Shown piece by piece: positions 1-64,000 of a DNA stretch of 64,000 bases. Each line of letters starts with the position of its first letter. Position 1 is the first letter of the stretch. The notes beneath the pieces were generated by a model, which did not search any database, was not told where the DNA came from, and was given only the letters and a program-made list of their open reading frames with translations. Both the position numbers and the translations under genes were made by a program. The DNA is from Pseudomonas hormoni (GTDB lineage Bacteria > Pseudomonadota > Gammaproteobacteria > Pseudomonadales > Pseudomonadaceae), in contig NZ_CP075566.1 in NCBI RefSeq assembly GCF_018502625.1, forward strand, positions 4,777,001-4,841,000, given 5' to 3'.

Positions 1-64
1 GCTCGTCGGCTACAAATTACCCAAAACGTCTAGCAGCACCAACAACAGTCAAAATCACCAATAT

Positions 65-925
65 TCAACGATCCGTATTCATCCTGCGAATCAGCTCTGG
101 CCAACCCGGCGCCACGTAGCCAGTTGCCTCACGAAAACGTGAACCGTCCAGCGAGCGATCAATGACCAGTGCATCATCGGGCCGAATATCAATCTGCTTG
201 CCGTACTCAGAGGCGACCAAAGCCAGTAAATCGAACTTGGCGATAGGCTCGGCAGCGACATGATACAGGCCATTGAGACTCAAGTGAGGAACGACGAAGT
301 CTTTCATGACCCGCGCCAGTTCAACCGTCGGCAGCCCGGAGAAGATCGCCTTGGTAAATCCCTTTGCGCTCCCCTGCTGGGACAGGAACCAATCGACCAA
401 TGCATGGCTCGAACCCAGCTCATGCCCGATGATCGAGGTACGCAGCGTGATCGCATGGGGCAAATCATGCAGCTCACCGATGTACTTGGACTTGCCATAC
501 AAATCTTCTGCATCCGACGTATCGGACTCCAGGTAGCCACCCTTACGCCCGGAAAACACGCAGTCGGTGCTGACATGGATTAGCCGCGCACCGCTCAGCT
601 CGCACAACCGGGCCAGCCGATGCGGCAGCATTGCATTAATCGGCAGAGCGGTGAGCGGATCCTTTGCATCGGCCAAATGCTTGATCAGCCCGACACAGTT
701 AATCACCACATCTGGCCTGACCCGGGAGAATGCCGCCGCCAGCGCATCCTGGTCGAGCGCATCTACGCCAACCAGCAAACGCTCATGCGCTTGCAACGGA
801 AAATTCCGGAGCGCCGACGCACTGCGCAGCGTACCCCATGTTTCATGGTGTGCATCAGCAGAGAACACACGAAAAACAGCATTGCCGAGCATGCCGGTAA
901 CACCAAGAACCAGAACCCGTGCCAT
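65..925 (-). CDS. RmlD-type NAD(P)-dependent sugar-nucleotide reductase (possible WbvR-like)
   Basis: This is a 286-aa short-chain dehydrogenase of the RmlD type. It shows an N-terminal Rossmann motif GVTGMLG (residues 8-14), the STDCVFSG strand (119-126) and the catalytic pair Tyr143/Lys147 in YGKSK. It should reduce a 4-keto-6-deoxy sugar nucleotide in the cytoplasm. The length fits RmlD and the WbvR reductase of UDP-L-QuiNAc synthesis better than the roughly 370-aa WbjC/FnlB enzymes of UDP-L-FucNAc synthesis. No rmlA/B/C genes are nearby, so a dTDP-rhamnose role is not supported here. It is the last operon gene visible and starts 23 bp after the gene upstream; the operon continues off the left edge. 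The family is secure, the substrate is inferred. Confidence 0.8.
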   Translation of the reverse strand: MARVLVLGVTGMLGNAVFRVFSADAHHETWGTLRSASALRNFPLQAHERLLVGVDALDQDALAAAFSRVRPDVVINCVGLIKHLADAKDPLTALPINAMLPHRLARLCELSGARLIHVSTDCVFSGRKGGYLESDTSDAEDLYGKSKYIGELHDLPHAITLRTSIIGHELGSSHALVDWFLSQQGSAKGFTKAIFSGLPTVELARVMKDFVVPHLSLNGLYHVAAEPIAKFDLLALVASEYGKQIDIRPDDALVIDRSLDGSRFREATGYVAPGWPELIRRMNTDR

Positions 926-948
926 GAATCGTAAACCTTCTTAAAATT

Positions 949-2355
949 TCAAGTCTTGTAGGAATAGCGCAGAAATCTATCAACGGAAAATAGAATCAGA
1001 ACATTCAACAATATGGAGCCGAACAGCATGTAGCTTTGCAATGGTACGTAACCAAAGCTGGTATAGCGAAAAGCTATAACCTGCGCTATCAACGCACAGA
1101 ACACCAGGTTCTTTCCACCCAGCCGGTAAACCATGTACTCAACAAACGCTGCAACTACTGAGAACGCAAATACTGCGCAGAACAAAAAGAGATAGGACCC
1201 AGGATAAAACAGAAATGCGATATATCCTGGCAAGGAAACGAAGTGCGTGCCATCACCGCGGGAGTTATCGTAGGAAGACTCCACAAAATGCTTGTCATAA
1301 AACGAGTTAACCGTTTTATCGAATTTCTCGGAAAGTGCCTCTTTGAACATCGGCCAACCTTTGTCTGTTGAACCCACCACAGACATGACACCTTCCACAC
1401 CCACCCAGCGATCAAGAAAAAGAGTGGACGTTTGTTCTACAACCGCTCCTTCACGCTGAGCCGGGGTGTAATCAGTATAATAAGTTTTAGCCCGCAAGTA
1501 GTTGACAGACAACACCGATGCGACAAATAAGGTACCGAAAACCACTACAACAAATCCCGCCAACCCTAAACGCAAGCGAGGCTCTTGCCGCCGAAACTGC
1601 GCCACGGCACCATACATCAAGGCAGACCCGTTGAGGATCATACCTCGACTCCACAAGGAGACATTGGACAATGCCACCTCCAGGAGAGCGATGACGATTG
1701 CGACCCAATAACGATCTCGGTTCAATTCGAACTCAAAACGCAAGATGATTGCAGAAACGGACGCCATCCCAAACATCAACAACCAGGCATAAACACCATT
1801 AAGCCCGAAAGGCAACTTCACCCGTTCAACCAGGCCTCTCTGGTAAATACCGAACCATGCATTGGAAATGCAGACGGCCAACACAGCCAAAATAAAGGCG
1901 GTCAGCAGTGCGATTCGATATTTTCGATAAAAAGCATACAACCCGGTATAGGAGATATCCGGCATCGTATCGGGATAACTAAAAAAGAAGCGCTGACGAA
2001 TAAACCGCACGAGTAAAATTGCCGCCAGAGCACAGCAAACTACCAGTAACACCTGATCCAGCGAAGCGGGGCTTGCGTCGAAAGCACCTACCGAAATGTT
2101 GAAACGGCCATGGGAAAAAGCTGTGTGCACACTGAACTTCAGCCAGAAGCCGATCCACAGCAAGACACCAATGAAGGAATCGAAAAAAATCGCACCGCGA
2201 CCGAAGCCAAAGAACAGAACCGCCGTCGAGAGCACAGTGAACAGTATATAAACCCATGCACTTCCCTGATATTCGGCCAATGCACAGGCACCGATAAGCG
2301 CAATTCCCGCTAATACGAGTAGCCAAGTACCTTTAATCAGAATATCCCAGCGCAT
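949..2355 (-). CDS. Polytopic membrane protein, candidate O-antigen polymerase (Wzy)
   Basis: This 468-aa protein is made almost entirely of hydrophobic segments (roughly ten or more membrane spans). It has a large polar stretch around residues 300-370, as expected for a periplasmic loop of a polysaccharide polymerase. A short SRG motif near residue 236 sits in a membrane-proximal position. Its location between glycan transport/polymerisation and sugar-reductase genes, and the lack of any other dedicated Wzy, make a repeat-unit polymerase the best guess. Wzy proteins share little sequence, so this rests on topology and context. The gene looks more A+T-rich than the housekeeping genes, as is common for polymerase genes acquired by transfer. 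It starts 6 bp after the gene upstream. Confidence 0.6.
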   Translation of the reverse strand: MRWDILIKGTWLLVLAGIALIGACALAEYQGSAWVYILFTVLSTAVLFFGFGRGAIFFDSFIGVLLWIGFWLKFSVHTAFSHGRFNISVGAFDASPASLDQVLLVVCCALAAILLVRFIRQRFFFSYPDTMPDISYTGLYAFYRKYRIALLTAFILAVLAVCISNAWFGIYQRGLVERVKLPFGLNGVYAWLLMFGMASVSAIILRFEFELNRDRYWVAIVIALLEVALSNVSLWSRGMILNGSALMYGAVAQFRRQEPRLRLGLAGFVVVVFGTLFVASVLSVNYLRAKTYYTDYTPAQREGAVVEQTSTLFLDRWVGVEGVMSVVGSTDKGWPMFKEALSEKFDKTVNSFYDKHFVESSYDNSRGDGTHFVSLPGYIAFLFYPGSYLFLFCAVFAFSVVAAFVEYMVYRLGGKNLVFCALIAQVIAFRYTSFGYVPLQSYMLFGSILLNVLILFSVDRFLRYSYKT

Positions 2356-2361
2356 AATCCC

Positions 2362-4785
2362 TCAGACAACATTTCCACTAACCGTTGAAAGGCGCGCTCT
2401 TGGCAGAGAAATCACCGCCAGCAACAAACCCCATAAAAAGAACATGATTACACCAGAGTACGGTTGGCGCAGACCGACTTTGAAGGCACTGTCGACTACC
2501 AGCATGAAAATGACCACCAGCGCCAGGCCCATGTATGGGCTGTGCGCCCAAAAATCCCGCCACCGCCGGCATACGAGCACAAGACTATACAGAGCCAGCG
2601 CGATTAGCGGCAACAATCCCAGTAGACCGAAGTTGTAAGCGAAATCGAGATAGTAGTTGAGCGCACTGGGGTACAACCCCCTCTCTGGCGACGTAGCATG
2701 ACCGAAAAGGGCATTGGTCCAACTCGCGGAAATGCCATCGATATAGAACATCCAACTCTCCAGATAACCGACCCGTCCCTCGAGCGCCTGCATGGAAAGA
2801 TCGGTCGCCTCTGATAGCGGTGTTGGCACTTCTGCCTGCGACACGTAGTGCATGTACAGGAACGACAGCAGCGCCCCGCACACCGCCAACAGCGGTACGA
2901 CCAGCAAAGATGCCAGGCGTCGCTCTCGCGCCCCTTGCTGCGCAACAAAGCAGAATACCGCCAGCACGAAGAGTAGCATCGCAAGCAGAGACCAGGACAA
3001 AATCACATAGCCGCCCATCAGCAAGGTCAAGGCGCGCAGCCATCCATCAAAACCCGCACGCCCCCAGAGCGTGAACAGCGCCAGCACGAAGGCCGCAACA
3101 AACAACAAGGAAGCATACTGCAGGTGTTGATAGATACTAAAGATATAGACAGAGGGCGAAAGCAGTACATCACCTGAAGTTAGAGTCGCCAGTAACTGCA
3201 AGGGTACTACCGTCAGCAGAATGAATAGCGCGGCCTTGGCAACCAACGTCAGCGCTCCTTCACGCATGCCAAACTGCTGCCCAAGCACGAGAGCGAACAT
3301 CGGCAGGATGTACTGGATCAGCAATATCATCTTCTGACTCCCCCCTCCGCTCGTGTCCAGACCCAGCAGCAGACTGGTCAATAGCATGCCAATGAAAACG
3401 AAAAACAGACTCAGCAATGCCAGGCGCGCGTGCGAGTAGCGACCGAGCAACACCATACCCAAGTAACAGGCCAGTACCGACAGGGGAATCGGTAACAAAG
3501 CCAGAACCCCTCCGTGGCTGAAACTATGGGACGGATCATGGAAAATCCCGCCATTGAGCTGGAAAAACACGGGCAGAAATATCACCAGCGCGATCAGCAA
3601 CAGCAAGTTTTTCTGCGTGAACCAGCCCGAATCACGCCAGGAAAGCAGGCCGTGACGTTCGCTGGCATAGAACACCCAGGACAGGAGTGCACCCAGCAAG
3701 TACAGCAGCGCCAGAGCGTTGACACCGATCCCGTAATACAAGAAGGGGATACTCGCTATCAGCAGAATGTTCGACAACATGTCCGAACCGAACACATCAC
3801 CTCCGGCCTCATCCTGGAGAATGCGCAGACGGATGCGCTGTGCCAGCACCATCACGACCCCCCCCATCAAGGAGCAACCCACAGCCAGCCAGAAGAGCTG
3901 GTCCTTCTCCGTCCAGTCCAGCAAATGCGGAATGCTCCACACCCCGGCCACCAGCACTAAACCGGCCAGCAGCATGACGACCAGCATCAGATTGAACATC
4001 TTGACCAGACGCCCTGGACCTGCCGAGCGCCGCTCGTGCCGCACCATGGTCGGACCCAATGCCTGGGAGAAAACCGCACCGAGAATGCCGCCCAAGGCAA
4101 AGGCCGAAAACAGATCGCCGGCCACCTGCTTGTCCGCCACCAACAAGATGAACAGTCGGAACACGTAAACCGACACACCGATAACCGCGGTCGAACCGAA
4201 GTGCGGCAACATAAGCCGAATGCTGGAAAACAGCGGTACGCCACTGCTCAGGGCACGCTTTGGAAGCCCAAGGCTCATGCATCCAAGCAACGGCGACAGA
4301 GCCCAGAGCAACGTCATGGGTGTAGACAGAGGGCCATCGTTTAGCAGCGCCAGCAGCAGCGCCAGGCTGAGACAGCCCTGGGTAAGCAGGAAGCGGATTG
4401 CTGCGCGTTCCTGGTGACGCAACTCCTGTTCACTGAGAAAGATTTCAGCCAGCCATTCCGCAGCGCGACGCACCACCAGCAGCAGAACAAACAACCAGCT
4501 GCTATCCACAACCCCGGCACACAGCATCCACGCCAGCATGCCCAACGGCAGCAGCAAAATCAGGCGTAGTCGAAGGATCCCGGGAGCATCGATAGCGCCG
4601 GACTCAGAGAGAATCAGACTGCGCGCATTGCCGGAAAACGAGTAGAACAGCGCAACCGTGGCACCGTGGATAAGTCCGAAATCCGCCGCCAGAGCGGACT
4701 TTCCGAACAGACTCAGTCCGATCATGACCACCATCATGGCGAAGGTGTTCGCCATGAAGGCGACGGGGAAGACCATCACACGCAT
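2362..4785 (-). CDS. Large membrane protein: flippase-like (Wzx) domain fused to O-antigen polymerase/ligase-like domain
   Basis: This 807-aa protein is unusually long for a single glycan membrane protein. Residues about 1-380 read like a polysaccharide-export flippase (MATE/PST type) with about a dozen short spans. Residues about 390-800 read like a Wzy/WaaL-type protein: many spans, a hydrophilic periplasmic loop around 660-720, then a SALNYYLDFAYNFGLLG-type segment and terminal spans typical of the O-antigen ligase/polymerase family. No stop or frameshift separates the halves. A separate flippase (18924-20201) and a separate polymerase-like gene (949-2355) occur in the same operon, so this could be a second export system, a ligase or a capsule assembly protein. 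Domain calls are from sequence pattern only. Confidence 0.6.
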   Translation of the reverse strand: MRVMVFPVAFMANTFAMMVVMIGLSLFGKSALAADFGLIHGATVALFYSFSGNARSLILSESGAIDAPGILRLRLILLLPLGMLAWMLCAGVVDSSWLFVLLLVVRRAAEWLAEIFLSEQELRHQERAAIRFLLTQGCLSLALLLALLNDGPLSTPMTLLWALSPLLGCMSLGLPKRALSSGVPLFSSIRLMLPHFGSTAVIGVSVYVFRLFILLVADKQVAGDLFSAFALGGILGAVFSQALGPTMVRHERRSAGPGRLVKMFNLMLVVMLLAGLVLVAGVWSIPHLLDWTEKDQLFWLAVGCSLMGGVVMVLAQRIRLRILQDEAGGDVFGSDMLSNILLIASIPFLYYGIGVNALALLYLLGALLSWVFYASERHGLLSWRDSGWFTQKNLLLLIALVIFLPVFFQLNGGIFHDPSHSFSHGGVLALLPIPLSVLACYLGMVLLGRYSHARLALLSLFFVFIGMLLTSLLLGLDTSGGGSQKMILLIQYILPMFALVLGQQFGMREGALTLVAKAALFILLTVVPLQLLATLTSGDVLLSPSVYIFSIYQHLQYASLLFVAAFVLALFTLWGRAGFDGWLRALTLLMGGYVILSWSLLAMLLFVLAVFCFVAQQGARERRLASLLVVPLLAVCGALLSFLYMHYVSQAEVPTPLSEATDLSMQALEGRVGYLESWMFYIDGISASWTNALFGHATSPERGLYPSALNYYLDFAYNFGLLGLLPLIALALYSLVLVCRRWRDFWAHSPYMGLALVVIFMLVVDSAFKVGLRQPYSGVIMFFLWGLLLAVISLPRARLSTVSGNVV

Positions 4786-4822
4786 TATCTATTCCTTAAG
4801 CGGGCAGGTTCGCCCTGCGCCG

Positions 4823-6034
4823 TCAGCGCTGCAACAACTCGACCAAACGGGTCACTTGACTGTCCATCTCAAAATGCGCATCGAAGTAGGCCCTGCCCGC
4901 CTCCCCCATGACCGCTCGCTCAGCCGGCCCCAGCGCTTTCATGCGTCGGATATTGGTAACCAGCGGCAACACCTGTTCGGCAGGCGAGGTCAGCCCCGCT
5001 CCAGCTTCATAGACCACCCTAGCACCCTCGCCGTTCATACAAGCGATAATCGGCCGTCCAGCGGCGAGGTACGCCTGAATCTTGCTGGGGATAGTCTGGG
5101 CGAAGGCTTCTTCATCATTAAGCGATACCAGCAGGGCTGATGAGCGTTCGAAAATCGCAGACATTGCCTCCATCGGAAAGCGCCCTGGCAACACCAGATT
5201 GTCCAACGCCAGCGCCTGCTGCTGCGATTTGAGCCAGTCCAGGCGGCTTCCGCTGCCGACCAGCACAATGCGGATATCCGGTTCATCGCGCAGCTGTTCC
5301 GCCGCCTGTACCAGCGTATCCAGGGCCTGGGCAGTGCCCAGATTGCCGGCAAACACCACACAGAAGTGTTGTTTGAGCAACGCGTCCAGCTCCAGGGGAA
5401 CCTCCACCACCGACCGCTCACTACGCACATCCATAGAGTTGGGGTAGTACTGAATCTTCTCGCGTGCGGCATAGCGAGCCACCGGCTCGACGAAAGCGCG
5501 CGACTGCACCAGCAGCGTGTCGCAATGGCGATAAATCGCCCTGACCATCCAGCCCACCAATTTGAGCAAATGCCGATTGCGCACAAAACCGGTGGCAGAC
5601 AGACTTTCCGGCCACAGATCCTGCACCCAGAGCGCCAGATGCGCCTTCTTCAGCCACTTGAGGGGAATGGCCGGAATCGCCTGGGTGACTGGCGAGGGTG
5701 CGAAGACCAGGATCGCATCGAATTCGCGCTTGCGCAGCATCCAGGGCAGGTAAAGCAACCCGGCGAACACGAACGAAAGGTAGTTGAGAATCAGGTTCTT
5801 CGCCCCCCCTTTACCGCGCGGCCACAGTGGCACACGCAGCACCTCGATGTGCCCCTCATAGCGTTCTCGCTGAGTACCCGCCGCGCGATAGCCTTCAAAT
5901 ACGTTGCCATCCGGATAGTTGGGCTTGCCGGTAGTAACCACAACGTCGTGCCCCTGCTCGGCAAGGGTCCGCACGATATCGTTGATGATGAAACTTTCCG
6001 GCCAGAAATACTGGGACAGCATCAGAATTCGCAT
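4823..6034 (-). CDS. GT4-family glycosyltransferase, WbuB-like
   Basis: This 403-aa retaining GT-B glycosyltransferase starts MRILMLSQYFWPE, the opening typical of WbuB/WcaI proteins. The C-terminal half carries the nucleotide-sugar site, with GNLG near residue 235 and an SKIQAYLAAGRP segment near 332 whose position matches the E-x7-E region of family GT4. WbuB proteins are associated with L-FucNAc transfer, which would fit an L-FucNAc or L-QuiNAc sugar made with the RmlD-like reductase; the donor is inferred. It should act at the cytoplasmic face on an undecaprenyl-linked acceptor. It begins 3 bp after the stop of the neighbouring glycosyltransferase gene. Confidence 0.82.
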   Translation of the reverse strand: MRILMLSQYFWPESFIINDIVRTLAEQGHDVVVTTGKPNYPDGNVFEGYRAAGTQRERYEGHIEVLRVPLWPRGKGGAKNLILNYLSFVFAGLLYLPWMLRKREFDAILVFAPSPVTQAIPAIPLKWLKKAHLALWVQDLWPESLSATGFVRNRHLLKLVGWMVRAIYRHCDTLLVQSRAFVEPVARYAAREKIQYYPNSMDVRSERSVVEVPLELDALLKQHFCVVFAGNLGTAQALDTLVQAAEQLRDEPDIRIVLVGSGSRLDWLKSQQQALALDNLVLPGRFPMEAMSAIFERSSALLVSLNDEEAFAQTIPSKIQAYLAAGRPIIACMNGEGARVVYEAGAGLTSPAEQVLPLVTNIRRMKALGPAERAVMGEAGRAYFDAHFEMDSQVTRLVELLQR

Positions 6035-6037
6035 GAC

Positions 6038-7234
6038 TCAACGACTTGCCTGTGATGAAAGAATATGCCGATAAAGATCGAGCATACGCACGGCATTGGC
6101 TTCGATCGAGAATGTATGTTCCGCCCAGCTCCTGGCTTGCGTACCCAGCTGCCGGCGCCAGAGCGGAGCCTCGGCCATCCGCTGCAGGGCATCGGCGATC
6201 AGCGTCGGATCTGGCGTCGGCACCGCCAACCCCGTGACTTCATGTACCAGGGCGTCGGGCACCGGATCGGTCACCGCCACGACGCTCGGAACGGAATAGA
6301 AAGCCGCTTCAAACACCGGCCGGCCAGCCGCATCCAGGTGCGAAGGGAAGCAGAGGATATCCAGTTGCGGGTAGAGCGTGCGGACATCGCTCACGAATCC
6401 GAGCAGCTTGACCTGTTCCTCCAGGCACTCACGCCGGATCAGCGCTTCGAGCTCGGCACGCATATCCCGCGCGAAGCCGAATTTCCCGAGCACCCAAGCC
6501 TTGAAACCAGAGAGCTGGCGCGCGTTCTCGCCAGCGACCAGGCACTCGATACGTACGCCTCGCCCCTTGAGAATACGCATCGCCTCGACCAGCTCGAAGA
6601 TGCCTTTGAGCGGAATCAGCACCCCCAGAAAACCGACCCTGACCACCTCGTCATCACCCCTGGGCTCCGAGGCCGGGATTTGCCCGGCGACCTTGAGCCC
6701 GTTATGGATGATGCTGAGCGGCAAATTCGGCTCGAGCGTTGCGGCCACCGTATGGTCGATCGCCACTACGGCGTTGGCATAACGGCGTAAAAGGGCGTTC
6801 ACCCAGCGAGTACGCAAGCCGGCCCCCGGCTTGCGCTGCAATGAGCGGACATGTACCACCAGCGGCACGCGCAGCATCCACTTGGCAACCACCGCAAGAG
6901 GCAACAGGGTGACTTCGTTGACGTGGATCAGATCGAAAGGCTCACGGCGCAGGCGCCACAATCCGAGCAGCGAGAACGGCAGCAGGAATAGCTCGCGCAG
7001 CAGGATGAGCCAGCGCACCTTGCGGTAGTAACCGTAGCGGGTGTTATCGAACTGACTCAGCCCCCTGACCGCTTCTACCTGCAGTCCTGCCTCGGCAAAG
7101 GATTGGCAGACCGGCCCAGCGGGCGTCAGCACAGTGCCGCGCACTCCTGCGCCACGCAACATGGCATACAACTCGATCAGGCTTTTCGAGGCACCGCCAA
7201 ACGCTGCCGCAGGGTGCAAAAACAAGACTTTCAA
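6038..7234 (-). CDS. GT4-family glycosyltransferase
   Basis: This 398-aa GT-B glycosyltransferase has an N-terminal acceptor domain with a glycine-rich loop (AAFGGASKS, residues 10-18). Its C-terminal Glycos_transf_1 domain contains GFLGVLIPLKGI and the EAAFYSVPSVV region (E-x7-E equivalent). The start codon is TTG (positions 7234-7232) preceded by an AAGGG ribosome-binding site, the only plausible start for this N terminus. It likely adds one sugar of the repeat unit. The specific donor and linkage cannot be read from the sequence. Confidence 0.8.
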   Translation of the reverse strand: MKVLFLHPAAAFGGASKSLIELYAMLRGAGVRGTVLTPAGPVCQSFAEAGLQVEAVRGLSQFDNTRYGYYRKVRWLILLRELFLLPFSLLGLWRLRREPFDLIHVNEVTLLPLAVVAKWMLRVPLVVHVRSLQRKPGAGLRTRWVNALLRRYANAVVAIDHTVAATLEPNLPLSIIHNGLKVAGQIPASEPRGDDEVVRVGFLGVLIPLKGIFELVEAMRILKGRGVRIECLVAGENARQLSGFKAWVLGKFGFARDMRAELEALIRRECLEEQVKLLGFVSDVRTLYPQLDILCFPSHLDAAGRPVFEAAFYSVPSVVAVTDPVPDALVHEVTGLAVPTPDPTLIADALQRMAEAPLWRRQLGTQARSWAEHTFSIEANAVRMLDLYRHILSSQASR

Positions 7235-7282
7235 AAGAAAAACCCTTAACAGATCAGAGCCGACAGGCCTTATCGAACAGAC

Positions 7283-8404
7283 TCAGGAAGAACGCTTCAT
7301 CTGATACAGCTTGCGGATAAAGTCCCAGGCAAAGCGCTCGCTGGGATAGGCGTCGTGCGGCTTGGCCGACCTTTGCAGGTAGGCCTCCAGCTGGCTCTCG
7401 GTCCATCCCATCTTTTTCAGGAAGTACTTGCGGTCACGATCAAGCTCTTCAGACGAGGCATAAGGCGATTGCTGCAGGTGCGACAGTGCCTGCTCGCGGG
7501 TCATCTGCCCACTCATCACCAGGGTCGACAGATGCAACTTGCGCTTATCCACATCGAACTTCTGCGGCAGGATGTAACCCTGATAGAAGCGTGTGAATAC
7601 CGACTCATAGTGCTTGTACGGATAGCGCTTGTAGGCGTATTTGTCTTCAAGCAAGTCCAGCGCCGCGTCCTTCTGGTAATCATAGAAATCGAGAAACGAC
7701 ACCCATTTGATACCGCGCAATACACGGTTGTAGATGTAGCCCAAGGTTCCCATGATCGGGAAGGTCTTGATGCGCACTGCATTGCGACGAGCGATCGCCT
7801 TGATGTTGCGTTTATCCCACTTGCGCCAGTTCCAGTCTTCAGGCATCGGCATGCCCTCGGTTGCCGAATTGCTTCCCGAGAGGATGTACTTGATGCCGTA
7901 GCGCCTGGCTTGTTCGTAGTTCACCGCCAGCATGGCGTTGTCGTAGAGAAGCTCAACGTCAATCACGTCCGCGTCGAAAAACGACTGCATCAGCCCCTTG
8001 TACTCAGGCCAGTCGATAACATGCGTGTACAGGTCGACACCCAGGCTGGTCACCAGGTTCTTGATGTTGTTGACCGCCAACTCGGAGTTCCAGTTGTTGT
8101 CCATGTGCACGGCCAGTGGTCGAAGACCCTCGGCCAATGCCAGATGGATTACATAGGAGCTGTCGACGCCACCGGAAAGCCCGATGATGCAGTCGTACGG
8201 CTTGCCCTCACCGGCTTTTTTCACCTGCTCGATGAAAGCCTTGCGCCGCTGCGCACGTTCGGTTTCCTGAGCGAAAACCACGCCGTTGACGCGCTCCTGG
8301 AAATATGTACAGAAATTGCAGATGCCCTGTTCATCAAAAGATATACCGGATGCACTGTCATCCATTACGCAGCGGGTACAGACCCTGTGTTCTTTAGGAT
8401 ACAT
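7283..8404 (-). CDS. wbpG: N-acetyl sugar amidotransferase, WbpG-like (copy 1)
   Basis: This 373-aa protein has an N-terminal zinc-ribbon-like set (Cys9, Cys12, Cys29, Cys32) and a PP-loop ATPase motif SGGVDS (77-82), the layout of the WbpG/PseA family. These enzymes activate a sugar acetamido group with ATP and use ammonia from HisH/HisF partners to make an acetamidino (amidine) group. The ATG at 8404 was chosen over a longer upstream reading because an AGGGG ribosome-binding site precedes it and the family begins this way. It overlaps hisF-like gene 1 by 11 bp, so the triad is probably translationally coupled. Which sugar it modifies is not known; the uronic-acid product of the Wbp enzymes is a good candidate. 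Confidence 0.83.
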   Translation of the reverse strand: MYPKEHRVCTRCVMDDSASGISFDEQGICNFCTYFQERVNGVVFAQETERAQRRKAFIEQVKKAGEGKPYDCIIGLSGGVDSSYVIHLALAEGLRPLAVHMDNNWNSELAVNNIKNLVTSLGVDLYTHVIDWPEYKGLMQSFFDADVIDVELLYDNAMLAVNYEQARRYGIKYILSGSNSATEGMPMPEDWNWRKWDKRNIKAIARRNAVRIKTFPIMGTLGYIYNRVLRGIKWVSFLDFYDYQKDAALDLLEDKYAYKRYPYKHYESVFTRFYQGYILPQKFDVDKRKLHLSTLVMSGQMTREQALSHLQQSPYASSEELDRDRKYFLKKMGWTESQLEAYLQRSAKPHDAYPSERFAWDFIRKLYQMKRSS

Positions 8405-9167
8405 CTTTACCCCTGAAAAGCGACTCGAGCTCTGAATATTTTGGATAGCTGATGAGCACCGCACGGTGCGGGCCCTGAAGCACAAAGAGGCTTCCGGCAG
8501 CAACGGCAGAGGCGCCAGCCTTGGTCGCCTCTACAAAGTCCTGCAGTCCGGCCGCACCACCGAGAGCAATCAGTGGCACATCCACTGCCTGTGCAGCGCT
8601 TTGAATCAAGCGCAGATCATACCCTTGCTGCATGCCATCACGGTCAACCGAATTCAACAGCACTTCGCCGGCACCCGCCGCGACCAGCTCCTTTAGAGCC
8701 GACAGCCAGTCATCTCCGATTGAGCGACGCGCCGAAGACGACCACAGGCGATAGCGCCCGAGCCAGTCCCGCTTGACGTCAACGGACACCACGACGCTCT
8801 GGCTGCCAAAGCGCTCGGCGATCTCGGTGACCAGCCTCGGATTGCCCAGCACGGAGGTCTGCAGGATAACTTTCTCCACCCCGGAAGAAAAAATTCGACG
8901 TGCTTGCTCGATCGTGGAAATACCACCGCCGTAACCCAATGGCATGAAGCACTCTGCGGCGATGCTCTCGATCAGCGCGTAGTCGGGCTCACGGCCCTGA
9001 CGGCTGGCATCGATGTCGAGCACCACCAGTTCGTCCACTTCCTTCTCATTGAAGATACGGATGGCATTGACCGGGTCACCGACGTACTTGTGCTTGCCGA
9101 ACTTCTGGGTCTTGACCAGACCACCCTCGCGCAGCAGCAACGCGGGTATCACACGATGCTTGAGCAC
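8394..9167 (-). CDS. hisF2: HisF-like ammonia-channel subunit (copy 1)
   Basis: This 257-aa (beta/alpha)8 barrel protein of the HisF family starts at GTG 9167, one base after the hisH-like stop. Longer upstream reading lacks family similarity. The cyclase acid/base residue Asp11 of true HisF is Leu here, while the Asp130-equivalent (SVD) and the DRDG motif remain. It therefore probably does not make imidazole glycerol phosphate. Instead it would channel ammonia from HisH to the neighbouring WbpG-like enzyme, as proposed for the HisH2/HisF2 pair in P. aeruginosa O-antigen clusters. Context (HisH, amidotransferase, glycosyltransferases) supports this. Confidence 0.85.
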   Translation of the reverse strand: MLKHRVIPALLLREGGLVKTQKFGKHKYVGDPVNAIRIFNEKEVDELVVLDIDASRQGREPDYALIESIAAECFMPLGYGGGISTIEQARRIFSSGVEKVILQTSVLGNPRLVTEIAERFGSQSVVVSVDVKRDWLGRYRLWSSSARRSIGDDWLSALKELVAAGAGEVLLNSVDRDGMQQGYDLRLIQSAAQAVDVPLIALGGAAGLQDFVEATKAGASAVAAGSLFVLQGPHRAVLISYPKYSELESLFRGKDVS

Positions 9168-9168
9168 G

Positions 9169-9783
9169 TCACACCTCGAGAAAATGTCGGAAAAGTTCCA
9201 TGCCGAACCTGTGGCTCTTTTCCGGATGGAACTGGAAGCCCCAGATATTCGCCCGCCGGAACGCGGCGACGAACGTTTCACCGTGTTCGCACTGCAGCAG
9301 GACATCATCGGGATCAGCGCATTCAACCCGGTAAGAGTGCACGAAGTAAAAACGTCGCGGGCTTTCCGATGGCGGCAACAGAACATCTGCGCGCATCTGA
9401 TGCACTTCGTTCCAGCCCATGTGCGGCACCTTCAGCGTTACATCTTCCGGCCGGAAACGTTTCGCATGGGCATCGATCCATCCGAGTCCGGGCAATTGCC
9501 CCTCCTCGCTGCCACGGGTCAGCAATTGCATGCCCAGGCAGATGCCCATGATGGGCACCTGGCGTTCGAAGACCGCTTGCTCCAGCGGCGCGACCCAACC
9601 GGCATCGCGCAGGTTGCCCATGCAATGATCGAAGGCCCCTACACCGGGCAGGATGAGCTTGCCAGCATCGGCCAATTGCTCGGGCGAGTGGATGATCTGC
9701 GCCGCTGCGCCGACATGCTGAATCATGTTGACGACCGAGGCCAGATTGCCGCAGCCATAATCGATCACAGAAATTTTTTGCAC
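9169..9783 (-). CDS. hisH2: HisH-like glutaminase subunit (copy 1)
   Basis: This 204-aa class I glutamine amidotransferase has the nucleophile Cys82 in GICLGMQ and the His186/Glu188 dyad in FHPEKS. It would release ammonia from glutamine for the adjacent HisF-like and WbpG-like proteins. The start is a GTG at 9783 with only a weak ribosome-binding site. A 151-bp gap with no recognised gene separates it from the gene upstream, so this triad may have been inserted as a unit. It is unlikely to serve histidine synthesis because its HisF partner lacks Asp11. Confidence 0.85.
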   Translation of the reverse strand: MQKISVIDYGCGNLASVVNMIQHVGAAAQIIHSPEQLADAGKLILPGVGAFDHCMGNLRDAGWVAPLEQAVFERQVPIMGICLGMQLLTRGSEEGQLPGLGWIDAHAKRFRPEDVTLKVPHMGWNEVHQMRADVLLPPSESPRRFYFVHSYRVECADPDDVLLQCEHGETFVAAFRRANIWGFQFHPEKSHRFGMELFRHFLEV

Positions 9784-9934
9784 GGCCAGTATTCACTATC
9801 GAATTAGGTTGCTTCGCTTTCAGGCCAGTACCACCCTGCATCAGGCCCGCTCAAAGCGAGGCAGGATACCCTGTTCTGATCCATTTTGCCGACCAGCGAG
9901 GCCGGGAACCCAGGCCCGTTCTTCTGGGAAATAT

Positions 9935-11368
9935 TCAGCCAGCCTTGTCAAGCACGTGGCCAAGATAGTTTTTGTAGTTGCTCACCCAGTCGCTCGCCCA
10001 GATATCCTCATCGATAACAGGCAACCCGGAACCCTCAGGCTTGAGCAACTCTTCGACAAAACCTTTGGCATCCACGAATCCGGAGAACGGATGGCTGGGA
10101 TAACTGAATTGAGCTTTGGGGGTTTCCCACAACAAGACCTTACCGGCTATTCCGATTGCTTCGAACAACCCGGTTGAAACCTCGCCTGCTACAGCATGTG
10201 CGCTGATGAAAGAGCTATAGATGTCCCGATTGGTATCAATGAAGACGTCCCCGATCTTGCCGTCAGGGTAACGCCGATAGACCTCGACACGCTCCAGCGG
10301 ATGCGGACGCAGCACGATACGGTACTGCCCGCGCAACAGTTCAGCCAGCTCAGTGGCCAACGCCACGTAGAGTGGAAACTCGATACCATCGCCCAACAGA
10401 AGGATATCGTTCTGCACGCCCTTGGCCAGTGACATACCGCGTCGCTGCTCACTGTAATGGGGATGCCCGATCACCCATTTCTCCACCGGCACATTGATCT
10501 GCTTGTTCCACCACGAGCCATAACCGAGAAAATCGTGCGGTAGACACGCTTTGTATTCGGCACTGTCGCGCAGCAATGGCGCATAGCAATAGGCATCGTG
10601 ACCACCGGACACCATGCCGTGCTGCGGCTCGGCGACACGGATGCCCATTTCACGGGCAATCTGGTTGATCGGCGAAAAATCGCCATAACAAGCCTGCTCC
10701 AACAGTATCAAGCGCGGCCGAACCTTTTCCAGCAGACGCCGATAGGCATGATGGACAACCGGCAGGCGAGCCAGCTTGCGGGCCAGCATTCCGACCAGCA
10801 TATCCATCTGTGTCTCGGCGATGCTTAAATCGAGAAGGTCATGCGCCCGCTGTCTGGCGTATGCCAGCACCTCACGAGCGGTTTCAACATGCGAATCTCG
10901 CTGCAACAACCGTCCGGCTACCGTAATAGCCCCCTGCCACGGCAACCAGTAGGAAATCCGCTGATTCCAGCGCGGCCGGGGTACGTTCCAGTCCACCACA
11001 CCTTCAACGGTCACAGTGTCCGGCGGCGATGCCTGCGCCAGATAGTCGGTAATGCGATTGAACCAGCGCCCCTCGCGCAGGAAACTGCCCGCTCCCGTCC
11101 CGATCACCAGAACATCACCACTCAAGCGCCTCTGCCCCAGATTGTGTCGAGCGACACGGGCAAGCGATGCCAGCGCCTGCCCACGCGGCACGGCGGGCAC
11201 GGCAGCGATCAACGGTGCCTCCTGGTAGTAGAGGTCGGAAATCAACTGGCGATAAAACTGGTTACGGACCAGAGGCCAAAGCAACGCTCCGCTGCGGGGG
11301 CAGCGAAACGTCAGAAACGCGGGGTCGTTCTCAATTTCGAGTAATTGCGCAAAGCTTGGCTGCCGCAC
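9935..11368 (-). CDS. Protein of unknown family, candidate nonulosonic-acid (pseudaminic) transferase
   Basis: I do not recognise a named family for this 477-aa soluble protein. It has no membrane span. Motifs typical of capsule/teichoic-type and Kdo/sialyl-type GT-B enzymes are visible: QHGM (249-252), GHPHY (301-305), an acidic LLGDG turn (324-328), LRPHPLE (353-359) and STGLFEA (398-404). The HP motif and the S-x-x-FEA nucleotide-site region recur in CMP-sugar users. The gene starts with GTG that shares one base with the pseI stop and ends the Pse block, which would suit the transferase using CMP-Pse. Function is inferred from motifs and position only. Confidence 0.5.
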   Translation of the reverse strand: MRQPSFAQLLEIENDPAFLTFRCPRSGALLWPLVRNQFYRQLISDLYYQEAPLIAAVPAVPRGQALASLARVARHNLGQRRLSGDVLVIGTGAGSFLREGRWFNRITDYLAQASPPDTVTVEGVVDWNVPRPRWNQRISYWLPWQGAITVAGRLLQRDSHVETAREVLAYARQRAHDLLDLSIAETQMDMLVGMLARKLARLPVVHHAYRRLLEKVRPRLILLEQACYGDFSPINQIAREMGIRVAEPQHGMVSGGHDAYCYAPLLRDSAEYKACLPHDFLGYGSWWNKQINVPVEKWVIGHPHYSEQRRGMSLAKGVQNDILLLGDGIEFPLYVALATELAELLRGQYRIVLRPHPLERVEVYRRYPDGKIGDVFIDTNRDIYSSFISAHAVAGEVSTGLFEAIGIAGKVLLWETPKAQFSYPSHPFSGFVDAKGFVEELLKPEGSGLPVIDEDIWASDWVSNYKNYLGHVLDKAG

Positions 11369-12420
11369 TAGATAATATTCCAGCCGATCGGCGTGCCACG
11401 CTTGATGGCTTGTTTCGCACGCTTGCCTATCACCTGCTCGAAGTACTTCGGCGGCAACCCCAGACCTGGCCGGATGATGCGTACGTTGGCCGGCGACAGC
11501 AGCTCGCCCTCTGCGATGTCCTCGCTGGCATAGATGGAGCGGCGGAAAACCCGGCTCTTCTCTTCGGCAGCGGTGGCGCCATAGCTGACACGTCCCAGGG
11601 ATTGCCAGGCGCGCTCGGTTTCGATGACCAGCTGCGCCATTTCGGCAGGCTCCATCGAAAACGCACTGTCGACCCCGCCGTCGGCACGGCTTAGCGTGAA
11701 GTGCTTTTCGACCACGGTCGCGCCCAGCGCAACACTGGCTACGGACACACCGATACCCATGGTGTGGTCGGACAATCCGACTTCGCAGCCGAACAACTCA
11801 CGCAGATGCGGGATAGTCAGAATATTGGTGTTCTGTGGCGTCGCCGGGTAGGTACTGGTGCACTTGAGCAAGACAAGATCCTTGCAACCGGCCTGCCGCG
11901 CAGCACGCACGCTTTCGTCCAGTTCCGCCACCGTGGCCATGCCGGTGGAAATGATCAACGGCTTGCCCGTAGCTGCCACACGGCGAATCAGCGGCAGGTC
12001 CGTATTCTCGAAGGAAGCGATCTTGTAGCAGGGAACGTCCAGCGCCTCGAGAAAATCGACTGCCTTGTCATCGAAAGGGGTGCTGAACGCGATCATCCCC
12101 AACTCGCGCGCCCGGTCGAAGATCGGCTTGTGCCATTCCCACGGAGTGAACGCCTCGCCATAGAGTTTGTACAGCGAAGTACCGGCCCACAGGCTGTTGG
12201 GGTCGCTGATATGGAACTCGCCCTCATCCAGGTCCAGCGTCATCGAATCCGCGGTGTAGGTCTGAATCTTCAGGGCATGGGCGCCGGTGCTTGCCGCCGC
12301 CTCGACGATTTCGAGAGCACGCTCGAGGGACTGGTTATGGTTGCCTGACATTTCAGCAATGACGAAAGGCGCATGACCAGGGCCGATGTGACGATTTGCG
12401 ATTTTGAATGATTCAGTCAT
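11368..12420 (-). CDS. pseI: Pseudaminic acid synthase
   Basis: This 350-aa NeuB-family enzyme condenses phosphoenolpyruvate with 2,4-diacetamido-2,4,6-trideoxy-L-altrose to give pseudaminic acid. The TIM-barrel part carries IAEMSGNHNQ (22-31), the LYGEAFTPWEWH segment characteristic of PseI rather than NeuB/LegI, and GLSDHTMGI. A C-terminal antifreeze-like SAF domain (about 290-350) completes it; length is normal for the family. It overlaps the PseG fusion gene by 4 bp (ATGA), so translation is probably coupled. The PseI rather than LegI call is strengthened by PseC, PseF and PseG neighbours. Confidence 0.9.
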   Translation of the reverse strand: MTESFKIANRHIGPGHAPFVIAEMSGNHNQSLERALEIVEAAASTGAHALKIQTYTADSMTLDLDEGEFHISDPNSLWAGTSLYKLYGEAFTPWEWHKPIFDRARELGMIAFSTPFDDKAVDFLEALDVPCYKIASFENTDLPLIRRVAATGKPLIISTGMATVAELDESVRAARQAGCKDLVLLKCTSTYPATPQNTNILTIPHLRELFGCEVGLSDHTMGIGVSVASVALGATVVEKHFTLSRADGGVDSAFSMEPAEMAQLVIETERAWQSLGRVSYGATAAEEKSRVFRRSIYASEDIAEGELLSPANVRIIRPGLGLPPKYFEQVIGKRAKQAIKRGTPIGWNII

Positions 12421-13934
12421 AGCTCATGCAACTTCTTTGAAAATCGAGTGATGTCGATGTCATAGCCTGCGGCCATGAACAGCCCATTGGAGCGTTTGTT
12501 GGAGCCCTTGACCTGCGCGTGCAGCCAACGCACATCGGCGCAATGCCGGACAATCCAGTCCTCGGCGCTCTGAAGCAGATCACCACCGCGGCTGCGCGAG
12601 GCCGCGTCGGGCACCAGGTAAATGGAAACCTCGGCCTGGCCACCTTCTTCCAGGTCAAAACGCACAACCCCCGCCGGCTCGCCGCCCTGTTCGCCTATCA
12701 ACAGCTTGCGTTGCGGATCTGCGAGTACTGACGCGAACCAGCGGCAGTGATCCTCCCAGGCAATTTCCTCGGTATTTCGAGAAACAGCGCGGATCGAGGG
12801 GTGGTTGCGCCAGCGATATAGAGCGGACGAGTCCTCTGGCTGTGCGGCACGCATGTCTACGCCGGTGCACCCCATGTGCGCAGCCAGGCGTTGCACGCCC
12901 AGGCCATCCACGGCAGCCATGCCCTGGTTCGAAATCAGCGTGCGCAGCGCAGGATTTTGCTGCAGGGCTTTCAGGTGTAGCGCGAGATCCGCCTGAAAAT
13001 CTTCCCCAGCCTGAAGGGTATAGACCAGGCCCCGGCTTGCCGCATCGGCCAGCTGTCGAGTCTGATTGTCCGCAGTGCTCAGTGCCAATGTCGGCAGTCC
13101 AAGACTGCATCGCTCCCAAGTCGCCGTCCCACCTGCGCCAATCGCCAGATCAGCGCTGGCCATCAGCTCGGCCATTCGCGTGGTCTGCACATGACAACGG
13201 TAACCTTGGTGCTGGCACAGGGTCTCGATGGCAGCACGCTGCGGATGCAACGCACCGAGCACCACATCGACCTCAACGCCTGCCTGAGCAATACCTGGCA
13301 CAGCGGCCAGCGCCTGGCCGGTGAAATTGTGTTCATCGACGCCGCCGAAGAACACCAGCACCCGTTTGATCTCCTCCCCACGCGGAGGCAGATTCACGCG
13401 AAGGCGACGGAATTCGTCGCGCAACAACGCGAAGCGCGGCCCCAGCAGCAGCTGGCATACCTCGGGCACCTTGCCGTCATAACGCGACTGCATGTCTTGA
13501 TACAGATTCTGATCCAGAAGCAGGTCACACTCATGTTGACGATCCGCCAGGTCATCGATCACCAGGATCCTGCGCACGGCTTGTCGCAGGCGCATCTCCC
13601 AATGCCGGTCGAGGGCATAGTGATCGACAATCAACCAGTCCCATGCCTGCCCCAGCAATGCTTCCAGACTATCTGCGGCATCCGTGACCTGGGTGGTACC
13701 CAACCAATCGGCATGCGCCAATCCGGTGTCAGGCGTGTCGTTCTCGCGGGCAGGCAGGCTGCGCAGCGCATGCCCGTGACGCGCCAGCAACTGCGCAAGA
13801 TGCGACGGCAACTCGCGGCACAGGAAAACGCACTGTGCGCCACGTTGCGCGAGGGTGTCGGCCAGGGTAAGGCAACGCATGAAGTGCCCGGTCCCCATTC
13901 TCTGGCCGGCATCGACACGTAGAACTATGTTCAA
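12417..13934 (-). CDS. pseG: Fused PseG hydrolase - GNAT acetyltransferase (PseG-PseH)
   Basis: This 505-aa protein carries two steps of pseudaminic-acid synthesis. Residues about 1-335 match PseG, a GT-B-like hydrolase that removes UDP from UDP-2,4-diacetamido-2,4,6-trideoxy-L-altrose; the GTGH motif (14-17) holds the expected catalytic His17. Residues about 340-505 form a GNAT domain that probably does the PseH acetylation, which precedes hydrolysis. No separate pseH exists in the window. The start codon is TTG, overlapping the hisF-like stop as TTGA. The fusion would couple two consecutive reactions, although the domains are in the reverse order of the pathway. Confidence 0.87.
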   Translation of the reverse strand: MNIVLRVDAGQRMGTGHFMRCLTLADTLAQRGAQCVFLCRELPSHLAQLLARHGHALRSLPARENDTPDTGLAHADWLGTTQVTDAADSLEALLGQAWDWLIVDHYALDRHWEMRLRQAVRRILVIDDLADRQHECDLLLDQNLYQDMQSRYDGKVPEVCQLLLGPRFALLRDEFRRLRVNLPPRGEEIKRVLVFFGGVDEHNFTGQALAAVPGIAQAGVEVDVVLGALHPQRAAIETLCQHQGYRCHVQTTRMAELMASADLAIGAGGTATWERCSLGLPTLALSTADNQTRQLADAASRGLVYTLQAGEDFQADLALHLKALQQNPALRTLISNQGMAAVDGLGVQRLAAHMGCTGVDMRAAQPEDSSALYRWRNHPSIRAVSRNTEEIAWEDHCRWFASVLADPQRKLLIGEQGGEPAGVVRFDLEEGGQAEVSIYLVPDAASRSRGGDLLQSAEDWIVRHCADVRWLHAQVKGSNKRSNGLFMAAGYDIDITRFSKKLHEL

Positions 13935-14713
13935 GAACTCGCCTCACCCAGGAAATTGCGCCTCACCGGAATGCCGGCAGCCTGCATTGCAGCCTTGGCG
14001 CCGGCAGGTGTCAGCTCGGTGAAGTGGAAGATACTGGCGGCAGCAACGGCCGAAGCCCCCGCCTGCTGCACCACATCAATCATGTGTTGATAACTGCCGG
14101 CCCCCCCGGAAGCAATCACGGGGATATCCACGGCCCGGGCAATCTTTTCCACCAGTGCCAGGTCATATCCACCCATGGTGCCGTCCCGTTCGATGGAGGT
14201 CAGCAGAATCTCGCCTGCTCCACGCGCAGCCAGCTCTCTGGCCCACTGCTCCACCTCACGACCGGTATCCTGGGTGCCAGCATGACTGAAGCAGCGATAG
14301 CTCCCATCATCCATGCGCCGGACATCAACGCTCGCCACCACGCATTGCGCACCAAAACGCGAGGCTGCCGCCTCAATCAATAGAGGATTGGCATAGGCAG
14401 CGCTATTGATGGCAATTTTGTCGGCACCACTGTGCAACAGCGCCAACACCTGCTCCACGCTGGTGATGCCGCCACCTACTGTCAGCGGCACAGTACATTC
14501 TTCGGAATAGTCATTGACCGAATCATGGTCCGGTAATTCGCCTTCCTGAGTCGCAGTGATATCTACCAGAATCAATTCGTCCACATCGCGCGCGTTGTAG
14601 ACCTTGATCGCAGGCAGCACCGGCCCAACCCGCCGCCAACTATCGAAGCCGGCACCTTTCACCAGTCCCAGCCCCTTCCAGAGCAAAGTGGGGATGACAC
14701 GAACCTTCAACAT
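13931..14713 (-). CDS. hisF2: HisF-like ammonia-channel subunit (copy 2)
   Basis: This 260-aa HisF-family barrel differs clearly from copy 1 at 8394-9167, so it is not a recent duplicate. Position 11, Asp in true HisF, is Leu; the SVD motif near 129 is kept, and the second catalytic Asp region reads SIERDGT. It should therefore act as an ammonia-delivering partner for the amidotransferase encoded two genes upstream, not as a histidine enzyme. It overlaps the hisH-like gene (7 bp) and the PseG fusion (4 bp). Confidence 0.85.
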   Translation of the reverse strand: MLKVRVIPTLLWKGLGLVKGAGFDSWRRVGPVLPAIKVYNARDVDELILVDITATQEGELPDHDSVNDYSEECTVPLTVGGGITSVEQVLALLHSGADKIAINSAAYANPLLIEAAASRFGAQCVVASVDVRRMDDGSYRCFSHAGTQDTGREVEQWARELAARGAGEILLTSIERDGTMGGYDLALVEKIARAVDIPVIASGGAGSYQHMIDVVQQAGASAVAAASIFHFTELTPAGAKAAMQAAGIPVRRNFLGEASS

Positions 14714-15330
14714 GGCGAATAGCTCAGAAAGTTACGAAGTAGACGTCGTCCCGCCTTGGAGCTTTTCTCCGGGTGAAACTGACAACCAAAGACATGATCC
14801 CGGCGCACGGCCGCAGTCAGGTCGACGCCGTAAGGAACGGTCGCCAGCCTATGCTCAAGCGCCTCAGGAACGAAGGCGTAGCTGTGCACGAAATAGAAGT
14901 CCGACCTGTCCGGGATACCTTCGAAAAGAACGTCGCTACCATCGTGACACGCTTCGTTCCAGCCTACATGCGGAATACGCAACGTGCAGCCCAGTTCGTC
15001 CAGGCGTCGCACCTGACCGGGGATCAATCCAAGTCCAGGCGTAACGCCGTTCTCATGTCCCTCGCTGGCCAACAGCTGCATGCCCAGGCAAATACCCAGC
15101 AACGGTTTGCCTTGCTCGCCCACTACCTCACGCAGTGCCTCGCTCCAGCCACCGTGATCGAGATGGGCCATGCCTTCCTTAAACGCCCCGACACCCGGCA
15201 GCACAATACGGTTCGCGTCGTACAGTGCTGACGGGTGATTGGCGATTACCGGTTCGGCACCCAGCTCCTCGAAGGCTCGGCGTACCGAGCTCAGGTTGCC
15301 CACCCCATAATTGACGATGGCGACTTTCAT
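14707..15330 (-). CDS. hisH2: HisH-like glutaminase subunit (copy 2)
   Basis: This 207-aa class I glutamine amidotransferase has Cys81 in GICLGMQ and His186/Glu188 in FHPEKS, so the glutaminase triad looks intact. It is placed between the amidotransferase and HisF-like genes and overlaps both, giving a tightly coupled three-gene unit. Its likely job is to supply ammonia for amidation of a sugar acetamido group, here probably on the pseudaminic-acid branch. Confidence 0.85.
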   Translation of the reverse strand: MKVAIVNYGVGNLSSVRRAFEELGAEPVIANHPSALYDANRIVLPGVGAFKEGMAHLDHGGWSEALREVVGEQGKPLLGICLGMQLLASEGHENGVTPGLGLIPGQVRRLDELGCTLRIPHVGWNEACHDGSDVLFEGIPDRSDFYFVHSYAFVPEALEHRLATVPYGVDLTAAVRRDHVFGCQFHPEKSSKAGRRLLRNFLSYSPC

Positions 15331-16475
15331 ACGTTGTCGTGGTTCAGCTTCATGAGGTTGCCGTGTCGATCCTTGATCAACACGCCGGATGCATCACGCT
15401 TGAAAATCTTCTTGTTGGTGAACCGGTCACAGATCTTGATGAACTCGTCCGTGGTCATTTCCAGCGGCTCGAGAATTTCCGCGAGCGGTTTACCCAGGTA
15501 GGTCCAGGGGAATTTGCCGTCACGCGCCTTGACGATTTCAATGGCATCCTGTCGCGTGATACGTTTACGCCGTACATGCAGGCACGCGATATCAGTGGCG
15601 CGAGAGAAGCCAAATTTCAGGTATTTGAAATAGTCGTGAATTCCGTGCTGATGGTTATCCAGATTCTCATAGTTAACCATCGACCCTTCAACTGGCTTAT
15701 CGTAGGTAACAAAGCCATGGGCCTGGGCAATCAAAGTGTTGGAAAGCCCATCCCAAGGCAGATAGTGCCCGAGAAAAAGTCCGGTTACCCCGACCCGCTG
15801 GAGATCTTCATCCGAAGGATACTGATAAGGGAGCAGGCTGCGCGGCTCTATGCCGTAAGTCTCAGAAAGATCGGACACGCGTAGCCCCAGAAGCCCGCCA
15901 AACTCTTCCAGCCAGCGCCGGGTTAGGGTGTTGTTTTCGGTAGCTGCCGCCGGCCCGCCGTATTCATTCTGCGAGTTTTCACCCCAGACAATGAGAGGTA
16001 CGTTGTACTGCACAGCCGCACGTACAGGGATTGTGAAGATACCCACATGCTCAGGCCATGCAATATCACCGACCTCAGTCAGTCCGATGCGATTGAGCTT
16101 GGCACGCACGAGTGGATTGGGTGAAAACTGAACATGATCCACGCCTAGACGCTGAAGGTTCTGGATATTCCGTCGACCGTTCTCACTTTGGTCACAGGTA
16201 GTCGAGGTGACACACAGCGGGTTCAAACCCAGTTGCAACATCCGAATTACCTGGTAAGTGCTGTCCTTGCCGCCACTCACCGGAACGATGCAATCCCAAT
16301 TACTGCCATGGCGTCGATGCTTTTCGAGCAGCGCCAGGAGTTCATTCTTACGCTGATCCCAATCGACCTCCTTGCGTTTTTCGAAGGAGCGGCAAGCGTT
16401 GCAGACGCCCTCCTCGTCAATATGCAGATCCGGCTTGGTGTGCGGCATCACGCAGCGAACGCAGTACTTCAACAT
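15327..16475 (-). CDS. N-acetyl sugar amidotransferase, WbpG/PseA-like (copy 2)
   Basis: This 382-aa member of the WbpG/PseA family has Cys5, Cys8, Cys25 and Cys28 in a zinc-ribbon arrangement and a PP-loop SGGKDS (67-72), against SGGVDS in copy 1. Location inside the pseudaminic block (between pseF and the PseG fusion) suggests a PseA-like role, converting an acetamido group of pseudaminic acid to acetamidino. This is inference; the two copies could also serve sugars the other way round. It overlaps the hisH-like gene by 4 bp (ATGA). Confidence 0.83.
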   Translation of the reverse strand: MLKYCVRCVMPHTKPDLHIDEEGVCNACRSFEKRKEVDWDQRKNELLALLEKHRRHGSNWDCIVPVSGGKDSTYQVIRMLQLGLNPLCVTSTTCDQSENGRRNIQNLQRLGVDHVQFSPNPLVRAKLNRIGLTEVGDIAWPEHVGIFTIPVRAAVQYNVPLIVWGENSQNEYGGPAAATENNTLTRRWLEEFGGLLGLRVSDLSETYGIEPRSLLPYQYPSDEDLQRVGVTGLFLGHYLPWDGLSNTLIAQAHGFVTYDKPVEGSMVNYENLDNHQHGIHDYFKYLKFGFSRATDIACLHVRRKRITRQDAIEIVKARDGKFPWTYLGKPLAEILEPLEMTTDEFIKICDRFTNKKIFKRDASGVLIKDRHGNLMKLNHDNV

Positions 16476-16541
16476 CTCAAACTCCCTTCGCCAACGGCAA
16501 CCAGATGATGTCGTCCTGGGGTGTCACAAAATCCGATGCAC

Positions 16542-17240
16542 TCATTGTCTCTGGTCACTCATCAATTGTTTGAAAATCATTTCAGCGCGAATCCAATCGT
16601 CCATGTCGTCGATATCCTGAACCCTCCAACGCGGAATGCAAACCGGCGTTGAGTGGCGATCGAAGACTTTCAGCCCTTGGGTCCAGGCATCAGCGAGCCC
16701 CCAGTAAAACTGACCGGCATCGTGCAAGGCGACTGGCAAATCCTGGGAGCGCGTTGTGAAAAACTCGGGAAACAGCATAGACACGCCGCCTTCCGCAGAC
16801 GCCTGAAAGGCGCGATAAACCGAAGGAGAAAACTCGGCAACCGAGAACGCATAGGCCCAGTCTCCGGATTCAAAAAGCTCCAGACCACGTGCCAGGTCTT
16901 CAGGTCGAATCAGCGGCGCAGTCGCATAAATGCAGCATACTGCCGTAACGGAAACGCCCTGATCTTGCAACCAGCGCGTTGCATGGGCGATCACCTCGGT
17001 GGTCCCGGCGTAGTCGTCGGACAGCTCCGGCGGCCGCACGAAGGGTGTTTCTGCCCCCCAGGCACGCGCGACCTCGGCGATCTCCTCATCGTCAGTGGTG
17101 ACGATTATACGCTCGAACAGGCCACTCTGCTGGGCAGCCAGAATCGACCAAGCGATCATCGGCCGGCCGCAGAACATCTTGATGTTCTTGCGCGGAATGC
17201 GCTTGCTGCCGCCGCGCGCCGGGATCACCGCCACCTTCAA
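16542..17240 (-). CDS. pseF: Pseudaminic acid cytidylyltransferase
   Basis: This 232-aa CMP-sugar synthetase activates pseudaminic acid with CTP to CMP-Pse, the donor for the transferase. The nucleotide-binding motif IPARGGSKRIPRKNIK lies at residues 6-21, and ELSDDYAGTTEV and QFYWGL segments are as in PseF. The start codon is TTG overlapping the pseC stop as TTGA, which implies coupled translation. A 66-bp gap follows before the amidotransferase gene. Confidence 0.9.
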   Translation of the reverse strand: MKVAVIPARGGSKRIPRKNIKMFCGRPMIAWSILAAQQSGLFERIIVTTDDEEIAEVARAWGAETPFVRPPELSDDYAGTTEVIAHATRWLQDQGVSVTAVCCIYATAPLIRPEDLARGLELFESGDWAYAFSVAEFSPSVYRAFQASAEGGVSMLFPEFFTTRSQDLPVALHDAGQFYWGLADAWTQGLKVFDRHSTPVCIPRWRVQDIDDMDDWIRAEMIFKQLMSDQRQ

Positions 17241-18376
17241 GATAGAGCCTCGCGGAGCAGGTCAACCACGCTTTGCTGCTCTTCGTCGGTCAGGTCATAG
17301 AACAAAGGCAGGCTGAACGCCTCGGCGAAATAATGCTCCGCCTCGGGGAAATCGCCCGCCTTGAAACCCAGATTGCGGTAATACGGCTGGGTATGCACCG
17401 GAATGTAATGCACCTGAACCCAAACATCCGCGGCACGCAATTTGGAGAACACATCCAGGCGACGTTCCGCCGCAACCCTGATCGGGTACAAATGCCAGGC
17501 CGACTCTTCGCTGGCCTGCGGCAGGACGATGGGCAGATCAGCCAGCAGCGCATGGTACTGCCGCACCAACTGGCGACGACGCGCAATGAACGGCGAGAGG
17601 CGCGCCAGTTGACTGAGGCCCAATGCGGCTTGCAGGTTGGTCATGCGGTAGTTGAAGCCCAGTTCAATCTGCTGGTACTCCCATGGCCCCTGCGGAGCAC
17701 TGACCATCTCGTCGCTGCCCTGCGCAATACCATGGGTACGCAACCGAACCAGACGCTTCGCCAATGCCGTGTCATTGGTCGTCAACATACCGCCTTCACC
17801 GGTGGTAATGATTTTCACCGGGTGGAAGCTGAAGACCGTGATATCGCTGTACTGGCAAGCACCGACTGGCATGCCTTGATGCTCAGCGCCCACTGCGTGC
17901 GAGGCATCCTCGATGATCCGGAAACCATACTCCTTGCCCAGCGCCGCGATGGCCTGCATGTCGCAACTGCGACCGGAGAAATGCACCGGAATAACCACTT
18001 TTGGCAGACGGCCAGCCTGGCGTGCGGCATCCAGCTTTTCGGCCAGCCGCTCCACACTGAGGTTGAGCGTTTGCGAATCGATATCGACGAAGTCAATATC
18101 GGCGCCGCAGTAAAGCGCGCAATTGGCACTGGCAACGAAGGTGTTGGGGCTGGTCCAGACCAGATCTCCCGGCCCTACATCCAGCGACAGGCAAGCGATG
18201 TGCAGCGCGGCCGTGGCATTGCTGACAGCCACTGCATGCCGGGCCTGGCAGACCTCGGCCACGGCTCGCTCGAAGCTGGCTATACCGGGTCCCTGAGTCA
18301 GCCACTCCGAACGCAGCACCTCAACCACCGCTGCAATATCGTCATCACTAATATTTTGTCGACCGTATGGAATCAT
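17237..18376 (-). CDS. pseC: UDP-4-amino-4,6-dideoxy-L-altrosamine transaminase
   Basis: This 379-aa PLP aminotransferase of the DegT/DnrJ/EryC1 family carries the PLP lysine Lys188 in FHPVKIITTGEGG. The opening MIPYGRQNISDDDI and the overall pattern match PseC, which aminates UDP-2-acetamido-2,6-dideoxy-L-arabino-hexos-4-ulose with glutamate. Its substrate is made by PseB, which is not in this window. It starts at ATG 18376, 29 bp after the acyltransferase stop, and is the first gene of the Pse block. Confidence 0.9.
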   Translation of the reverse strand: MIPYGRQNISDDDIAAVVEVLRSEWLTQGPGIASFERAVAEVCQARHAVAVSNATAALHIACLSLDVGPGDLVWTSPNTFVASANCALYCGADIDFVDIDSQTLNLSVERLAEKLDAARQAGRLPKVVIPVHFSGRSCDMQAIAALGKEYGFRIIEDASHAVGAEHQGMPVGACQYSDITVFSFHPVKIITTGEGGMLTTNDTALAKRLVRLRTHGIAQGSDEMVSAPQGPWEYQQIELGFNYRMTNLQAALGLSQLARLSPFIARRRQLVRQYHALLADLPIVLPQASEESAWHLYPIRVAAERRLDVFSKLRAADVWVQVHYIPVHTQPYYRNLGFKAGDFPEAEHYFAEAFSLPLFYDLTDEEQQSVVDLLREALS

Positions 18377-18405
18377 AAACCCTACATCACAAGTTTTTAC
18401 TGTGG

Positions 18406-18921
18406 TTAAGAAGCCGCACTGGCAGCTTGCTGCCGCTTCTTCCTAATGAGCTTTGCCGGCACGCCGCCCCAAATCTCATCCGGCGGAATATCTCGTGTTA
18501 CTACACTATTGGCACCAACTACACTATTTGCGCCAATTGAAACACCCGGATTGATCAGAACATTTGCGCCAATCCAACACGCTTCGGCAATTATCACATT
18601 GCCTGCTTTTGAAGGCACCGGCTTCACGCGAAAATCGCTGTCCGGCAGAACGGATTCAGTGAATATCCGCACGTTCGATGAAATATGGCAACCGATGCCA
18701 ATCTGCACGCTGAACCCGGAAGAAGCATGCACGGTGGAGTTATCACCTATATAGCTATTCTCTCTCAGGCAGATCCTTCCGTCTCCGTACAGCAAAATAT
18801 TCTTGCCATTGAAACGAAAGAGTGGCGACACGCCATAGCGTGCGCGGAACTCAGAATAAATCACTCGCCAATAAAGAGCACTGAGGGCAAGCAGCACCCG
18901 GACTAAAAACCTGCGCGCCAT
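18406..18921 (-). CDS. Hexapeptide-repeat acyltransferase (sugar O-acetyltransferase-like)
   Basis: This protein of 171 aa has an N-terminal hydrophobic segment (about 5-20) followed by a left-handed beta-helix with hexapeptide repeats such as IGANVLINPGVSIGANSVVGA. A terminal loop GGVPAKLI is typical of WbbJ/Maa-like acetyltransferases. It probably O-acetylates a sugar of the repeat unit. The ATG at 18921 is preferred over the one at 18930 because an AGGA lies 9-10 bases upstream and it clears the flippase stop by 2 bp. The acceptor is unknown. The gene appears relatively A+T-rich compared with its neighbours. Confidence 0.75.
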   Translation of the reverse strand: MARRFLVRVLLALSALYWRVIYSEFRARYGVSPLFRFNGKNILLYGDGRICLRENSYIGDNSTVHASSGFSVQIGIGCHISSNVRIFTESVLPDSDFRVKPVPSKAGNVIIAEACWIGANVLINPGVSIGANSVVGANSVVTRDIPPDEIWGGVPAKLIRKKRQQAASAAS

Positions 18922-18923
18922 GC

Positions 18924-20201
18924 TTAGCATCCTGGATTACTCTGCGCTCTGAAAAGTGAGCGCCACGGCAGAGGGAACACCTTCTGGGCCAGGCGCCATG
19001 CCCCCATAAAGAACATAAACTGAACAAGCACATAGGCCCACGCGGCGCCAATGACACCCACCCAATTCACCAGCGAATAGGTCAGTGCGACGCTCAGCAA
19101 ACCGACCGCCAAAGTGAGTTTCGCCAGAAGCACGGTTCGCTCGAAAAAGAACAAAAATCCTGCCACCACGTAATACATTCCCATGAAAGCATTACCGAAA
19201 CCGATCAATTGCGCGATCGGTAGCGAGGCACTGTATTGCTCGCCGACGATGAAGGGATAAAGGTACGGCAAAAATGCCACATAGCCGAGTGCCAGCACCA
19301 GGAAACCTGCGAAGACTACGGCACATTGGCGGACCATACGAAGGCCGGATGTCGAGTCCCGGGTTTTCAGTTCGGAAAAGAGATGAGGGCCGAAAGCCTT
19401 GACGAAAGCATCTGCCAGCAGCCCGACCACCATCCCCATCTGCACGCCCACTGCGTAAGCGCCCGTCACACCGATACCCAGCAGATGAGTAATGATAAAG
19501 CGATCACTCATGGCGATCATCATTGCACCCACTGCATGGGGAATCAGTGGCACGCCAAAGCGCAAGACTGACCGGACATATTCACGATCCAGGCTCCAGC
19601 GCACCAGCCGCCGACGCTGTAGACCGTAGAGCGCCAGGCCGGCAAACAGAAAGCCCACCACCGTGATACCCAGCACCCTCCCTTCCCAACCCAGACCGAG
19701 AAGAAAAATCAAACCCAGGGAAAGCGAAAGGTTCAAGGTAGTCTGCAGGATCTGGAACAAACCGTATCGCATCACCTCGTTCCGGACCTGCCAGATCACC
19801 AGACGGACCTGAACGATGGCCTGCGTTGCCGAAACCAGCACCGCGACCAGCAGCCAGCTTTCGGGAATCTCCGTCGAGCGGGCAAGCGGCCCGGCCATCA
19901 GCCAAACCACCAGCAACACCAGACTGGTACTCACCGCCAGGACACCAAGGCATGCACCGACAAAGCGCGGGTGATCAGTGCTATTGTCGAAATGACGCAC
20001 GCTGACCGCACCATGAATACTCAGCCCGGTGAATGCCGAAAGCACACCCACCACAGTGGTGAACATGGTCACCACGCCATACTCCGCCGGCGCCAGAACC
20101 CTTGTGAGAACGGGCAGGAGGAAAAACGGGATGGCACTGTTGATGACATTCGCCAACGCGTATGTGGCAGTGGAGTTCAGCAGCCGCTTCAACGCCGTCA
20201 T
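18924..20201 (-). CDS. wzx: Polysaccharide repeat-unit flippase (Wzx family)
   Basis: This 425-aa protein has about 12 evenly spaced hydrophobic segments and a basic N terminus (MTALKRLLNS), the layout of Wzx/PST flippases. It would move undecaprenyl-diphosphate-linked repeat units across the inner membrane. It starts at ATG 20201, overlapping wbpE by 4 bp, and lies in the sugar-synthesis part of the operon. A second flippase-like domain exists in the 807-aa protein at 2362-4785. Confidence 0.8.
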   Translation of the reverse strand: MTALKRLLNSTATYALANVINSAIPFFLLPVLTRVLAPAEYGVVTMFTTVVGVLSAFTGLSIHGAVSVRHFDNSTDHPRFVGACLGVLAVSTSLVLLVVWLMAGPLARSTEIPESWLLVAVLVSATQAIVQVRLVIWQVRNEVMRYGLFQILQTTLNLSLSLGLIFLLGLGWEGRVLGITVVGFLFAGLALYGLQRRRLVRWSLDREYVRSVLRFGVPLIPHAVGAMMIAMSDRFIITHLLGIGVTGAYAVGVQMGMVVGLLADAFVKAFGPHLFSELKTRDSTSGLRMVRQCAVVFAGFLVLALGYVAFLPYLYPFIVGEQYSASLPIAQLIGFGNAFMGMYYVVAGFLFFFERTVLLAKLTLAVGLLSVALTYSLVNWVGVIGAAWAYVLVQFMFFMGAWRLAQKVFPLPWRSLFRAQSNPGC

Positions 20202-21307
20202 ACGGTTTTTCGCAATGCTACTTGTAACGCGTCAACCACCTGCGTTTGTTGTTCTTCGGTCACATCCGGCCCCATGGGCAAACTCAACACTCGCTGGCTG
20301 CATGACTCGGCAATCGGGAAGGCGCCCCGGCCCTGACCCAGATACGCAAACGCCGGCTGGAGATGCAGCGGCACCGGGTAGTGCACGGCTGTCGGTACAC
20401 CGAGCGCATTGAGCGCTTTGGTCAGTTCATCACGAGCATCGACCTGCAAGGTGTACTGCGCGTATACACTGCTACGATCAGGTAGAACGCAAGGCTTGAC
20501 GATCCCCGGACATGCTGATGCGATCAGCCGATCGTAACGCTCCGCCACCTGGGTCCGGCGCTCGACTTCCCAGTCGAAACGCTCCAGTTTTGCCAGCAGA
20601 ACGGCAGCCTGCAGGGTATCCAGCCGACCATTGAGACCGATACGCGGATGGTGGTAGCGTCGGTCCTGCCCGTGAATGCGAATCTCGCGCATGGCTTTGG
20701 CCAGCTGATCATCATCGGTGAACAATGCACCACCGTCGCCATATGCACCCAGCGGTTTGGATGGAAAGAAACTGGTCGAACCAATGGTGCTCAAGGCACA
20801 GGAGCGACGTCCTTTGTAGGTGGCGCCAAATGACTGCGCCGCATCCTCAATGACCGGTAAACCGTACTTGTCGGCCACTGCATTGATCGCATCAAGGTCG
20901 GCGCACTGTCCATACAGGCTGACCGGCATGATCGCCCGGGTACGCGGCGTGATGGCGGCTTCTATCTTTGCGGGATCGATGTTACCGGTAAGCGGTTCGA
21001 CATCGACAAAAACCGGTATCGCGCCCAGCAAGGCGATCATCTCGCCCGTTGCAATGAACGTGAAAGGCGTAGTGATGACCTCATCACCCCTTTCTATTCC
21101 CAAAGCCATCATGGCGATCAAAAGCGTGCAGGTGCCGCTACTTGCGCTGATGCAGTGTTTAACCCCCACATACTCGGCAAGCCGGGTCTCGAGCTCGACC
21201 ACTTCAGGGCCCATGATGTACTGGCCATGCTCGAGTACACGGTCAATGCGATCTCGGATCGAATCCTTGAGCTCACGGTACTGGGTCTTGAGATCGATAA
21301 ATTCCAT
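20198..21307 (-). CDS. wbpE: UDP-2-acetamido-2-deoxy-3-oxo-glucuronate aminotransferase
   Basis: This 369-aa PLP aminotransferase closely resembles WbpE: opening MEFIDLKTQYRELKDSI, PLP lysine Lys184 in FFPSKPLGAYGDGG, and EDAAQSFGA. It transfers the amino group of glutamate to C3 of the 3-oxo uronic acid made by WbpB. Reaction order is WbpA, WbpB, WbpE, WbpD, although the gene order is A-B-D-E. An 81-bp gap separates it from wbpD, and it overlaps wzx by 4 bp. Confidence 0.92.
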   Translation of the reverse strand: MEFIDLKTQYRELKDSIRDRIDRVLEHGQYIMGPEVVELETRLAEYVGVKHCISASSGTCTLLIAMMALGIERGDEVITTPFTFIATGEMIALLGAIPVFVDVEPLTGNIDPAKIEAAITPRTRAIMPVSLYGQCADLDAINAVADKYGLPVIEDAAQSFGATYKGRRSCALSTIGSTSFFPSKPLGAYGDGGALFTDDDQLAKAMREIRIHGQDRRYHHPRIGLNGRLDTLQAAVLLAKLERFDWEVERRTQVAERYDRLIASACPGIVKPCVLPDRSSVYAQYTLQVDARDELTKALNALGVPTAVHYPVPLHLQPAFAYLGQGRGAFPIAESCSQRVLSLPMGPDVTEEQQTQVVDALQVALRKTV

Positions 21308-21388
21308 AAATCACTTCGTTATTGGCGGCTTGCCACCGTGAAAACATGTCATGACGCGGACGATACTGCGAACCTGACAGACAGGCTG

Positions 21389-21982
21389 CTAGATCGTCGA
21401 CGCGCCTGCTTCCCTACACAATCCATTAAAACTGAGCACGTAACGGTCGCCACTGTGCTCGCACACCACCGAGCCCTCGCCCTTGACAGGCAATTCCAGC
21501 TGCTCGCCAAACTCACTCATCCAGCCAATCTGCCGAGCAGGCACGCCGACCATCAAGGCATATGCCGGAACATCCTTGTTGACCACAGCACCCGCGCCAA
21601 CGAAGGCAAACTCACTGATGGTAACGCCACAGACGATGGTGCAATTGGCACCCAGCGTTGCGCCTTTTTTCACCAGTGTGTCGCGGTACTCGTTTTTACG
21701 TTCGATCAGAGAGCGCGGGTTGTAGACGTTGGTAAATACCATGCTCGGACCACAGAACACGCCCTCTTCGAGCGTGACATTGTCGTATACCGACACGTTG
21801 TTCTGGATCTTGCAGTTGTCACCAATCACCACCTTGTTACCGATGAAGACGTTCTGCCCAAGGGAAACGCCTTTGCCGATACGTGCACCACCGCAGACGT
21901 GGACGAAATGCCATACCCGAGAGCCCTCACCGATCTGCGCGCCCTCATCGACGATTGCCGAAGGATGAACCTGATAGCTCAT
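21389..21982 (-). CDS. wbpD: UDP-3-amino uronic acid N-acetyltransferase
   Basis: This 197-aa hexapeptide acyltransferase matches Wbp[20 protein letters not shown] at the N terminus, repeated IGxxxxI/V units through about residue 150, and [14 protein letters not shown] near 146-159. It uses acetyl-CoA to acetylate the 3-amino group, giving UDP-GlcNAc(3NAc)A. It lies 7 bp downstream of wbpB. The family and context make the assignment firm. Confidence 0.92.
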
Positions 21983-21989
21983 ACCGACC

Positions 21990-24271
<2,282 letters not shown>

Positions 24272-24720
24272 CAGGTAAAACTCCCATTAACTAATTCTTA
24301 AGCGGTTCACACTTCAACTAACCGGGAATCACCACCCGCTGTTGATGTTTATCTTCGCATGCATGTCTTGCCAGTTCCGGGCAGCGCTCGCTTCTTGGTT
24401 GGCGTGATTCAAATAGCCTCCTCTGCTGGCGATACCCTCCTTTTATGGAGTGTTACTTGCGCTCCAGTGCAGCATAACCACCTGCGGGGCTATGAACCTG
24501 ATTGACCAGGCAGGCACTCCTTCAGCAGCGCAACCAAAAAAAGCGCATTATGCCACTTATCTCCAAGCATGACTTTAAAGCAATCGGCGATATGCAAGCG
24601 TTTCAGACCAACCGACGAACACTCCTGCGCTCGTCGAACCCGCCCAGCGATTATCCCCCTCGCTTAAAATGGCGCCATTGCGCAAGGCAGTAGCGAACGA
24701 TCAAGACGCGCCCCCACCAC
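24272..24720 (-). promoter_or_regulatory. Untranslated leader/promoter region of the polysaccharide operon
   Basis: About 450 bp with no credible gene lie between wbpA and the chemoreceptor terminator. On the minus strand two A+T-rich hexamers could act as -10 boxes: GATAAT (plus 24650-24655) and CATAAT (plus 24547-24552), both without a good -35. A perfect 12-bp palindrome AATGGCGCCATT lies at 24668-24679 and might be an operator. Either start would leave a 5' leader of roughly 270-380 nt, long enough for antitermination or RNA regulation. A correctly oriented JUMPstart/ops element was not found. Confidence 0.35.
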
Positions 24721-24757
24721 AAAAAAAAGCCGCGCCTCTCCATCGAGAAGCGCGGCC
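24721..24757 (-). terminator. Rho-independent terminator of the chemoreceptor gene
   Basis: The 7-bp G+C stem GCCGCGC/GCGCGGC (24729-24735 with 24750-24756), extended by TCTC/GAGA around a 4-nt loop, is followed on the minus strand by eight U residues (A-run 24721-24728). A T-run on the other side (24758-24763) would also allow termination from the plus direction. Confidence 0.85.
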
Positions 24758-24776
24758 TTTTTTACGTCGGGCGGAT

Positions 24777-26402
24777 TTACACCCGAAAGCGCTGCACCAT
24801 GCCCTGCAGTGCATTGGCCAGCTTCGACAGCTCATGACTGGAGGCACTGGTCTGATCGGCACCGGAGGCTGATCGCACCGAAAGATCACGGATATTCACC
24901 AAATTGCGATCCACTTCCCGAGCCACTTGAGCCTGTTCTTCCGCAGCACTGGCGATCACCAGGTTACGCTCGTGAATCTCGTGAACCGAAGCAGTGATGG
25001 TCTGCAGCGCTTCCCCGGCTCGTTCAGCCAACACCAATGTGCTGGCGGCACGGGAAGCACTGGCATTCATGGAGTCCAGCGCCAGACTCGAACCGTTGCG
25101 CATGCCCTGGACCATCTGTTCGATTTCCTGGGTCGATTGCTGGGTACGATGGGCCAACGCACGCACCTCATCAGCCACTACAGCGAAACCGCGACCGCTT
25201 TCCCCTGCACGGGCCGCTTCAATCGCTGCGTTGAGCGCCAACAGGTTGGTTTGCTCAGCGATGGCCCGAATCACATCCAGCACCTTCCCAATGTCCTGAG
25301 ACTGATTAGCCAGTGACTGCACCAATTCACCGGTGTGCTGCACATCCTTGGCCAAGGCACTGATAGCGCTGGCGGTTTCGCTGACCCGCTCCTGCCCCAG
25401 ATGCGCGGACTCGCTGGATTGGCGGGTAGCATCGGAAGTCGACACTGCGTTGCGCGCCACTTCTTCCACGGCACTGGTCATTTCGTTGACCGCCGTGGCA
25501 GCCTGCTCAATTTCGTTATTCTGTTGTTGCAGCCCCTGAGTGCTGTCGAGGGTGACGGCGTTCAACTCATCCGCCGCCGTGGCCAGCTGAGTGGCTGAAC
25601 CGCTGATGGCTTGCAAGGTTTCTCGCAGATTCTGCTGCATAGTCGCCAGCGCCTTGAGCAAACGAGTCACTTCGTCGTTGCCATGGGTTGCGATCGGCTG
25701 GGTCAGATCGCCCTGCGCCACACTTTCCGCGACAATCAGCGCTTCACTCAAAGGACGGACGATGCTGCGGGTCAGCAACATGGCCAGGCCTACCGTAGCC
25801 AACGCCGCCAGCGCAATAAACAAACTGACAATCGTTCGCGACGTTTCGTAGTGCGCTGCGGATTTCTCGCTTTCAGCGGCGACCTGCTTGGCGAACAGAT
25901 CCGCCAGATCATTGAGCTGCTTGCCTGAACCATCGACCACCGTCTTCATGTCGATCAGCAGCAGCTTGGTCAGTTCGTCACGACGTCCTTGTTCCGCCAG
26001 GGTGAACGACTGGGCAATGCCGGTGCGATAGGCGGCAAAGGTGGTTTTGAACTGGTCATATAAGGCCTGGCCCTCGGCAGTATCGACCAACCGATCATAA
26101 GCCGCGATCTTCTCACTCAGCTCCTTGTCGCGAGTGTCCATCTGACCGCGGTAGGTCGGAATATTCTTTGGGTCCTGATCCAGAGCCATGCGCAAGGAAA
26201 TGGTGCGGATGCGCAACATCAGTTCGCGAATCTCGTCACCCCCGCGGATGCTCGGCAACCACTGCTTCTCCACGGCCACCTCGCTCTCGCGAATACTCGA
26301 CATTTGCCCCAGCGCAAACATCCCGAGCAACGCCACCAACACGGCGATCAAGGCAAAACCCAGCGCGGCACGGGGGGCAATATTCAGCTGACGAAGAAAC
26401 AT
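24777..26402 (-). CDS. Methyl-accepting chemotaxis protein (4HB-type sensor)
   Basis: This 541-aa transmembrane chemoreceptor has a first membrane span at about residues 10-32, a periplasmic four-helix-bundle sensor (about 33-188) and a second span at 190-210. A HAMP domain (about 211-265) and a cytoplasmic signalling hairpin follow. The hairpin tip [19 protein letters not shown], which contacts CheA/CheW, is intact, and flanking Q/E-rich helices carry likely methylation sites. The ligand cannot be told from sequence; the sensor helix has arginines ([11 protein letters not shown]) as in organic-acid-sensing 4HB receptors. It is a single-gene unit with its own terminator, between the tRNA array and the polysaccharide operon. 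Confidence 0.92.
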
Positions 26403-26512
26403 AACGAGCGCCTTTCTTGTTGTTGGCTTGAATGGGAGGCCGCGTCTGCGCCCCGACAGCTCGTTATCGGCAAGTTGTACGATGACTTGAAAGGATTCGG
26501 CTTTTTCGAAGA

Positions 26513-26551
26513 CAAAAAAAATCCCCGTATCTTTCGATACGAGGATTTTTA
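26513..26551 (-). terminator. Terminator of the downstream tRNA-Pro
   Basis: A hairpin pairs AAATCC-CCGTATC with GATACG-AGGATTT around a short TTTC loop (about 26516-26550). It is flanked by an A-run at 26513-26520 that gives a U-tract on the minus strand just after the last tRNA. Confidence 0.8.
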
Positions 26552-26554
26552 ATA

Positions 26555-26631
26555 TGGTCGGGGTAAGGGGATTCGAACTCCTGACATCCTGCTCCCAAAG
26601 CAGGCGCGCTACCGGACTGCGCTATACCCCG
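26555..26631 (-). tRNA. tRNA-Pro (TGG), copy 2
   Basis: This 77-nt tRNA reads CGGGGTATAGCGCAG at the 5' end, anticodon TGG in CTTTGGGAG, T-loop GTTCGAATC, and an encoded CCA end (plus 26555-26557). It is identical to the tRNA-Pro at 26808-26884. It sits behind an internal terminator and may be a duplicate added to the end of the array. Confidence 0.96.
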
Positions 26632-26632
26632 G

Positions 26633-26663
26633 AAAAAAAAGGCGACCTTTACAAGTCGCCTTC
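26633..26663 (-). terminator. Terminator between tRNA-Lys and the last tRNA-Pro
   Basis: The stem AAGGCGAC/GTCGCCTT (26639-26646 with 26655-26662) is followed on the minus strand by eight U residues (A-run 26633-26640). It would end transcripts of the Asn-Pro-Lys unit, so the last tRNA-Pro depends on read-through or on its own weak promoter. Confidence 0.75.
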
Positions 26664-26726
26664 TTCGATCAGGGCTTTTGGCCGCTGATCTTAAGATCTG
26701 ATCCCAGCGCTAACTGGTTTCAAAAA

Positions 26727-26802
26727 TGGTGGGTCGTGTGGGATTCGAACCTACGACCAATTGGTTAAAAGCCAACTGCTCTACCAACTGAGCTAACGAC
26801 CC
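26727..26802 (-). tRNA. tRNA-Lys (TTT)
   Basis: This 76-nt tRNA has 5' GGGTCGTTAGCTCAG, anticodon TTT within GGCTTTTAACC, a T-loop GGTTCGAATCC, discriminator A and encoded CCA. Acceptor arms GGGTCGT/ACGACCC pair fully. Confidence 0.97.
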
Positions 26803-26807
26803 AAAAA

Positions 26808-26884
26808 TGGTCGGGGTAAGGGGATTCGAACTCCTGACATCCTGCTCCCAAAGCAGGCGCGCTACCGGACTGCGCTATACCCCG
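26808..26884 (-). tRNA. tRNA-Pro (TGG), copy 1
   Basis: This 77-nt tRNA-Pro with anticodon TGG and encoded CCA is the same sequence as the copy at 26555-26631. It lies only 5 bp upstream of the tRNA-Lys gene, so the two are processed from one transcript. Confidence 0.97.
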
Positions 26885-26893
26885 GTTTGAAAT

Positions 26894-26969
26894 TGGCTCC
26901 GTGACCAGGACTCGAACCTGGGACCCAATGATTAACAGTCATTTGCTCTACCGACTGAGCTATCACGGA
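26894..26969 (-). tRNA. tRNA-Asn (GTT)
   Basis: This 76-nt tRNA has 5' TCCGTGATAGCTCAG, anticodon GTT within GACTGTTAATC, T-arm GGTTCGAGTCC, discriminator G and encoded CCA. It is the first gene of the tRNA array. Confidence 0.97.
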
Positions 26970-27055
26970 ACTACATATTTCAATTTACAACTGTGAAGCT
27001 TGCTTCACCTCTTCGACCCGTTCGCATCGCTGCGTTCGTGTGTCTGAGGCGCGCT

Positions 27056-27083
27056 ATTCTACAATCTTAAGCACCTCTGTCAA
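27056..27083 (-). promoter_or_regulatory. Sigma-70 promoter of the tRNA array
   Basis: The minus strand carries a perfect -35 TTGACA (plus 27078-27083) and -10 TAGAAT (plus 27056-27061) with a 16-bp spacer. It is followed by a G+C-rich discriminator (GCGCGCC) typical of stringently controlled stable-RNA promoters. The first tRNA begins about 85 bases downstream. Confidence 0.85.
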
Positions 27084-27215
27084 CCCCTTAAATTGCTTTC
27101 AAGTTAATGATTTGCAACTTATTTCAGATTCCTGCTTGGGGAGCGGAAACCCTTCGGGGTGACTTACTGCGGGGCGCACTTTACAAGCCTTTTCCTTTCA
27201 GTTCAACAACCTGAC

Positions 27216-27242
27216 GAAAAAAAGGCCTCGCAATGCGAGGCC
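27216..27242 (-). terminator. Rho-independent terminator of clpB
   Basis: The stem GGCCTCGC/GCGAGGCC (27224-27231 with 27235-27242) has a minus-strand U-tract from the A-run at 27217-27223. It lies about 25 bp after the clpB stop. Confidence 0.85.
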
Positions 27243-27267
27243 TCTTCAATTTTGCTGTGATCGTGGA

Positions 27268-29832
27268 TCAGGCGAAGACGATTTCGTCGTTTTCCACTAC
27301 ACCCTTGGCGGTATCGCCGGGCATGAAACGCCCCGACAGAATCAGCTGCGCCAGCGGGTTTTCGATCCAGCGCTGGATCGCTCGTTTGAGCGGCCGTGCG
27401 CCGTACACCGGGTCGTAACCGACAGCGATCAGCTTATCCATGGCCTCAGGACTGAGTTCCAGCTTAAGTTCCCGTTCGGTCAGGCGACTGCGCAGACGAC
27501 CCAACTGGATCTCGGTAATACCCGCGATCTGATCCCGAGCCAATGGCTCGAAGATCACCACTTCGTCGACCCGGTTGATGAACTCCGGCCGGAAGTGCGT
27601 GGAAATTGCATCCATCACCGCCGCGCGCTGAGCCTCACGATCACCGACCAGTTCCTGGATCTGTACCGAGCCCAGGTTGGACGTCATGACGATCACGGTA
27701 TTCTTGAAGTCCACCGTACGGCCATGGCTGTCAGTCAGGCGGCCATCTTCCAGCACTTGCAGCAGGATGTTGAACACATCCGGGTGGGCCTTCTCGACCT
27801 CATCCAGCAGGATCACCGAATAAGGCTTGCGACGCACCGCCTCGGTCAGGTAACCGCCCTCTTCATAACCTACATAGCCTGGTGGTGCACCGATCAGTCG
27901 AGCCACGGAATGTTTCTCCATGAACTCGGACATGTCGATCCGCACCATGGCCTCTTCGGTATCAAAGAGGAACTCGGCCAACGCCTTGCACAGCTCGGTT
28001 TTACCGACACCGGTCGGGCCGAGGAACATGAACGAACCGCTCGGACGATTCGGGTCGGACAACCCGGCGCGTGAACGCCGCACCGCATTGGAAACCGCGA
28101 TCACCGCTTCGTCCTGACCGATCACACGTTGGTGCAACAGGCTTTCCATCTTCATCAGCTTGTCGCGCTCGCCTTCGAGCATTTTCGACACCGGAATGCC
28201 GGTCCACTTCGACACGACTTCAGCGATCTCTTCTTCGGTCACCTTGCTGCGCAGCAACTGGTTTTCGCTTTTGCCGTGCTGGTCGACCATTTGCAGGCTG
28301 CGCTCCAGGTCCGGGATCACCCCGTATTGCAGCTCGGCCATGCGGTTCAAGTCGCCTTTACGGCGCGCAGCTTCCAGTTCCTGACGGGACTGTTCGATCT
28401 TCTGCTGGATCTGCGCAGAACCTTGAACCTCGGCTTTTTCCGAGTTCCAGATTTCTTCGAGGTCCGAATATTCACGCTCGAGGCGAACGATTTCTTCCTG
28501 GAGTTTTTCCAGACGCTTGATCGCCGCTTCGTCGCTTTCTTTCTTCAGCGCCTGGGACTCCACCTTCAACTGAATCAGACGACGCTCCAGACGGTCCAGC
28601 ACTTCCGGCTTGGAATCGATCTCCATGCGGATGCGGCTGGCGGCTTCGTCGATCAGGTCGATGGCCTTGTCCGGCAACTGACGATCCGTAATGTAGCGAT
28701 GGCTCAGTTTGGCAGCGGCAATGATCGCGCCGTCGGTGATCGCCACTTTATGGTGAACTTCATAACGCTCTTTCAGGCCACGCAGAATGGCGATGGTGTC
28801 TTCTTCGCTCGGTTCGTCCACCAGCACTTTCTGGAAGCGCCGCTCGAGGGCCGCATCCTTCTCTATATATTGGCGGTACTCGTTGAGCGTGGTCGCGCCA
28901 ACGCAATGCAATTCACCACGGGCCAATGCAGGCTTGAGCATGTTGCCCGCGTCCATCGAGCCTTCGCCCTTACCGGCGCCGACCATGGTGTGCAGTTCGT
29001 CGATGAACAGAATGATCTGCCCTTCCTGCTTCGACAGTTCGTTGAGCAGGGATTTCAGGCGCTCCTCGAACTCGCCGCGGTACTTGGCACCGGCAATCAG
29101 CGCGCCCATGTCCAGGGATAACAGACGTTTGCCTTTAAGGCCGTCCGGCACTTCGCCGTTGATGATGCGCTGGGCCAGGCCTTCGGCGATGGCGGTTTTA
29201 CCCACGCCAGGCTCACCGATCAGTACCGGGTTGTTTTTGGTGCGACGTTGCAGCACCTGAATGGTCCGGCGAATTTCGTCGTCACGGCCGATCACCGGAT
29301 CGAGCTTGCCGTCTTCGGCGCGCTTGGTCAGGTCGACGGTGTATTTATCCAGCGCCTGGCGCGACTCTTCGTGGTTGGCGTCATTGACCGCCTCACCACC
29401 GCGCAGGTTGTTGATCGCGTTCTCCAGGGCTTTCTTGCTCACCCCTTGGCCGAGCAACAATTTACCGAGCTTACTGTTCTCGTCCATGGCGGCGAGTAAC
29501 ACCAACTCACTGGAAATAAACTGATCGCCCTTTTGCTGGGCCAGACGATCGGCCTGGTTGAGCAGCCGCGCAAGATCCTGCGACATGTTGACGTCGCCGG
29601 TCGGATTCTGGATTTTTGGCAGCTGGTCGAGCTCTTTGGTCAGCTCTTTACGCAGGCTGTTGACGTCGAAACCGACCTGCATCAGCAGGGGTTTGATCGA
29701 ACCACCCTGCTGCTCAAGCATGGCTTGCATCAAATGCGCCGGTTCAATACCGGGATGGTCAAGACCGACGGCCAGCGATTGGGCGTCGGATAGAGCTAAC
29801 TGCAATTTGCTGGTTAAACGATCTATACGCAT
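27268..29832 (-). CDS. clpB: ATP-dependent disaggregase ClpB
   Basis: This 854-aa Hsp100 chaperone dissolves protein aggregates together with DnaK. In order there are an N-terminal Clp repeat domain (about 1-145), the first AAA+ module with Walker A GEPGVGKT (near 205), a coiled-coil middle domain (about 410-525), and the second AAA+ module with GPTGVGKT (near 605). A C-terminal D2-small domain closes it. Length and domain order are those of full ClpB. It has a heat-shock-type promoter about 70 bp upstream and its own terminator, so it is a monocistronic unit. Confidence 0.97.
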
Positions 29833-29903
29833 GGGTCACCTTCCTTTTGAGCAGGCCGGACCTATAAAACATCCTGAATGAAGAAACCTGCCAGATACCG
29901 TTA

Positions 29904-29932
29904 TAGATGCGGTCGATTCTGGGAGTTTCAAG
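29904..29932 (-). promoter_or_regulatory. Sigma-32 (RpoH) type promoter of clpB
   Basis: The minus strand reads CTTGAAA (plus 29926-29932), a 14-bp spacer, then CGCATCTA (plus 29904-29911), close to the RpoH consensus CTTGAAA-N14-CCCCATNT. It lies about 72-100 bp upstream of the clpB start, as expected for a heat-shock gene. Confidence 0.8.
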
Positions 29933-29970
29933 CGTCGTACAGTTGATGTAGATCAGAGAAGTCTAGCGTG

Positions 29971-30126
29971 TGCCCTGCCTCACGAAGACGTTCCTCTTTT
30001 GACGAGTGGCTGTTGTCGTCAGGCAAGGCGCCGCGACGAGTCATAGCTCGCTATGGCGAGGAGCGGCAACGCAGCATGACGACAACAGACGCCGTCAAAA
30101 AGGAACAGTCTTCGTGAGACAGGGCA
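29971..30126. repeat. 156-bp imperfect palindrome between pgeF and clpB
   Basis: Arms 29971-30021 and 30077-30126 are near-perfect reverse complements over about 50 bp (outer ends TGCCCTGcCTCACGAAGAC / GTCTTCGTGAGaCAGGGCA; inner ends TGTTGTCGTCA / TGACGACAACA). The centre holds a further small hairpin CATAG-CTCG-CTATG (30042-30055). As RNA it could fold into a very long stem and end pgeF transcription; as DNA it could be a cruciform or a mobile-type repeat. It contains no credible gene. Confidence 0.85.
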
Positions 30127-30846
30127 CTATAGCCAGATCAGGGAGGCGAACCGACCGGTGCGCGGGCTGCGGCGGTAAGAAAAAAAGCGTGGATCGGTCA
30201 CGGTGCAGAAACCGCCACCATAGACAGCGGTGACACCGCGAGCAGCCAGACGCAAACGCGCCAGCTCATAGATGTCGGCCATGAACTTGCCGGCATTTGC
30301 ACTTGGCACAAAGGCTGTGGCGGCTTCAGGCAATTGCTCGACGAAGGTTTCGCGCACTTCCGGGCCGACTTCAAAGGCCTGCGGGCCAATGGCCGGACCG
30401 AGCCAGACCAGAACGTCTTCCGGTGGTACGGCCAGCGCGTCCAGAGTTGCTTCCAGCACACCCGCCGCCAGCCCGCGCCAACCGGCATGGGCGGCTGCGA
30501 CGCGAGTACCGGCACGGTCGCAAAACAGCGCGGGCAGGCAATCGGCGGTCATCGCCGCGCAGGCAATGCCGGGCGTCGCCGTCCAGCTGGCGTCGGCGGC
30601 GACCACAAGGCTTGGGTCCGCGTGAGCCACGGCGATGCCGTGAACCTGCTTTAACCAGGCCGGCTGAATAGAGAAATGATCGGTAAGGCGACGGCGGTTT
30701 TCGGCAACAGCTTCGGGGCTGTCGTCGACGTGATCGCCGAGGTTGAGGCTGTCGAACGGCGCCAGACTGACGCCGCCCGCACGGGTGGTCACACAGGCTT
30801 TCACCCCGGCAGGCGCAGGCCAGTCGGGAATCAGCCAGTCACTCAT
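30127..30846 (-). CDS. pgeF: Multicopper polyphenol oxidase / purine nucleoside phosphorylase family (PgeF, YfiH)
   Basis: This 239-aa protein of the YfiH/LACC1 family shows TTRAGGVS (20-27), the zinc/active-site segments MTADCLPALF and HAGWRGLA. Members were annotated as polyphenol oxidases and have purine nucleoside phosphorylase/deaminase activity; E. coli PgeF also edits mis-assembled peptidoglycan precursors. It overlaps rluD by 4 bp, forming an rluD-pgeF operon that ends at the large palindrome. Confidence 0.9.
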   Translation of the reverse strand: MSDWLIPDWPAPAGVKACVTTRAGGVSLAPFDSLNLGDHVDDSPEAVAENRRRLTDHFSIQPAWLKQVHGIAVAHADPSLVVAADASWTATPGIACAAMTADCLPALFCDRAGTRVAAAHAGWRGLAAGVLEATLDALAVPPEDVLVWLGPAIGPQAFEVGPEVRETFVEQLPEAATAFVPSANAGKFMADIYELARLRLAARGVTAVYGGGFCTVTDPRFFSYRRSPRTGRFASLIWL

Positions 30847-31805
30847 CCGATGAACGCCTCGCGGTCTTGCTTGAGCAGGGTCAGTAACCAGACGAAATCG
30901 TCAGGCAGTGGCGATTCCCAGCTCATGCGTTTACCGGTGGTCGGGTGATCCAGCTCCAGAAACCGCGCATGCAAGGCCTGACGCGGGAACGTCTTCAAGG
31001 AATCGACCATGGTCTGGCTGGCGGCTGGCGGAATTCGGAAACGGCCGCCGTAGGCAGGATCTCCGACCAACGGGTAGTTGATGTGGGCCATGTGTACGCG
31101 AATCTGGTGCGTACGACCGGTTTCCAGCTTCACCCGCACGTGAGTGTGGGAGCGGAAACGCTCGAGCACGCGGTAATGGCTGACGGCTTGCTTGCCACCT
31201 TCCATCACGGCCATGCGCTGGCGTTGCTGACCGTGACGACCGATCGGCGCGTTGATCTTGCCACCCGCCGTCACCACACCGATCACGATGCATTCGTAGA
31301 TGCGGCTGACGCTGCGGCTCTGCAACTGTGTAACCAGCTGCGTCTGCGCCTGAATGGTCTTGGCCACCACCATCAGACCGGTGGTGTCCTTGTCCAGGCG
31401 ATGCACGATACCGGCGCGGGGCACATTGATGATGTCCGGCACGTGGTGCAGCAAGGCGTTAAGCAAGGTGCCATCAGCGTGGCCGGCGGCAGGATGCACC
31501 ACCAGGCCCGCAGGCTTGTTGATCACGAGGATGTCGTCATCTTCATAGACGATGTCCAGCTCGATGTCCTGAGCGATCCATTCGCCCTGAGCTTCCTGCT
31601 CGGCAGTGAGCTCAAGAATGGCGCCACCGTGAACGATGTCTCGCGGGCGGATTACCGCCCCATCCACAGTCAGGCGGCCGTCTTTGATCCAGGCGGAAAG
31701 GCGCGAGCGCGAGTGCTCAGCGAATAATTGTGCGGCGACTTGATCGAGGCGTTGGCCGCCCAATTCGGACGGCACCTCTGCGCGAAGTTCAATTTTATCG
31801 GACAT
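30843..31805 (-). CDS. rluD: 23S rRNA pseudouridine synthase D
   Basis: This 320-aa pseudouridine synthase modifies uridines of helix 69 (1911/1915/1917) in 23S rRNA. An N-terminal S4 RNA-binding domain (about 15-75) precedes the catalytic domain with the signature [11 protein letters not shown], whose Asp is the nucleophile. I chose ATG 31805 (MSDKIEL) because it aligns with the E. coli RluD start; a GTG at 31826 would add seven residues. It is divergent from bamD across about 150 bp, the conserved arrangement in gamma-proteobacteria. Confidence 0.94.
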
Positions 31806-31956
31806 GCTCGGACTAGGCGTCGGCACAGCCTTTGGTTTCGGCTGCGCGCTTGTGGTTAAATACGGCGTCTTTTGCCCCGAGGCTATTCAACGGGGCGCTC
31901 ATCATAACAGGACGGCCCCGCCCAAGACAGCGGCCGTCATAGGGACGCAAGCCGCC

Positions 31957-32979
31957 ATGCAAGTGAAACACCTGCTGCTGATCGCCATCCTCGCATTGAC
32001 CGCTGCTTGCTCATCGAAGGAAGTCGTAGACGAAAACCTTAGCGAAGTCGAGCTGTACCAGCAGGCTCAGACCGACCTGGACAACAATAGCTACACCGCC
32101 GCCACAGCCAAGCTGAAGGCGCTGGAGTCGCGCTATCCGTTTGGCCGCTACGCCGATCAGGCTCAACTCGAGCTCATCTACGCCAACTACAAGAACACCG
32201 AGCCTGAGGCTGCGAAGTCTGCCGCCGAGCGTTTCATTCGTTTGCACCCACAGCATCCGAACGTGGATTACGCGTACTACCTCAAGGGTCTGACGTCTTT
32301 CGACCAGGACGTCGGCCTGCTGTCGCGTTTCCTGCCGCTGGACATGACCAAGCGTGACCCGGGCGCTGCCCGCGACTCCTACAACGAGTTCGCCCAGCTC
32401 ACCAGCCGCTTCCCGAACAGCCGCTACTCGCCGGACGCCAAGCAGCGCATGATTTACCTGCGCAACCTGCTGGCGGCCTACGAGATTCACGTCGCCGACT
32501 ATTACCTGACCCGTCAGGCCTACGTCGCTGCCGCGAACCGTGGTCGTTACGTCGTGGAAAACTTCCAGGAAACCCCATCGGTCGGTGATGGCCTGGCGAT
32601 CATGACCGAAGCCTATCAGCGTCTGCACCTGGACGACCTGGCGGCCACCAGCCTCGAAACCCTGAAGCTCAACTACCCGAACCACCCAACCCTGGTGGAC
32701 GGTCAGTTCGTGCCGTCGGTGGATGAAGCCGACAACCGTTCGTGGCTGAGCAAGGCCACCCTGGGCCTGATCGAATCCCGTCCACCGCTGCCGCCGGGCG
32801 AAACCCGCGCCAACCAGGACGTGCAGAGACAATTCCGAGACGCCAAAGACGCGATTCCAAACGATCTCAAGCCTAAAGATGAAAACGGTGACGTGATCGA
32901 GGAAGAGGAACACGAGTCCGAAGCCAACAACAGCGACCGCTCGTGGTTCAGCTACATGACCTTCGGCGTGTTCGACTGA
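31957..32979 (+). CDS. bamD: Outer-membrane assembly lipoprotein BamD
   Basis: This 340-aa lipoprotein of the BAM complex inserts beta-barrel proteins into the outer membrane. It has a short signal peptide with lipobox LTAAC (Cys18) followed by TPR-type helical repeats (about 30-250) including [20 protein letters not shown]. The C-terminal extension is acidic and low in complexity (about 285-325). ATG 31957 was chosen because it gives a complete lipoprotein signal and is preceded by AGGGA; longer upstream reading is not signal-like. A strong terminator follows. Confidence 0.95.
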
Positions 32980-32994
32980 CACACCGGGTTATGC

Positions 32995-33024
32995 AAAAAG
33001 GGAGACTCTTGAGTCTCCCTTTTT
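32995..33024 (+). terminator. Rho-independent terminator of bamD
   Basis: The perfect 9-bp stem GGGAGACTC/GAGTCTCCC (33000-33008 with 33011-33019) is flanked by AAAAA and TTTTT. It lies 16 bp after the bamD stop. Confidence 0.9.
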
Positions 33025-33103
33025 ATTTCAGCGATTTATTACGCTGTGCGCCCGTCATGTCCTTGGCTAAACTGCAGAATCACTCGTCATAAAGCAGCTC
33101 ACC

Positions 33104-33337
33104 ATGCTTCGTCTATTGTTCTGGATCGCCCTTATTGCCGCTGCGGTATGGTTCTGGCGCAAGTTCAAGGCTCAGCCTTCTGTGCCCAAGTCCTCTGCCG
33201 AACTGGAAGCCGCGCCCATGGTTCGTTGCGCCCATTGTGGTGTCCACCTGCCCCGCGACCGCGCGCTGAGTCTTCAACAACAGTGGTATTGCAGCCAGGC
33301 TCACCTCGAGCAAGGCCCAGGCACCAGTGATCGCTGA
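33104..33337 (+). CDS. Small membrane-anchored zinc-finger-like protein (PP0621 family)
   Basis: This 77-aa protein has one N-terminal membrane span (about 3-18) and a C-terminal metal-binding pattern C-x2-C (CAHC, 42-45) followed by C-x3-H (CSQAH). It is conserved just upstream of pilS in pseudomonads and resembles the PP0621/MYND-finger small proteins. No function is established. It overlaps the pilS start by 11 bp, so the two are probably co-translated. Confidence 0.75.
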   Translation: MLRLLFWIALIAAAVWFWRKFKAQPSVPKSSAELEAAPMVRCAHCGVHLPRDRALSLQQQWYCSQAHLEQGPGTSDR

Positions 33338-34916
33338 GACGTCCAGTCCCGGCAGCAAACAGGCTCAGCGACTGCTGCGCCTTTATCATCTCTACCGCTT
33401 AAGTGTCGGCATCACCCTGGTGCTGCTGATCTCCAGCAACCTCGACAACCAGTTGCTGACATTCTCCAATGACGACCTGCTGCGCAGTGGCAGCTGGTTG
33501 TACCTGGTGCTGAACATTCTGCTGGTGGTCTTTTTTGAGAACACCCACCGCCCTGCGCAGTTATTCGGCCTGGCACTGATCGATGTCCTGCTGCTGTGCG
33601 GCCTGTTCTATGCCGCCGGTGGTGTCGCCAGCGCCATTGGCAACCTGCTGATCGTCTCGGTGGCTATCAGCAATGCCTTGTTGCGAAGTCGTATCGGCCT
33701 GCTGATTGCCGCCGTCGGCGCACTCGGTATCGTCGGGCTAAGCCTTCTCCTGAGCTTCAGCCATCCCGCCACCCCTAACGATTATCTGCAAGTCGGTACG
33801 CTCGGTGCGCTGTGTTTTGCCGCGGCATTGCTGGTGCAAGGGCTGATCCAGCGGGTGGAAGTCAGCGAAACCCTCGCCGAGCAACGGGCCAGTGAAGTCG
33901 TGGGCCTGGAAGCCCTTAATGCGTTGATCCTGCAGCGCATGCGCACCGGCATCCTGGTGCTCGACGACCAGCGGCGAGTGCAACTGGCCAATCACAGCGC
34001 CCAGGTCCTGTTGGGCCGGGACAACCTCGAAGGCCAACGGATCGATGACTACTCACCCGCTCTCGTCGAGCGCCTGCAACTGTGGCTGAACAACCCGACG
34101 CTGCGCCCTCAAAGCCTGAAAGTCACCGGCAGCGGCCTGGAACTGCAACCGAGTTTCATTGCCCTGGACCAAAGCCCACACCATCAAACCCTGGTTTTTC
34201 TCGAAGACCTCGCGCAAATCGCCCAGCAGGCCCAACAACTGAAACTCGCCGCACTTGGCCGCCTGACCGCCGGGATCGCCCACGAAATACGCAATCCACT
34301 GGGCGCCATTAGTCACGCCGCTCAGCTATTGCAGGAATCCGAGGAACTGAACGGCGCGGACCGGCGTCTGACCCAGATTATTCAAGATCACTCTCAGCGT
34401 ATGAATCGGGTTATCGAAAACGTCCTGCAACTGTCCCGCCGCCAGCAAACCGTGCCGCAACGGCTTGATCTGAAGCCGTGGCTGGAGCAGTTCGTTGCAG
34501 AAAGTCGCGAAGGTGCGCTCGACCGCCAGCAGATTCATCTGCATATCGGCTCGGGAGACTTCAAAACCCTGATGGACCCGAACCAGCTGACCCAGATTAT
34601 CGATAACCTGCTGCGCAATGCCTGGCGCCACAGCGCTCAAACCCACGATCAGGCGCAGGTCTGGCTTGATCTGTTTATCGACCCCGACACGCAGTTGCCC
34701 ATCATCGAAGTTCTGGACGATGGCCCCGGCGTGGCGCCGGATCAGCAGGTGCATCTGTTCGAACCGTTCTTCACCACCAGCGCCCAAGGCACAGGCCTGG
34801 GGCTTTATCTGTCCCGTGAACTGTGCGAAAGCAACCAGGCCCGCCTAGACTTCAAACCACGCCAAGGCGGCGGCTGCTTTCGCATCACCTTTGCTCACGG
34901 ACGGAAACAAAGTTGA
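33327..34916 (+). CDS. pilS: Sensor histidine kinase PilS
   Basis: This 529-aa kinase has six N-terminal membrane spans (about 20-175), a PAS-like domain (about 195-300), a HisKA domain with phospho-acceptor His319 in GIAHEIRNP, and an HATPase domain. It phosphorylates PilR to control the type IV pilin gene; in P. aeruginosa PilS senses pilin in the membrane. The start is GTG 33327. The gene ends 2 bp before pilR. Confidence 0.94.
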   Translation: MIAETSSPGSKQAQRLLRLYHLYRLSVGITLVLLISSNLDNQLLTFSNDDLLRSGSWLYLVLNILLVVFFENTHRPAQLFGLALIDVLLLCGLFYAAGGVASAIGNLLIVSVAISNALLRSRIGLLIAAVGALGIVGLSLLLSFSHPATPNDYLQVGTLGALCFAAALLVQGLIQRVEVSETLAEQRASEVVGLEALNALILQRMRTGILVLDDQRRVQLANHSAQVLLGRDNLEGQRIDDYSPALVERLQLWLNNPTLRPQSLKVTGSGLELQPSFIALDQSPHHQTLVFLEDLAQIAQQAQQLKLAALGRLTAGIAHEIRNPLGAISHAAQLLQESEELNGADRRLTQIIQDHSQRMNRVIENVLQLSRRQQTVPQRLDLKPWLEQFVAESREGALDRQQIHLHIGSGDFKTLMDPNQLTQIIDNLLRNAWRHSAQTHDQAQVWLDLFIDPDTQLPIIEVLDDGPGVAPDQQVHLFEPFFTTSAQGTGLGLYLSRELCESNQARLDFKPRQGGGCFRITFAHGRKQS

Positions 34917-34918
34917 AC

Positions 34919-36250
34919 ATGAGCCCACTGCAAAAAGTCCTGATTGTCGACGACGAACCGGATATCCGCGAACTCCTGGAAATTACCCTGGGACGAATGA
35001 AACTCGACACCTTCAGCGCCCGCAACCTTGGCGAAGCCCAGGCCCTGTTGAAACGCGAAACGTTCGACCTGTGCCTGACCGACATGCGCCTGCCGGACGG
35101 CACCGGCCTTGAGCTGGTGCAACACATTCAGCAACGCTATCCCCAACTGCCGGTGGCCATGATCACCGCTTACGGCAACCTCGAAACGGCGATCAACGCT
35201 CTCAAGGCCGGTGCTTTCGACTTCCTGACCAAACCGGTGGACCTCACCCGCCTGCGCGCACTGGTCACCAGCGCACTGCGTATGCCCGCGCCGGGCGTCA
35301 CCGTCGATCGTCGTTTGCTGGGCGACTCGTTGCCCATGCGCAATTTGCGTAAACAAATCGACAAGCTGGCCCGCAGTCAGGCGCCGGTGTATATCAGCGG
35401 CGAGTCCGGCAGTGGCAAGGAACTGGTCGCCCGGCTGATCCATGAACAAGGGTCGCGCGCCAACCAGCCGTTTATCCCGGTGAACTGCGGGGCGATCCCT
35501 TCGGAACTGATGGAGAGCGAATTTTTCGGGCATCGCAAAGGCAGCTTCAGCGGCGCCATCGAAGACAAGCCCGGGCTGTTCCAGGCAGCCCATGGCGGCA
35601 CGCTGTTCCTCGACGAAGTGGCTGATTTACCTCTGGCGATGCAAGTCAAACTGTTGCGGGCGATTCAGGAAAAGGCCGTTCGCAGCGTGGGCGGGCAACA
35701 GGAAACCGTGGTGGATGTGCGCATCCTCTGTGCCACCCACAAAGACCTCGCCGCCGAAGTCGCCGCCGAACGCTTTCGCCAGGATCTGTACTACCGACTC
35801 AACGTTATCGAACTACGGGTTCCGCCCTTGCGCGAACGCCGCGACGACATCGAATCGTTGGCCACTCATGTCCTCAAGCGTCTGGCAGCCGGCAGCGGCC
35901 AGCCCGCCACGAAACTCCACCCGCAAGCGCTTGAAGCGCTGAAAAGCTATCGCTTTCCGGGCAACGTGCGAGAGCTGGAGAACATGCTCGAACGGGCTCA
36001 CACCTTGTGCGAAAACAAGCAGATCGAAGCCAGCGACCTGCGACTGGCCGAAGGCAACTGCACCGCAGACAGTGGGGTGCAGGACCTGACGCAGATCGAC
36101 AATCTGGAAGACTATCTGGACAACGTCGAACGCAAACTCATCCTCCAGGCCCTGGAGGAAACCCGCTGGAACCGCACGGCGGCAGCTCAGCGGTTAAATT
36201 TGTCGTTTCGGTCGATGCGTTACAGGCTGAAGAAGTTCGGGTTGGATTGA
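34919..36250 (+). CDS. pilR: Sigma-54-dependent response regulator PilR
   Basis: This 443-aa NtrC-type regulator has a receiver domain with phospho-acceptor Asp55 in LTDMRLPDG, and a AAA+ domain with Walker A GESGSGKE (161-168). The sigma-54 contact loop reads GSFSGA (208-213), and a C-terminal Fis-type helix-turn-helix (about 405-440) follows. It activates pilA with RpoN in P. aeruginosa. The loop differs from consensus GAFTGA at the second and fourth positions. ATG 34919 was chosen since it begins the receiver domain correctly, 2 bp after pilS. Confidence 0.94.
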   Translation: MSPLQKVLIVDDEPDIRELLEITLGRMKLDTFSARNLGEAQALLKRETFDLCLTDMRLPDGTGLELVQHIQQRYPQLPVAMITAYGNLETAINALKAGAFDFLTKPVDLTRLRALVTSALRMPAPGVTVDRRLLGDSLPMRNLRKQIDKLARSQAPVYISGESGSGKELVARLIHEQGSRANQPFIPVNCGAIPSELMESEFFGHRKGSFSGAIEDKPGLFQAAHGGTLFLDEVADLPLAMQVKLLRAIQEKAVRSVGGQQETVVDVRILCATHKDLAAEVAAERFRQDLYYRLNVIELRVPPLRERRDDIESLATHVLKRLAAGSGQPATKLHPQALEALKSYRFPGNVRELENMLERAHTLCENKQIEASDLRLAEGNCTADSGVQDLTQIDNLEDYLDNVERKLILQALEETRWNRTAAAQRLNLSFRSMRYRLKKFGLD

Positions 36251-36256
36251 GGGCCT

Positions 36257-36330
36257 CTTCGCGAGCAAGCCTCGCTCCTACAAGATGTCAATTGTTGCTG
36301 ATCTTGTAGGAGCGAGGCTTGCCCGCGAAG
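36257..36330. repeat. REP inverted pair
   Basis: Arms 36257-36286 and 36301-36330 are inverted copies (CTTCGCGAGCAAGCCTCGC / GCGAGGCTTGCCCGCGAAG, extended through CTCCTACAAGAT) separated by only 14 bp. It is the shortest REP pair in the window and lies between convergent pilR and thiO, where it could terminate both. Confidence 0.85.
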
Positions 36331-36360
36331 GCGATCTGGCAAACGCCAGATATTCCGCGA

Positions 36361-37461
36361 TCAGATCCGCCCGGTCGGCGCATACGGTACTGGATCAATA
36401 ATCGGCTCTCGCCCCAACATCACATCCACAAACAACTGGCACGACGCCGGTGCCAGCACCAAGCCGTTGCGGTAATGCCCGCAGTTGAGCCATAACCCTT
36501 CGAACCCCGGCACCCGGCCAATGTAGGGAATCCCCTCCGGCGAACCCGGTCGCAGCCCGGCCCAGTGCCCGACCACCTCGGCCTCAGCCAGCGCTGGAAT
36601 CAGCTCCACCGCAGAGGCCTTCAGACTCTCCAGCGCAGACCCGGTCGGTGTCTTGTCGAAGCCTTCATGCTCCAGCGTACTGCCAATCAGAATGTGTCCA
36701 TCACGGCGAGGAATTGCATAACGCCCCTTGGCTAGCACCATGCTCGGCAGGAAGTCGGCCGCGCACTTGTAGAGAATCATCTGCCCTTTCACAGGCTCAA
36801 CCGGCAGTTCCAGCCCCAGGCTTTTGAGCAAATCACCGCTCCAGGCGCCAGCGGTCAGGACGACTTGATCACCGTGGATAGCACCCGTCGAAGTCTGCAC
36901 GCCGACAACGTTATCACCTTCACGAATAAACCCGCTGACCTCGCACTGCTCGTGAATCGTCACGTTCGGCAGCGCCAGCAAAGCAGCCTTGAGGGACTTC
37001 ACTAGCCGCGGATTGCGCACATTGGCCACGTCGGCCATGTAGATCGCCCGGGAAAAGCCAGGGCCAAGTACCGGCACGGCATCGTGCGCCGCCGAGATAT
37101 CCACAGCCCGCAGCGGCCGGTTTTCCCGCTTGGCCCAGGCCAGCGCCTCGGCCTCATCGTCCAGATCCAGCCAATACAGACCGGTGGTGTGCACCTCGGG
37201 ATCAACTCCGGTCGCGGCAAACAGCCGCTCGCCCAGCTGTGGATAAAAATCCTGCGACCAGTGGGCCAGTGCGGTGACAGCCGGACTGTAGCGCCATGGG
37301 TAGAGTGGGGAGACGATGCCGCCACCGGCCCAGGACGATTCCTGACCGACATTCGAACGGTCCAGCAGCACAACGCTTTGTACTTCGGACGCGAGATTGA
37401 ACGCCGTCAGCAGGCCAATCACACCGCCGCCGACGATCACCACTTGTTGTTGCATGGTCAT
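36361..37461 (-). CDS. thiO: Glycine oxidase ThiO
   Basis: This 366-aa FAD-dependent D-amino-acid-oxidase-type protein starts VVIVGGGVIGLLTAFNLA (dinucleotide motif). ThiO converts glycine to iminoglycine for the thiazole ring of thiamine. The ATG at 37461 is preceded by GGATCGGA and was chosen over a TTG four codons upstream. The location between pilR and the minor pilins is that of P. aeruginosa; it lies 56 bp downstream of pilE with no obvious terminator. Confidence 0.9.
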   Translation of the reverse strand: MTMQQQVVIVGGGVIGLLTAFNLASEVQSVVLLDRSNVGQESSWAGGGIVSPLYPWRYSPAVTALAHWSQDFYPQLGERLFAATGVDPEVHTTGLYWLDLDDEAEALAWAKRENRPLRAVDISAAHDAVPVLGPGFSRAIYMADVANVRNPRLVKSLKAALLALPNVTIHEQCEVSGFIREGDNVVGVQTSTGAIHGDQVVLTAGAWSGDLLKSLGLELPVEPVKGQMILYKCAADFLPSMVLAKGRYAIPRRDGHILIGSTLEHEGFDKTPTGSALESLKASAVELIPALAEAEVVGHWAGLRPGSPEGIPYIGRVPGFEGLWLNCGHYRNGLVLAPASCQLFVDVMLGREPIIDPVPYAPTGRI

Positions 37462-37517
37462 GTTCCGATCCAACCGTTAAATAGACAGAGGGCGCAAAAG
37501 GCGCCCGAAAAAGCAAC

Positions 37518-37916
37518 TCAGCGCCCCCAGCAATCCTTGGTAGTCAGGCCGGACGCAGCACTGACCATGCTTCTGACACCGGTGTTGGTGATGGTGAAAT
37601 CGCCACACTTGTCAGTTTCCATGCTGCCGGCTTTGCGTGCAGCGGTCAGCAGGAAGGTCTGGTCGGTCAGGGTCGGGGTGATGGTGTAGAAGTCATTGCC
37701 GGTGCTCAGGCCGGTGGCACCGGTGTAAACATTATTCTTCGAGTAAAACCGTTCGAGAATTTGCGCCTGCTCGGAAAGCAGGCCGGCCACTTCAGTCCGA
37801 CGCCCCTTTTTCACATATTCGGTGAGGCTCGGGTAGCCAATGGTGATGACGATCCCGATGATCGCAATCACGATCATGATTTCGATCAGGGTAAAACCTC
37901 GATTGGATCTGCGCAT
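37518..37916 (-). CDS. pilE: Type IV minor pilin PilE
   Basis: This 132-aa prepilin has a type III signal: the leader ends RSNRG, with PilD cleavage before FTLIE (Glu5 of the mature protein present), and a hydrophobic N-terminal helix. Two late cysteines (C103 and C129) would form the D-region loop. PilE is a minor pilin of the priming complex at the pilus tip. It follows pilY1 by 14 bp, leaving no room for pilY2. Confidence 0.9.
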   Translation of the reverse strand: MRRSNRGFTLIEIMIVIAIIGIVITIGYPSLTEYVKKGRRTEVAGLLSEQAQILERFYSKNNVYTGATGLSTGNDFYTITPTLTDQTFLLTAARKAGSMETDKCGDFTITNTGVRSMVSAASGLTTKDCWGR

Positions 37917-37930
37917 TCATCAACTCTCAC

Positions 37931-40900
37931 TTACTGAATTTGTCGCCACATGATGCGACGGCTACCGCCGCCGGCTTTTTCCACCAGCGAAGTGGGCGTT
38001 CCGCTGGAATCGTTCACAATCTTGCGGGCCCCGCCGTTGACGATGGCGTTCAAGAACGGCATCCCGCCAGTAAATATTACTCCACTGGATATCGTGTCCG
38101 CGCTGTCGACCACCCCGTCGCCGTTGGTGTCGAGCACCGCGTAATTGAGCATCTTACCGCTGAACGCATCCAGTTCGACCAGTTTGCCGGTGCCGAAACT
38201 CGCACAAGGGTCCGTAGTGTCGACTACGGCGGTAGTAAATACGATTCGCCCCAGCACCAGGGATGCCTGGTTGATCACTCGTTCACCGGTTAATACGCTG
38301 TTGTAGACCAGTGGCAAGTACCAGCCCTTCTCCGCCGGATAAGTCGTTTCGTTCTGGCTGGTAGTAATGAATTGCCCCGAGCTTCCCGAGAACACGCCCG
38401 TCACCGACTGAATCTGCAAACTGGACGTGGTGATCTGTCCGGAACCGCCGTCCGCGTCCCACACTGCATAGAACGCCTGCAGATCCTTGCTGGTCTTGTC
38501 GACGGTCTCGTTGAACTTGCCGGTGCCGAAAAACACCACTTTACCGCCCAGTGAATTGTCCGCCAGTAACGGCTGCGCAGTGATCGGCTGGGTGGCACCG
38601 CCCGCTGTCGTGAACAACGGCTTGCCGGAAAACGCCACACCCCAGGTGTCGGTGGTGGCGCCACTCAAATCAAACTTCCATAACCGTCCTTTCAGGTCTC
38701 CGCCATAGGCAGCCTGCACCACATTCTGTGAGTTGACCTTGAGCTCTACCGAAGACAGGCCGTTGGTGGTCTCCGTGCTGTCGATGACGATTTTCTTGAT
38801 CAGTGACCCATCGCGAATATCGATCACATACAACGCCGCCACCCCCGAATTGCTGCCATAGCCGTTGGAGATGAACGCCGCCCAACGGCCATCGGCCAAG
38901 CGTGCCACTTCCGGACGGGCATAGGCATAGCCCAGATCATTGAAAACGTTCGCCGTATTGGCCGTGGCGGGTGCACTGAACTCCCACAACGCCTTGGTCA
39001 CGTTACCGGCCGAAGCGTCAAACAGCTGCAGCGCGTAAAACGTCTTGCCACCCGCCCCTGTCCCGCCGATCGCCAGGGTTTTCCAGGCACTGTTGAGTTG
39101 TGCATCGAATACGCCGACCTGCCCGTCGACCAGAAACTTGTGGCTGACGCCGTTGATGTAGGCGGTATCGGCAATGAAACGCAACGATGGCAGTACGCTG
39201 GAAGGCATGTAGGCATAGCGCCTCGCGCCGTTACCCGAGTTGATGACGCTGACAAAACCGTCGTTGGCGTTGACCACCAGGCTGGAGTTCATATTGATGG
39301 CTTTGGTCGCCAGATAGGTGCTGTAGCTGGTGTCACTCACCAGATCGGATGCGGTTTTGTCCGTCGGCGAGGCCAGCACCAAAGGCGAGTTGATAATATC
39401 GCCGAGCAACACCCTGCGCACTTTCAACCCCGTCTTGTTGGTGCCCTTGCTCCACTCCACCAGATCGCTGCCGGTGATTCCCGTGGGCAGACCCTGACTC
39501 AGCACCGTCTGCTGCGCCGGGGCGAAATTGGTGTAAGCCAGGGTGACGGGAGCATTGCTCACGGTGTTCCACGACTGGTAAACCGGCGCCGTTGCACCGG
39601 GTACGATGGCCGTGTCAGTGGTCCAGAGCACCGAGGCGGTATTGACCGCGCCAGTGGCAGTGAACCCATAGGATTTGATGGTGCCGCGCCAGTCCTTGGG
39701 GTCGTAGCTGGTCTGGTAGTAAGCGGAACCGACCCCGACGATTGAGCTGCTGGTGGTGCCGCTGCCCCCTGAGCCGGCTTTCGACGTGATGTCGCTCAGG
39801 GCGGATGCCAGCGCGGTGTTGAGGCCGACGCTGTCTGTTGCCTGATAATACTTGCCCTGCCCGTATCTGGCGGCATCCGACAACATCTGATTCGCGGCAG
39901 TGAAGCCTACGGTGTAGGTGTTCATGTTCTGCGTGGGGAAATCTGTGGCGTTCCAGTTCTTGCCGGCGGCGTCGGTACCGGTGGTGCGCATGTCGATGTC
40001 GAAGGCGAATTTGGCAATATCGTCCAGGTACAACGTATCACCCTCGCCATCACCGGAGAGGTTGTCGCCATCGTTCGCGCTGATGCCGTCCCAGTTCGGC
40101 AAACGGCTGCCACCGAGCGGGTCGTTGGTCGGGAAGGTCCGGTCGAACGTAGGCAGGCCATCGGTGATCACCACGCCGTAGTTTTTCTGGCAGCGATACT
40201 GGATCGGGCTGGTGTAAGTGGTGGGCGTCGAGTTGTAGTACGGCGCCATGCCGCGCATGTACCGCGTGATCTCGTAATAGGTTTCCGCCAACGGGGTATT
40301 GGCGATTGCACTCAAACCCGTGATCGATGAAATCAGGTCATCGAAGTTATCGTCCGCTTTATCCTGGGTAACGCTGCCAACGGGAGACAGATCACTGACT
40401 GCGCGGGCAATAAAACCACCGGGGCCGGAGTTAGAGCCCGTAGGCGGATTAAACGTCGACAGGCCGATACGCAGCGCGCGATTGCTGGTAACGAGTTTTT
40501 TGGACACATCCTTCGCTACGTTCATTCGGTAATCGTTGGGGATGGCAGCAGTGCCAGTGGTGAAGTCCCTGCTCGAGCCCGTCACCAGACTCACCAGATA
40601 AGACAGATAGTCAGCCGTATAACGCGTGTTTTCATTGCCCGCCGGGTCGGGCAGCTTCAGGCAAACCGATGAAAGCCCCAAAAATCCCCGATAGAAACCG
40701 TACCAATTGCCGCTGGTTGAACAACCGCCACGATTAAGGCTCGACAAGGCAATATTGGTGTCGCTCATGTCAAGAAACTGACCGCTCTGACAAGAGCCGT
40801 TCGCAGTGCAATTCGCAATTTGTGCACGGTTGGCTGTCGGATCGAAATCCGGCGCCCAAATGATGTTGTTCATGCTTCCCGAATCATCGATCAGCAGCAT

Positions 40901-41041
40901 CACGTTTGGCGGAACCGCCGCAGCGCTCAGCAAGGGCGAGTCCGAGGGCGTGAATGCGTACGCAGGGGCTGACAGGTACAGGCCCAATACAACGCCAGAA
41001 AGCAACCGCCAGATCCCGGAACACCTGTCAGTACTTGGCAT
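37931..41041 (-). CDS. pilY1: Type IV pilus tip adhesin/regulator PilY1
   Basis: This 1036-aa secreted protein has a signal peptide (cleavage after AYA, residue 29) and an N-terminal von Willebrand A-like domain with a MIDAS motif D52-x-S54-x-S56. The C-terminal beta-propeller includes a calcium-binding loop DTNGDGVVD (about 968-976). PilY1 works with minor pilins at the pilus tip in adhesion, surface sensing and control of retraction. ATG 41041 overlaps the pilX end by 14 bp and is preceded by GGAGA. It is somewhat shorter than the P. aeruginosa protein (about 1160 aa). Confidence 0.93.
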   Translation of the reverse strand: MPSTDRCSGIWRLLSGVVLGLYLSAPAYAFTPSDSPLLSAAAVPPNVMLLIDDSGSMNNIIWAPDFDPTANRAQIANCTANGSCQSGQFLDMSDTNIALSSLNRGGCSTSGNWYGFYRGFLGLSSVCLKLPDPAGNENTRYTADYLSYLVSLVTGSSRDFTTGTAAIPNDYRMNVAKDVSKKLVTSNRALRIGLSTFNPPTGSNSGPGGFIARAVSDLSPVGSVTQDKADDNFDDLISSITGLSAIANTPLAETYYEITRYMRGMAPYYNSTPTTYTSPIQYRCQKNYGVVITDGLPTFDRTFPTNDPLGGSRLPNWDGISANDGDNLSGDGEGDTLYLDDIAKFAFDIDMRTTGTDAAGKNWNATDFPTQNMNTYTVGFTAANQMLSDAARYGQGKYYQATDSVGLNTALASALSDITSKAGSGGSGTTSSSIVGVGSAYYQTSYDPKDWRGTIKSYGFTATGAVNTASVLWTTDTAIVPGATAPVYQSWNTVSNAPVTLAYTNFAPAQQTVLSQGLPTGITGSDLVEWSKGTNKTGLKVRRVLLGDIINSPLVLASPTDKTASDLVSDTSYSTYLATKAINMNSSLVVNANDGFVSVINSGNGARRYAYMPSSVLPSLRFIADTAYINGVSHKFLVDGQVGVFDAQLNSAWKTLAIGGTGAGGKTFYALQLFDASAGNVTKALWEFSAPATANTANVFNDLGYAYARPEVARLADGRWAAFISNGYGSNSGVAALYVIDIRDGSLIKKIVIDSTETTNGLSSVELKVNSQNVVQAAYGGDLKGRLWKFDLSGATTDTWGVAFSGKPLFTTAGGATQPITAQPLLADNSLGGKVVFFGTGKFNETVDKTSKDLQAFYAVWDADGGSGQITTSSLQIQSVTGVFSGSSGQFITTSQNETTYPAEKGWYLPLVYNSVLTGERVINQASLVLGRIVFTTAVVDTTDPCASFGTGKLVELDAFSGKMLNYAVLDTNGDGVVDSADTISSGVIFTGGMPFLNAIVNGGARKIVNDSSGTPTSLVEKAGGGSRRIMWRQIQ

Positions 41042-41507
41042 AGATGCTCTCCACCACACTGCGAACGTTATTGCCGACGATGGCCACTGCCGTGACCCGA
41101 TAAAGCGTCGCAGAGGTGTTGCTTGGCACATTCACGGCGTTCAACGTGGTGCCGATGTTCTGCACCCCGTAGAAACCGTTGGCGGCGGCAATCCAGGTGA
41201 CACCCGAAGTGGAATTGAGACCGGCAGCCGTGATGGTCGATGACTCGGCGGGCGGCAAACATTGATTGCCGCTGCAAACCGGCAATGCATAAGTACCCAG
41301 CTGCACCGCACTTTCGCCGATGCGCAACGCGGCTTCGGCAATCTGGAACGACTGATTGCGCAGGGTCACGCTGCTGGCCATTTTTTCCTGCAAAGTGGCG
41401 TTCTGCATCGATGAAATGCCTATCAGCGTCAGCAACAGGAGGAACACCAGGCTGACCAGCAGCGCCATGCCGCGCTGGGCGTGAGAGGTCGCGGTAGAAA
41501 AACTCAT
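41028..41507 (-). CDS. pilX: Type IV minor pilin PilX
   Basis: This 159-aa prepilin-like protein has the leader MSFSTATSHAQRG with predicted PilD cleavage before MALLVSLVFLLLL, then a PilX-type helix with IAEAALRIGE. The residue-5 position is not Glu, as in other PilX proteins. ATG 41507 has a strong GGGAGGG ribosome-binding site, better than the longer start at 41522. It belongs to the fimU-pilE operon. Confidence 0.87.
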   Translation of the reverse strand: MSFSTATSHAQRGMALLVSLVFLLLLTLIGISSMQNATLQEKMASSVTLRNQSFQIAEAALRIGESAVQLGTYALPVCSGNQCLPPAESSTITAAGLNSTSGVTWIAAANGFYGVQNIGTTLNAVNVPSNTSATLYRVTAVAIVGNNVRSVVESIYAKY

Positions 41508-41518
41508 CAGCCCTCCCC

Positions 41519-42232
41519 TCATGGCAAGCGGTTGCGCAAAGCGGCAACCACGTTGAAGGTTTGATCGCGAACGCGACTGTTCGGATCCCTTAGCGTCAGC
41601 GTCAGGCGCACGCTACGGATTCGCGCAGGGTCGGACGGGTTGGGGCTGTAACTGGAAGCGGCCGTATCGGTGGCCGACGCAGCGAGGCCGAAGCTCACGT
41701 CAAATTTGCTGACGTTGTCGACAAGCACTGCCTGAGTCGGCGTCCCGATGCCACTGCCCATTGTCAGTTGGCCGTTCTTGAGACTGTAGATCAGTCGTCG
41801 AATCGGAAACGCCAATTGTCCTGTGGCGGGAGCCTGCACATTGGAGTAAGCCATCGCAGTGTTTCGGCAATCCGAAACCACCGTCCAGGTCGGCGTACCA
41901 CCACCCGCTCCGACATCGGCAGTCACCAGCGTCAGCTTGAGGTTGGCATTGTCCCAGCTGATCGGCGTTATTTGGCTGGCAGTGAAACTCGCCCCGGCGC
42001 TTGCATCGATAATCGTCCCCAGACAACCAAACATCCCCACCATGCGGATTTCCTGAATCATCTTGCTCAGCACGAAACGCGCATCTTCCTGCATGTTCGC
42101 CGCCGCGTTCTGACTGACGTAGGTGTTCTTGGCCGCGATAAAAACCTGCGCCACGCCGAGTACCACGACCAGGCTCAACGCCAGGGCGATCAACATTTCG
42201 ATCAGGCCGAAACCGCGATTGAGCCGGTTCAT
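41519..42232 (-). CDS. pilW: Type IV minor pilin PilW
   Basis: This 237-aa prepilin begins MNRLNRG, with cleavage before FGLIEMLIALAL (Glu5 present). PilW is the largest minor pilin and, with FimU, PilV and PilX, forms the priming complex that recruits PilY1. The real start is ATG 42232, overlapping the pilV stop as ATGA; the longer open frame upstream is a shadow of pilV. It is shorter than P. aeruginosa PilW (about 274 aa). Confidence 0.9.
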   Translation of the reverse strand: MNRLNRGFGLIEMLIALALSLVVVLGVAQVFIAAKNTYVSQNAAANMQEDARFVLSKMIQEIRMVGMFGCLGTIIDASAGASFTASQITPISWDNANLKLTLVTADVGAGGGTPTWTVVSDCRNTAMAYSNVQAPATGQLAFPIRRLIYSLKNGQLTMGSGIGTPTQAVLVDNVSKFDVSFGLAASATDTAASSYSPNPSDPARIRSVRLTLTLRDPNSRVRDQTFNVVAALRNRLP

Positions 42233-42678
42233 GGCGTCGCCACCGGATCGACGGCGGCGCGACTGGTCAGCACAAAGCTGCGACGAGAGTTGGCGATGTT
42301 GGCGGCCCGCGAGTCGTCCCAGGTGATAGTGATGGTGTACACCCGCTGATTGAGGGTGACGCTGCCCGTGGCGGTGCTGCCGAGGAAATTGATGATATTG
42401 GAGGTGAAGTCGTACAGGTCCTGGTCCCGCGCGACATTCAGGTTGCCCGACGTCGGCGGCGTGACGGTGTAATCGGCGCCGGAGTTGGCGCGGATGCGGT
42501 CCATCATGTCGTAGGCGATAAAACTCGCCTGGCTGGTCATGCGCGAGCTGTCGGTGTACTTCAGCGCATTGAGCTGAAACGCCGCCGCCCCCAACAGACC
42601 CACGCTCAGAATCAACAACGCTACCAGAACTTCGATCAGCGTCATGCCTTCCTGTGCACGCTTGCTCCATCCCCTCAT
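42229..42678 (-). CDS. pilV: Type IV minor pilin PilV
   Basis: This 149-aa prepilin has leader MRGWSKRAQEG with cleavage before MTLIEVLVALLIL (Glu5 present). ATG 42678 overlaps the fimU stop by 4 bp, which supports this start over the one 13 codons upstream. It forms part of the pilus priming complex. Confidence 0.89.
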   Translation of the reverse strand: MRGWSKRAQEGMTLIEVLVALLILSVGLLGAAAFQLNALKYTDSSRMTSQASFIAYDMMDRIRANSGADYTVTPPTSGNLNVARDQDLYDFTSNIINFLGSTATGSVTLNQRVYTITITWDDSRAANIANSRRSFVLTSRAAVDPVATP

Positions 42679-43148
42679 CCGCAACTTCCACCCAATAGAA
42701 TTCGTCCGTTCAAACACACCGTCAGCGTCCTGCTTTGCGCCCCCAGTACATAGCTGATCACCACCGCCGTGGACGGTGCCGACAGACCGCCCAGATTGTT
42801 GAAATCGATGGCGGTCACTCCTGAGGTTAGCGTCAGAGTTGCGCCGCTGCTCATCGCTGGAACAACCCGCAATACATTGGCCGGAGTGCCAGTACCGTCG
42901 TAGACCGCCAATTCGCCGGTCCAGACGCTGCCGCCCACCGTTGGACGCACCCGGGTGGTAATGCCCCGGTCGATGGCTTCAAGCCTGGCGAAATTCAAAG
43001 CGCGCTGCAGGTCGCCGAGTTCAGTGTCGGCCTTGGTGCCTTGCACCGAACGGGTAAACGCCGGCACCGCCAGGGTGATCAGAATCAGAAAGACCGCGAG
43101 CGCGACCAGCAACTCGATCAGCGTGAAACCTTTTGTACGATGATCCAT
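42675..43148 (-). CDS. fimU: Type IV minor pilin FimU (GspH/FimT family)
   Basis: This 157-aa prepilin has the short leader MDHRTKG and cleavage before FTLIELLVALAV. A GspH/FimT-type globular domain follows, with two C-terminal cysteines (CLNGRILLGGSC). It is the first gene of the minus-strand minor-pilin operon, so its promoter must lie in 43149-43279, shared with the divergent fimT. FimU links the minor-pilin complex to major pilin. Confidence 0.85.
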   Translation of the reverse strand: MDHRTKGFTLIELLVALAVFLILITLAVPAFTRSVQGTKADTELGDLQRALNFARLEAIDRGITTRVRPTVGGSVWTGELAVYDGTGTPANVLRVVPAMSSGATLTLTSGVTAIDFNNLGGLSAPSTAVVISYVLGAQSRTLTVCLNGRILLGGSCG

Positions 43149-43279
43149 CGATGCCCTCCGTTGCCGTCGGCTATACCTGCTGTTACACGCTAGAACATTC
43201 GACCGACAGATGTTCGGTTGTTTTGCTATTACTCGCGCAAGGATTGCGCGGGCTACCGCATTCCAGGGAGGGAGATTTC

Positions 43280-43822
43280 ATGCGCCAACAAGGTTTCAGT
43301 CTGGTTGAACTGCTTATGGGACTGATGATTGTCGGGATTGTTCTGCATTTGGTCAGTCCGGCGTTCGCAGCGCTCACAGAATCGAACCATCGCGAGGAGG
43401 CGGCGAAGTCGCTTGTCAGTGGCATACGCAGCGCCAGAAGCGAGGCAATCACGCGAAACCAGACCGTCGTCATTCACGGGATAAACGACGATTGGGGTCA
43501 AGGTTGGCGGATGATTCTGGATTTAAATGGCAAGGGGCATGAGGACAGCAGCAATCCGCTGCTGGTCGAGCGCCGAAGTGGCACTCGGGTGCCGATTTTC
43601 GGCAATCACTACATCAGCACTTCTGTTCGATTCAGCCATCTCGGCGAACCGCTGCACGGTGGCTTCCAAGCGGGGACAATACACGTTTGCGCAAAACGCG
43701 AGCCGGTGAGTCAGCACCAGGTGGTGCTGGCCCCCAGCGGTCGCGTCAGCCTGCGCAGCGATAAGACTGCACAGGCATTGTGCGAGAAAGGAAAAAAATC
43801 AAAGCAGCGAACGGACGCGTAA
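43280..43822 (+). CDS. fimT: FimT-like pseudopilin (GspH family)
   Basis: This 180-aa prepilin begins MRQQG with cleavage before [13 protein letters not shown] (Glu5 present), then a GspH domain. The C-terminal tail is basic ([13 protein letters not shown]), which is notable because a FimT relative in Legionella binds DNA during natural transformation. ATG 43280 follows a strong AGGGAGG site. It is divergent from fimU and its 3' end overlaps the ispH end by 24 bp tail to tail. Confidence 0.83.
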
Positions 43823-44746
43823 CTCTTTAGGCATGGAGAAGGTGATGTTCTCCTCGCGACCAGCCAGCTCATCGGCACCGGTAGCGCCCCAGGCCTGCAG
43901 TTGCTGAATCACGCCACGCACCAGCACTTCTGGCGCGGAGGCGCCTGCGGTGATGCCGATACGCTCGACACCGTCGAACCAGCTTTTTTGCAGGTCTTCG
44001 GCGCCGTCGATCAAGTAGGCTGGGGTGGCCATGCGCTCGGCCAGCTCACGCAGGCGATTGGAGTTGGAGCTGTTCGGGCTGCCGACCACCAACACCACGT
44101 CGCATTCGTCAGCCAGTTGCTTGACTGCATCCTGACGGTTTTGCGTCGCGTAGCAGATGTCGTCCTTGCGCGGACCACCGATTGCCGGGAAGCGTGTACG
44201 CAGGGCGTCGATGACGCGGCTGGTATCGTCCATGGACAGGGTAGTCTGGGTGACGAACGCCAGTTTTTCAGGATTATGTACCTGCAACGCGGCAACGTCT
44301 TTTTCGTCCTCGACCAGATAGATCGCGCCACCATTGCTGCCATCGTACTGGCCCATGGTGCCTTCGACTTCCGGGTGACCGGCGTGGCCGATCAGGATGC
44401 ATTCACGACCGTCGCGGCTGTAACGCGCGACTTCGATGTGCACCTTGGTCACCAGCGGACACGTTGCGTCGAACACCTTGAGGCCACGGCCGGCGGCTTC
44501 GGTGCGCACAGCCTGGGAAACGCCGTGGGCACTGAAGATCACGATCACGTCGTCGGGCACCTGATCCAGCTCCTCAACGAAGATCGCGCCGCGAGCGCGC
44601 AGGTCTTCGACGACGAATTTGTTGTGCACCACTTCGTGGCGAACATAGATCGGCGGCCCGAAGACTTCCAGGGCGCGGTTGACGATTTCGATCGCCCGGT
44701 CCACACCGGCGCAGAAGCCACGGGGGTTGGCGAGTTTGATTTGCAT
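43799..44746 (-). CDS. ispH: 4-hydroxy-3-methylbut-2-enyl diphosphate reductase
   Basis: This 315-aa [4Fe-4S] enzyme catalyses the last step of the MEP isoprenoid pathway, giving IPP and DMAPP. Cluster ligands Cys12, Cys96 and Cys197 match the E. coli positions. ATG 44746 ([14 protein letters not shown]) is the family start; the longer frame runs into a REP element. It is the last gene of the ribF-ileS-lspA-fkpB-ispH cluster, although a REP pair separates it from fkpB. Confidence 0.96.
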
Positions 44747-44791
44747 GCTGTGCCTCGTGTCTTGCGCGCAAGAAGTTAGAACATTACATCC

Positions 44792-44883
44792 TGTAGGAGC
44801 AGAGCTTGCTCGCGAAAGCGGTGTGTCAGTCGACATTGGTGTTGAATGTGATGACGCCTTCGCGAGCAAGCTCTGCTCCTACA
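44792..44883. repeat. REP inverted pair
   Basis: Arms 44792-44816 and 44859-44883 are perfect inverted copies of TGTAGGAGCAGAGCTTGCTC plus GCGAA, separated by 42 bp. It lies between fkpB and ispH. Confidence 0.88.
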
Positions 44884-44902
44884 TTTGACCGCATCCGGTC
44901 AG

Positions 44903-45355
44903 TTACAGCGATTTGACGCTGATGATCTCGACGTCAAAGGTCAATGTCTTGCCGGCCAGCGGATGATTGAAGTCGATAGTCACTTGCTCGTCATCGAACT
45001 CTTTCACCACGCCAGGCAGCTCAGTATTGGCCGCATCGTTGAAGATCACCAGCAAACCCGGTGACAGTTCCATGTCCTTGAACTGCGAGCGCGGGATGAT
45101 CTGCACGTTTTGCGGGTTTGGCTGGCCGAAAGCGTTTTCCGGCTGAATCGTCAGCGTACGCTTGTCGCCTGCCTTGAAGCCGAACAGGGCCGCTTCGAAA
45201 CCTGGCAACAGGTTGCCGTCGCCGACCTGGAAGGTCGCCGGGGCTTTGTCGAAGGTGCTGTCGACGGTGTCGCCGTTCTCCAGGCGCAGTGCAAAGTGCA
45301 AGGTGACTTCCGTGTTCTGGCGGATGCGTTGCTCAGCCAATACCTGTTCAGTCAT
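44903..45355 (-). CDS. fkpB: FKBP-type peptidyl-prolyl isomerase (SlpA/FkpB)
   Basis: This 150-aa protein of the SlyD/SlpA class has a split FKBP fold with LRLENGDTVDSTF, DGNLLPGFEAALFG and DFNHPLAGKTLTF; the insert-in-flap domain lies between. It lacks the histidine-rich tail of SlyD. It isomerises prolyl bonds and acts as a chaperone in the cytoplasm. It overlaps lspA by 8 bp, the conserved ileS-lspA-fkpB-ispH order. Confidence 0.93.
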   Translation of the reverse strand: MTEQVLAEQRIRQNTEVTLHFALRLENGDTVDSTFDKAPATFQVGDGNLLPGFEAALFGFKAGDKRTLTIQPENAFGQPNPQNVQIIPRSQFKDMELSPGLLVIFNDAANTELPGVVKEFDDEQVTIDFNHPLAGKTLTFDVEIISVKSL

Positions 45356-45860
45356 GAACGGCTTCTCCGGTCTTTTTACTTTTGAACATGTCCAGTGCCA
45401 GCATCACGGCACCGACAGTAATTGCACTGTCGGCAAAGTTGAACGCCGGGAAATACCAGCGGTTCTGCCAATGCACCAGAATGAAATCGATCACATGGCC
45501 CAGGGCAATGCGGTCATACAGATTGCCCAGCGCGCCACCGAGCACCAGGGCCAGCGCAATGGCCAGCCAGGTTTCGTTGCGCCCCAGACGCTTGAGCCAT
45601 ACCACCAGCACCGCACTGACCACCACCGCGATCAAGGCAAACAGCCAGCGCTGCCAGCCCGAGCTGTCGGCCAGGAAGCTGAACGCCGCGCCGGTGTTGT
45701 AGGCCAGGGTCCAGCTGAAGTAATCGGGGATCACCACGATCTGCTGGTACATCTTCAGCGAGCCTTCAAAGTAGAACTTGCTGGCCTGGTCGATGACCAG
45801 GACCAGCAAACTCAACCAGAGCCAGCCCAGCCGTCCGAAACGGCCAATGGCATTAGGCAT
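45348..45860 (-). CDS. lspA: Lipoprotein signal peptidase
   Basis: This 170-aa inner-membrane aspartyl protease has four membrane spans and the catalytic pair Asp125 (HVIDF) and Asp144 (NFADSAI). It also has the conserved YNTGAAFSF and GNLYDR motifs. It removes signal peptides from prolipoproteins such as BamD. It overlaps ileS by 8 bp. Confidence 0.96.
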
Positions 45861-48684
45861 AGTGACGAACCTCGCCAGTGCCGCTGATGTTGTCGACGCA
45901 ACGGCCGCAGATTTCCGGATGCTCCGGGTTCACGCCGACGTCTTCACGGCAGTGCCAGCAACGGGCGCACTTGGCGAAGGCCGACTTGACGATTTTCAGC
46001 TTCAGGCCGCTGACTTCGGTGACTACCGCGTCCGCTGGCGCCTGAACAAAAGGCGCAACGCTGGCGGTCGAGGTGATCAGTACGAAACGCAGTTCGTTGC
46101 TCAGCTGGGCCAGGTCGGCGCTCAGCGCGTCTTCGGCGAACAGCGTCACTTCGGCTTGCAGGTTGCCACCGACGGCCTTTGCCGCGCGCTGGATTTCCAT
46201 TTCCTTGTTGACCGCGACCTTCACCGCCATGATCCGCTCCCAGTAGGCGCGGCCCAGTTCGACGTTGTCCGGCAGTTCGGTCAGGCCTTCGTACCAGGTG
46301 TTGAGCATCACCGATTCGTTACGCTCGCCCGGCAGGTATTCCCACAGTTCGTCGGCGGTGAACGCGAGGATCGGCGCGATCCAGCGCACCAGCGCTTCGG
46401 AGATGTGGTACAGCGCGGTTTGCGCCGAACGACGGGCCTTGCTGTTGGCGCCAGTGGTGTACTGACGGTCCTTGATGATGTCGAGGTAGAAACCACCCAG
46501 CTCCTGCACGCAGAAGTTGTGGATCTTGGAGTAGACGTTCCAGAAGCGGTATTCGCCGTAGTGCTCTTGCAGCTCGCGTTGCAGCAGCAACGTGCGGTCC
46601 ACGGCCCAACGGTCCAGCGCGAGCATTTCTTCGGCCGGCAGGATGTCGGTGGCCGGGTTGAAACCGGTCAGGTTGGAGAGCAGGAAGCGCGCGGTGTTAC
46701 GGATCCGCCGGTAGGCGTCCGCACTGCGTTGCAGGATCTGGTCGGACACCGCAATCTCGCCCGAGTAATCGGTAGAAGCGACCCACAAGCGCATGATGTC
46801 GGCGCCCAGAGTGTCGTTTACCGACTTCGGCTCGACCACATTCTTCAGCGACTTGGACATCTTGCGACCGGACTCGTCGACGGTGAAGCCGTGGGTCAGC
46901 AGTTCGCGGTATGGCGCGTGGTTGTCGATGGCGCAACCGGTCAGCAGCGACGAATGGAACCAGCCTCGGTGTTGGTCCGAGCCTTCCAGGTACAGGTCGG
47001 CGCGAGGACCGGTTTCGTGGCCCATCGGGTGCGAACCGCGCAGGACGTGCCAGTGCGTGGTGCCCGAATCGAACCAGACGTCCAGGGTGTCGCTGATCTT
47101 GTCGTACTGCGGAGCTTCGTCACCGAGCAACTCGGCAGCGTCCATCTTGAACCAGGCTTCGATGCCTTCGACTTCGACGCGCTTGGCGACTTCTTCCATC
47201 AGCTCGGCAGTGCGTGGGTGCAGTTCGCCGCTTTCCTTGTTCAGGAAGAACGGAATCGGTACGCCCCAGTTGCGCTGACGCGAGATGCACCAGTCCGGAC
47301 GGTTGGCAATCATCGAGTGCAGGCGCGCCTGGCCCCAGGCCGGAACGAACTGAGTCTCTTCGATGGCTTTCAGAGCGCGCTTGCGCAGGGTGTCGCCGCT
47401 GACAGGCTCTTTGTCCATGCCGATGAACCACTGCGCGGTGGCGCGGTAGATCAGCGGGGTCTTGTGACGCCAGCAGTGCATGTAGCTGTGTTCGATGATA
47501 GTGGTGTGCAGCAGCGCACCGACTTCGGTCAGCTTGTCGACGATCGCCGGGTTGGCCTTCCAGATGAACTGGCCGCCGAAGAACTCCAGCGAAGTCGCGT
47601 AAACGCCGTTGCTTTGCACTGGATTGAGGATGTCGTCGTTGACCATGCCGTATTTCTTGCAGGTCACGAAGTCGTCCACGCCGTAGGCCGGTGCGGAGTG
47701 AACCACGCCGGTGCCAGCGCCCAGTTCCACGTACTCGGCCAGGTAAACCGGCGACAGACGATCGTAGAACGGGTGACGGAAGTTGATCAGTTCCAGTTCT
47801 TTACCGGTGGTGGTCGCGATGACCGAACCTTCCAGGCTGTAACGCGCCAGGCACGACTCGACCAGCTCTTCAGCCAGGACCAGCAGTTTGTCGCCGACGT
47901 CGACCAGGGCGTAGTTGAATTCCGGGTGAACGTTCAGCGCCTGGTTGGCCGGGATGGTCCACGGGGTGGTGGTCCAGATCACGATCGAAGCCGGTTTGCC
48001 CAGCGACGGCAGACCGAAAGCGGCAGCCAGTCTGGCTTCGTCGGCAATCGGGAAGGCCACGTCGATGGTCGAGGATTTTTTGTTCTCGTACTCGACTTCC
48101 GCTTCAGCCAGGGCCGAACCGCAGTCAAAGCACCAGTTCACGGGCTTGAGGCCCTTGAACACGAAACCGCCTTTGACGATTTCAGCGAGGGCGCGGATTT
48201 CGCCGGCCTCGTTCTTGAAGTCCATGGTCTTGTACGGGTTGGCGAAGTCGCCCAACACGCCCAAGCGAATGAATTCGGATTTCTGACCTTCGATCTGCTC
48301 GGTGGCGTAGGCCCGGCACAGTTCGCGGGTCTTGTCCGCGCCCAGGTTCTTGCCGTGGGTCACTTCGACTTTGTGCTCGATCGGCAGACCGTGGCAGTCC
48401 CAGCCCGGAACATAAGGCGCGTCGAAACCCGACAGGGTCTTCGAGCGGATGATCATGTCCTTGAGGATCTTGTTCAGCGCATGACCGATGTGAATCGTGC
48501 CGTTGGCGTACGGAGGACCGTCATGAAGTACGAACTTCGGACGATCCTTGCCAATTTCGCGCAACTTACCGTACAGGCCAATGCTGTCCCAGCGCTGCAG
48601 AATCTGCGGTTCGCGCTGAGGCAGGCCGGCCTTCATTGGGAAGGCGGTGTCCGGAAGGTTTAGCGTGGCTTTATAGTCGGTCAT
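45853..48684 (-). CDS. ileS: Isoleucyl-tRNA synthetase
   Basis: This 943-aa class I synthetase has the HIGH-type motif in [12 protein letters not shown] (about 68-79), a large editing domain and the KMSKS motif ([10 protein letters not shown], near 610). The C-terminal zinc finger CARCWHC...CGRC confirms the bacterial IleS1 type. Its stop precedes the lspA start within an 8-bp overlap, and it starts directly at the end of ribF with no spacer. Confidence 0.97.
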
Positions 48685-49635
48685 TTATGGCTCTTCATTA
48701 GCGATTGGCGCTAGGTGCGACAGGGCACGGGCGGCGGCGACATCCGCATTGATCGCCGTCTTAAGCGCCTCCAGAGAGGCGAAACGCTGCTCTTCACGCA
48801 GCTTGTGGTGGAAAACCACCGTCAAACGCCGGTCATACAGATCGCCGGCAAAATCTAAAAGATGTACTTCGAGGTGGGCCTTGCCATCCCCTTGGACCGT
48901 TGGCCGTACGCCGATATTGGCGACGCCTGGCCAGGTCTTGCCGTCGATGTCGACGTTGACCAGGTAAACCCCGGACAACGGCACGCGACGACGCTTGAGC
49001 TGGATGTTGGCGGTCGGCGTCCCGAGTTGGCGCGCCAGCTTCTGGCCATGCAGCACCCGCCCGCTAATCTGGAACGGCCGCCCAAGCAGGCGTTCGGCCA
49101 AGACAAAGTCGGCAGCGGCCAATGCATTACGCACTTGGGTGCTGCTGACGCGGATACCGTCCAGCTCGACGGTTTGCGCCGCTTCGACGGTAAAGCCCTG
49201 GAGGACGCCGGCCTGTTGCAGAAAATCGAAATCCCCTACCCGGTCGCAACCGAAGCGGAAATCGTCACCGACCTCCAGATGCTGCACGCCCAGTCCGTCC
49301 ACCAGAATCGTATCGACGAATTCCGCGGCGCTGAGTTTGCTCAGACGCTGGTTGAACGCCAGGCACAGGACCCGGTCCACGCCTTCGTCGGCCAGCAGCT
49401 GCAGTTTGTCCCGCAGCCGGGCCAGACGGGCCGGCGCCGTGTCGGGGGCAAAGAATTCCCGCGGCTGTGGCTCGAAAATCACCACGCAGCTGGGCACGCC
49501 CAACTCGAGCGCACGCTCACGCAGCCTCGCCAGGATAGCCTGGTGACCACGGTGAACACCGTCAAAGTTGCCAATAGTGGCGACACAGCCCCGATGCTGG
49601 GGGCGCAGGTTGTGGAGGCCTCGAACCAGCTGCAT
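48685..49635 (-). CDS. ribF: Bifunctional riboflavin kinase / FAD synthetase
   Basis: This 316-aa enzyme makes FMN and FAD. The N-terminal nucleotidyl-transferase domain has GNFDGVHRGHQ (about 22-32), and the C-terminal flavokinase domain has GTPTANIQ and GVYLV (about 205-225). ATG 49635 (MQLVRGLHNLRP) is the usual Pseudomonas start; an ATG six codons upstream is less likely. It is followed without spacer by ileS. Confidence 0.95.
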   Translation of the reverse strand: MQLVRGLHNLRPQHRGCVATIGNFDGVHRGHQAILARLRERALELGVPSCVVIFEPQPREFFAPDTAPARLARLRDKLQLLADEGVDRVLCLAFNQRLSKLSAAEFVDTILVDGLGVQHLEVGDDFRFGCDRVGDFDFLQQAGVLQGFTVEAAQTVELDGIRVSSTQVRNALAAADFVLAERLLGRPFQISGRVLHGQKLARQLGTPTANIQLKRRRVPLSGVYLVNVDIDGKTWPGVANIGVRPTVQGDGKAHLEVHLLDFAGDLYDRRLTVVFHHKLREEQRFASLEALKTAINADVAAARALSHLAPIANEEP

Positions 49636-49663
49636 AACGCGCTTCTTGCTCATAAAGTGGTCG

Positions 49664-49669
49664 ATTATA
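49664..49669 (-). promoter_or_regulatory. Possible -10 element upstream of ribF
   Basis: A perfect TATAAT occurs on the minus strand about 30 bp upstream of the ribF start in an otherwise G+C-rich spacer. No good -35 is visible at the right distance, so the promoter call is tentative. Confidence 0.4.
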
Positions 49670-49764
49670 ACCACACCCGGCGGCCGACGACAGGCAACAC
49701 CGTAACCCAAAGTGATCGAGCCGACAAAACCGCCGGCTCGCCCGTGTTTATCGAGGCAAAAGCC

Positions 49765-51303
49765 TCAGCTCAGCGCGTTGCGATTGAAGTCGCGCAAACG
49801 GAAGCCCATCAGCAGCAACATACCGAAATACGTGACCACACCAGCAGCCACCAGCGCGCCCAGACGCAGGAAACGCTCCAGCATATGCCCCTGATCCCAG
49901 ACTGGCATAAAGCGCATCCCGACCAGCAACACCGCTGACATCACCAGCACCGCGATCACCAGCTTGGCGCCGAACTTCGCCCAGCCCGGCTGCGGCTGAT
50001 ACATCTGCTGCTTGCGCAGCTGATAGAACAGCAGCCCGGCGTTGAGGCAGGCACCCGCGCTGATCGCCAGCGCCAGCCCGGCATGAGCCAGCGGACCGAT
50101 CAGCACCAGGTTGAACAATTGCGTGACGATCAACGTGAAAATCGCGATTTTTACCGGTGTGCGGATGTTTTGTTGCGCATAAAAGCCCGGCGCCAGCACT
50201 TTGATCACGATAATCCCGAGCAACCCGACCGAATAGGCGATCAGCGCCCGTTGAGTCATGGCCGCGTCGAAGGCGCTGAACTGACCGTACTGGAACAACG
50301 AAACCGTCAGCGGCTCGGCCAGAATCCCCAGCGCCAGCGAGCACGGCAACACCAGCACGAAACACAGTCGCAGGCCCCAATCGAGAATCCGTGAATACTC
50401 GGCGCGATCCTTGCTGGCGTAGGTCTTGGCCAGGGTCGGCAGCAGAATCGTGCCCAACGCCACGCCCAGCACCCCGGACGGCAATTCCATCAAACGATCG
50501 GCGTAATACATCCACGACACGGAACCGGCAACCAGGAACGACGCAAAAATGGTGTTGATGATCAGCGAAATCTGGCTCACCGAAACGCCGAGAATCGCCG
50601 GCAGCATTTGTTTCATGACCCGCCACACCCCACTGTCGCGCAGGTTCAGGCGTGGCAGCACCAGCATGCCGATTTTTTTCAGGTGCGGCAGCTGATAAAG
50701 CAATTGCGCCAGACCGCCAGCCAGCACTGCCCAGCCCAGGGCCATGACCGGCGGATCGAAGTACGGCGTCAGGAACACCGCAAAGATGATCATGCTGACG
50801 TTGAGCAAGGTCGGCACGAAGGCCGGCACCGAGAAGCGGTTATAGGTGTTGAGGATCGCCCCGGCCAGTGAAGACAGGGAGATGAGCAATATATAAGGAA
50901 AGGTCACCCGCAACAGGCTGGACGTCAGCTCGAATTTTTCCGGGGTGTTGGTGAAGCCTGGCGCCGTCGCCCAGATCACCCAAGGCGCCGCGAGCATGCC
51001 CAATGCGGTGACCAGCGCCAGCACCAGTGTCAGCAGGCCGGAGACGTAGGCAATAAAAGTGCGTGTCGCCTCCTCGCCCTTCTGGCTTTTATACTCGGCA
51101 AGAATCGGCACGAAGGCCTGGGAAAAAGCCCCTTCTGCGAAGATCCGGCGCAGCAGATTGGGCAGTTTGAAGGCGATGAAGAAGGCGTCGGTCGCCATCC
51201 CCGCGCCAAATGTGCGCGCAATGAGGGTGTCACGGACGAACCCCAGAATCCGGGAAAGCATCGTGATAGAGCTGACGGCGGCCAACGATTTGAGCAGATT
51301 CAT
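49765..51303 (-). CDS. murJ: Lipid II flippase MurJ
   Basis: This 512-aa MviN/MurJ protein has about 14 membrane spans, opens [25 protein letters not shown], and has the charged RTFGAG and [10 protein letters not shown] motifs of MurJ. It flips lipid II to the periplasm for peptidoglycan synthesis. ATG 51303 was chosen because it opens the family domain; upstream reading enters the intergenic region. It is divergent from rpsT, as in P. aeruginosa. Confidence 0.95.
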
Positions 51304-51473
51304 TGAAAGAGTTTGTGCCTGTCGATAAACAGCAGGCGAACAACGCGCCCACTTATGCGATACTCCGCGCCGCAGCAGCACAGAGCCAAAGCTCGCGAGT
51401 TTACAGGTCAAGCGCCGGAAATAAATATCCCGCCTCTTTATACCTACCACTTAGCGGAACGTCTCAACCGCCC

Positions 51474-51502
51474 TTGACAAGACATCAACTCATCGGCATG
51501 AT
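51474..51502 (+). promoter_or_regulatory. Sigma-70 promoter of rpsT
   Basis: A perfect TTGACA (51474-51479), a 17-bp spacer and CATGAT (51497-51502) precede rpsT by about 55 bp, with a G+C-rich start region. Confidence 0.6.
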
Positions 51503-51555
51503 TCGCGGCCTATTTTGTTTGCTATTTCCTAAAAAGTCTTTCGAGGAGCTCGACG

Positions 51556-51834
51556 GTGGCCAACACACCTTCCGCCAAAAAACGTGCAAAACAGGCTGAG
51601 AAGCGTCGCAGCCACAACGCCAGCCTGCGTTCCATGGTTCGTACCTACATCAAGAATGTAGTTAAAGCCATCGACGCAAAAGACGCTGAAAAAGCTCAAG
51701 CTGCTTACGTTCTGGCCGTGCCAGTTATCGACCGTATGGCCGATAAAGGCATCATCCACAAGAACAAGGCTGCTCGTCATAAGAGCCGCCTGAACGGTCA
51801 CGTCAAGGCTCTGAACCTTGCTGTTGCCGCATAA
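51556..51834 (+). CDS. rpsT: 30S ribosomal protein S20
   Basis: This 92-aa protein is highly basic and helical, with the S20 opening [20 protein letters not shown]. It binds 16S rRNA early in 30S assembly. The start is GTG 51556 with GAGGAG upstream; GTG/UUG starts are common for rpsT, which is autoregulated at translation in E. coli. A terminator follows directly. Confidence 0.97.
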
Positions 51835-51849
51835 GCGATAAGCTTGTTG

Positions 51850-51877
51850 AAAAACCGACCCCAGGGTCGGTTTTTTA
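51850..51877 (+). terminator. Rho-independent terminator of rpsT
   Basis: The stem AAAACCGACC/GGTCGGTTTT (51851-51860 with 51865-51874) ends in six T residues, 16 bp after the rpsT stop. Confidence 0.9.
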
Positions 51878-51940
51878 TTGCCTGCGATTTAGTGAAAACA
51901 CCGCAAAAAAAAATATGGGAAGAGCCGGGCGACGTTCGTC

Positions 51941-52016
51941 TGCTCGCGATGAGTGACTAACATTCAACATCTCTGTTGGCTGACAGTCCGCTATTCGCGA
52001 GCAGGCTCGCTCCCAC
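51941..52016. repeat. Degenerate REP pair
   Basis: An intact REP arm (TCGCGAGCAGGCTCGCTCCCAC, 51995-52016) faces a decayed one (TGCTCGCGA, 51941-51949). The segment between is, in reverse, clearly related to the inner segment of the REP pair at 62330-62420, sharing TCAACATCTCTGTTG and AGTCCGC-like ends. Confidence 0.75.
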
Positions 52017-52034
52017 ATTGGGATCGTCGTTAGG

Positions 52035-52499
52035 TTATTGAGCGTGCGTCCACGGCAAAATCGGAATCGCCGTCACCGCATTCTGCGGACTGCCTTCAAT
52101 CAAACGATCGCTATAGACCAGATACACCAGCGTATTGCGCCTCTTGTCGAGGAAGCGCACCACCTGCATGGTCTTGAACACCAGCGATGTACGCTCCTTG
52201 AACACTTCCTCGCCATCCTTCAACTCGCCTTTGAAGTTGATCGGCCCCACCTGACGACAAGCGATGGACGCTTCAGCGCGATCCTCAGCCAAACCCAGGC
52301 CACCCTTCACACCCCCGGTCTTGGCCCGGGACAGGTAACAGGTCACGCCCTCGACCTTCGGATCATCAAATGCTTCGACCACGATACGGTCATTCGGGCC
52401 GACGAACTTGAACACCGTCGATACCTGGCCAATTTCCTCGGCCGAGGCCAGCAGCGGCATTGCCAACAGCAGACCCAACAATCCTTTTGCCACACGCAT
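52035..52499 (-). CDS. creA: CreA family periplasmic protein
   Basis: This 154-aa protein has a signal peptide (cleavage after about residue 20, ASA) and CreA features [37 protein letters not shown] and [14 protein letters not shown]. The function of CreA is unknown. It lies 12 bp downstream of proB, so it is probably co-transcribed. Confidence 0.88.
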
Positions 52500-52511
52500 T
52501 CAGGTATTCCT

Positions 52512-53630
52512 TCAGACCAGGATCAGGTTATCGCGGTGAACCAGTTCCGGCTCCGCCATGTAACCCAACAGACCGACAATCGCTTCAGACGACTGACCGA
52601 TGATTTTTTGCGCCTCAAGTGCGCTGTAGTTGGCCAGGCCGCGGGCAATTTCTCGACCGTCCGGCGCCACGCACACCACCATTTCACCGCGACGGAAGCT
52701 GCCCTGAACCAGCTTGACGCCAACAGGCAGCAAACTTTTATTGTCTTGGGACAACGCCGTCACTGCCCCCGCATCCAGCACCAGCGTGCCACGGGTTTGC
52801 AGATGCCCGGCCAGCCACTGCTTGCGCGCCGCCAGCATGCCGCGCTCAGGCGATAGCAAGGTGCCAATGCGCTCGCCCGCCTTCAGGCGATCCAGCACCC
52901 GCTCAATGCGTCCACCCACGATGATGGTGTGCGCACCGGAACGCGCCGCCAGCCGCGCAGCGCGCAACTTGGTCTGCATGCCACCACGCCCCAAAGCTCC
53001 GCCCGTACCGCCCGCCACCGCATCCAGCGCCGGATCATCGGCGCGCGCTTCGTAAATCAGCTGGGCGCCAGGGTTATTGCGCGGATCGGCGTCGAACATG
53101 CCATCACGATCCGTGAGGATCACCAGCAAGTCAGCCTCGACCAGGTTGGCCACCAGCGCCGCCAGCGTATCGTTGTCGCCGAAACGGATTTCATCCGTCA
53201 CCACAGTGTCGTTTTCGTTGATCACCGGGATCACTTTCAACTCGACCAAGGCACGCAAGGTGCTGCGGGCGTTCAGGTAGCGCTTGCGGTCGGACAGGTC
53301 GTCGTGCGTCAGGAGAATCTGCGCGGTGTGCCGACCATACTCGGCAAAGCTTGATTCCCAGGCTTGCACCAGGCCCATCTGGCCGATGGCGGCAGCCGCC
53401 TGCAGCTCGTGCATCGCACTGGGTCGTACGGTCCAGCCCAGACGGCTCATGCCCGCTGCCACTGCCCCGGAGGACACCAGCACCAGTTCGACGCCCGCTT
53501 CATGCAAGGCCACCATCTGTTCGACCCAGACACCCATTGCCGCGCGATCCAGGCCCTTGCCGTCCGCCGTCAGCAAAGCGCTGCCGATTTTCACGACCCA
53601 ACGCTGCGCACCTGTCACCTTGCTCCGCAT
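52512..53630 (-). CDS. proB: Glutamate 5-kinase
   Basis: This 372-aa enzyme phosphorylates glutamate in proline synthesis. An amino-acid-kinase domain (VVKIGSALL near the N terminus, [27 protein letters not shown]) is followed by a C-terminal PUA domain (about 280-365). ATG 53630 gives the usual Pseudomonas length. It lies downstream of obgE across a terminator-containing gap. Confidence 0.95.
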
Positions 53631-53723
53631 CATCTTCAACCTTAGCTTGAGGACAGCGCGACCTGGCACTGCCCGTGACGTTAATCGTGGCTATTACTGA
53701 CCAACGATCGATTTCCAGATACC

Positions 53724-53748
53724 AAAACGCCGCTCGATTGAGCGGCGC
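53724..53748 (-). terminator. Terminator between obgE and proB
   Basis: The 8-bp stem CGCCGCTC/GAGCGGCG (53728-53735 with 53740-53747) is followed on the minus strand by TTTT. It would end obgE transcripts before proB, fully or in part. Confidence 0.65.
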
Positions 53749-53767
53749 TTAAGTTTACTGCAACGAA

Positions 53768-55072
<1,305 letters not shown>

Positions 55073-55139
55073 TCAACGACCGCAAATCCAGCGCTGGAGC
55101 CCATTACAAACAGCTTTGCAAGAGACTCACCCCACAAAC

Positions 55140-55170
55140 GAAAAAGCCCCGTCGCGAGACAGGGCTTTTC
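55140..55170 (-). terminator. Terminator of rplU-rpmA
   Basis: AAAAGCCC (55142-55149) pairs with GGGCTTTT (55162-55169) with a U-tract on the minus strand. It lies 15 bp after the rpmA stop and separates rplU-rpmA from obgE. Confidence 0.8.
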
Positions 55171-55184
55171 CAGCATCTACGTAA

Positions 55185-55460
55185 TTATGCCGCGACGACT
55201 TCAGTCTTCGGGACAATGCTCACGTAACGGCGATTGAAAGCGCCTTTTACTTCGAACTTGATCACGCCGTCGATTTTAGCGAACAGAGTGTGATCTTTAC
55301 CCATGCCAACACCGTAACCGGCGTGGAATTGGGTGCCGCGCTGACGCACGATGATGTTGCCCGGAATGATAACCTGGCCGCCATACATCTTCACGCCAAG
55401 GCGTTTGGCTTCTGAGTCGCGACCGTTACGGGTACTACCACCAGCTTTTTTGTGTGCCAT
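55185..55460 (-). CDS. rpmA: 50S ribosomal protein L27
   Basis: This 91-aa basic protein begins [20 protein letters not shown], the unprocessed L27 N terminus that reaches the peptidyl-transferase centre. No Firmicutes-type N-terminal extension is present. It lies 34 bp after rplU in the same operon, with a GGAG ribosome-binding site. Confidence 0.97.
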
Positions 55461-55494
55461 GAGTCAATTCTCCTAGTGAGGAATTAGGCTGAAA

Positions 55495-55809
55495 TTAAGC
55501 CTGAATACCGGTGATTTTGATCTCGGTGTACCACTGGCGGTGGCCCATACGCTTCATGTGGTGCTTACGACGACGGAACTTGATGATGCGGACTTTATCG
55601 TGACGACCTTGGGAGATCACTTCAGCCACAACGGTAGCGCCGGCAACAACTGGAGCGCCGATGTTCACGTCATCGCCATTGGCGACCAACAGAACGCGAT
55701 CAAAAGTAACGGATTCGCCAGTAGCGATTTCCAGTTTTTCGATCTTCAGGTATTCACCTGGGGCGACCTTGTATTGCTTGCCACCAGTAACAATTACTGC
55801 GTACGACAT
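55495..55809 (-). CDS. rplU: 50S ribosomal protein L21
   Basis: This 104-aa protein begins [15 protein letters not shown] and carries [16 protein letters not shown], the RNA-binding signature of L21. ATG 55809 was chosen from the family N terminus; the longer frame is leader sequence. It is first in the rplU-rpmA operon, with a promoter at 55942-55970. Confidence 0.97.
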
Positions 55810-55941
55810 GGTATTTCTCCGATAATCCTGCTCACCCAGCTCTTTATAAGAAGAGGTATTGGCTGGCATGGCTGCATAGGGCTGGAAGGCCTGTTTGCAA
55901 TTGCGTAAGGCAGGTGCTGCCCAGGAAGTTCAGGGTGCGCG

Positions 55942-55970
55942 ATTGTACGCAAGCTGCCGGGGCGATGCAA
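55942..55970 (-). promoter_or_regulatory. Sigma-70 promoter of rplU-rpmA
   Basis: The minus strand carries TTGCAT (plus 55965-55970), a 17-bp spacer and TACAAT (plus 55942-55947). It leaves a leader of about 130 nt before rplU, which could host autoregulation by L21. Confidence 0.75.
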
Positions 55971-55988
55971 GAGGCCGTCCATCGCGCC

Positions 55989-56017
55989 TTGACACCCGCC
56001 GACGTGGGTCCTAGCAT
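55989..56017 (+). promoter_or_regulatory. Sigma-70 promoter of ispB
   Basis: TTGACA (55989-55994), a 17-bp spacer and TAGCAT (56012-56017) lie 33 bp upstream of the ispB start. It is back to back with the rplU promoter, their -35 boxes 18 bp apart, so RNA polymerases could interfere. Confidence 0.65.
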
Positions 56018-56049
56018 GCCGCGCAACCCTTCTGGAGCAACTGTCGCTG

Positions 56050-57018
56050 ATGCAACCCCAAGCTTTCTACCGCGCGGTGGCGGACGATTTTAGCGCCGTC
56101 GACGGCATCATCAAGAAGCAGCTGACTTCCCGAGTGCCGCTGGTATCGAAAATCGGCGACTACATCACCTCGGCTGGCGGTAAACGCCTGCGTCCTTTAT
56201 TGGTGCTGCTGTGTGGCAAGGCCCTTGGCCGCGAAGGCGACGACCTGCGTCTGCTGGCCGCGACCATCGAGTTCCTGCACACCGCCACCCTGCTGCATGA
56301 CGACGTGGTGGACATGTCCGGCATGCGCCGTGGCCGCTCGACCGCCAACGCCATGTGGGGCAACGCCCCTAGTGTGCTGGTGGGCGACTTCCTGTATTCG
56401 CGTTCCTTCGAAATGATGGTCGAACTGGGCTCCATGCCGGTAATGAAGATCCTTTCGCAGGCCACGCGCATTATCGCCGAAGGCGAAGTGTTGCAGCTGT
56501 CGAAGGTCCGCGACGCCAGCACCACCGAAGAAACCTACATGGAAGTCATCCGCGGCAAGACCGCGATGCTCTTCGAAGCTTCGACCCACAGTGCCGCAGC
56601 CCTCTGCGAAGCCACTCCGGAACAGGCCGAAGCCCTGCGCACCTTTGGTGACCATCTGGGGGTGGCCTTCCAACTGGTCGACGACCTGCTGGACTACAAG
56701 GGCGATGCGGAAACCCTGGGCAAGAACGTCGGTGACGACCTGGCCGAAGGCAAGCCGACCCTGCCACTGATCTACACCATGCGCGAAGGTACGCCGGAAC
56801 AGGCGGCACTGGTGCGCAAGGCGATCCAGAAAGGTGGCATCGAGGACCTCGAAAGCATTCGCGAGGCCGTGGAAGCTTCCGGGTCCCTTGAGTACACCGC
56901 GCAACTGGCCCGCGACTATGTGGCCCGCGCGATCAAATGCCTCGACGCGCTGCCTGCCAGCGAATATCGCGATGCATTGGTGGAACTGAGCGAGTTTGCG
57001 GTAGCCCGCACGCACTGA
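56050..57018 (+). CDS. ispB: Octaprenyl/nonaprenyl diphosphate synthase
   Basis: This 322-aa trans-prenyltransferase builds the ubiquinone side chain from IPP and an allylic primer. The first Asp-rich motif DDVVD is at 84-88 and the second DDLLD at 211-215; GGKRLRPLLV (43-52) binds diphosphate. Pseudomonas ubiquinone is Q9, so the product is probably nonaprenyl. It is divergent from rplU, as in other gamma-proteobacteria, and is followed by a REP pair. Confidence 0.95.
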   Translation: MQPQAFYRAVADDFSAVDGIIKKQLTSRVPLVSKIGDYITSAGGKRLRPLLVLLCGKALGREGDDLRLLAATIEFLHTATLLHDDVVDMSGMRRGRSTANAMWGNAPSVLVGDFLYSRSFEMMVELGSMPVMKILSQATRIIAEGEVLQLSKVRDASTTEETYMEVIRGKTAMLFEASTHSAAALCEATPEQAEALRTFGDHLGVAFQLVDDLLDYKGDAETLGKNVGDDLAEGKPTLPLIYTMREGTPEQAALVRKAIQKGGIEDLESIREAVEASGSLEYTAQLARDYVARAIKCLDALPASEYRDALVELSEFAVARTH

Positions 57019-57026
57019 TCCACCCT

Positions 57027-57113
57027 TGTAGGAGCCGGCTTGCTGGCGATTGCATCACCTCGGTGTTCCTGACACACCGAGGTGTATACATCGCCAGCAA
57101 GCCGGCTCCTACA
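57027..57113. repeat. REP inverted pair with inner hairpin
   Basis: Perfect arms 57027-57049 and 57091-57113 (TGTAGGAGCCGGCTTGCTGG plus CGA) enclose a second perfect 11-bp stem CACCTCGGTGT/ACACCGAGGTG (57056-57066 with 57074-57084). The nested hairpins could terminate ispB or protect its 3' end. Confidence 0.88.
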
Positions 57114-57187
57114 GGTCCGCAAACCTCTCCCGCCTAAAACCCTATACAATGTGCGCTTTTTAGCGATCCTGAATCCAAGGAGCCTTA

Positions 57188-57529
57188 GTGAGCACGTTGC
57201 CACCCTGCCCGAAATGCAATTCCGAATACACTTACGAAGATGGCGCTCAGCTGATCTGCCCCGAGTGCGCCCACGAATGGTCCGTCGGCGGCGAAGCTGA
57301 AGCAGCGCCCGATGACACCGTGAAAAAGGATTCGGTAGGCAACGTCCTGCAGGACGGCGACACCATCACCGTGATCAAGGACCTCAAGGTCAAAGGCACG
57401 TCGCTGGTGGTCAAGGTTGGCACCAAGGTCAAGAATATCCGCCTGTGCGATGGCGACCACGACATCGACTGCAAGATCGACGGCATCGGTCCGATGAAGC
57501 TCAAATCCGAGTTCGTCAGAAAAGTCTGA
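57188..57529 (+). CDS. Zinc-ribbon protein of the PhnA/YjdM family
   Basis: This 113-aa protein has an N-terminal zinc ribbon (CPKC at 7-10, CPEC at 24-27) and a C-terminal PhnA domain [18 protein letters not shown]. Despite the historical name it is not shown to act in phosphonate use; function is unknown. The start is GTG 57188 preceded by AAGGAG. A TACAAT -10-like box lies at 57145-57150 without a clear -35. Confidence 0.88.
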
Positions 57530-57541
57530 ACCTGCCGTAAT

Positions 57542-57566
57542 CCATCCCGCGCCCTGCGTGGGATGG
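57542..57566 (+). terminator. Hairpin after the PhnA-family gene
   Basis: CCATCCC (57542-57548) pairs with GGGATGG (57560-57566). A T-rich but not pure T tract follows, so it may be a weak terminator. Confidence 0.4.
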
Positions 57567-57689
57567 TGCTTCCCCCTCCCCCGCTTCACCCAGCATTTCC
57601 TGGCAATAGCCAAACGCCAGCCGTTTTGACCTTACGCAATCTTTACCCGGAAAAAACCGGAAACCGCCAATAGGCCCTTGCTATTTGAT

Positions 57690-57704
57690 GAATAAGAATT
57701 ATTC
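57690..57704 (+). promoter_or_regulatory. Candidate Fur box
   Basis: A perfect inverted repeat GAATAA-GAA-TTATTC in an A+T-rich patch 32 bp upstream of the next gene resembles the Fur consensus half-sites GATAAT/ATTATC. It would make the small gene at 57736 iron-repressed. The match is partial. Confidence 0.45.
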
Positions 57705-57735
57705 TCATTGAAACCAATCAATGGAGATGAGACCC

Positions 57736-57993
57736 ATGACTTATTTGATCGACGCCTGGCTGGACCGCCCACACCCTTACCTCAGGATCCTGCATCGGGA
57801 AACCGGGGAAGTCTGTGCGGTGCTTGAAGAAGAAGCCTTGAACGAGCTGCAGGATCAGGGTGATCTGGACGTCAACGGCCTGAGTTCCAGCGAGCCGGTG
57901 GTGCTCAAGGAACTGGTACGCAATCTGTTTCTGTTCTGCTATGCCCGGGCGTTGCGCCCAACAAGCGATCTGAACCATAAGATCGAAGTATGA
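57736..57993 (+). CDS. Conserved small protein (PA4570-like)
   Basis: This 85-aa protein is acidic and soluble, with no recognisable domain: MTYLIDAWLDRPHPYLRIL, a Leu/Glu-rich helix around 31-40, and a C-terminal hydrophobic helix VRNLFLFCYARAL. ATG 57736 has a good GGAGATGAG site and was preferred over an in-frame upstream ATG. Position between ispB and fklB matches PA4570 of P. aeruginosa. The possible Fur box upstream suggests an iron-starvation role, unproven. Confidence 0.7.
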   Translation: MTYLIDAWLDRPHPYLRILHRETGEVCAVLEEEALNELQDQGDLDVNGLSSSEPVVLKELVRNLFLFCYARALRPTSDLNHKIEV

Positions 57994-58010
57994 GAAACAC
58001 CACAAAACCC

Positions 58011-58098
58011 TGTAGGAGCGTAGCTTGCTCGCGAAGCAGGAGACTCGGTTCCGACTGAAACCGAGGTGATGCATTCGCGAGCAAGCTTCGCTCCTACA
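58011..58098. repeat. REP inverted pair
   Basis: Arms 58011-58034 and 58075-58098 are inverted copies (TGTAGGAGCGtAGCTTGCTC plus GCGA, with a compensated or mismatched central base). The inner segment contains ACCGAGGTGATGCA, which in reverse matches TGCATCACCTCGGT of the REP pair at 57027-57113. Confidence 0.87.
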
Positions 58099-58108
58099 GG
58101 ATCAAGGC

Positions 58109-58726
58109 TTACAGAACGTCCAGCAACTCGACGTCGAATACCAATACGCTGTGCGGCGGAATGCTGCCAACGCCTTGAGCGCCGTAAGCCAGTTCGCTCG
58201 GCACGTACAGGCGCCATTTGCTGCCGGCGTTCATCAGTTGCAGGGCTTCGGTCCAGCCAGCGATCACGCCGCCAACCGGGAATTCTGCTGGCTGACCACG
58301 ATCGTAGGAGCTGTCGAACACAGTGCCGTCGATCAGAGTGCCGTGGTAGTGAGTACGTACGGTGTCTTCACGGGATGGCTTGGCGCCTTCGCCGGCAGTC
58401 AGCACTTCGAATTGCAGACCGGAAGCCAGGGTAGTGATGCCATCGCGCTTGGCGTTTTCAGCCAGGAACGTCAGGCCTTCGCCAGCAGCCGCTTCAGCTT
58501 TGGCAGCGGCTTCGGCCTGCATGATTTCGCGGATAACCTTGAAGCTCGCGGACATTTCTTCCTGACCTACACGGCTTGGCTTGCCGGCGAACGCGTCAGT
58601 CAGGCCTGCGAGGATTGCGTCCAGGCTAACGCCCGGCGGCGGGTTGTCGCGCAGTTGGTCGCCCAGCTGACGGCCAATACCGTAGCTGACGCGGGTTTCG
58701 TCGGTGGACAGATTTACTTCGGACAT
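58109..58726 (-). CDS. fklB: FKBP-type peptidyl-prolyl isomerase FklB
   Basis: This 205-aa protein has an N-terminal helical dimerisation domain (about 1-100, VSYGIGRQLGDQLRD and GLTDAFAG) and a C-terminal FKBP domain with VRTHYHGTLIDGTVFDSS, VIAGWTEALQLM and VPSELAYG. No signal peptide is visible, so it is cytoplasmic FklB rather than periplasmic FkpA. ATG 58726 (MSEVNLSTDETR) was chosen by the family N terminus. Confidence 0.93.
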   Translation of the reverse strand: MSEVNLSTDETRVSYGIGRQLGDQLRDNPPPGVSLDAILAGLTDAFAGKPSRVGQEEMSASFKVIREIMQAEAAAKAEAAAGEGLTFLAENAKRDGITTLASGLQFEVLTAGEGAKPSREDTVRTHYHGTLIDGTVFDSSYDRGQPAEFPVGGVIAGWTEALQLMNAGSKWRLYVPSELAYGAQGVGSIPPHSVLVFDVELLDVL

Positions 58727-58847
58727 GACACTGCTCCGCTGTGCGGACGGCCCTGGAACTTGCCGTGCGTGCACAGCGCGTCCCGGAGCGCCCGGAACCA
58801 AAAGGGCCAGCAGACTAGCACAGATGTCGTTGCGCTGATGAGAGGCG

Positions 58848-59159
58848 TCAGTGTCGCCAGGCAGTACCGATGTTGATCGGCACCTTCAGACTTTCCTCTG
58901 CATTCGCAACCAGCCCGCACATTTCATCATGAACCGAAGTGTGCACAAGGTTGAACGGCAGAGTGGGAAAGGCATGAAGTACTTGACGCGCATGCTCGAC
59001 CGAACGCAGGTGAACGGCCTGGCCATGGGCATCATTCAAGGGGTACGCAGAACCATGCATGCGCGCCTCCAACAGGTAGATCCCGCCTTCCATGGAGATC
59101 AGGTTCAGCTCATCGACTTTCCCTGCGATGGCATAAGCACGTAACTCATCGAAGTTCAT
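58848..59159 (-). CDS. DUF6482-type conserved protein
   Basis: This 103-aa protein has no signal or membrane span. The pattern MNFDELRAYAIAGKVDELNLISMEGGIYLLEA followed by AVHLRSVEHARQVL is typical of a small Pseudomonas family (DUF6482, PA4573-like) of unknown function. ATG 59159 with a GAGG site was preferred to a GTG three codons upstream. Confidence 0.75.
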   Translation of the reverse strand: MNFDELRAYAIAGKVDELNLISMEGGIYLLEARMHGSAYPLNDAHGQAVHLRSVEHARQVLHAFPTLPFNLVHTSVHDEMCGLVANAEESLKVPINIGTAWRH

Positions 59160-59241
59160 GGAGCGCACCTCACACAGTGGCGAGACAACATCCTTTTAGG
59201 GATAGGCCTCAGCGCATCAAAGTACAAGCCATAAACGACAC

Positions 59242-59270
59242 CGCCCGTCTGTTTCGCAACGGACGGGCGG
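59242..59270 (-). terminator. Hairpin downstream of the UPF0114 gene
   Basis: The stem CGCCCGTC/GACGGGCG (59242-59249 with 59262-59269) lies about 25 bp after the UPF0114 stop on the minus strand. The following tract is only moderately U-rich, so termination strength is uncertain. Confidence 0.5.
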
Positions 59271-59294
59271 CGTACAACTGCAAAAAAACAGTAA

Positions 59295-59783
59295 TCAGTG
59301 TTTCGTCAGCTTATCCAGATACCCCATGGCAAAGGCCGATACCACGAAAGTCATGTGAATGATCACGTACCACTTCAAATGCTCTGGATCGACGTTCTTG
59401 GCGTCCATGAAGATCCGCAACAGATGGATCGACGAAATCGCCACGATGGAGGCCGCGACCTTCATCTTCAACGAAGACGAATCCATGGTGCCCAGCCAGT
59501 TGAGCTTTTCCTTGTTGTCGTCGATATCCAGTTCAGAGACGAAGTTCTCGTAACCGGAAATCATCACCATCACCAGCAAACCGCCCACCAGTGCCATGTC
59601 GATCAGCGACAGCAGCACCAGGATCAAGTCCGATTCAGCCATCGAGAACACGTTGGGAATGACGTGGAAGACTTCCTGGAAGAATTTCAGCGCCAATGCC
59701 AGCAGACCGAGGGACACGCCGAAGTAGATCGGCGCCAAAAGCCAGCGGGAGGCGTACATTGCATTTTCGATAAAGCGTTCCAT
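59295..59783 (-). CDS. UPF0114 (YqhA/TIGR00645) membrane protein
   Basis: This 162-aa inner-membrane protein has about four spans (15-35, 50-75, 105-125, 135-155) and the family signature [19 protein letters not shown] near the N terminus. Function is unknown. Its ATG is well placed. It is divergent from the lipoprotein gene at 59956. Confidence 0.9.
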
Positions 59784-59955
59784 TGAATCTCACACGTTTG
59801 GGCTGGAAATGGCCGCGAGTATACCAGCCGCCCGTCTATCCCCAGAAGCAGCCAGAAACCATCGAAAAATCCGCAACCTGCACGGGTGTCACAAGGTTTT
59901 TCTGCTAGTGTCCAAACCATTGACAGCTCAGCGACATCGGACAGGAAGACGGGAA

Positions 59956-61785
59956 ATGGATGTGCGATTGCCTTTAATGAGCGCCGGGGTTTGTCTGGCT
60001 TTGCTGCTGAGCGGCTGCTCACCCAGCGATGACAAACGCCAGGTCAGCCTCGAGGAAAAAACCGCGCAGTTCGAGAAGGCTCTGGATGCCATTCAGGACC
60101 CGAAACTCAAGGATGTCGTGGCCGAACTGGGTGGCTCGCTGCTGTTGCTCGAGCGTGCACAACTCAAACTCGACAGCAAACCCGTGGCCACCGAGTACGG
60201 TGAAGACGTCCTTGCGGTTCTTAAGCACTATCCAACGCCTCAGGCGCTGGTCGACACGTACATCAACGGCCTCATTGTGCTGCACAAGGATTCCAGCTCC
60301 GATTACCTGACCGACCTGCAACCGGTGTTCCCCTTCAACTTCGACATTCCGGCCGCGTTTCTCTTTCCCCATGGCCTGGAATGGCAGTCGGTGACACTGA
60401 GCAACAAACGCGTGATTGCGTTCCAGCCAGAATGGTCGGAAACCGACCCCGGCATTCAGCTAAGCCCGTCGAGCTCCAATCTGACCAATCCCGATGACCT
60501 GACAGTGACTTATCCGTTCATCGATGGCCTGGACGTCGAAAACAAGCACCAGCCGCAGCCGGTCAGCCTGCAAGGCAAGGTAGAAGTCATTGCGCCACGC
60601 AGGCTTTATAGTTTCGACCTGACGAAAAAGGACGTTGGCCAGACCCGCACCAACGACAACCTCAGCGTCACCTTGCTGAAACTGACAAACAACTACGCCG
60701 AGATCGAATTCAACAACAGCGCACCGCTGGCACCCGAGGTCGGCGAAACGCCACTCAACCCGCTGATCGTCCAGGCCAGGGACGCCACCGGGCAATTTCT
60801 TTCGCGCTCCGGTTCGATCAACGAAACCGCCGCACAAATTGCCTTCTATCAAAATCAGCTCGCAAAAATGCAGCAACAAAAAGCCTGGAGCGAAACCTTC
60901 GAAAAACAGCTCTACGAAGAGCAGCGCGCCTTTGATAAGCAACAAAAAAACCATTACTCCAAGGTCTATTTCAACGGGCCGATCGAGACCCTTGAAGTCA
61001 GCCTGCTCGACTTCTCGGCGGCCACGGTCACACGCAAGGACCTGGACCTGACAGTCCGTCGCTTCGACCAGCACACCACGGAGAAAACCATCCAGCCACT
61101 GTCCTTGCCGGTGGTGGTATACGACGATCACGCCCCGACCTGGCTCAAAGGTGCGACGCTGAGCGAGGAACAACTGAAAAAGAGCGTCAGCATCCGTCAA
61201 TCGGTGGACGACCCGAGCGCCGCGCGCATTGAGTTCGACCACACCCGAAGTTTCAACGATGAGCTGTTGGGTACATCCTTCAACCCTGGGGACAGCCCGG
61301 TCAGCTTCTTTACCGAGGACAGCAGTGGTAAACGCGATGAGCCGATCGAGCTACCGCCAGAGGCGTACCAGATCGATCCCCTGCGCGGCATCATCACTTA
61401 CGATCTGAACCTGTTTGCGCAAACGCCGGCCTACGCGGTGGGCTCCATGCCGCTGTTCCTGGCGACGGTCGACAAGCAGACACTCGACGCCCATCAACTG
61501 CCCAAAGGCCTGGAATTGAAAGGCAATGCGCTGGTGGTTGATCTGAAGCTGTTTCCCGCCCAGGACTGGCGCTTTTTCGCCAGGGACGATAGCGGTCACT
61601 ACCTCAAGGAGATCCTTTCGGTCATTCACGACGCGAGCGCAGAAGGCCCGGCGTTATTCGGTGTGCATTACTTCTATGGCCAGCCCACTCGTCTGGAAAC
61701 CTATCAGCGAACCGATCTCACCACCGTGCAATATGGTTTCGAGGTCAAGCTCGACAAGGCTGATACGTCCAGCCTTGACCAGTAG
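59956..61785 (+). CDS. Large uncharacterised lipoprotein
   Basis: I do not recognise a family for this 609-aa protein. It has a signal peptide with lipobox LLSGC (Cys21), so it is probably lipidated and anchored in a membrane. The body is soluble and beta-rich, with a coiled-coil-like Q/E/K-rich segment at about 290-335 (KMQQQKAWSETFEKQLYEEQ). The ATG at 59956 was chosen because it creates the lipoprotein signal. It converges with the next gene (5-bp gap) and has no operon partner. Confidence 0.75.
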   Translation: MDVRLPLMSAGVCLALLLSGCSPSDDKRQVSLEEKTAQFEKALDAIQDPKLKDVVAELGGSLLLLERAQLKLDSKPVATEYGEDVLAVLKHYPTPQALVDTYINGLIVLHKDSSSDYLTDLQPVFPFNFDIPAAFLFPHGLEWQSVTLSNKRVIAFQPEWSETDPGIQLSPSSSNLTNPDDLTVTYPFIDGLDVENKHQPQPVSLQGKVEVIAPRRLYSFDLTKKDVGQTRTNDNLSVTLLKLTNNYAEIEFNNSAPLAPEVGETPLNPLIVQARDATGQFLSRSGSINETAAQIAFYQNQLAKMQQQKAWSETFEKQLYEEQRAFDKQQKNHYSKVYFNGPIETLEVSLLDFSAATVTRKDLDLTVRRFDQHTTEKTIQPLSLPVVVYDDHAPTWLKGATLSEEQLKKSVSIRQSVDDPSAARIEFDHTRSFNDELLGTSFNPGDSPVSFFTEDSSGKRDEPIELPPEAYQIDPLRGIITYDLNLFAQTPAYAVGSMPLFLATVDKQTLDAHQLPKGLELKGNALVVDLKLFPAQDWRFFARDDSGHYLKEILSVIHDASAEGPALFGVHYFYGQPTRLETYQRTDLTTVQYGFEVKLDKADTSSLDQ

Positions 61786-61790
61786 CCCTC

Positions 61791-62132
61791 TCAATGGTCG
61801 GGGCGAAACTCGAAGCCGCCCAGGTTGCGGCAACGGCCGCCATTGATTTCCCGCAGCTGGGCTTGCAGGTGCAGGCACCAGATTTGTGGATCGTCGGCCA
61901 GCTCGTAGCCGTGCAGGGTCAGGCTTTCAACAATGGTGTCGAGGATAGACTCAGCCACGAAGGGGCCATGAAACGGGCCCTGGGCCTTGATGGCTGATGG
62001 TTGTTCGCCGGCCATTCCGGCGGCAAACAGCAAGGTCCACATGCCCGTATCGCCAGCCAATGGCTTGATGGCGCATTCGATACGAGTCACAAGACCCAAG
62101 CATTGACGGGTGAGGCAGAGGTTGCGCGACAT
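61791..62132 (-). CDS. Conserved Pseudomonas hypothetical protein (PA4575-like)
   Basis: This 113-aa soluble protein has several cysteines and the blocks SRNLCLTRQCLGLVTRIECAI, GMWTLLFAAGMAGEQPSAI and GPFHGPFVAESILD. The absence of signal peptide and the position between the UPF0114/lipoprotein genes and the lon-like gene match PA4575. No function can be offered. Confidence 0.65.
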   Translation of the reverse strand: MSRNLCLTRQCLGLVTRIECAIKPLAGDTGMWTLLFAAGMAGEQPSAIKAQGPFHGPFVAESILDTIVESLTLHGYELADDPQIWCLHLQAQLREINGGRCRNLGGFEFRPDH

Positions 62133-62329
62133 GGCGGCGACCCTCGGTAGATCCGGTATTCAGCTCCCACGGGAGAACTGTCTCGATCCAGTGATTACTG
62201 TCGATGTCCTTGAGCTCAGAATAGAAGAAAAGTCTGACCAGCACGTCAACTGAGACCAGAAGGCGCCGAATGGTCATTGTGTGAATGTTGACGTCAGAGT
62301 GATGGCACTTTTGATCACCCCTAAAACCC

Positions 62330-62420
62330 GTAGGAGCCGAGCTTGCTCGCGATAGCGGACTTTCAGTCAACAGAGATGTTGATTGTCAGTCTGTCATCGC
62401 GAGCAAGCTCGGCTCCTACA
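62330..62420. repeat. REP inverted pair
   Basis: Perfect arms 62330-62353 and 62396-62419 (GTAGGAGCCGAGCTTGCTCG plus CGAT) are separated by 42 bp. The pair lies 11 bp after the lon-like stop. The rest of the 62133-62430 spacer contains no gene that I can support. Confidence 0.88.
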
Positions 62421-62430
62421 GGTGTTTGTG

Positions 62431-64000
62431 TCAGGCCGGTTTTGCTTCGACCAGCGCTTCCTGCGCTGCTTCTTTCTCGGCTTCTTTCAGGTCTTCTTCG
62501 CTGATCATTTCCGCAATCACCCGCAAGCGTTCCACCACCCGCGCATTCACGCTGCCTTCAGGGAACTCGCCATTCTCATCCGGCGCACCGGCGGGCTCGC
62601 CGACCAACAGGCTCAACGCCTCATCGGCCTGACGCACTGCGTAGACATGGAATTGCCCCGCACGCACCGCCGCCAACACCTTCTCGTCCAGCATCAGCGT
62701 GGCCACGTTGGCCTGAGGAATGATCGCCCCCTGCTCACCGGTCAGCCCGCGAGCTTCGCAGAGGCGGAAGAAGCCTTCGATCTTCTCGTTGACCCCGCCC
62801 ACCGCCTGCACTTCACCGAACTGGTTGATCGAACCGGTGATTGCAAAGCACTGCTTGAGCGGCGTTTTCGACAAGGCCGAAATCAACGTGCACGCCTCAC
62901 CCAGCGACGCACTGTCGCCATCGACGTAACCGTAGGATTGCTCTAGCGCGATGCTTGCGGAAATCGCCAGCGGGAATTCCTGAGCGTAACGGCTGCCCAG
63001 ATACCCGGTGAGGATCATCACGCCTTTGGAGTGAATCGGCTGGCCGAGGTTAACTTCGCGCTCGATGTCGACAATGCCGCTGCCGCCCGGATAGACCGTG
63101 GCGGAAATCCGCGCTGGCACACCGAACGCCGAGTCACCGACCTCCAGCACCGTCAGCCCGTTGCACTTGCCGACCGCCGCGCCATCGGTGTCGATCAGGA
63201 TGATCCCGGCCAGCATGTCATCGAGAATTCGCGCCGAAACGCGCCCGGTGCGAGTGGCCTTGGCCTTGAGCGCACGCTCGATGTGCCCGGCGTCGGTCAT
63301 TTCGTCGCCCGCCAGCTGACGAATGAAATCCGCCTCGCTGACCAGTTGGAACAGGTCTCCGATCCGCGCCGACAAACGTCCCTGATGCTCAGCCAGACGC
63401 GCGCTGTACGTCGCCAGGCGCGCCACCGCGTCGGCGGTCAGCGGCGCCATGCCTTCCTCGGAGGTGCGGGTTTTCAGTAGCTGGGCGAACTGTTCCAGGC
63501 TCTCGTCGACCATCGGGATGTCTTCGTCGAAATCCACCAGGACGCGGAACATCTCCTGGAAGTCCGGATCAAGGTCTTGCAGCGTGTAATACAGCTGCCG
63601 GGCGCCGATGATGACGACTTTGACCTGCAACGGAATGTGTTGCGGTGTCAGGGTCACGGTGGCCAGGCGACCCAGCTCACCCAACGGCGATTCCATTTTC
63701 AGCTTGCGCGATTGCAGGGCGCGTTTGAGCGCATCCCACACGAATGGCTCGCTGAGCATTTTTTCCGCTTCAAGGATCAGGAAACCGCCGTTGGCGCGGT
63801 GCAGCGCGCCCGGGCGCAGTTGACGATAAGTCGTGTAGAGCGCGCCCTGATCGGTGCTGTATTCGATGCGGCCAAACAGGTTTTCGTAAGTCGGGTGCGG
63901 TTCGAACACCACCGGCGCACCGCCGCTGGACGAATGACCGACCACCAGACTCGGCGCGTATTGCTCTTCCAGCATCTTGCGGGCAACGGCGTCGGCTTTG
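62431..64000 (-). CDS. Lon-like (LonB-type) ATP-dependent protease, 5' end beyond window
   Basis: The visible 522 codons cover the end of the AAA region and the whole S16 Lon protease domain. The catalytic serine lies in DGDSASLGEACTL and the lysine in FGEVQAVGGVNEKIEG. An AAA-type lid precedes it (RTSEEGMAPLTADAVARLATY). It matches the PA4576-type Lon-related proteases (about 800 aa); the N terminus lies right of the window. The C-terminal tail is Glu/Ala-rich. It degrades proteins with ATP in the cytoplasm; substrates are unknown. Confidence 0.9.
   Translation of the reverse strand, partial: KADAVARKMLEEQYAPSLVVGHSSSGGAPVVFEPHPTYENLFGRIEYSTDQGALYTTYRQLRPGALHRANGGFLILEAEKMLSEPFVWDALKRALQSRKLKMESPLGELGRLATVTLTPQHIPLQVKVVIIGARQLYYTLQDLDPDFQEMFRVLVDFDEDIPMVDESLEQFAQLLKTRTSEEGMAPLTADAVARLATYSARLAEHQGRLSARIGDLFQLVSEADFIRQLAGDEMTDAGHIERALKAKATRTGRVSARILDDMLAGIILIDTDGAAVGKCNGLTVLEVGDSAFGVPARISATVYPGGSGIVDIEREVNLGQPIHSKGVMILTGYLGSRYAQEFPLAISASIALEQSYGYVDGDSASLGEACTLISALSKTPLKQCFAITGSINQFGEVQAVGGVNEKIEGFFRLCEARGLTGEQGAIIPQANVATLMLDEKVLAAVRAGQFHVYAVRQADEALSLLVGEPAGAPDENGEFPEGSVNARVVERLRVIAEMISEEDLKEAEKEAAQEALVEAKPA

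Follow-up and report, generated by a model that had tools for sequence, protein, structure and literature searches.

The window analyzed here, a stretch of 64,000 nucleotides from Pseudomonas hormoni, carries an O-antigen locus in which a single gene on the minus strand (2362..4785) encodes a protein of 807 amino acids that joins a MOP flippase fold to a WaaL/Wzy fold, as seen from its reading frame, a structure model, fold matches, and 16 relatives. The end of this fusion gene lies 6 bases ahead of the start of its direct downstream neighbor, which encodes a polytopic, polymerase-like protein of 468 amino acids (TM468; 949..2355), followed by the gene of an RmlD-like reductase (65..925; TIGR01214 at 82.9 bits, not reaching the cut-off of 224.05) that is WbjC-like by position and belongs to the L-FucNAc pathway; this name, like the Wb-type names of the locus genes generally, is one that we presume to apply. 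On its other side, the fusion gene starts around 37 bases past the directly adjacent gene of a WcaI-like glycosyltransferase (4823..6034; NF007640 at 151.3 bits, below the cut-off of 276). Further upstream lie a GT4-type glycosyltransferase (6038..7234; PF00534, E = 1.1e-22), a stretch of pseudaminic-acid genes (11368..18376), and an ordinary Wzx-type flippase (18924..20201), all on the minus strand like the genes named before. The pseudaminic-acid genes comprise those of PseI (11368-12420), PseF (16542-17240), and PseC (17237-18376), each scoring above its cut-off, as well as a PseG/PseH-like frame (12417-13934) with PseG above and PseH below the respective cut-off.

Besides these genes, the locus contains a WbuX-type amidotransferase and glycosyltransferases. 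Amidotransferase-like, HisH-like, and HisF-like genes occur twice in this one O-antigen locus, as sets at 7283-9783 and 13931-16475; the second set is named by its likeness to the first, whose amidotransferase was covered by the profile scan. A locus protein of 477 amino acids (9935-11368) shows no Pfam match of any kind.

The first-pass annotation had reported an independent flippase and an independent polymerase-like gene in the same locus as the fusion. The flippase is real (PF01943 at 58 bits, E = 1.3e-15, with a cut-off of 28.2; PF13440 at 49.1 bits, with a cut-off of 23). A separate polymerase-like gene, that of TM468, is present as well, but no convincing Pfam family was found in the 14 members scanned, and its match to a Wzy_C-type profile (71.3%, E = 3.6e-5) is weak and short, with 40 columns only.

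The fusion gene is located inside the FucNAc cassette of the O-antigen locus, where the order of genes is fusion, TM468, RmlD-like, FnlA-like, WecB-type epimerase, epimerase, and WbpM-like, with the FnlA and RmlD models scoring under their cut-offs in the window locus. When 16 other loci were compared with the window's genes by BLAST, FnlA-like and WecB-type genes were found near the fusion in all of them and an RmlD-like gene in 15 (not in L024). The WcaI-like glycosyltransferase gene is directly upstream of the fusion in 10 of these 16 loci, and within around 0.6 kb in 2 (L035 and L024). In one more (L040), a fragment of the fusion lies between the two, and in the other 3 (L036, L038, and L039) the glycosyltransferase gene is found elsewhere. 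Of the 18 genomes with the fusion, 16 encode a separate flippase (PF13440) on the fusion's own contig within around 17 kb, the exceptions being G810 (Pseudomonas guguanensis), where none was seen near the fusion, and G818, where it is found on another contig. A TM468 homolog is likewise present in 16 of the 18 genomes, missing from G815 (Pseudomonas mosselii) and G819 (Pseudomonas sp. PD9R), and lies directly beside the fusion in 14. To the left of the window (L017:4792-7803), no WbpL-like gene was noted in the interval from the epimerase gene to the WbpM-like gene, a place where most other loci have one.

The position and the length of 807 residues that the first-pass annotation had given for the fusion, leaving its strand unstated, were correct, and so was its proposal of a flippase-like and a polymerase- or ligase-like domain joined without interruption. 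A single open reading frame spans 2362-4785, and 16 other full-length relatives likewise cross the domain junction without a stop codon. The structure model of the protein (pLDDT 79.0, pTM 0.82, with the relative placement of the domains judged by pTM only) was read as having 12 helices in each of two domains, an N-domain of residues 1-385 (3631..4785) with the two helical bundles of the MOP/Wzx-type flippase fold and a C-domain of residues 388-807 (2365..3624) with a WaaL/Wzy_C-type fold; a poor single-sequence model (pLDDT 46.5, pTM 0.30) was set aside. In the fold comparison, residues 1-387 matched MOP-superfamily structures and residues 382-798 matched WaaL, and there was neither a single fold across the full length nor any sign of joined genes. 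Foldseek alone was weaker, with a MATE transporter as its best match for the model (E = 1.9e-3) and none at E ≤ 0.001. We put both domains in one shared orientation in this model, given the even number of N-domain helices and a positively charged linker, and lysines and arginines number 17 in the loops taken as inside and 6 in those taken as outside. With this orientation, the large loop that connects helix 21 to helix 22 (residues 651-710; 2656..2835) is predicted from model helices and loop charges to be periplasmic. The fusion protein thus shows the features by which a Wzy polymerase is recognized, that is, it is polytopic, has a large predicted periplasmic loop, and is encoded in an O-antigen locus.

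The N-domain is assigned to the flippases by its fold, and the C-domain is assigned by both fold and sequence. For the window's fusion protein, no family was listed by Pfam up to E 10 or by NCBIfam up to E 1, and none of the flippase models (PF01943, PF13440, and those of NCBIfam) detected the fusion, including in 17 members scanned with Pfam to E 1. In contrast to Wzx, the MOP flippase of O-antigen units with WzxE (9g9p/9g9n) and MurJ (6cc4) as solved relatives, the fusion also carries a second transmembrane domain, and in 16 of the 18 genomes it occurs alongside an ordinary Wzx. PF04932 (Wzy_C) matched 2 of 17 full-length fusion members with a best E of 4.5e-6, and the fusion of L039 scored 27.0 bits, under the cut-off of 31.7. 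We then compared six sets with each other by local profile–profile alignment, namely the N-domain, the C-domain, TM468, 32 Wzx-type proteins, 39 Wzy_C-type proteins, and 11 proteins collected with TIGR04370. The C-domain matched the Wzy_C-type set (97.9%, E = 5.8e-13) and the TIGR04370 set (78.8%, E = 1.7e-5), which in turn matched each other (96.8%), and when the C-domain profile was compared by a second method with that of 21 Wzy_C proteins, the result was 97.6% (E = 3.4e-12, 333 columns). The best comparison of the N-domain, with the Wzx-type set, was not significant (3.8%, E = 0.011, 225 columns); the eight comparisons of the N-domain or Wzx with the other sets stayed at or below 3.8%; the remaining ten pairs were at 0.8% or less. 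A search of PDB sequences with full-length, C-domain, and N-domain profiles gave no meaningful match. By sequence, only the C-terminal half is recognizable, as a homolog of Wzy_C proteins, and the N-domain is not recognizable as a Wzx.

Alignment of the C-domain with the Wzy_C/WaaL proteins points to three conserved positions. In 21 of the 39 collected Wzy_C-type proteins, from which conservation was read, R345 and H389 are invariant and R267 (in an "SR" motif) nearly so, and all three are present in the WaaL structure 7tpg; we take WaaL catalysis to depend on these two arginines and the histidine. The histidine stands within H[NSQ]x9Gxx[GTY], a motif found in 37 of the 39 proteins by our own count of the list, with L073 and L112, both among the 18 proteins left out, lacking it. 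In the window's fusion protein, the three positions are occupied by Leu600 (2986..2988, minus strand; aligned to the arginine of the "SR" motif), Tyr674 (2764..2766, minus strand; aligned to the other arginine), and Leu709 (2659..2661, minus strand; aligned to the motif histidine). Because all three conserved residues are absent, the C-domain of the window copy may not be an enzyme. Across the 17 rows of full-length fusions in our alignment (A2; 44-77% identity to the window protein), position 600 is never arginine, position 674 is arginine in 10 rows, and position 709 is histidine in 10, leucine in 4, tyrosine in 2, and phenylalanine in 1. His709 is present in both rows from genomes without TM468 and in 8 of the 15 others, so that all 7 rows without it belong to genomes with a TM468 homolog; a link between the loss of His709 and the presence of TM468 is suggestive only. 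Other C-domain residues are invariant within the fusion family, among them His696, Arg702, Asn710, Asp714, Arg773, and Gln774.

In the window's genus, a match was obtained in 10 of 398 genomes, and 9 of these hold the fusion; G286 matched by a Wzy_C-like C-terminal part only (E = 8.3e-4). A phylum-wide draw of 398 genomes gave 8 matches, of which 3 were fusions (the window's own genome, G300, and G439) and 5 concerned the C-terminal part alone. A scan of species genomes with two conserved peptides resulted in 16 loci, one of them (L041) matching only in part, where its contig ends, that are hosted by Pseudomonas species, Atopomonas hussainii, and, with three loci, betaproteobacterial metagenome-assembled genomes (MAGs). 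One of the three MAG loci shows 72% identity, which points to transfer. No relative was found in the viral contigs, plasmids, and phages searched. The N-domain profile, with the best 4 candidates per genome considered, found no intact standalone N-domain in the 398 genus genomes; its 10 places in 9 genomes all fall into frames of at least 672 codons, that is, fused ones. The three longest Wzy_C frames noticed among the matches listed (808, 938, and 812 codons) are not flippase–Wzy_C fusions. In the eight closest pairs, the N-domain has a dN/dS of 0.09-0.22 and the C-domain one of 0.11-0.22 (own Nei–Gojobori script, several dS values being near saturation), which points to purifying selection on both domains among the relatives compared.

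Between the fusions of L026 and L031, identity is 88% over residues 1-340 (pS 0.35), drops to 53% over residues 345-385 (pS 0.86), and stays at 43% and 40% beyond residue 385 (pS 0.83 and 0.80), with the two TM468 proteins at 83% (pS 0.45). For L027 and L033, identity is 81% over residues 1-340, 76% over 388-480, and 44% over 485-807. The C-domain of L033 shares 50% identity with that of the window protein, and L027 has the examined pseudaminic-acid genes in common with the window. The opposite pattern is seen between L026 and L027, whose C-domains are 83-86% identical and whose TM468 proteins share 59%. In topology tests of clades that were named after the trees had been seen, the C-domain tree rejected the group of L026, L027, L028, and L031 that is present in the N-domain tree (AU test, p = 7.9e-5), and two groups contained in the C-domain tree were rejected by the N-domain tree (p = 0.025 and 0.014). 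The drops in identity and the conflict between trees therefore indicate at least one replacement of the C-domain while the N-domain stayed the same. The C-domain behaves as an exchangeable module, and TM468 changes independently of it.

Some loci are naturally reduced. In the stretches examined, we listed each frame that has at least 6 hydrophobic segments or that matches any of six profiles. In 2 of the 18 loci, those of P. mosselii (G815) and Pseudomonas sp. PD9R (G819), this showed no polymerase candidate other than the fusion in around 40 kb. The other polytopic frames in these loci are Wzx-type, with a WbpL-like protein and an acyltransferase of 645 amino acids in addition in P. mosselii, and both fusions retain Arg674 and His709. 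In 1 of the 18 loci, that of P. guguanensis (G810), no flippase candidate was seen apart from the fusion itself. There, a DDE transposase gene (L031:7413-8393) lies upstream, at the place that variable O-antigen genes take in other loci, with the fusion cassette kept. Because the transposase gene occupies the variable region, this locus may be dead or have lost its function. Genes elsewhere in all three genomes could supply missing parts.

Flipping and polymerization of O-antigen units are two steps that are normally performed by two proteins, and whether these are in physical contact is an open question. Similarly, MurJ and the SEDS polymerases FtsW/RodA of peptidoglycan synthesis are separate proteins, whereas the window's gene places a flippase and a polymerase-like domain for a surface glycan on one chain. 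We read the fusion as a two-domain O-antigen assembly protein with a flippase part and a polymerase-type part, irrespective of whether the window's C-domain is catalytic, and give this reading a probability of around one half. The N-domain would bring an oligosaccharide linked to undecaprenyl diphosphate across to the periplasmic face. Working on the same face, the C-domain would then take this oligosaccharide and join units in the manner of Wzy. In copies without the canonical residues, including that of the window, the C-domain would instead hand the oligosaccharide to the neighboring TM468. The C-domain would also carry the specificity for a glycan or linkage, and its exchange behind a constant N-domain is what would be expected in this case. 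Flippase activity, transfer activity, and hand-over are predictions of this model. The fusion resembles Wzy polymerases in the features listed above (a comparison by features, not by structure) but differs from them in being joined to a flippase and in having a second polymerase-like gene beside it in most loci. Because 16 of the 18 genomes encode a separate flippase on the contig and 16 a TM468 homolog, neither activity of the fusion is needed to complete the Wzx/Wzy pathway there. As a natural fusion, it fixes the stoichiometry and geometry of its flippase and polymerase-like domains, which makes it a structural target and a handle on the physical coupling of flipping and chain linking, and the exchange of its C-domain shows which part may hold the specificity for a glycan or linkage. 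Copies that have lost the residues typical of WaaL/Wzy_C enzymes yet are under purifying selection pose the separate question of what a catalytically altered polymerase fold is for.

Within this reading, a more specific proposal holds that the protein is a natural single-chain Wzx-Wzy machine that both flips and polymerizes the O-antigen unit, its flippase being constant and its polymerase module exchangeable. We regard this version as tentative, with the odds somewhat against it; if true, substrate channeling between the two steps would become directly testable.

A rather unlikely rival is a flippase with a non-catalytic tail, that is, a C-domain that is a pseudo-enzyme and either binds the lipid-linked oligosaccharide or docks TM468 as the real polymerase. 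Leu600, Tyr674, and Leu709 in the window copy, the absence of arginine at position 600 in all 17 rows, and the position of TM468 directly beside the fusion in 14 genomes and its occurrence in those of all 7 rows without His709 would fit such a tail. However, the family-specific polar residues of the C-domain are invariant, 2 of the 18 loci have no TM468 to dock, and TM468 and the C-domain are exchanged independently, as seen from the opposite patterns of L026/L027 and L026/L031.

It is quite improbable that the fusion serves a second glycan or side branch by flipping and transferring another unit, e.g., a decoration, onto an O-antigen whose backbone is made by the Wzx (18924-20201) and TM468. 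A complete second set of a Wzx and a polymerase-like protein is indeed present in most loci, but no separate set of sugar-assembly genes is attached to the fusion, which in the compared loci forms part of the FucNAc cassette, and loci without TM468 exist.

The alternative raised by the first-pass annotation that the flippase is fused to a dedicated O-antigen ligase did not hold up well and is, in our view, very improbable. The C-domain shares its fold with the WaaL/Wzy_C family (PF04932; solved structure 7tpg), but it is joined to a flippase, the window protein has no PF04932 score above 31.7 bits, and its copy lacks the motif histidine and both arginines. The window's genome also encodes a separate WaaL-like protein with an intact His motif (L072:604-2469), and the three changed positions together with this second gene make a ligase role unlikely. 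The WaaL-like protein of 621 amino acids combines a WaaL-like Wzy_C domain (PF04932, 61.1 bits; cut-off 31.7) with a Kdo/WaaP-kinase-like domain (PF06293, 25.5 bits).

Finally, broken or partial copies in other genomes might recall an artefact or a dead gene, but the joining of two genes by a sequencing or assembly error is excluded by the uninterrupted frame and the 16 relatives that run through the junction, and with dN/dS well below 1 in both domains this explanation has next to no probability left.

The two genomes without TM468 both bear extra copies or pieces of the fusion. In P. mosselii, a second copy (L036:8713-11183), split into two frames after residue 616, lies beside the intact one, and in Pseudomonas sp. 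PD9R, an N-domain fragment of 153 amino acids (L040:9953-10414) is located directly upstream of the full-length fusion. The window's own genome encodes, besides the fusion, a C-domain of 491 amino acids without an N-domain (L016:9054-10529; contig positions around 5,889,054-5,890,529) that is 41% identical to the C-domain of the window and lies around 600 bases from a tRNA-Arg gene. Since its match starts at model position 370, within the last flippase helix, this frame probably stems from a fusion gene of a different lineage that was truncated.
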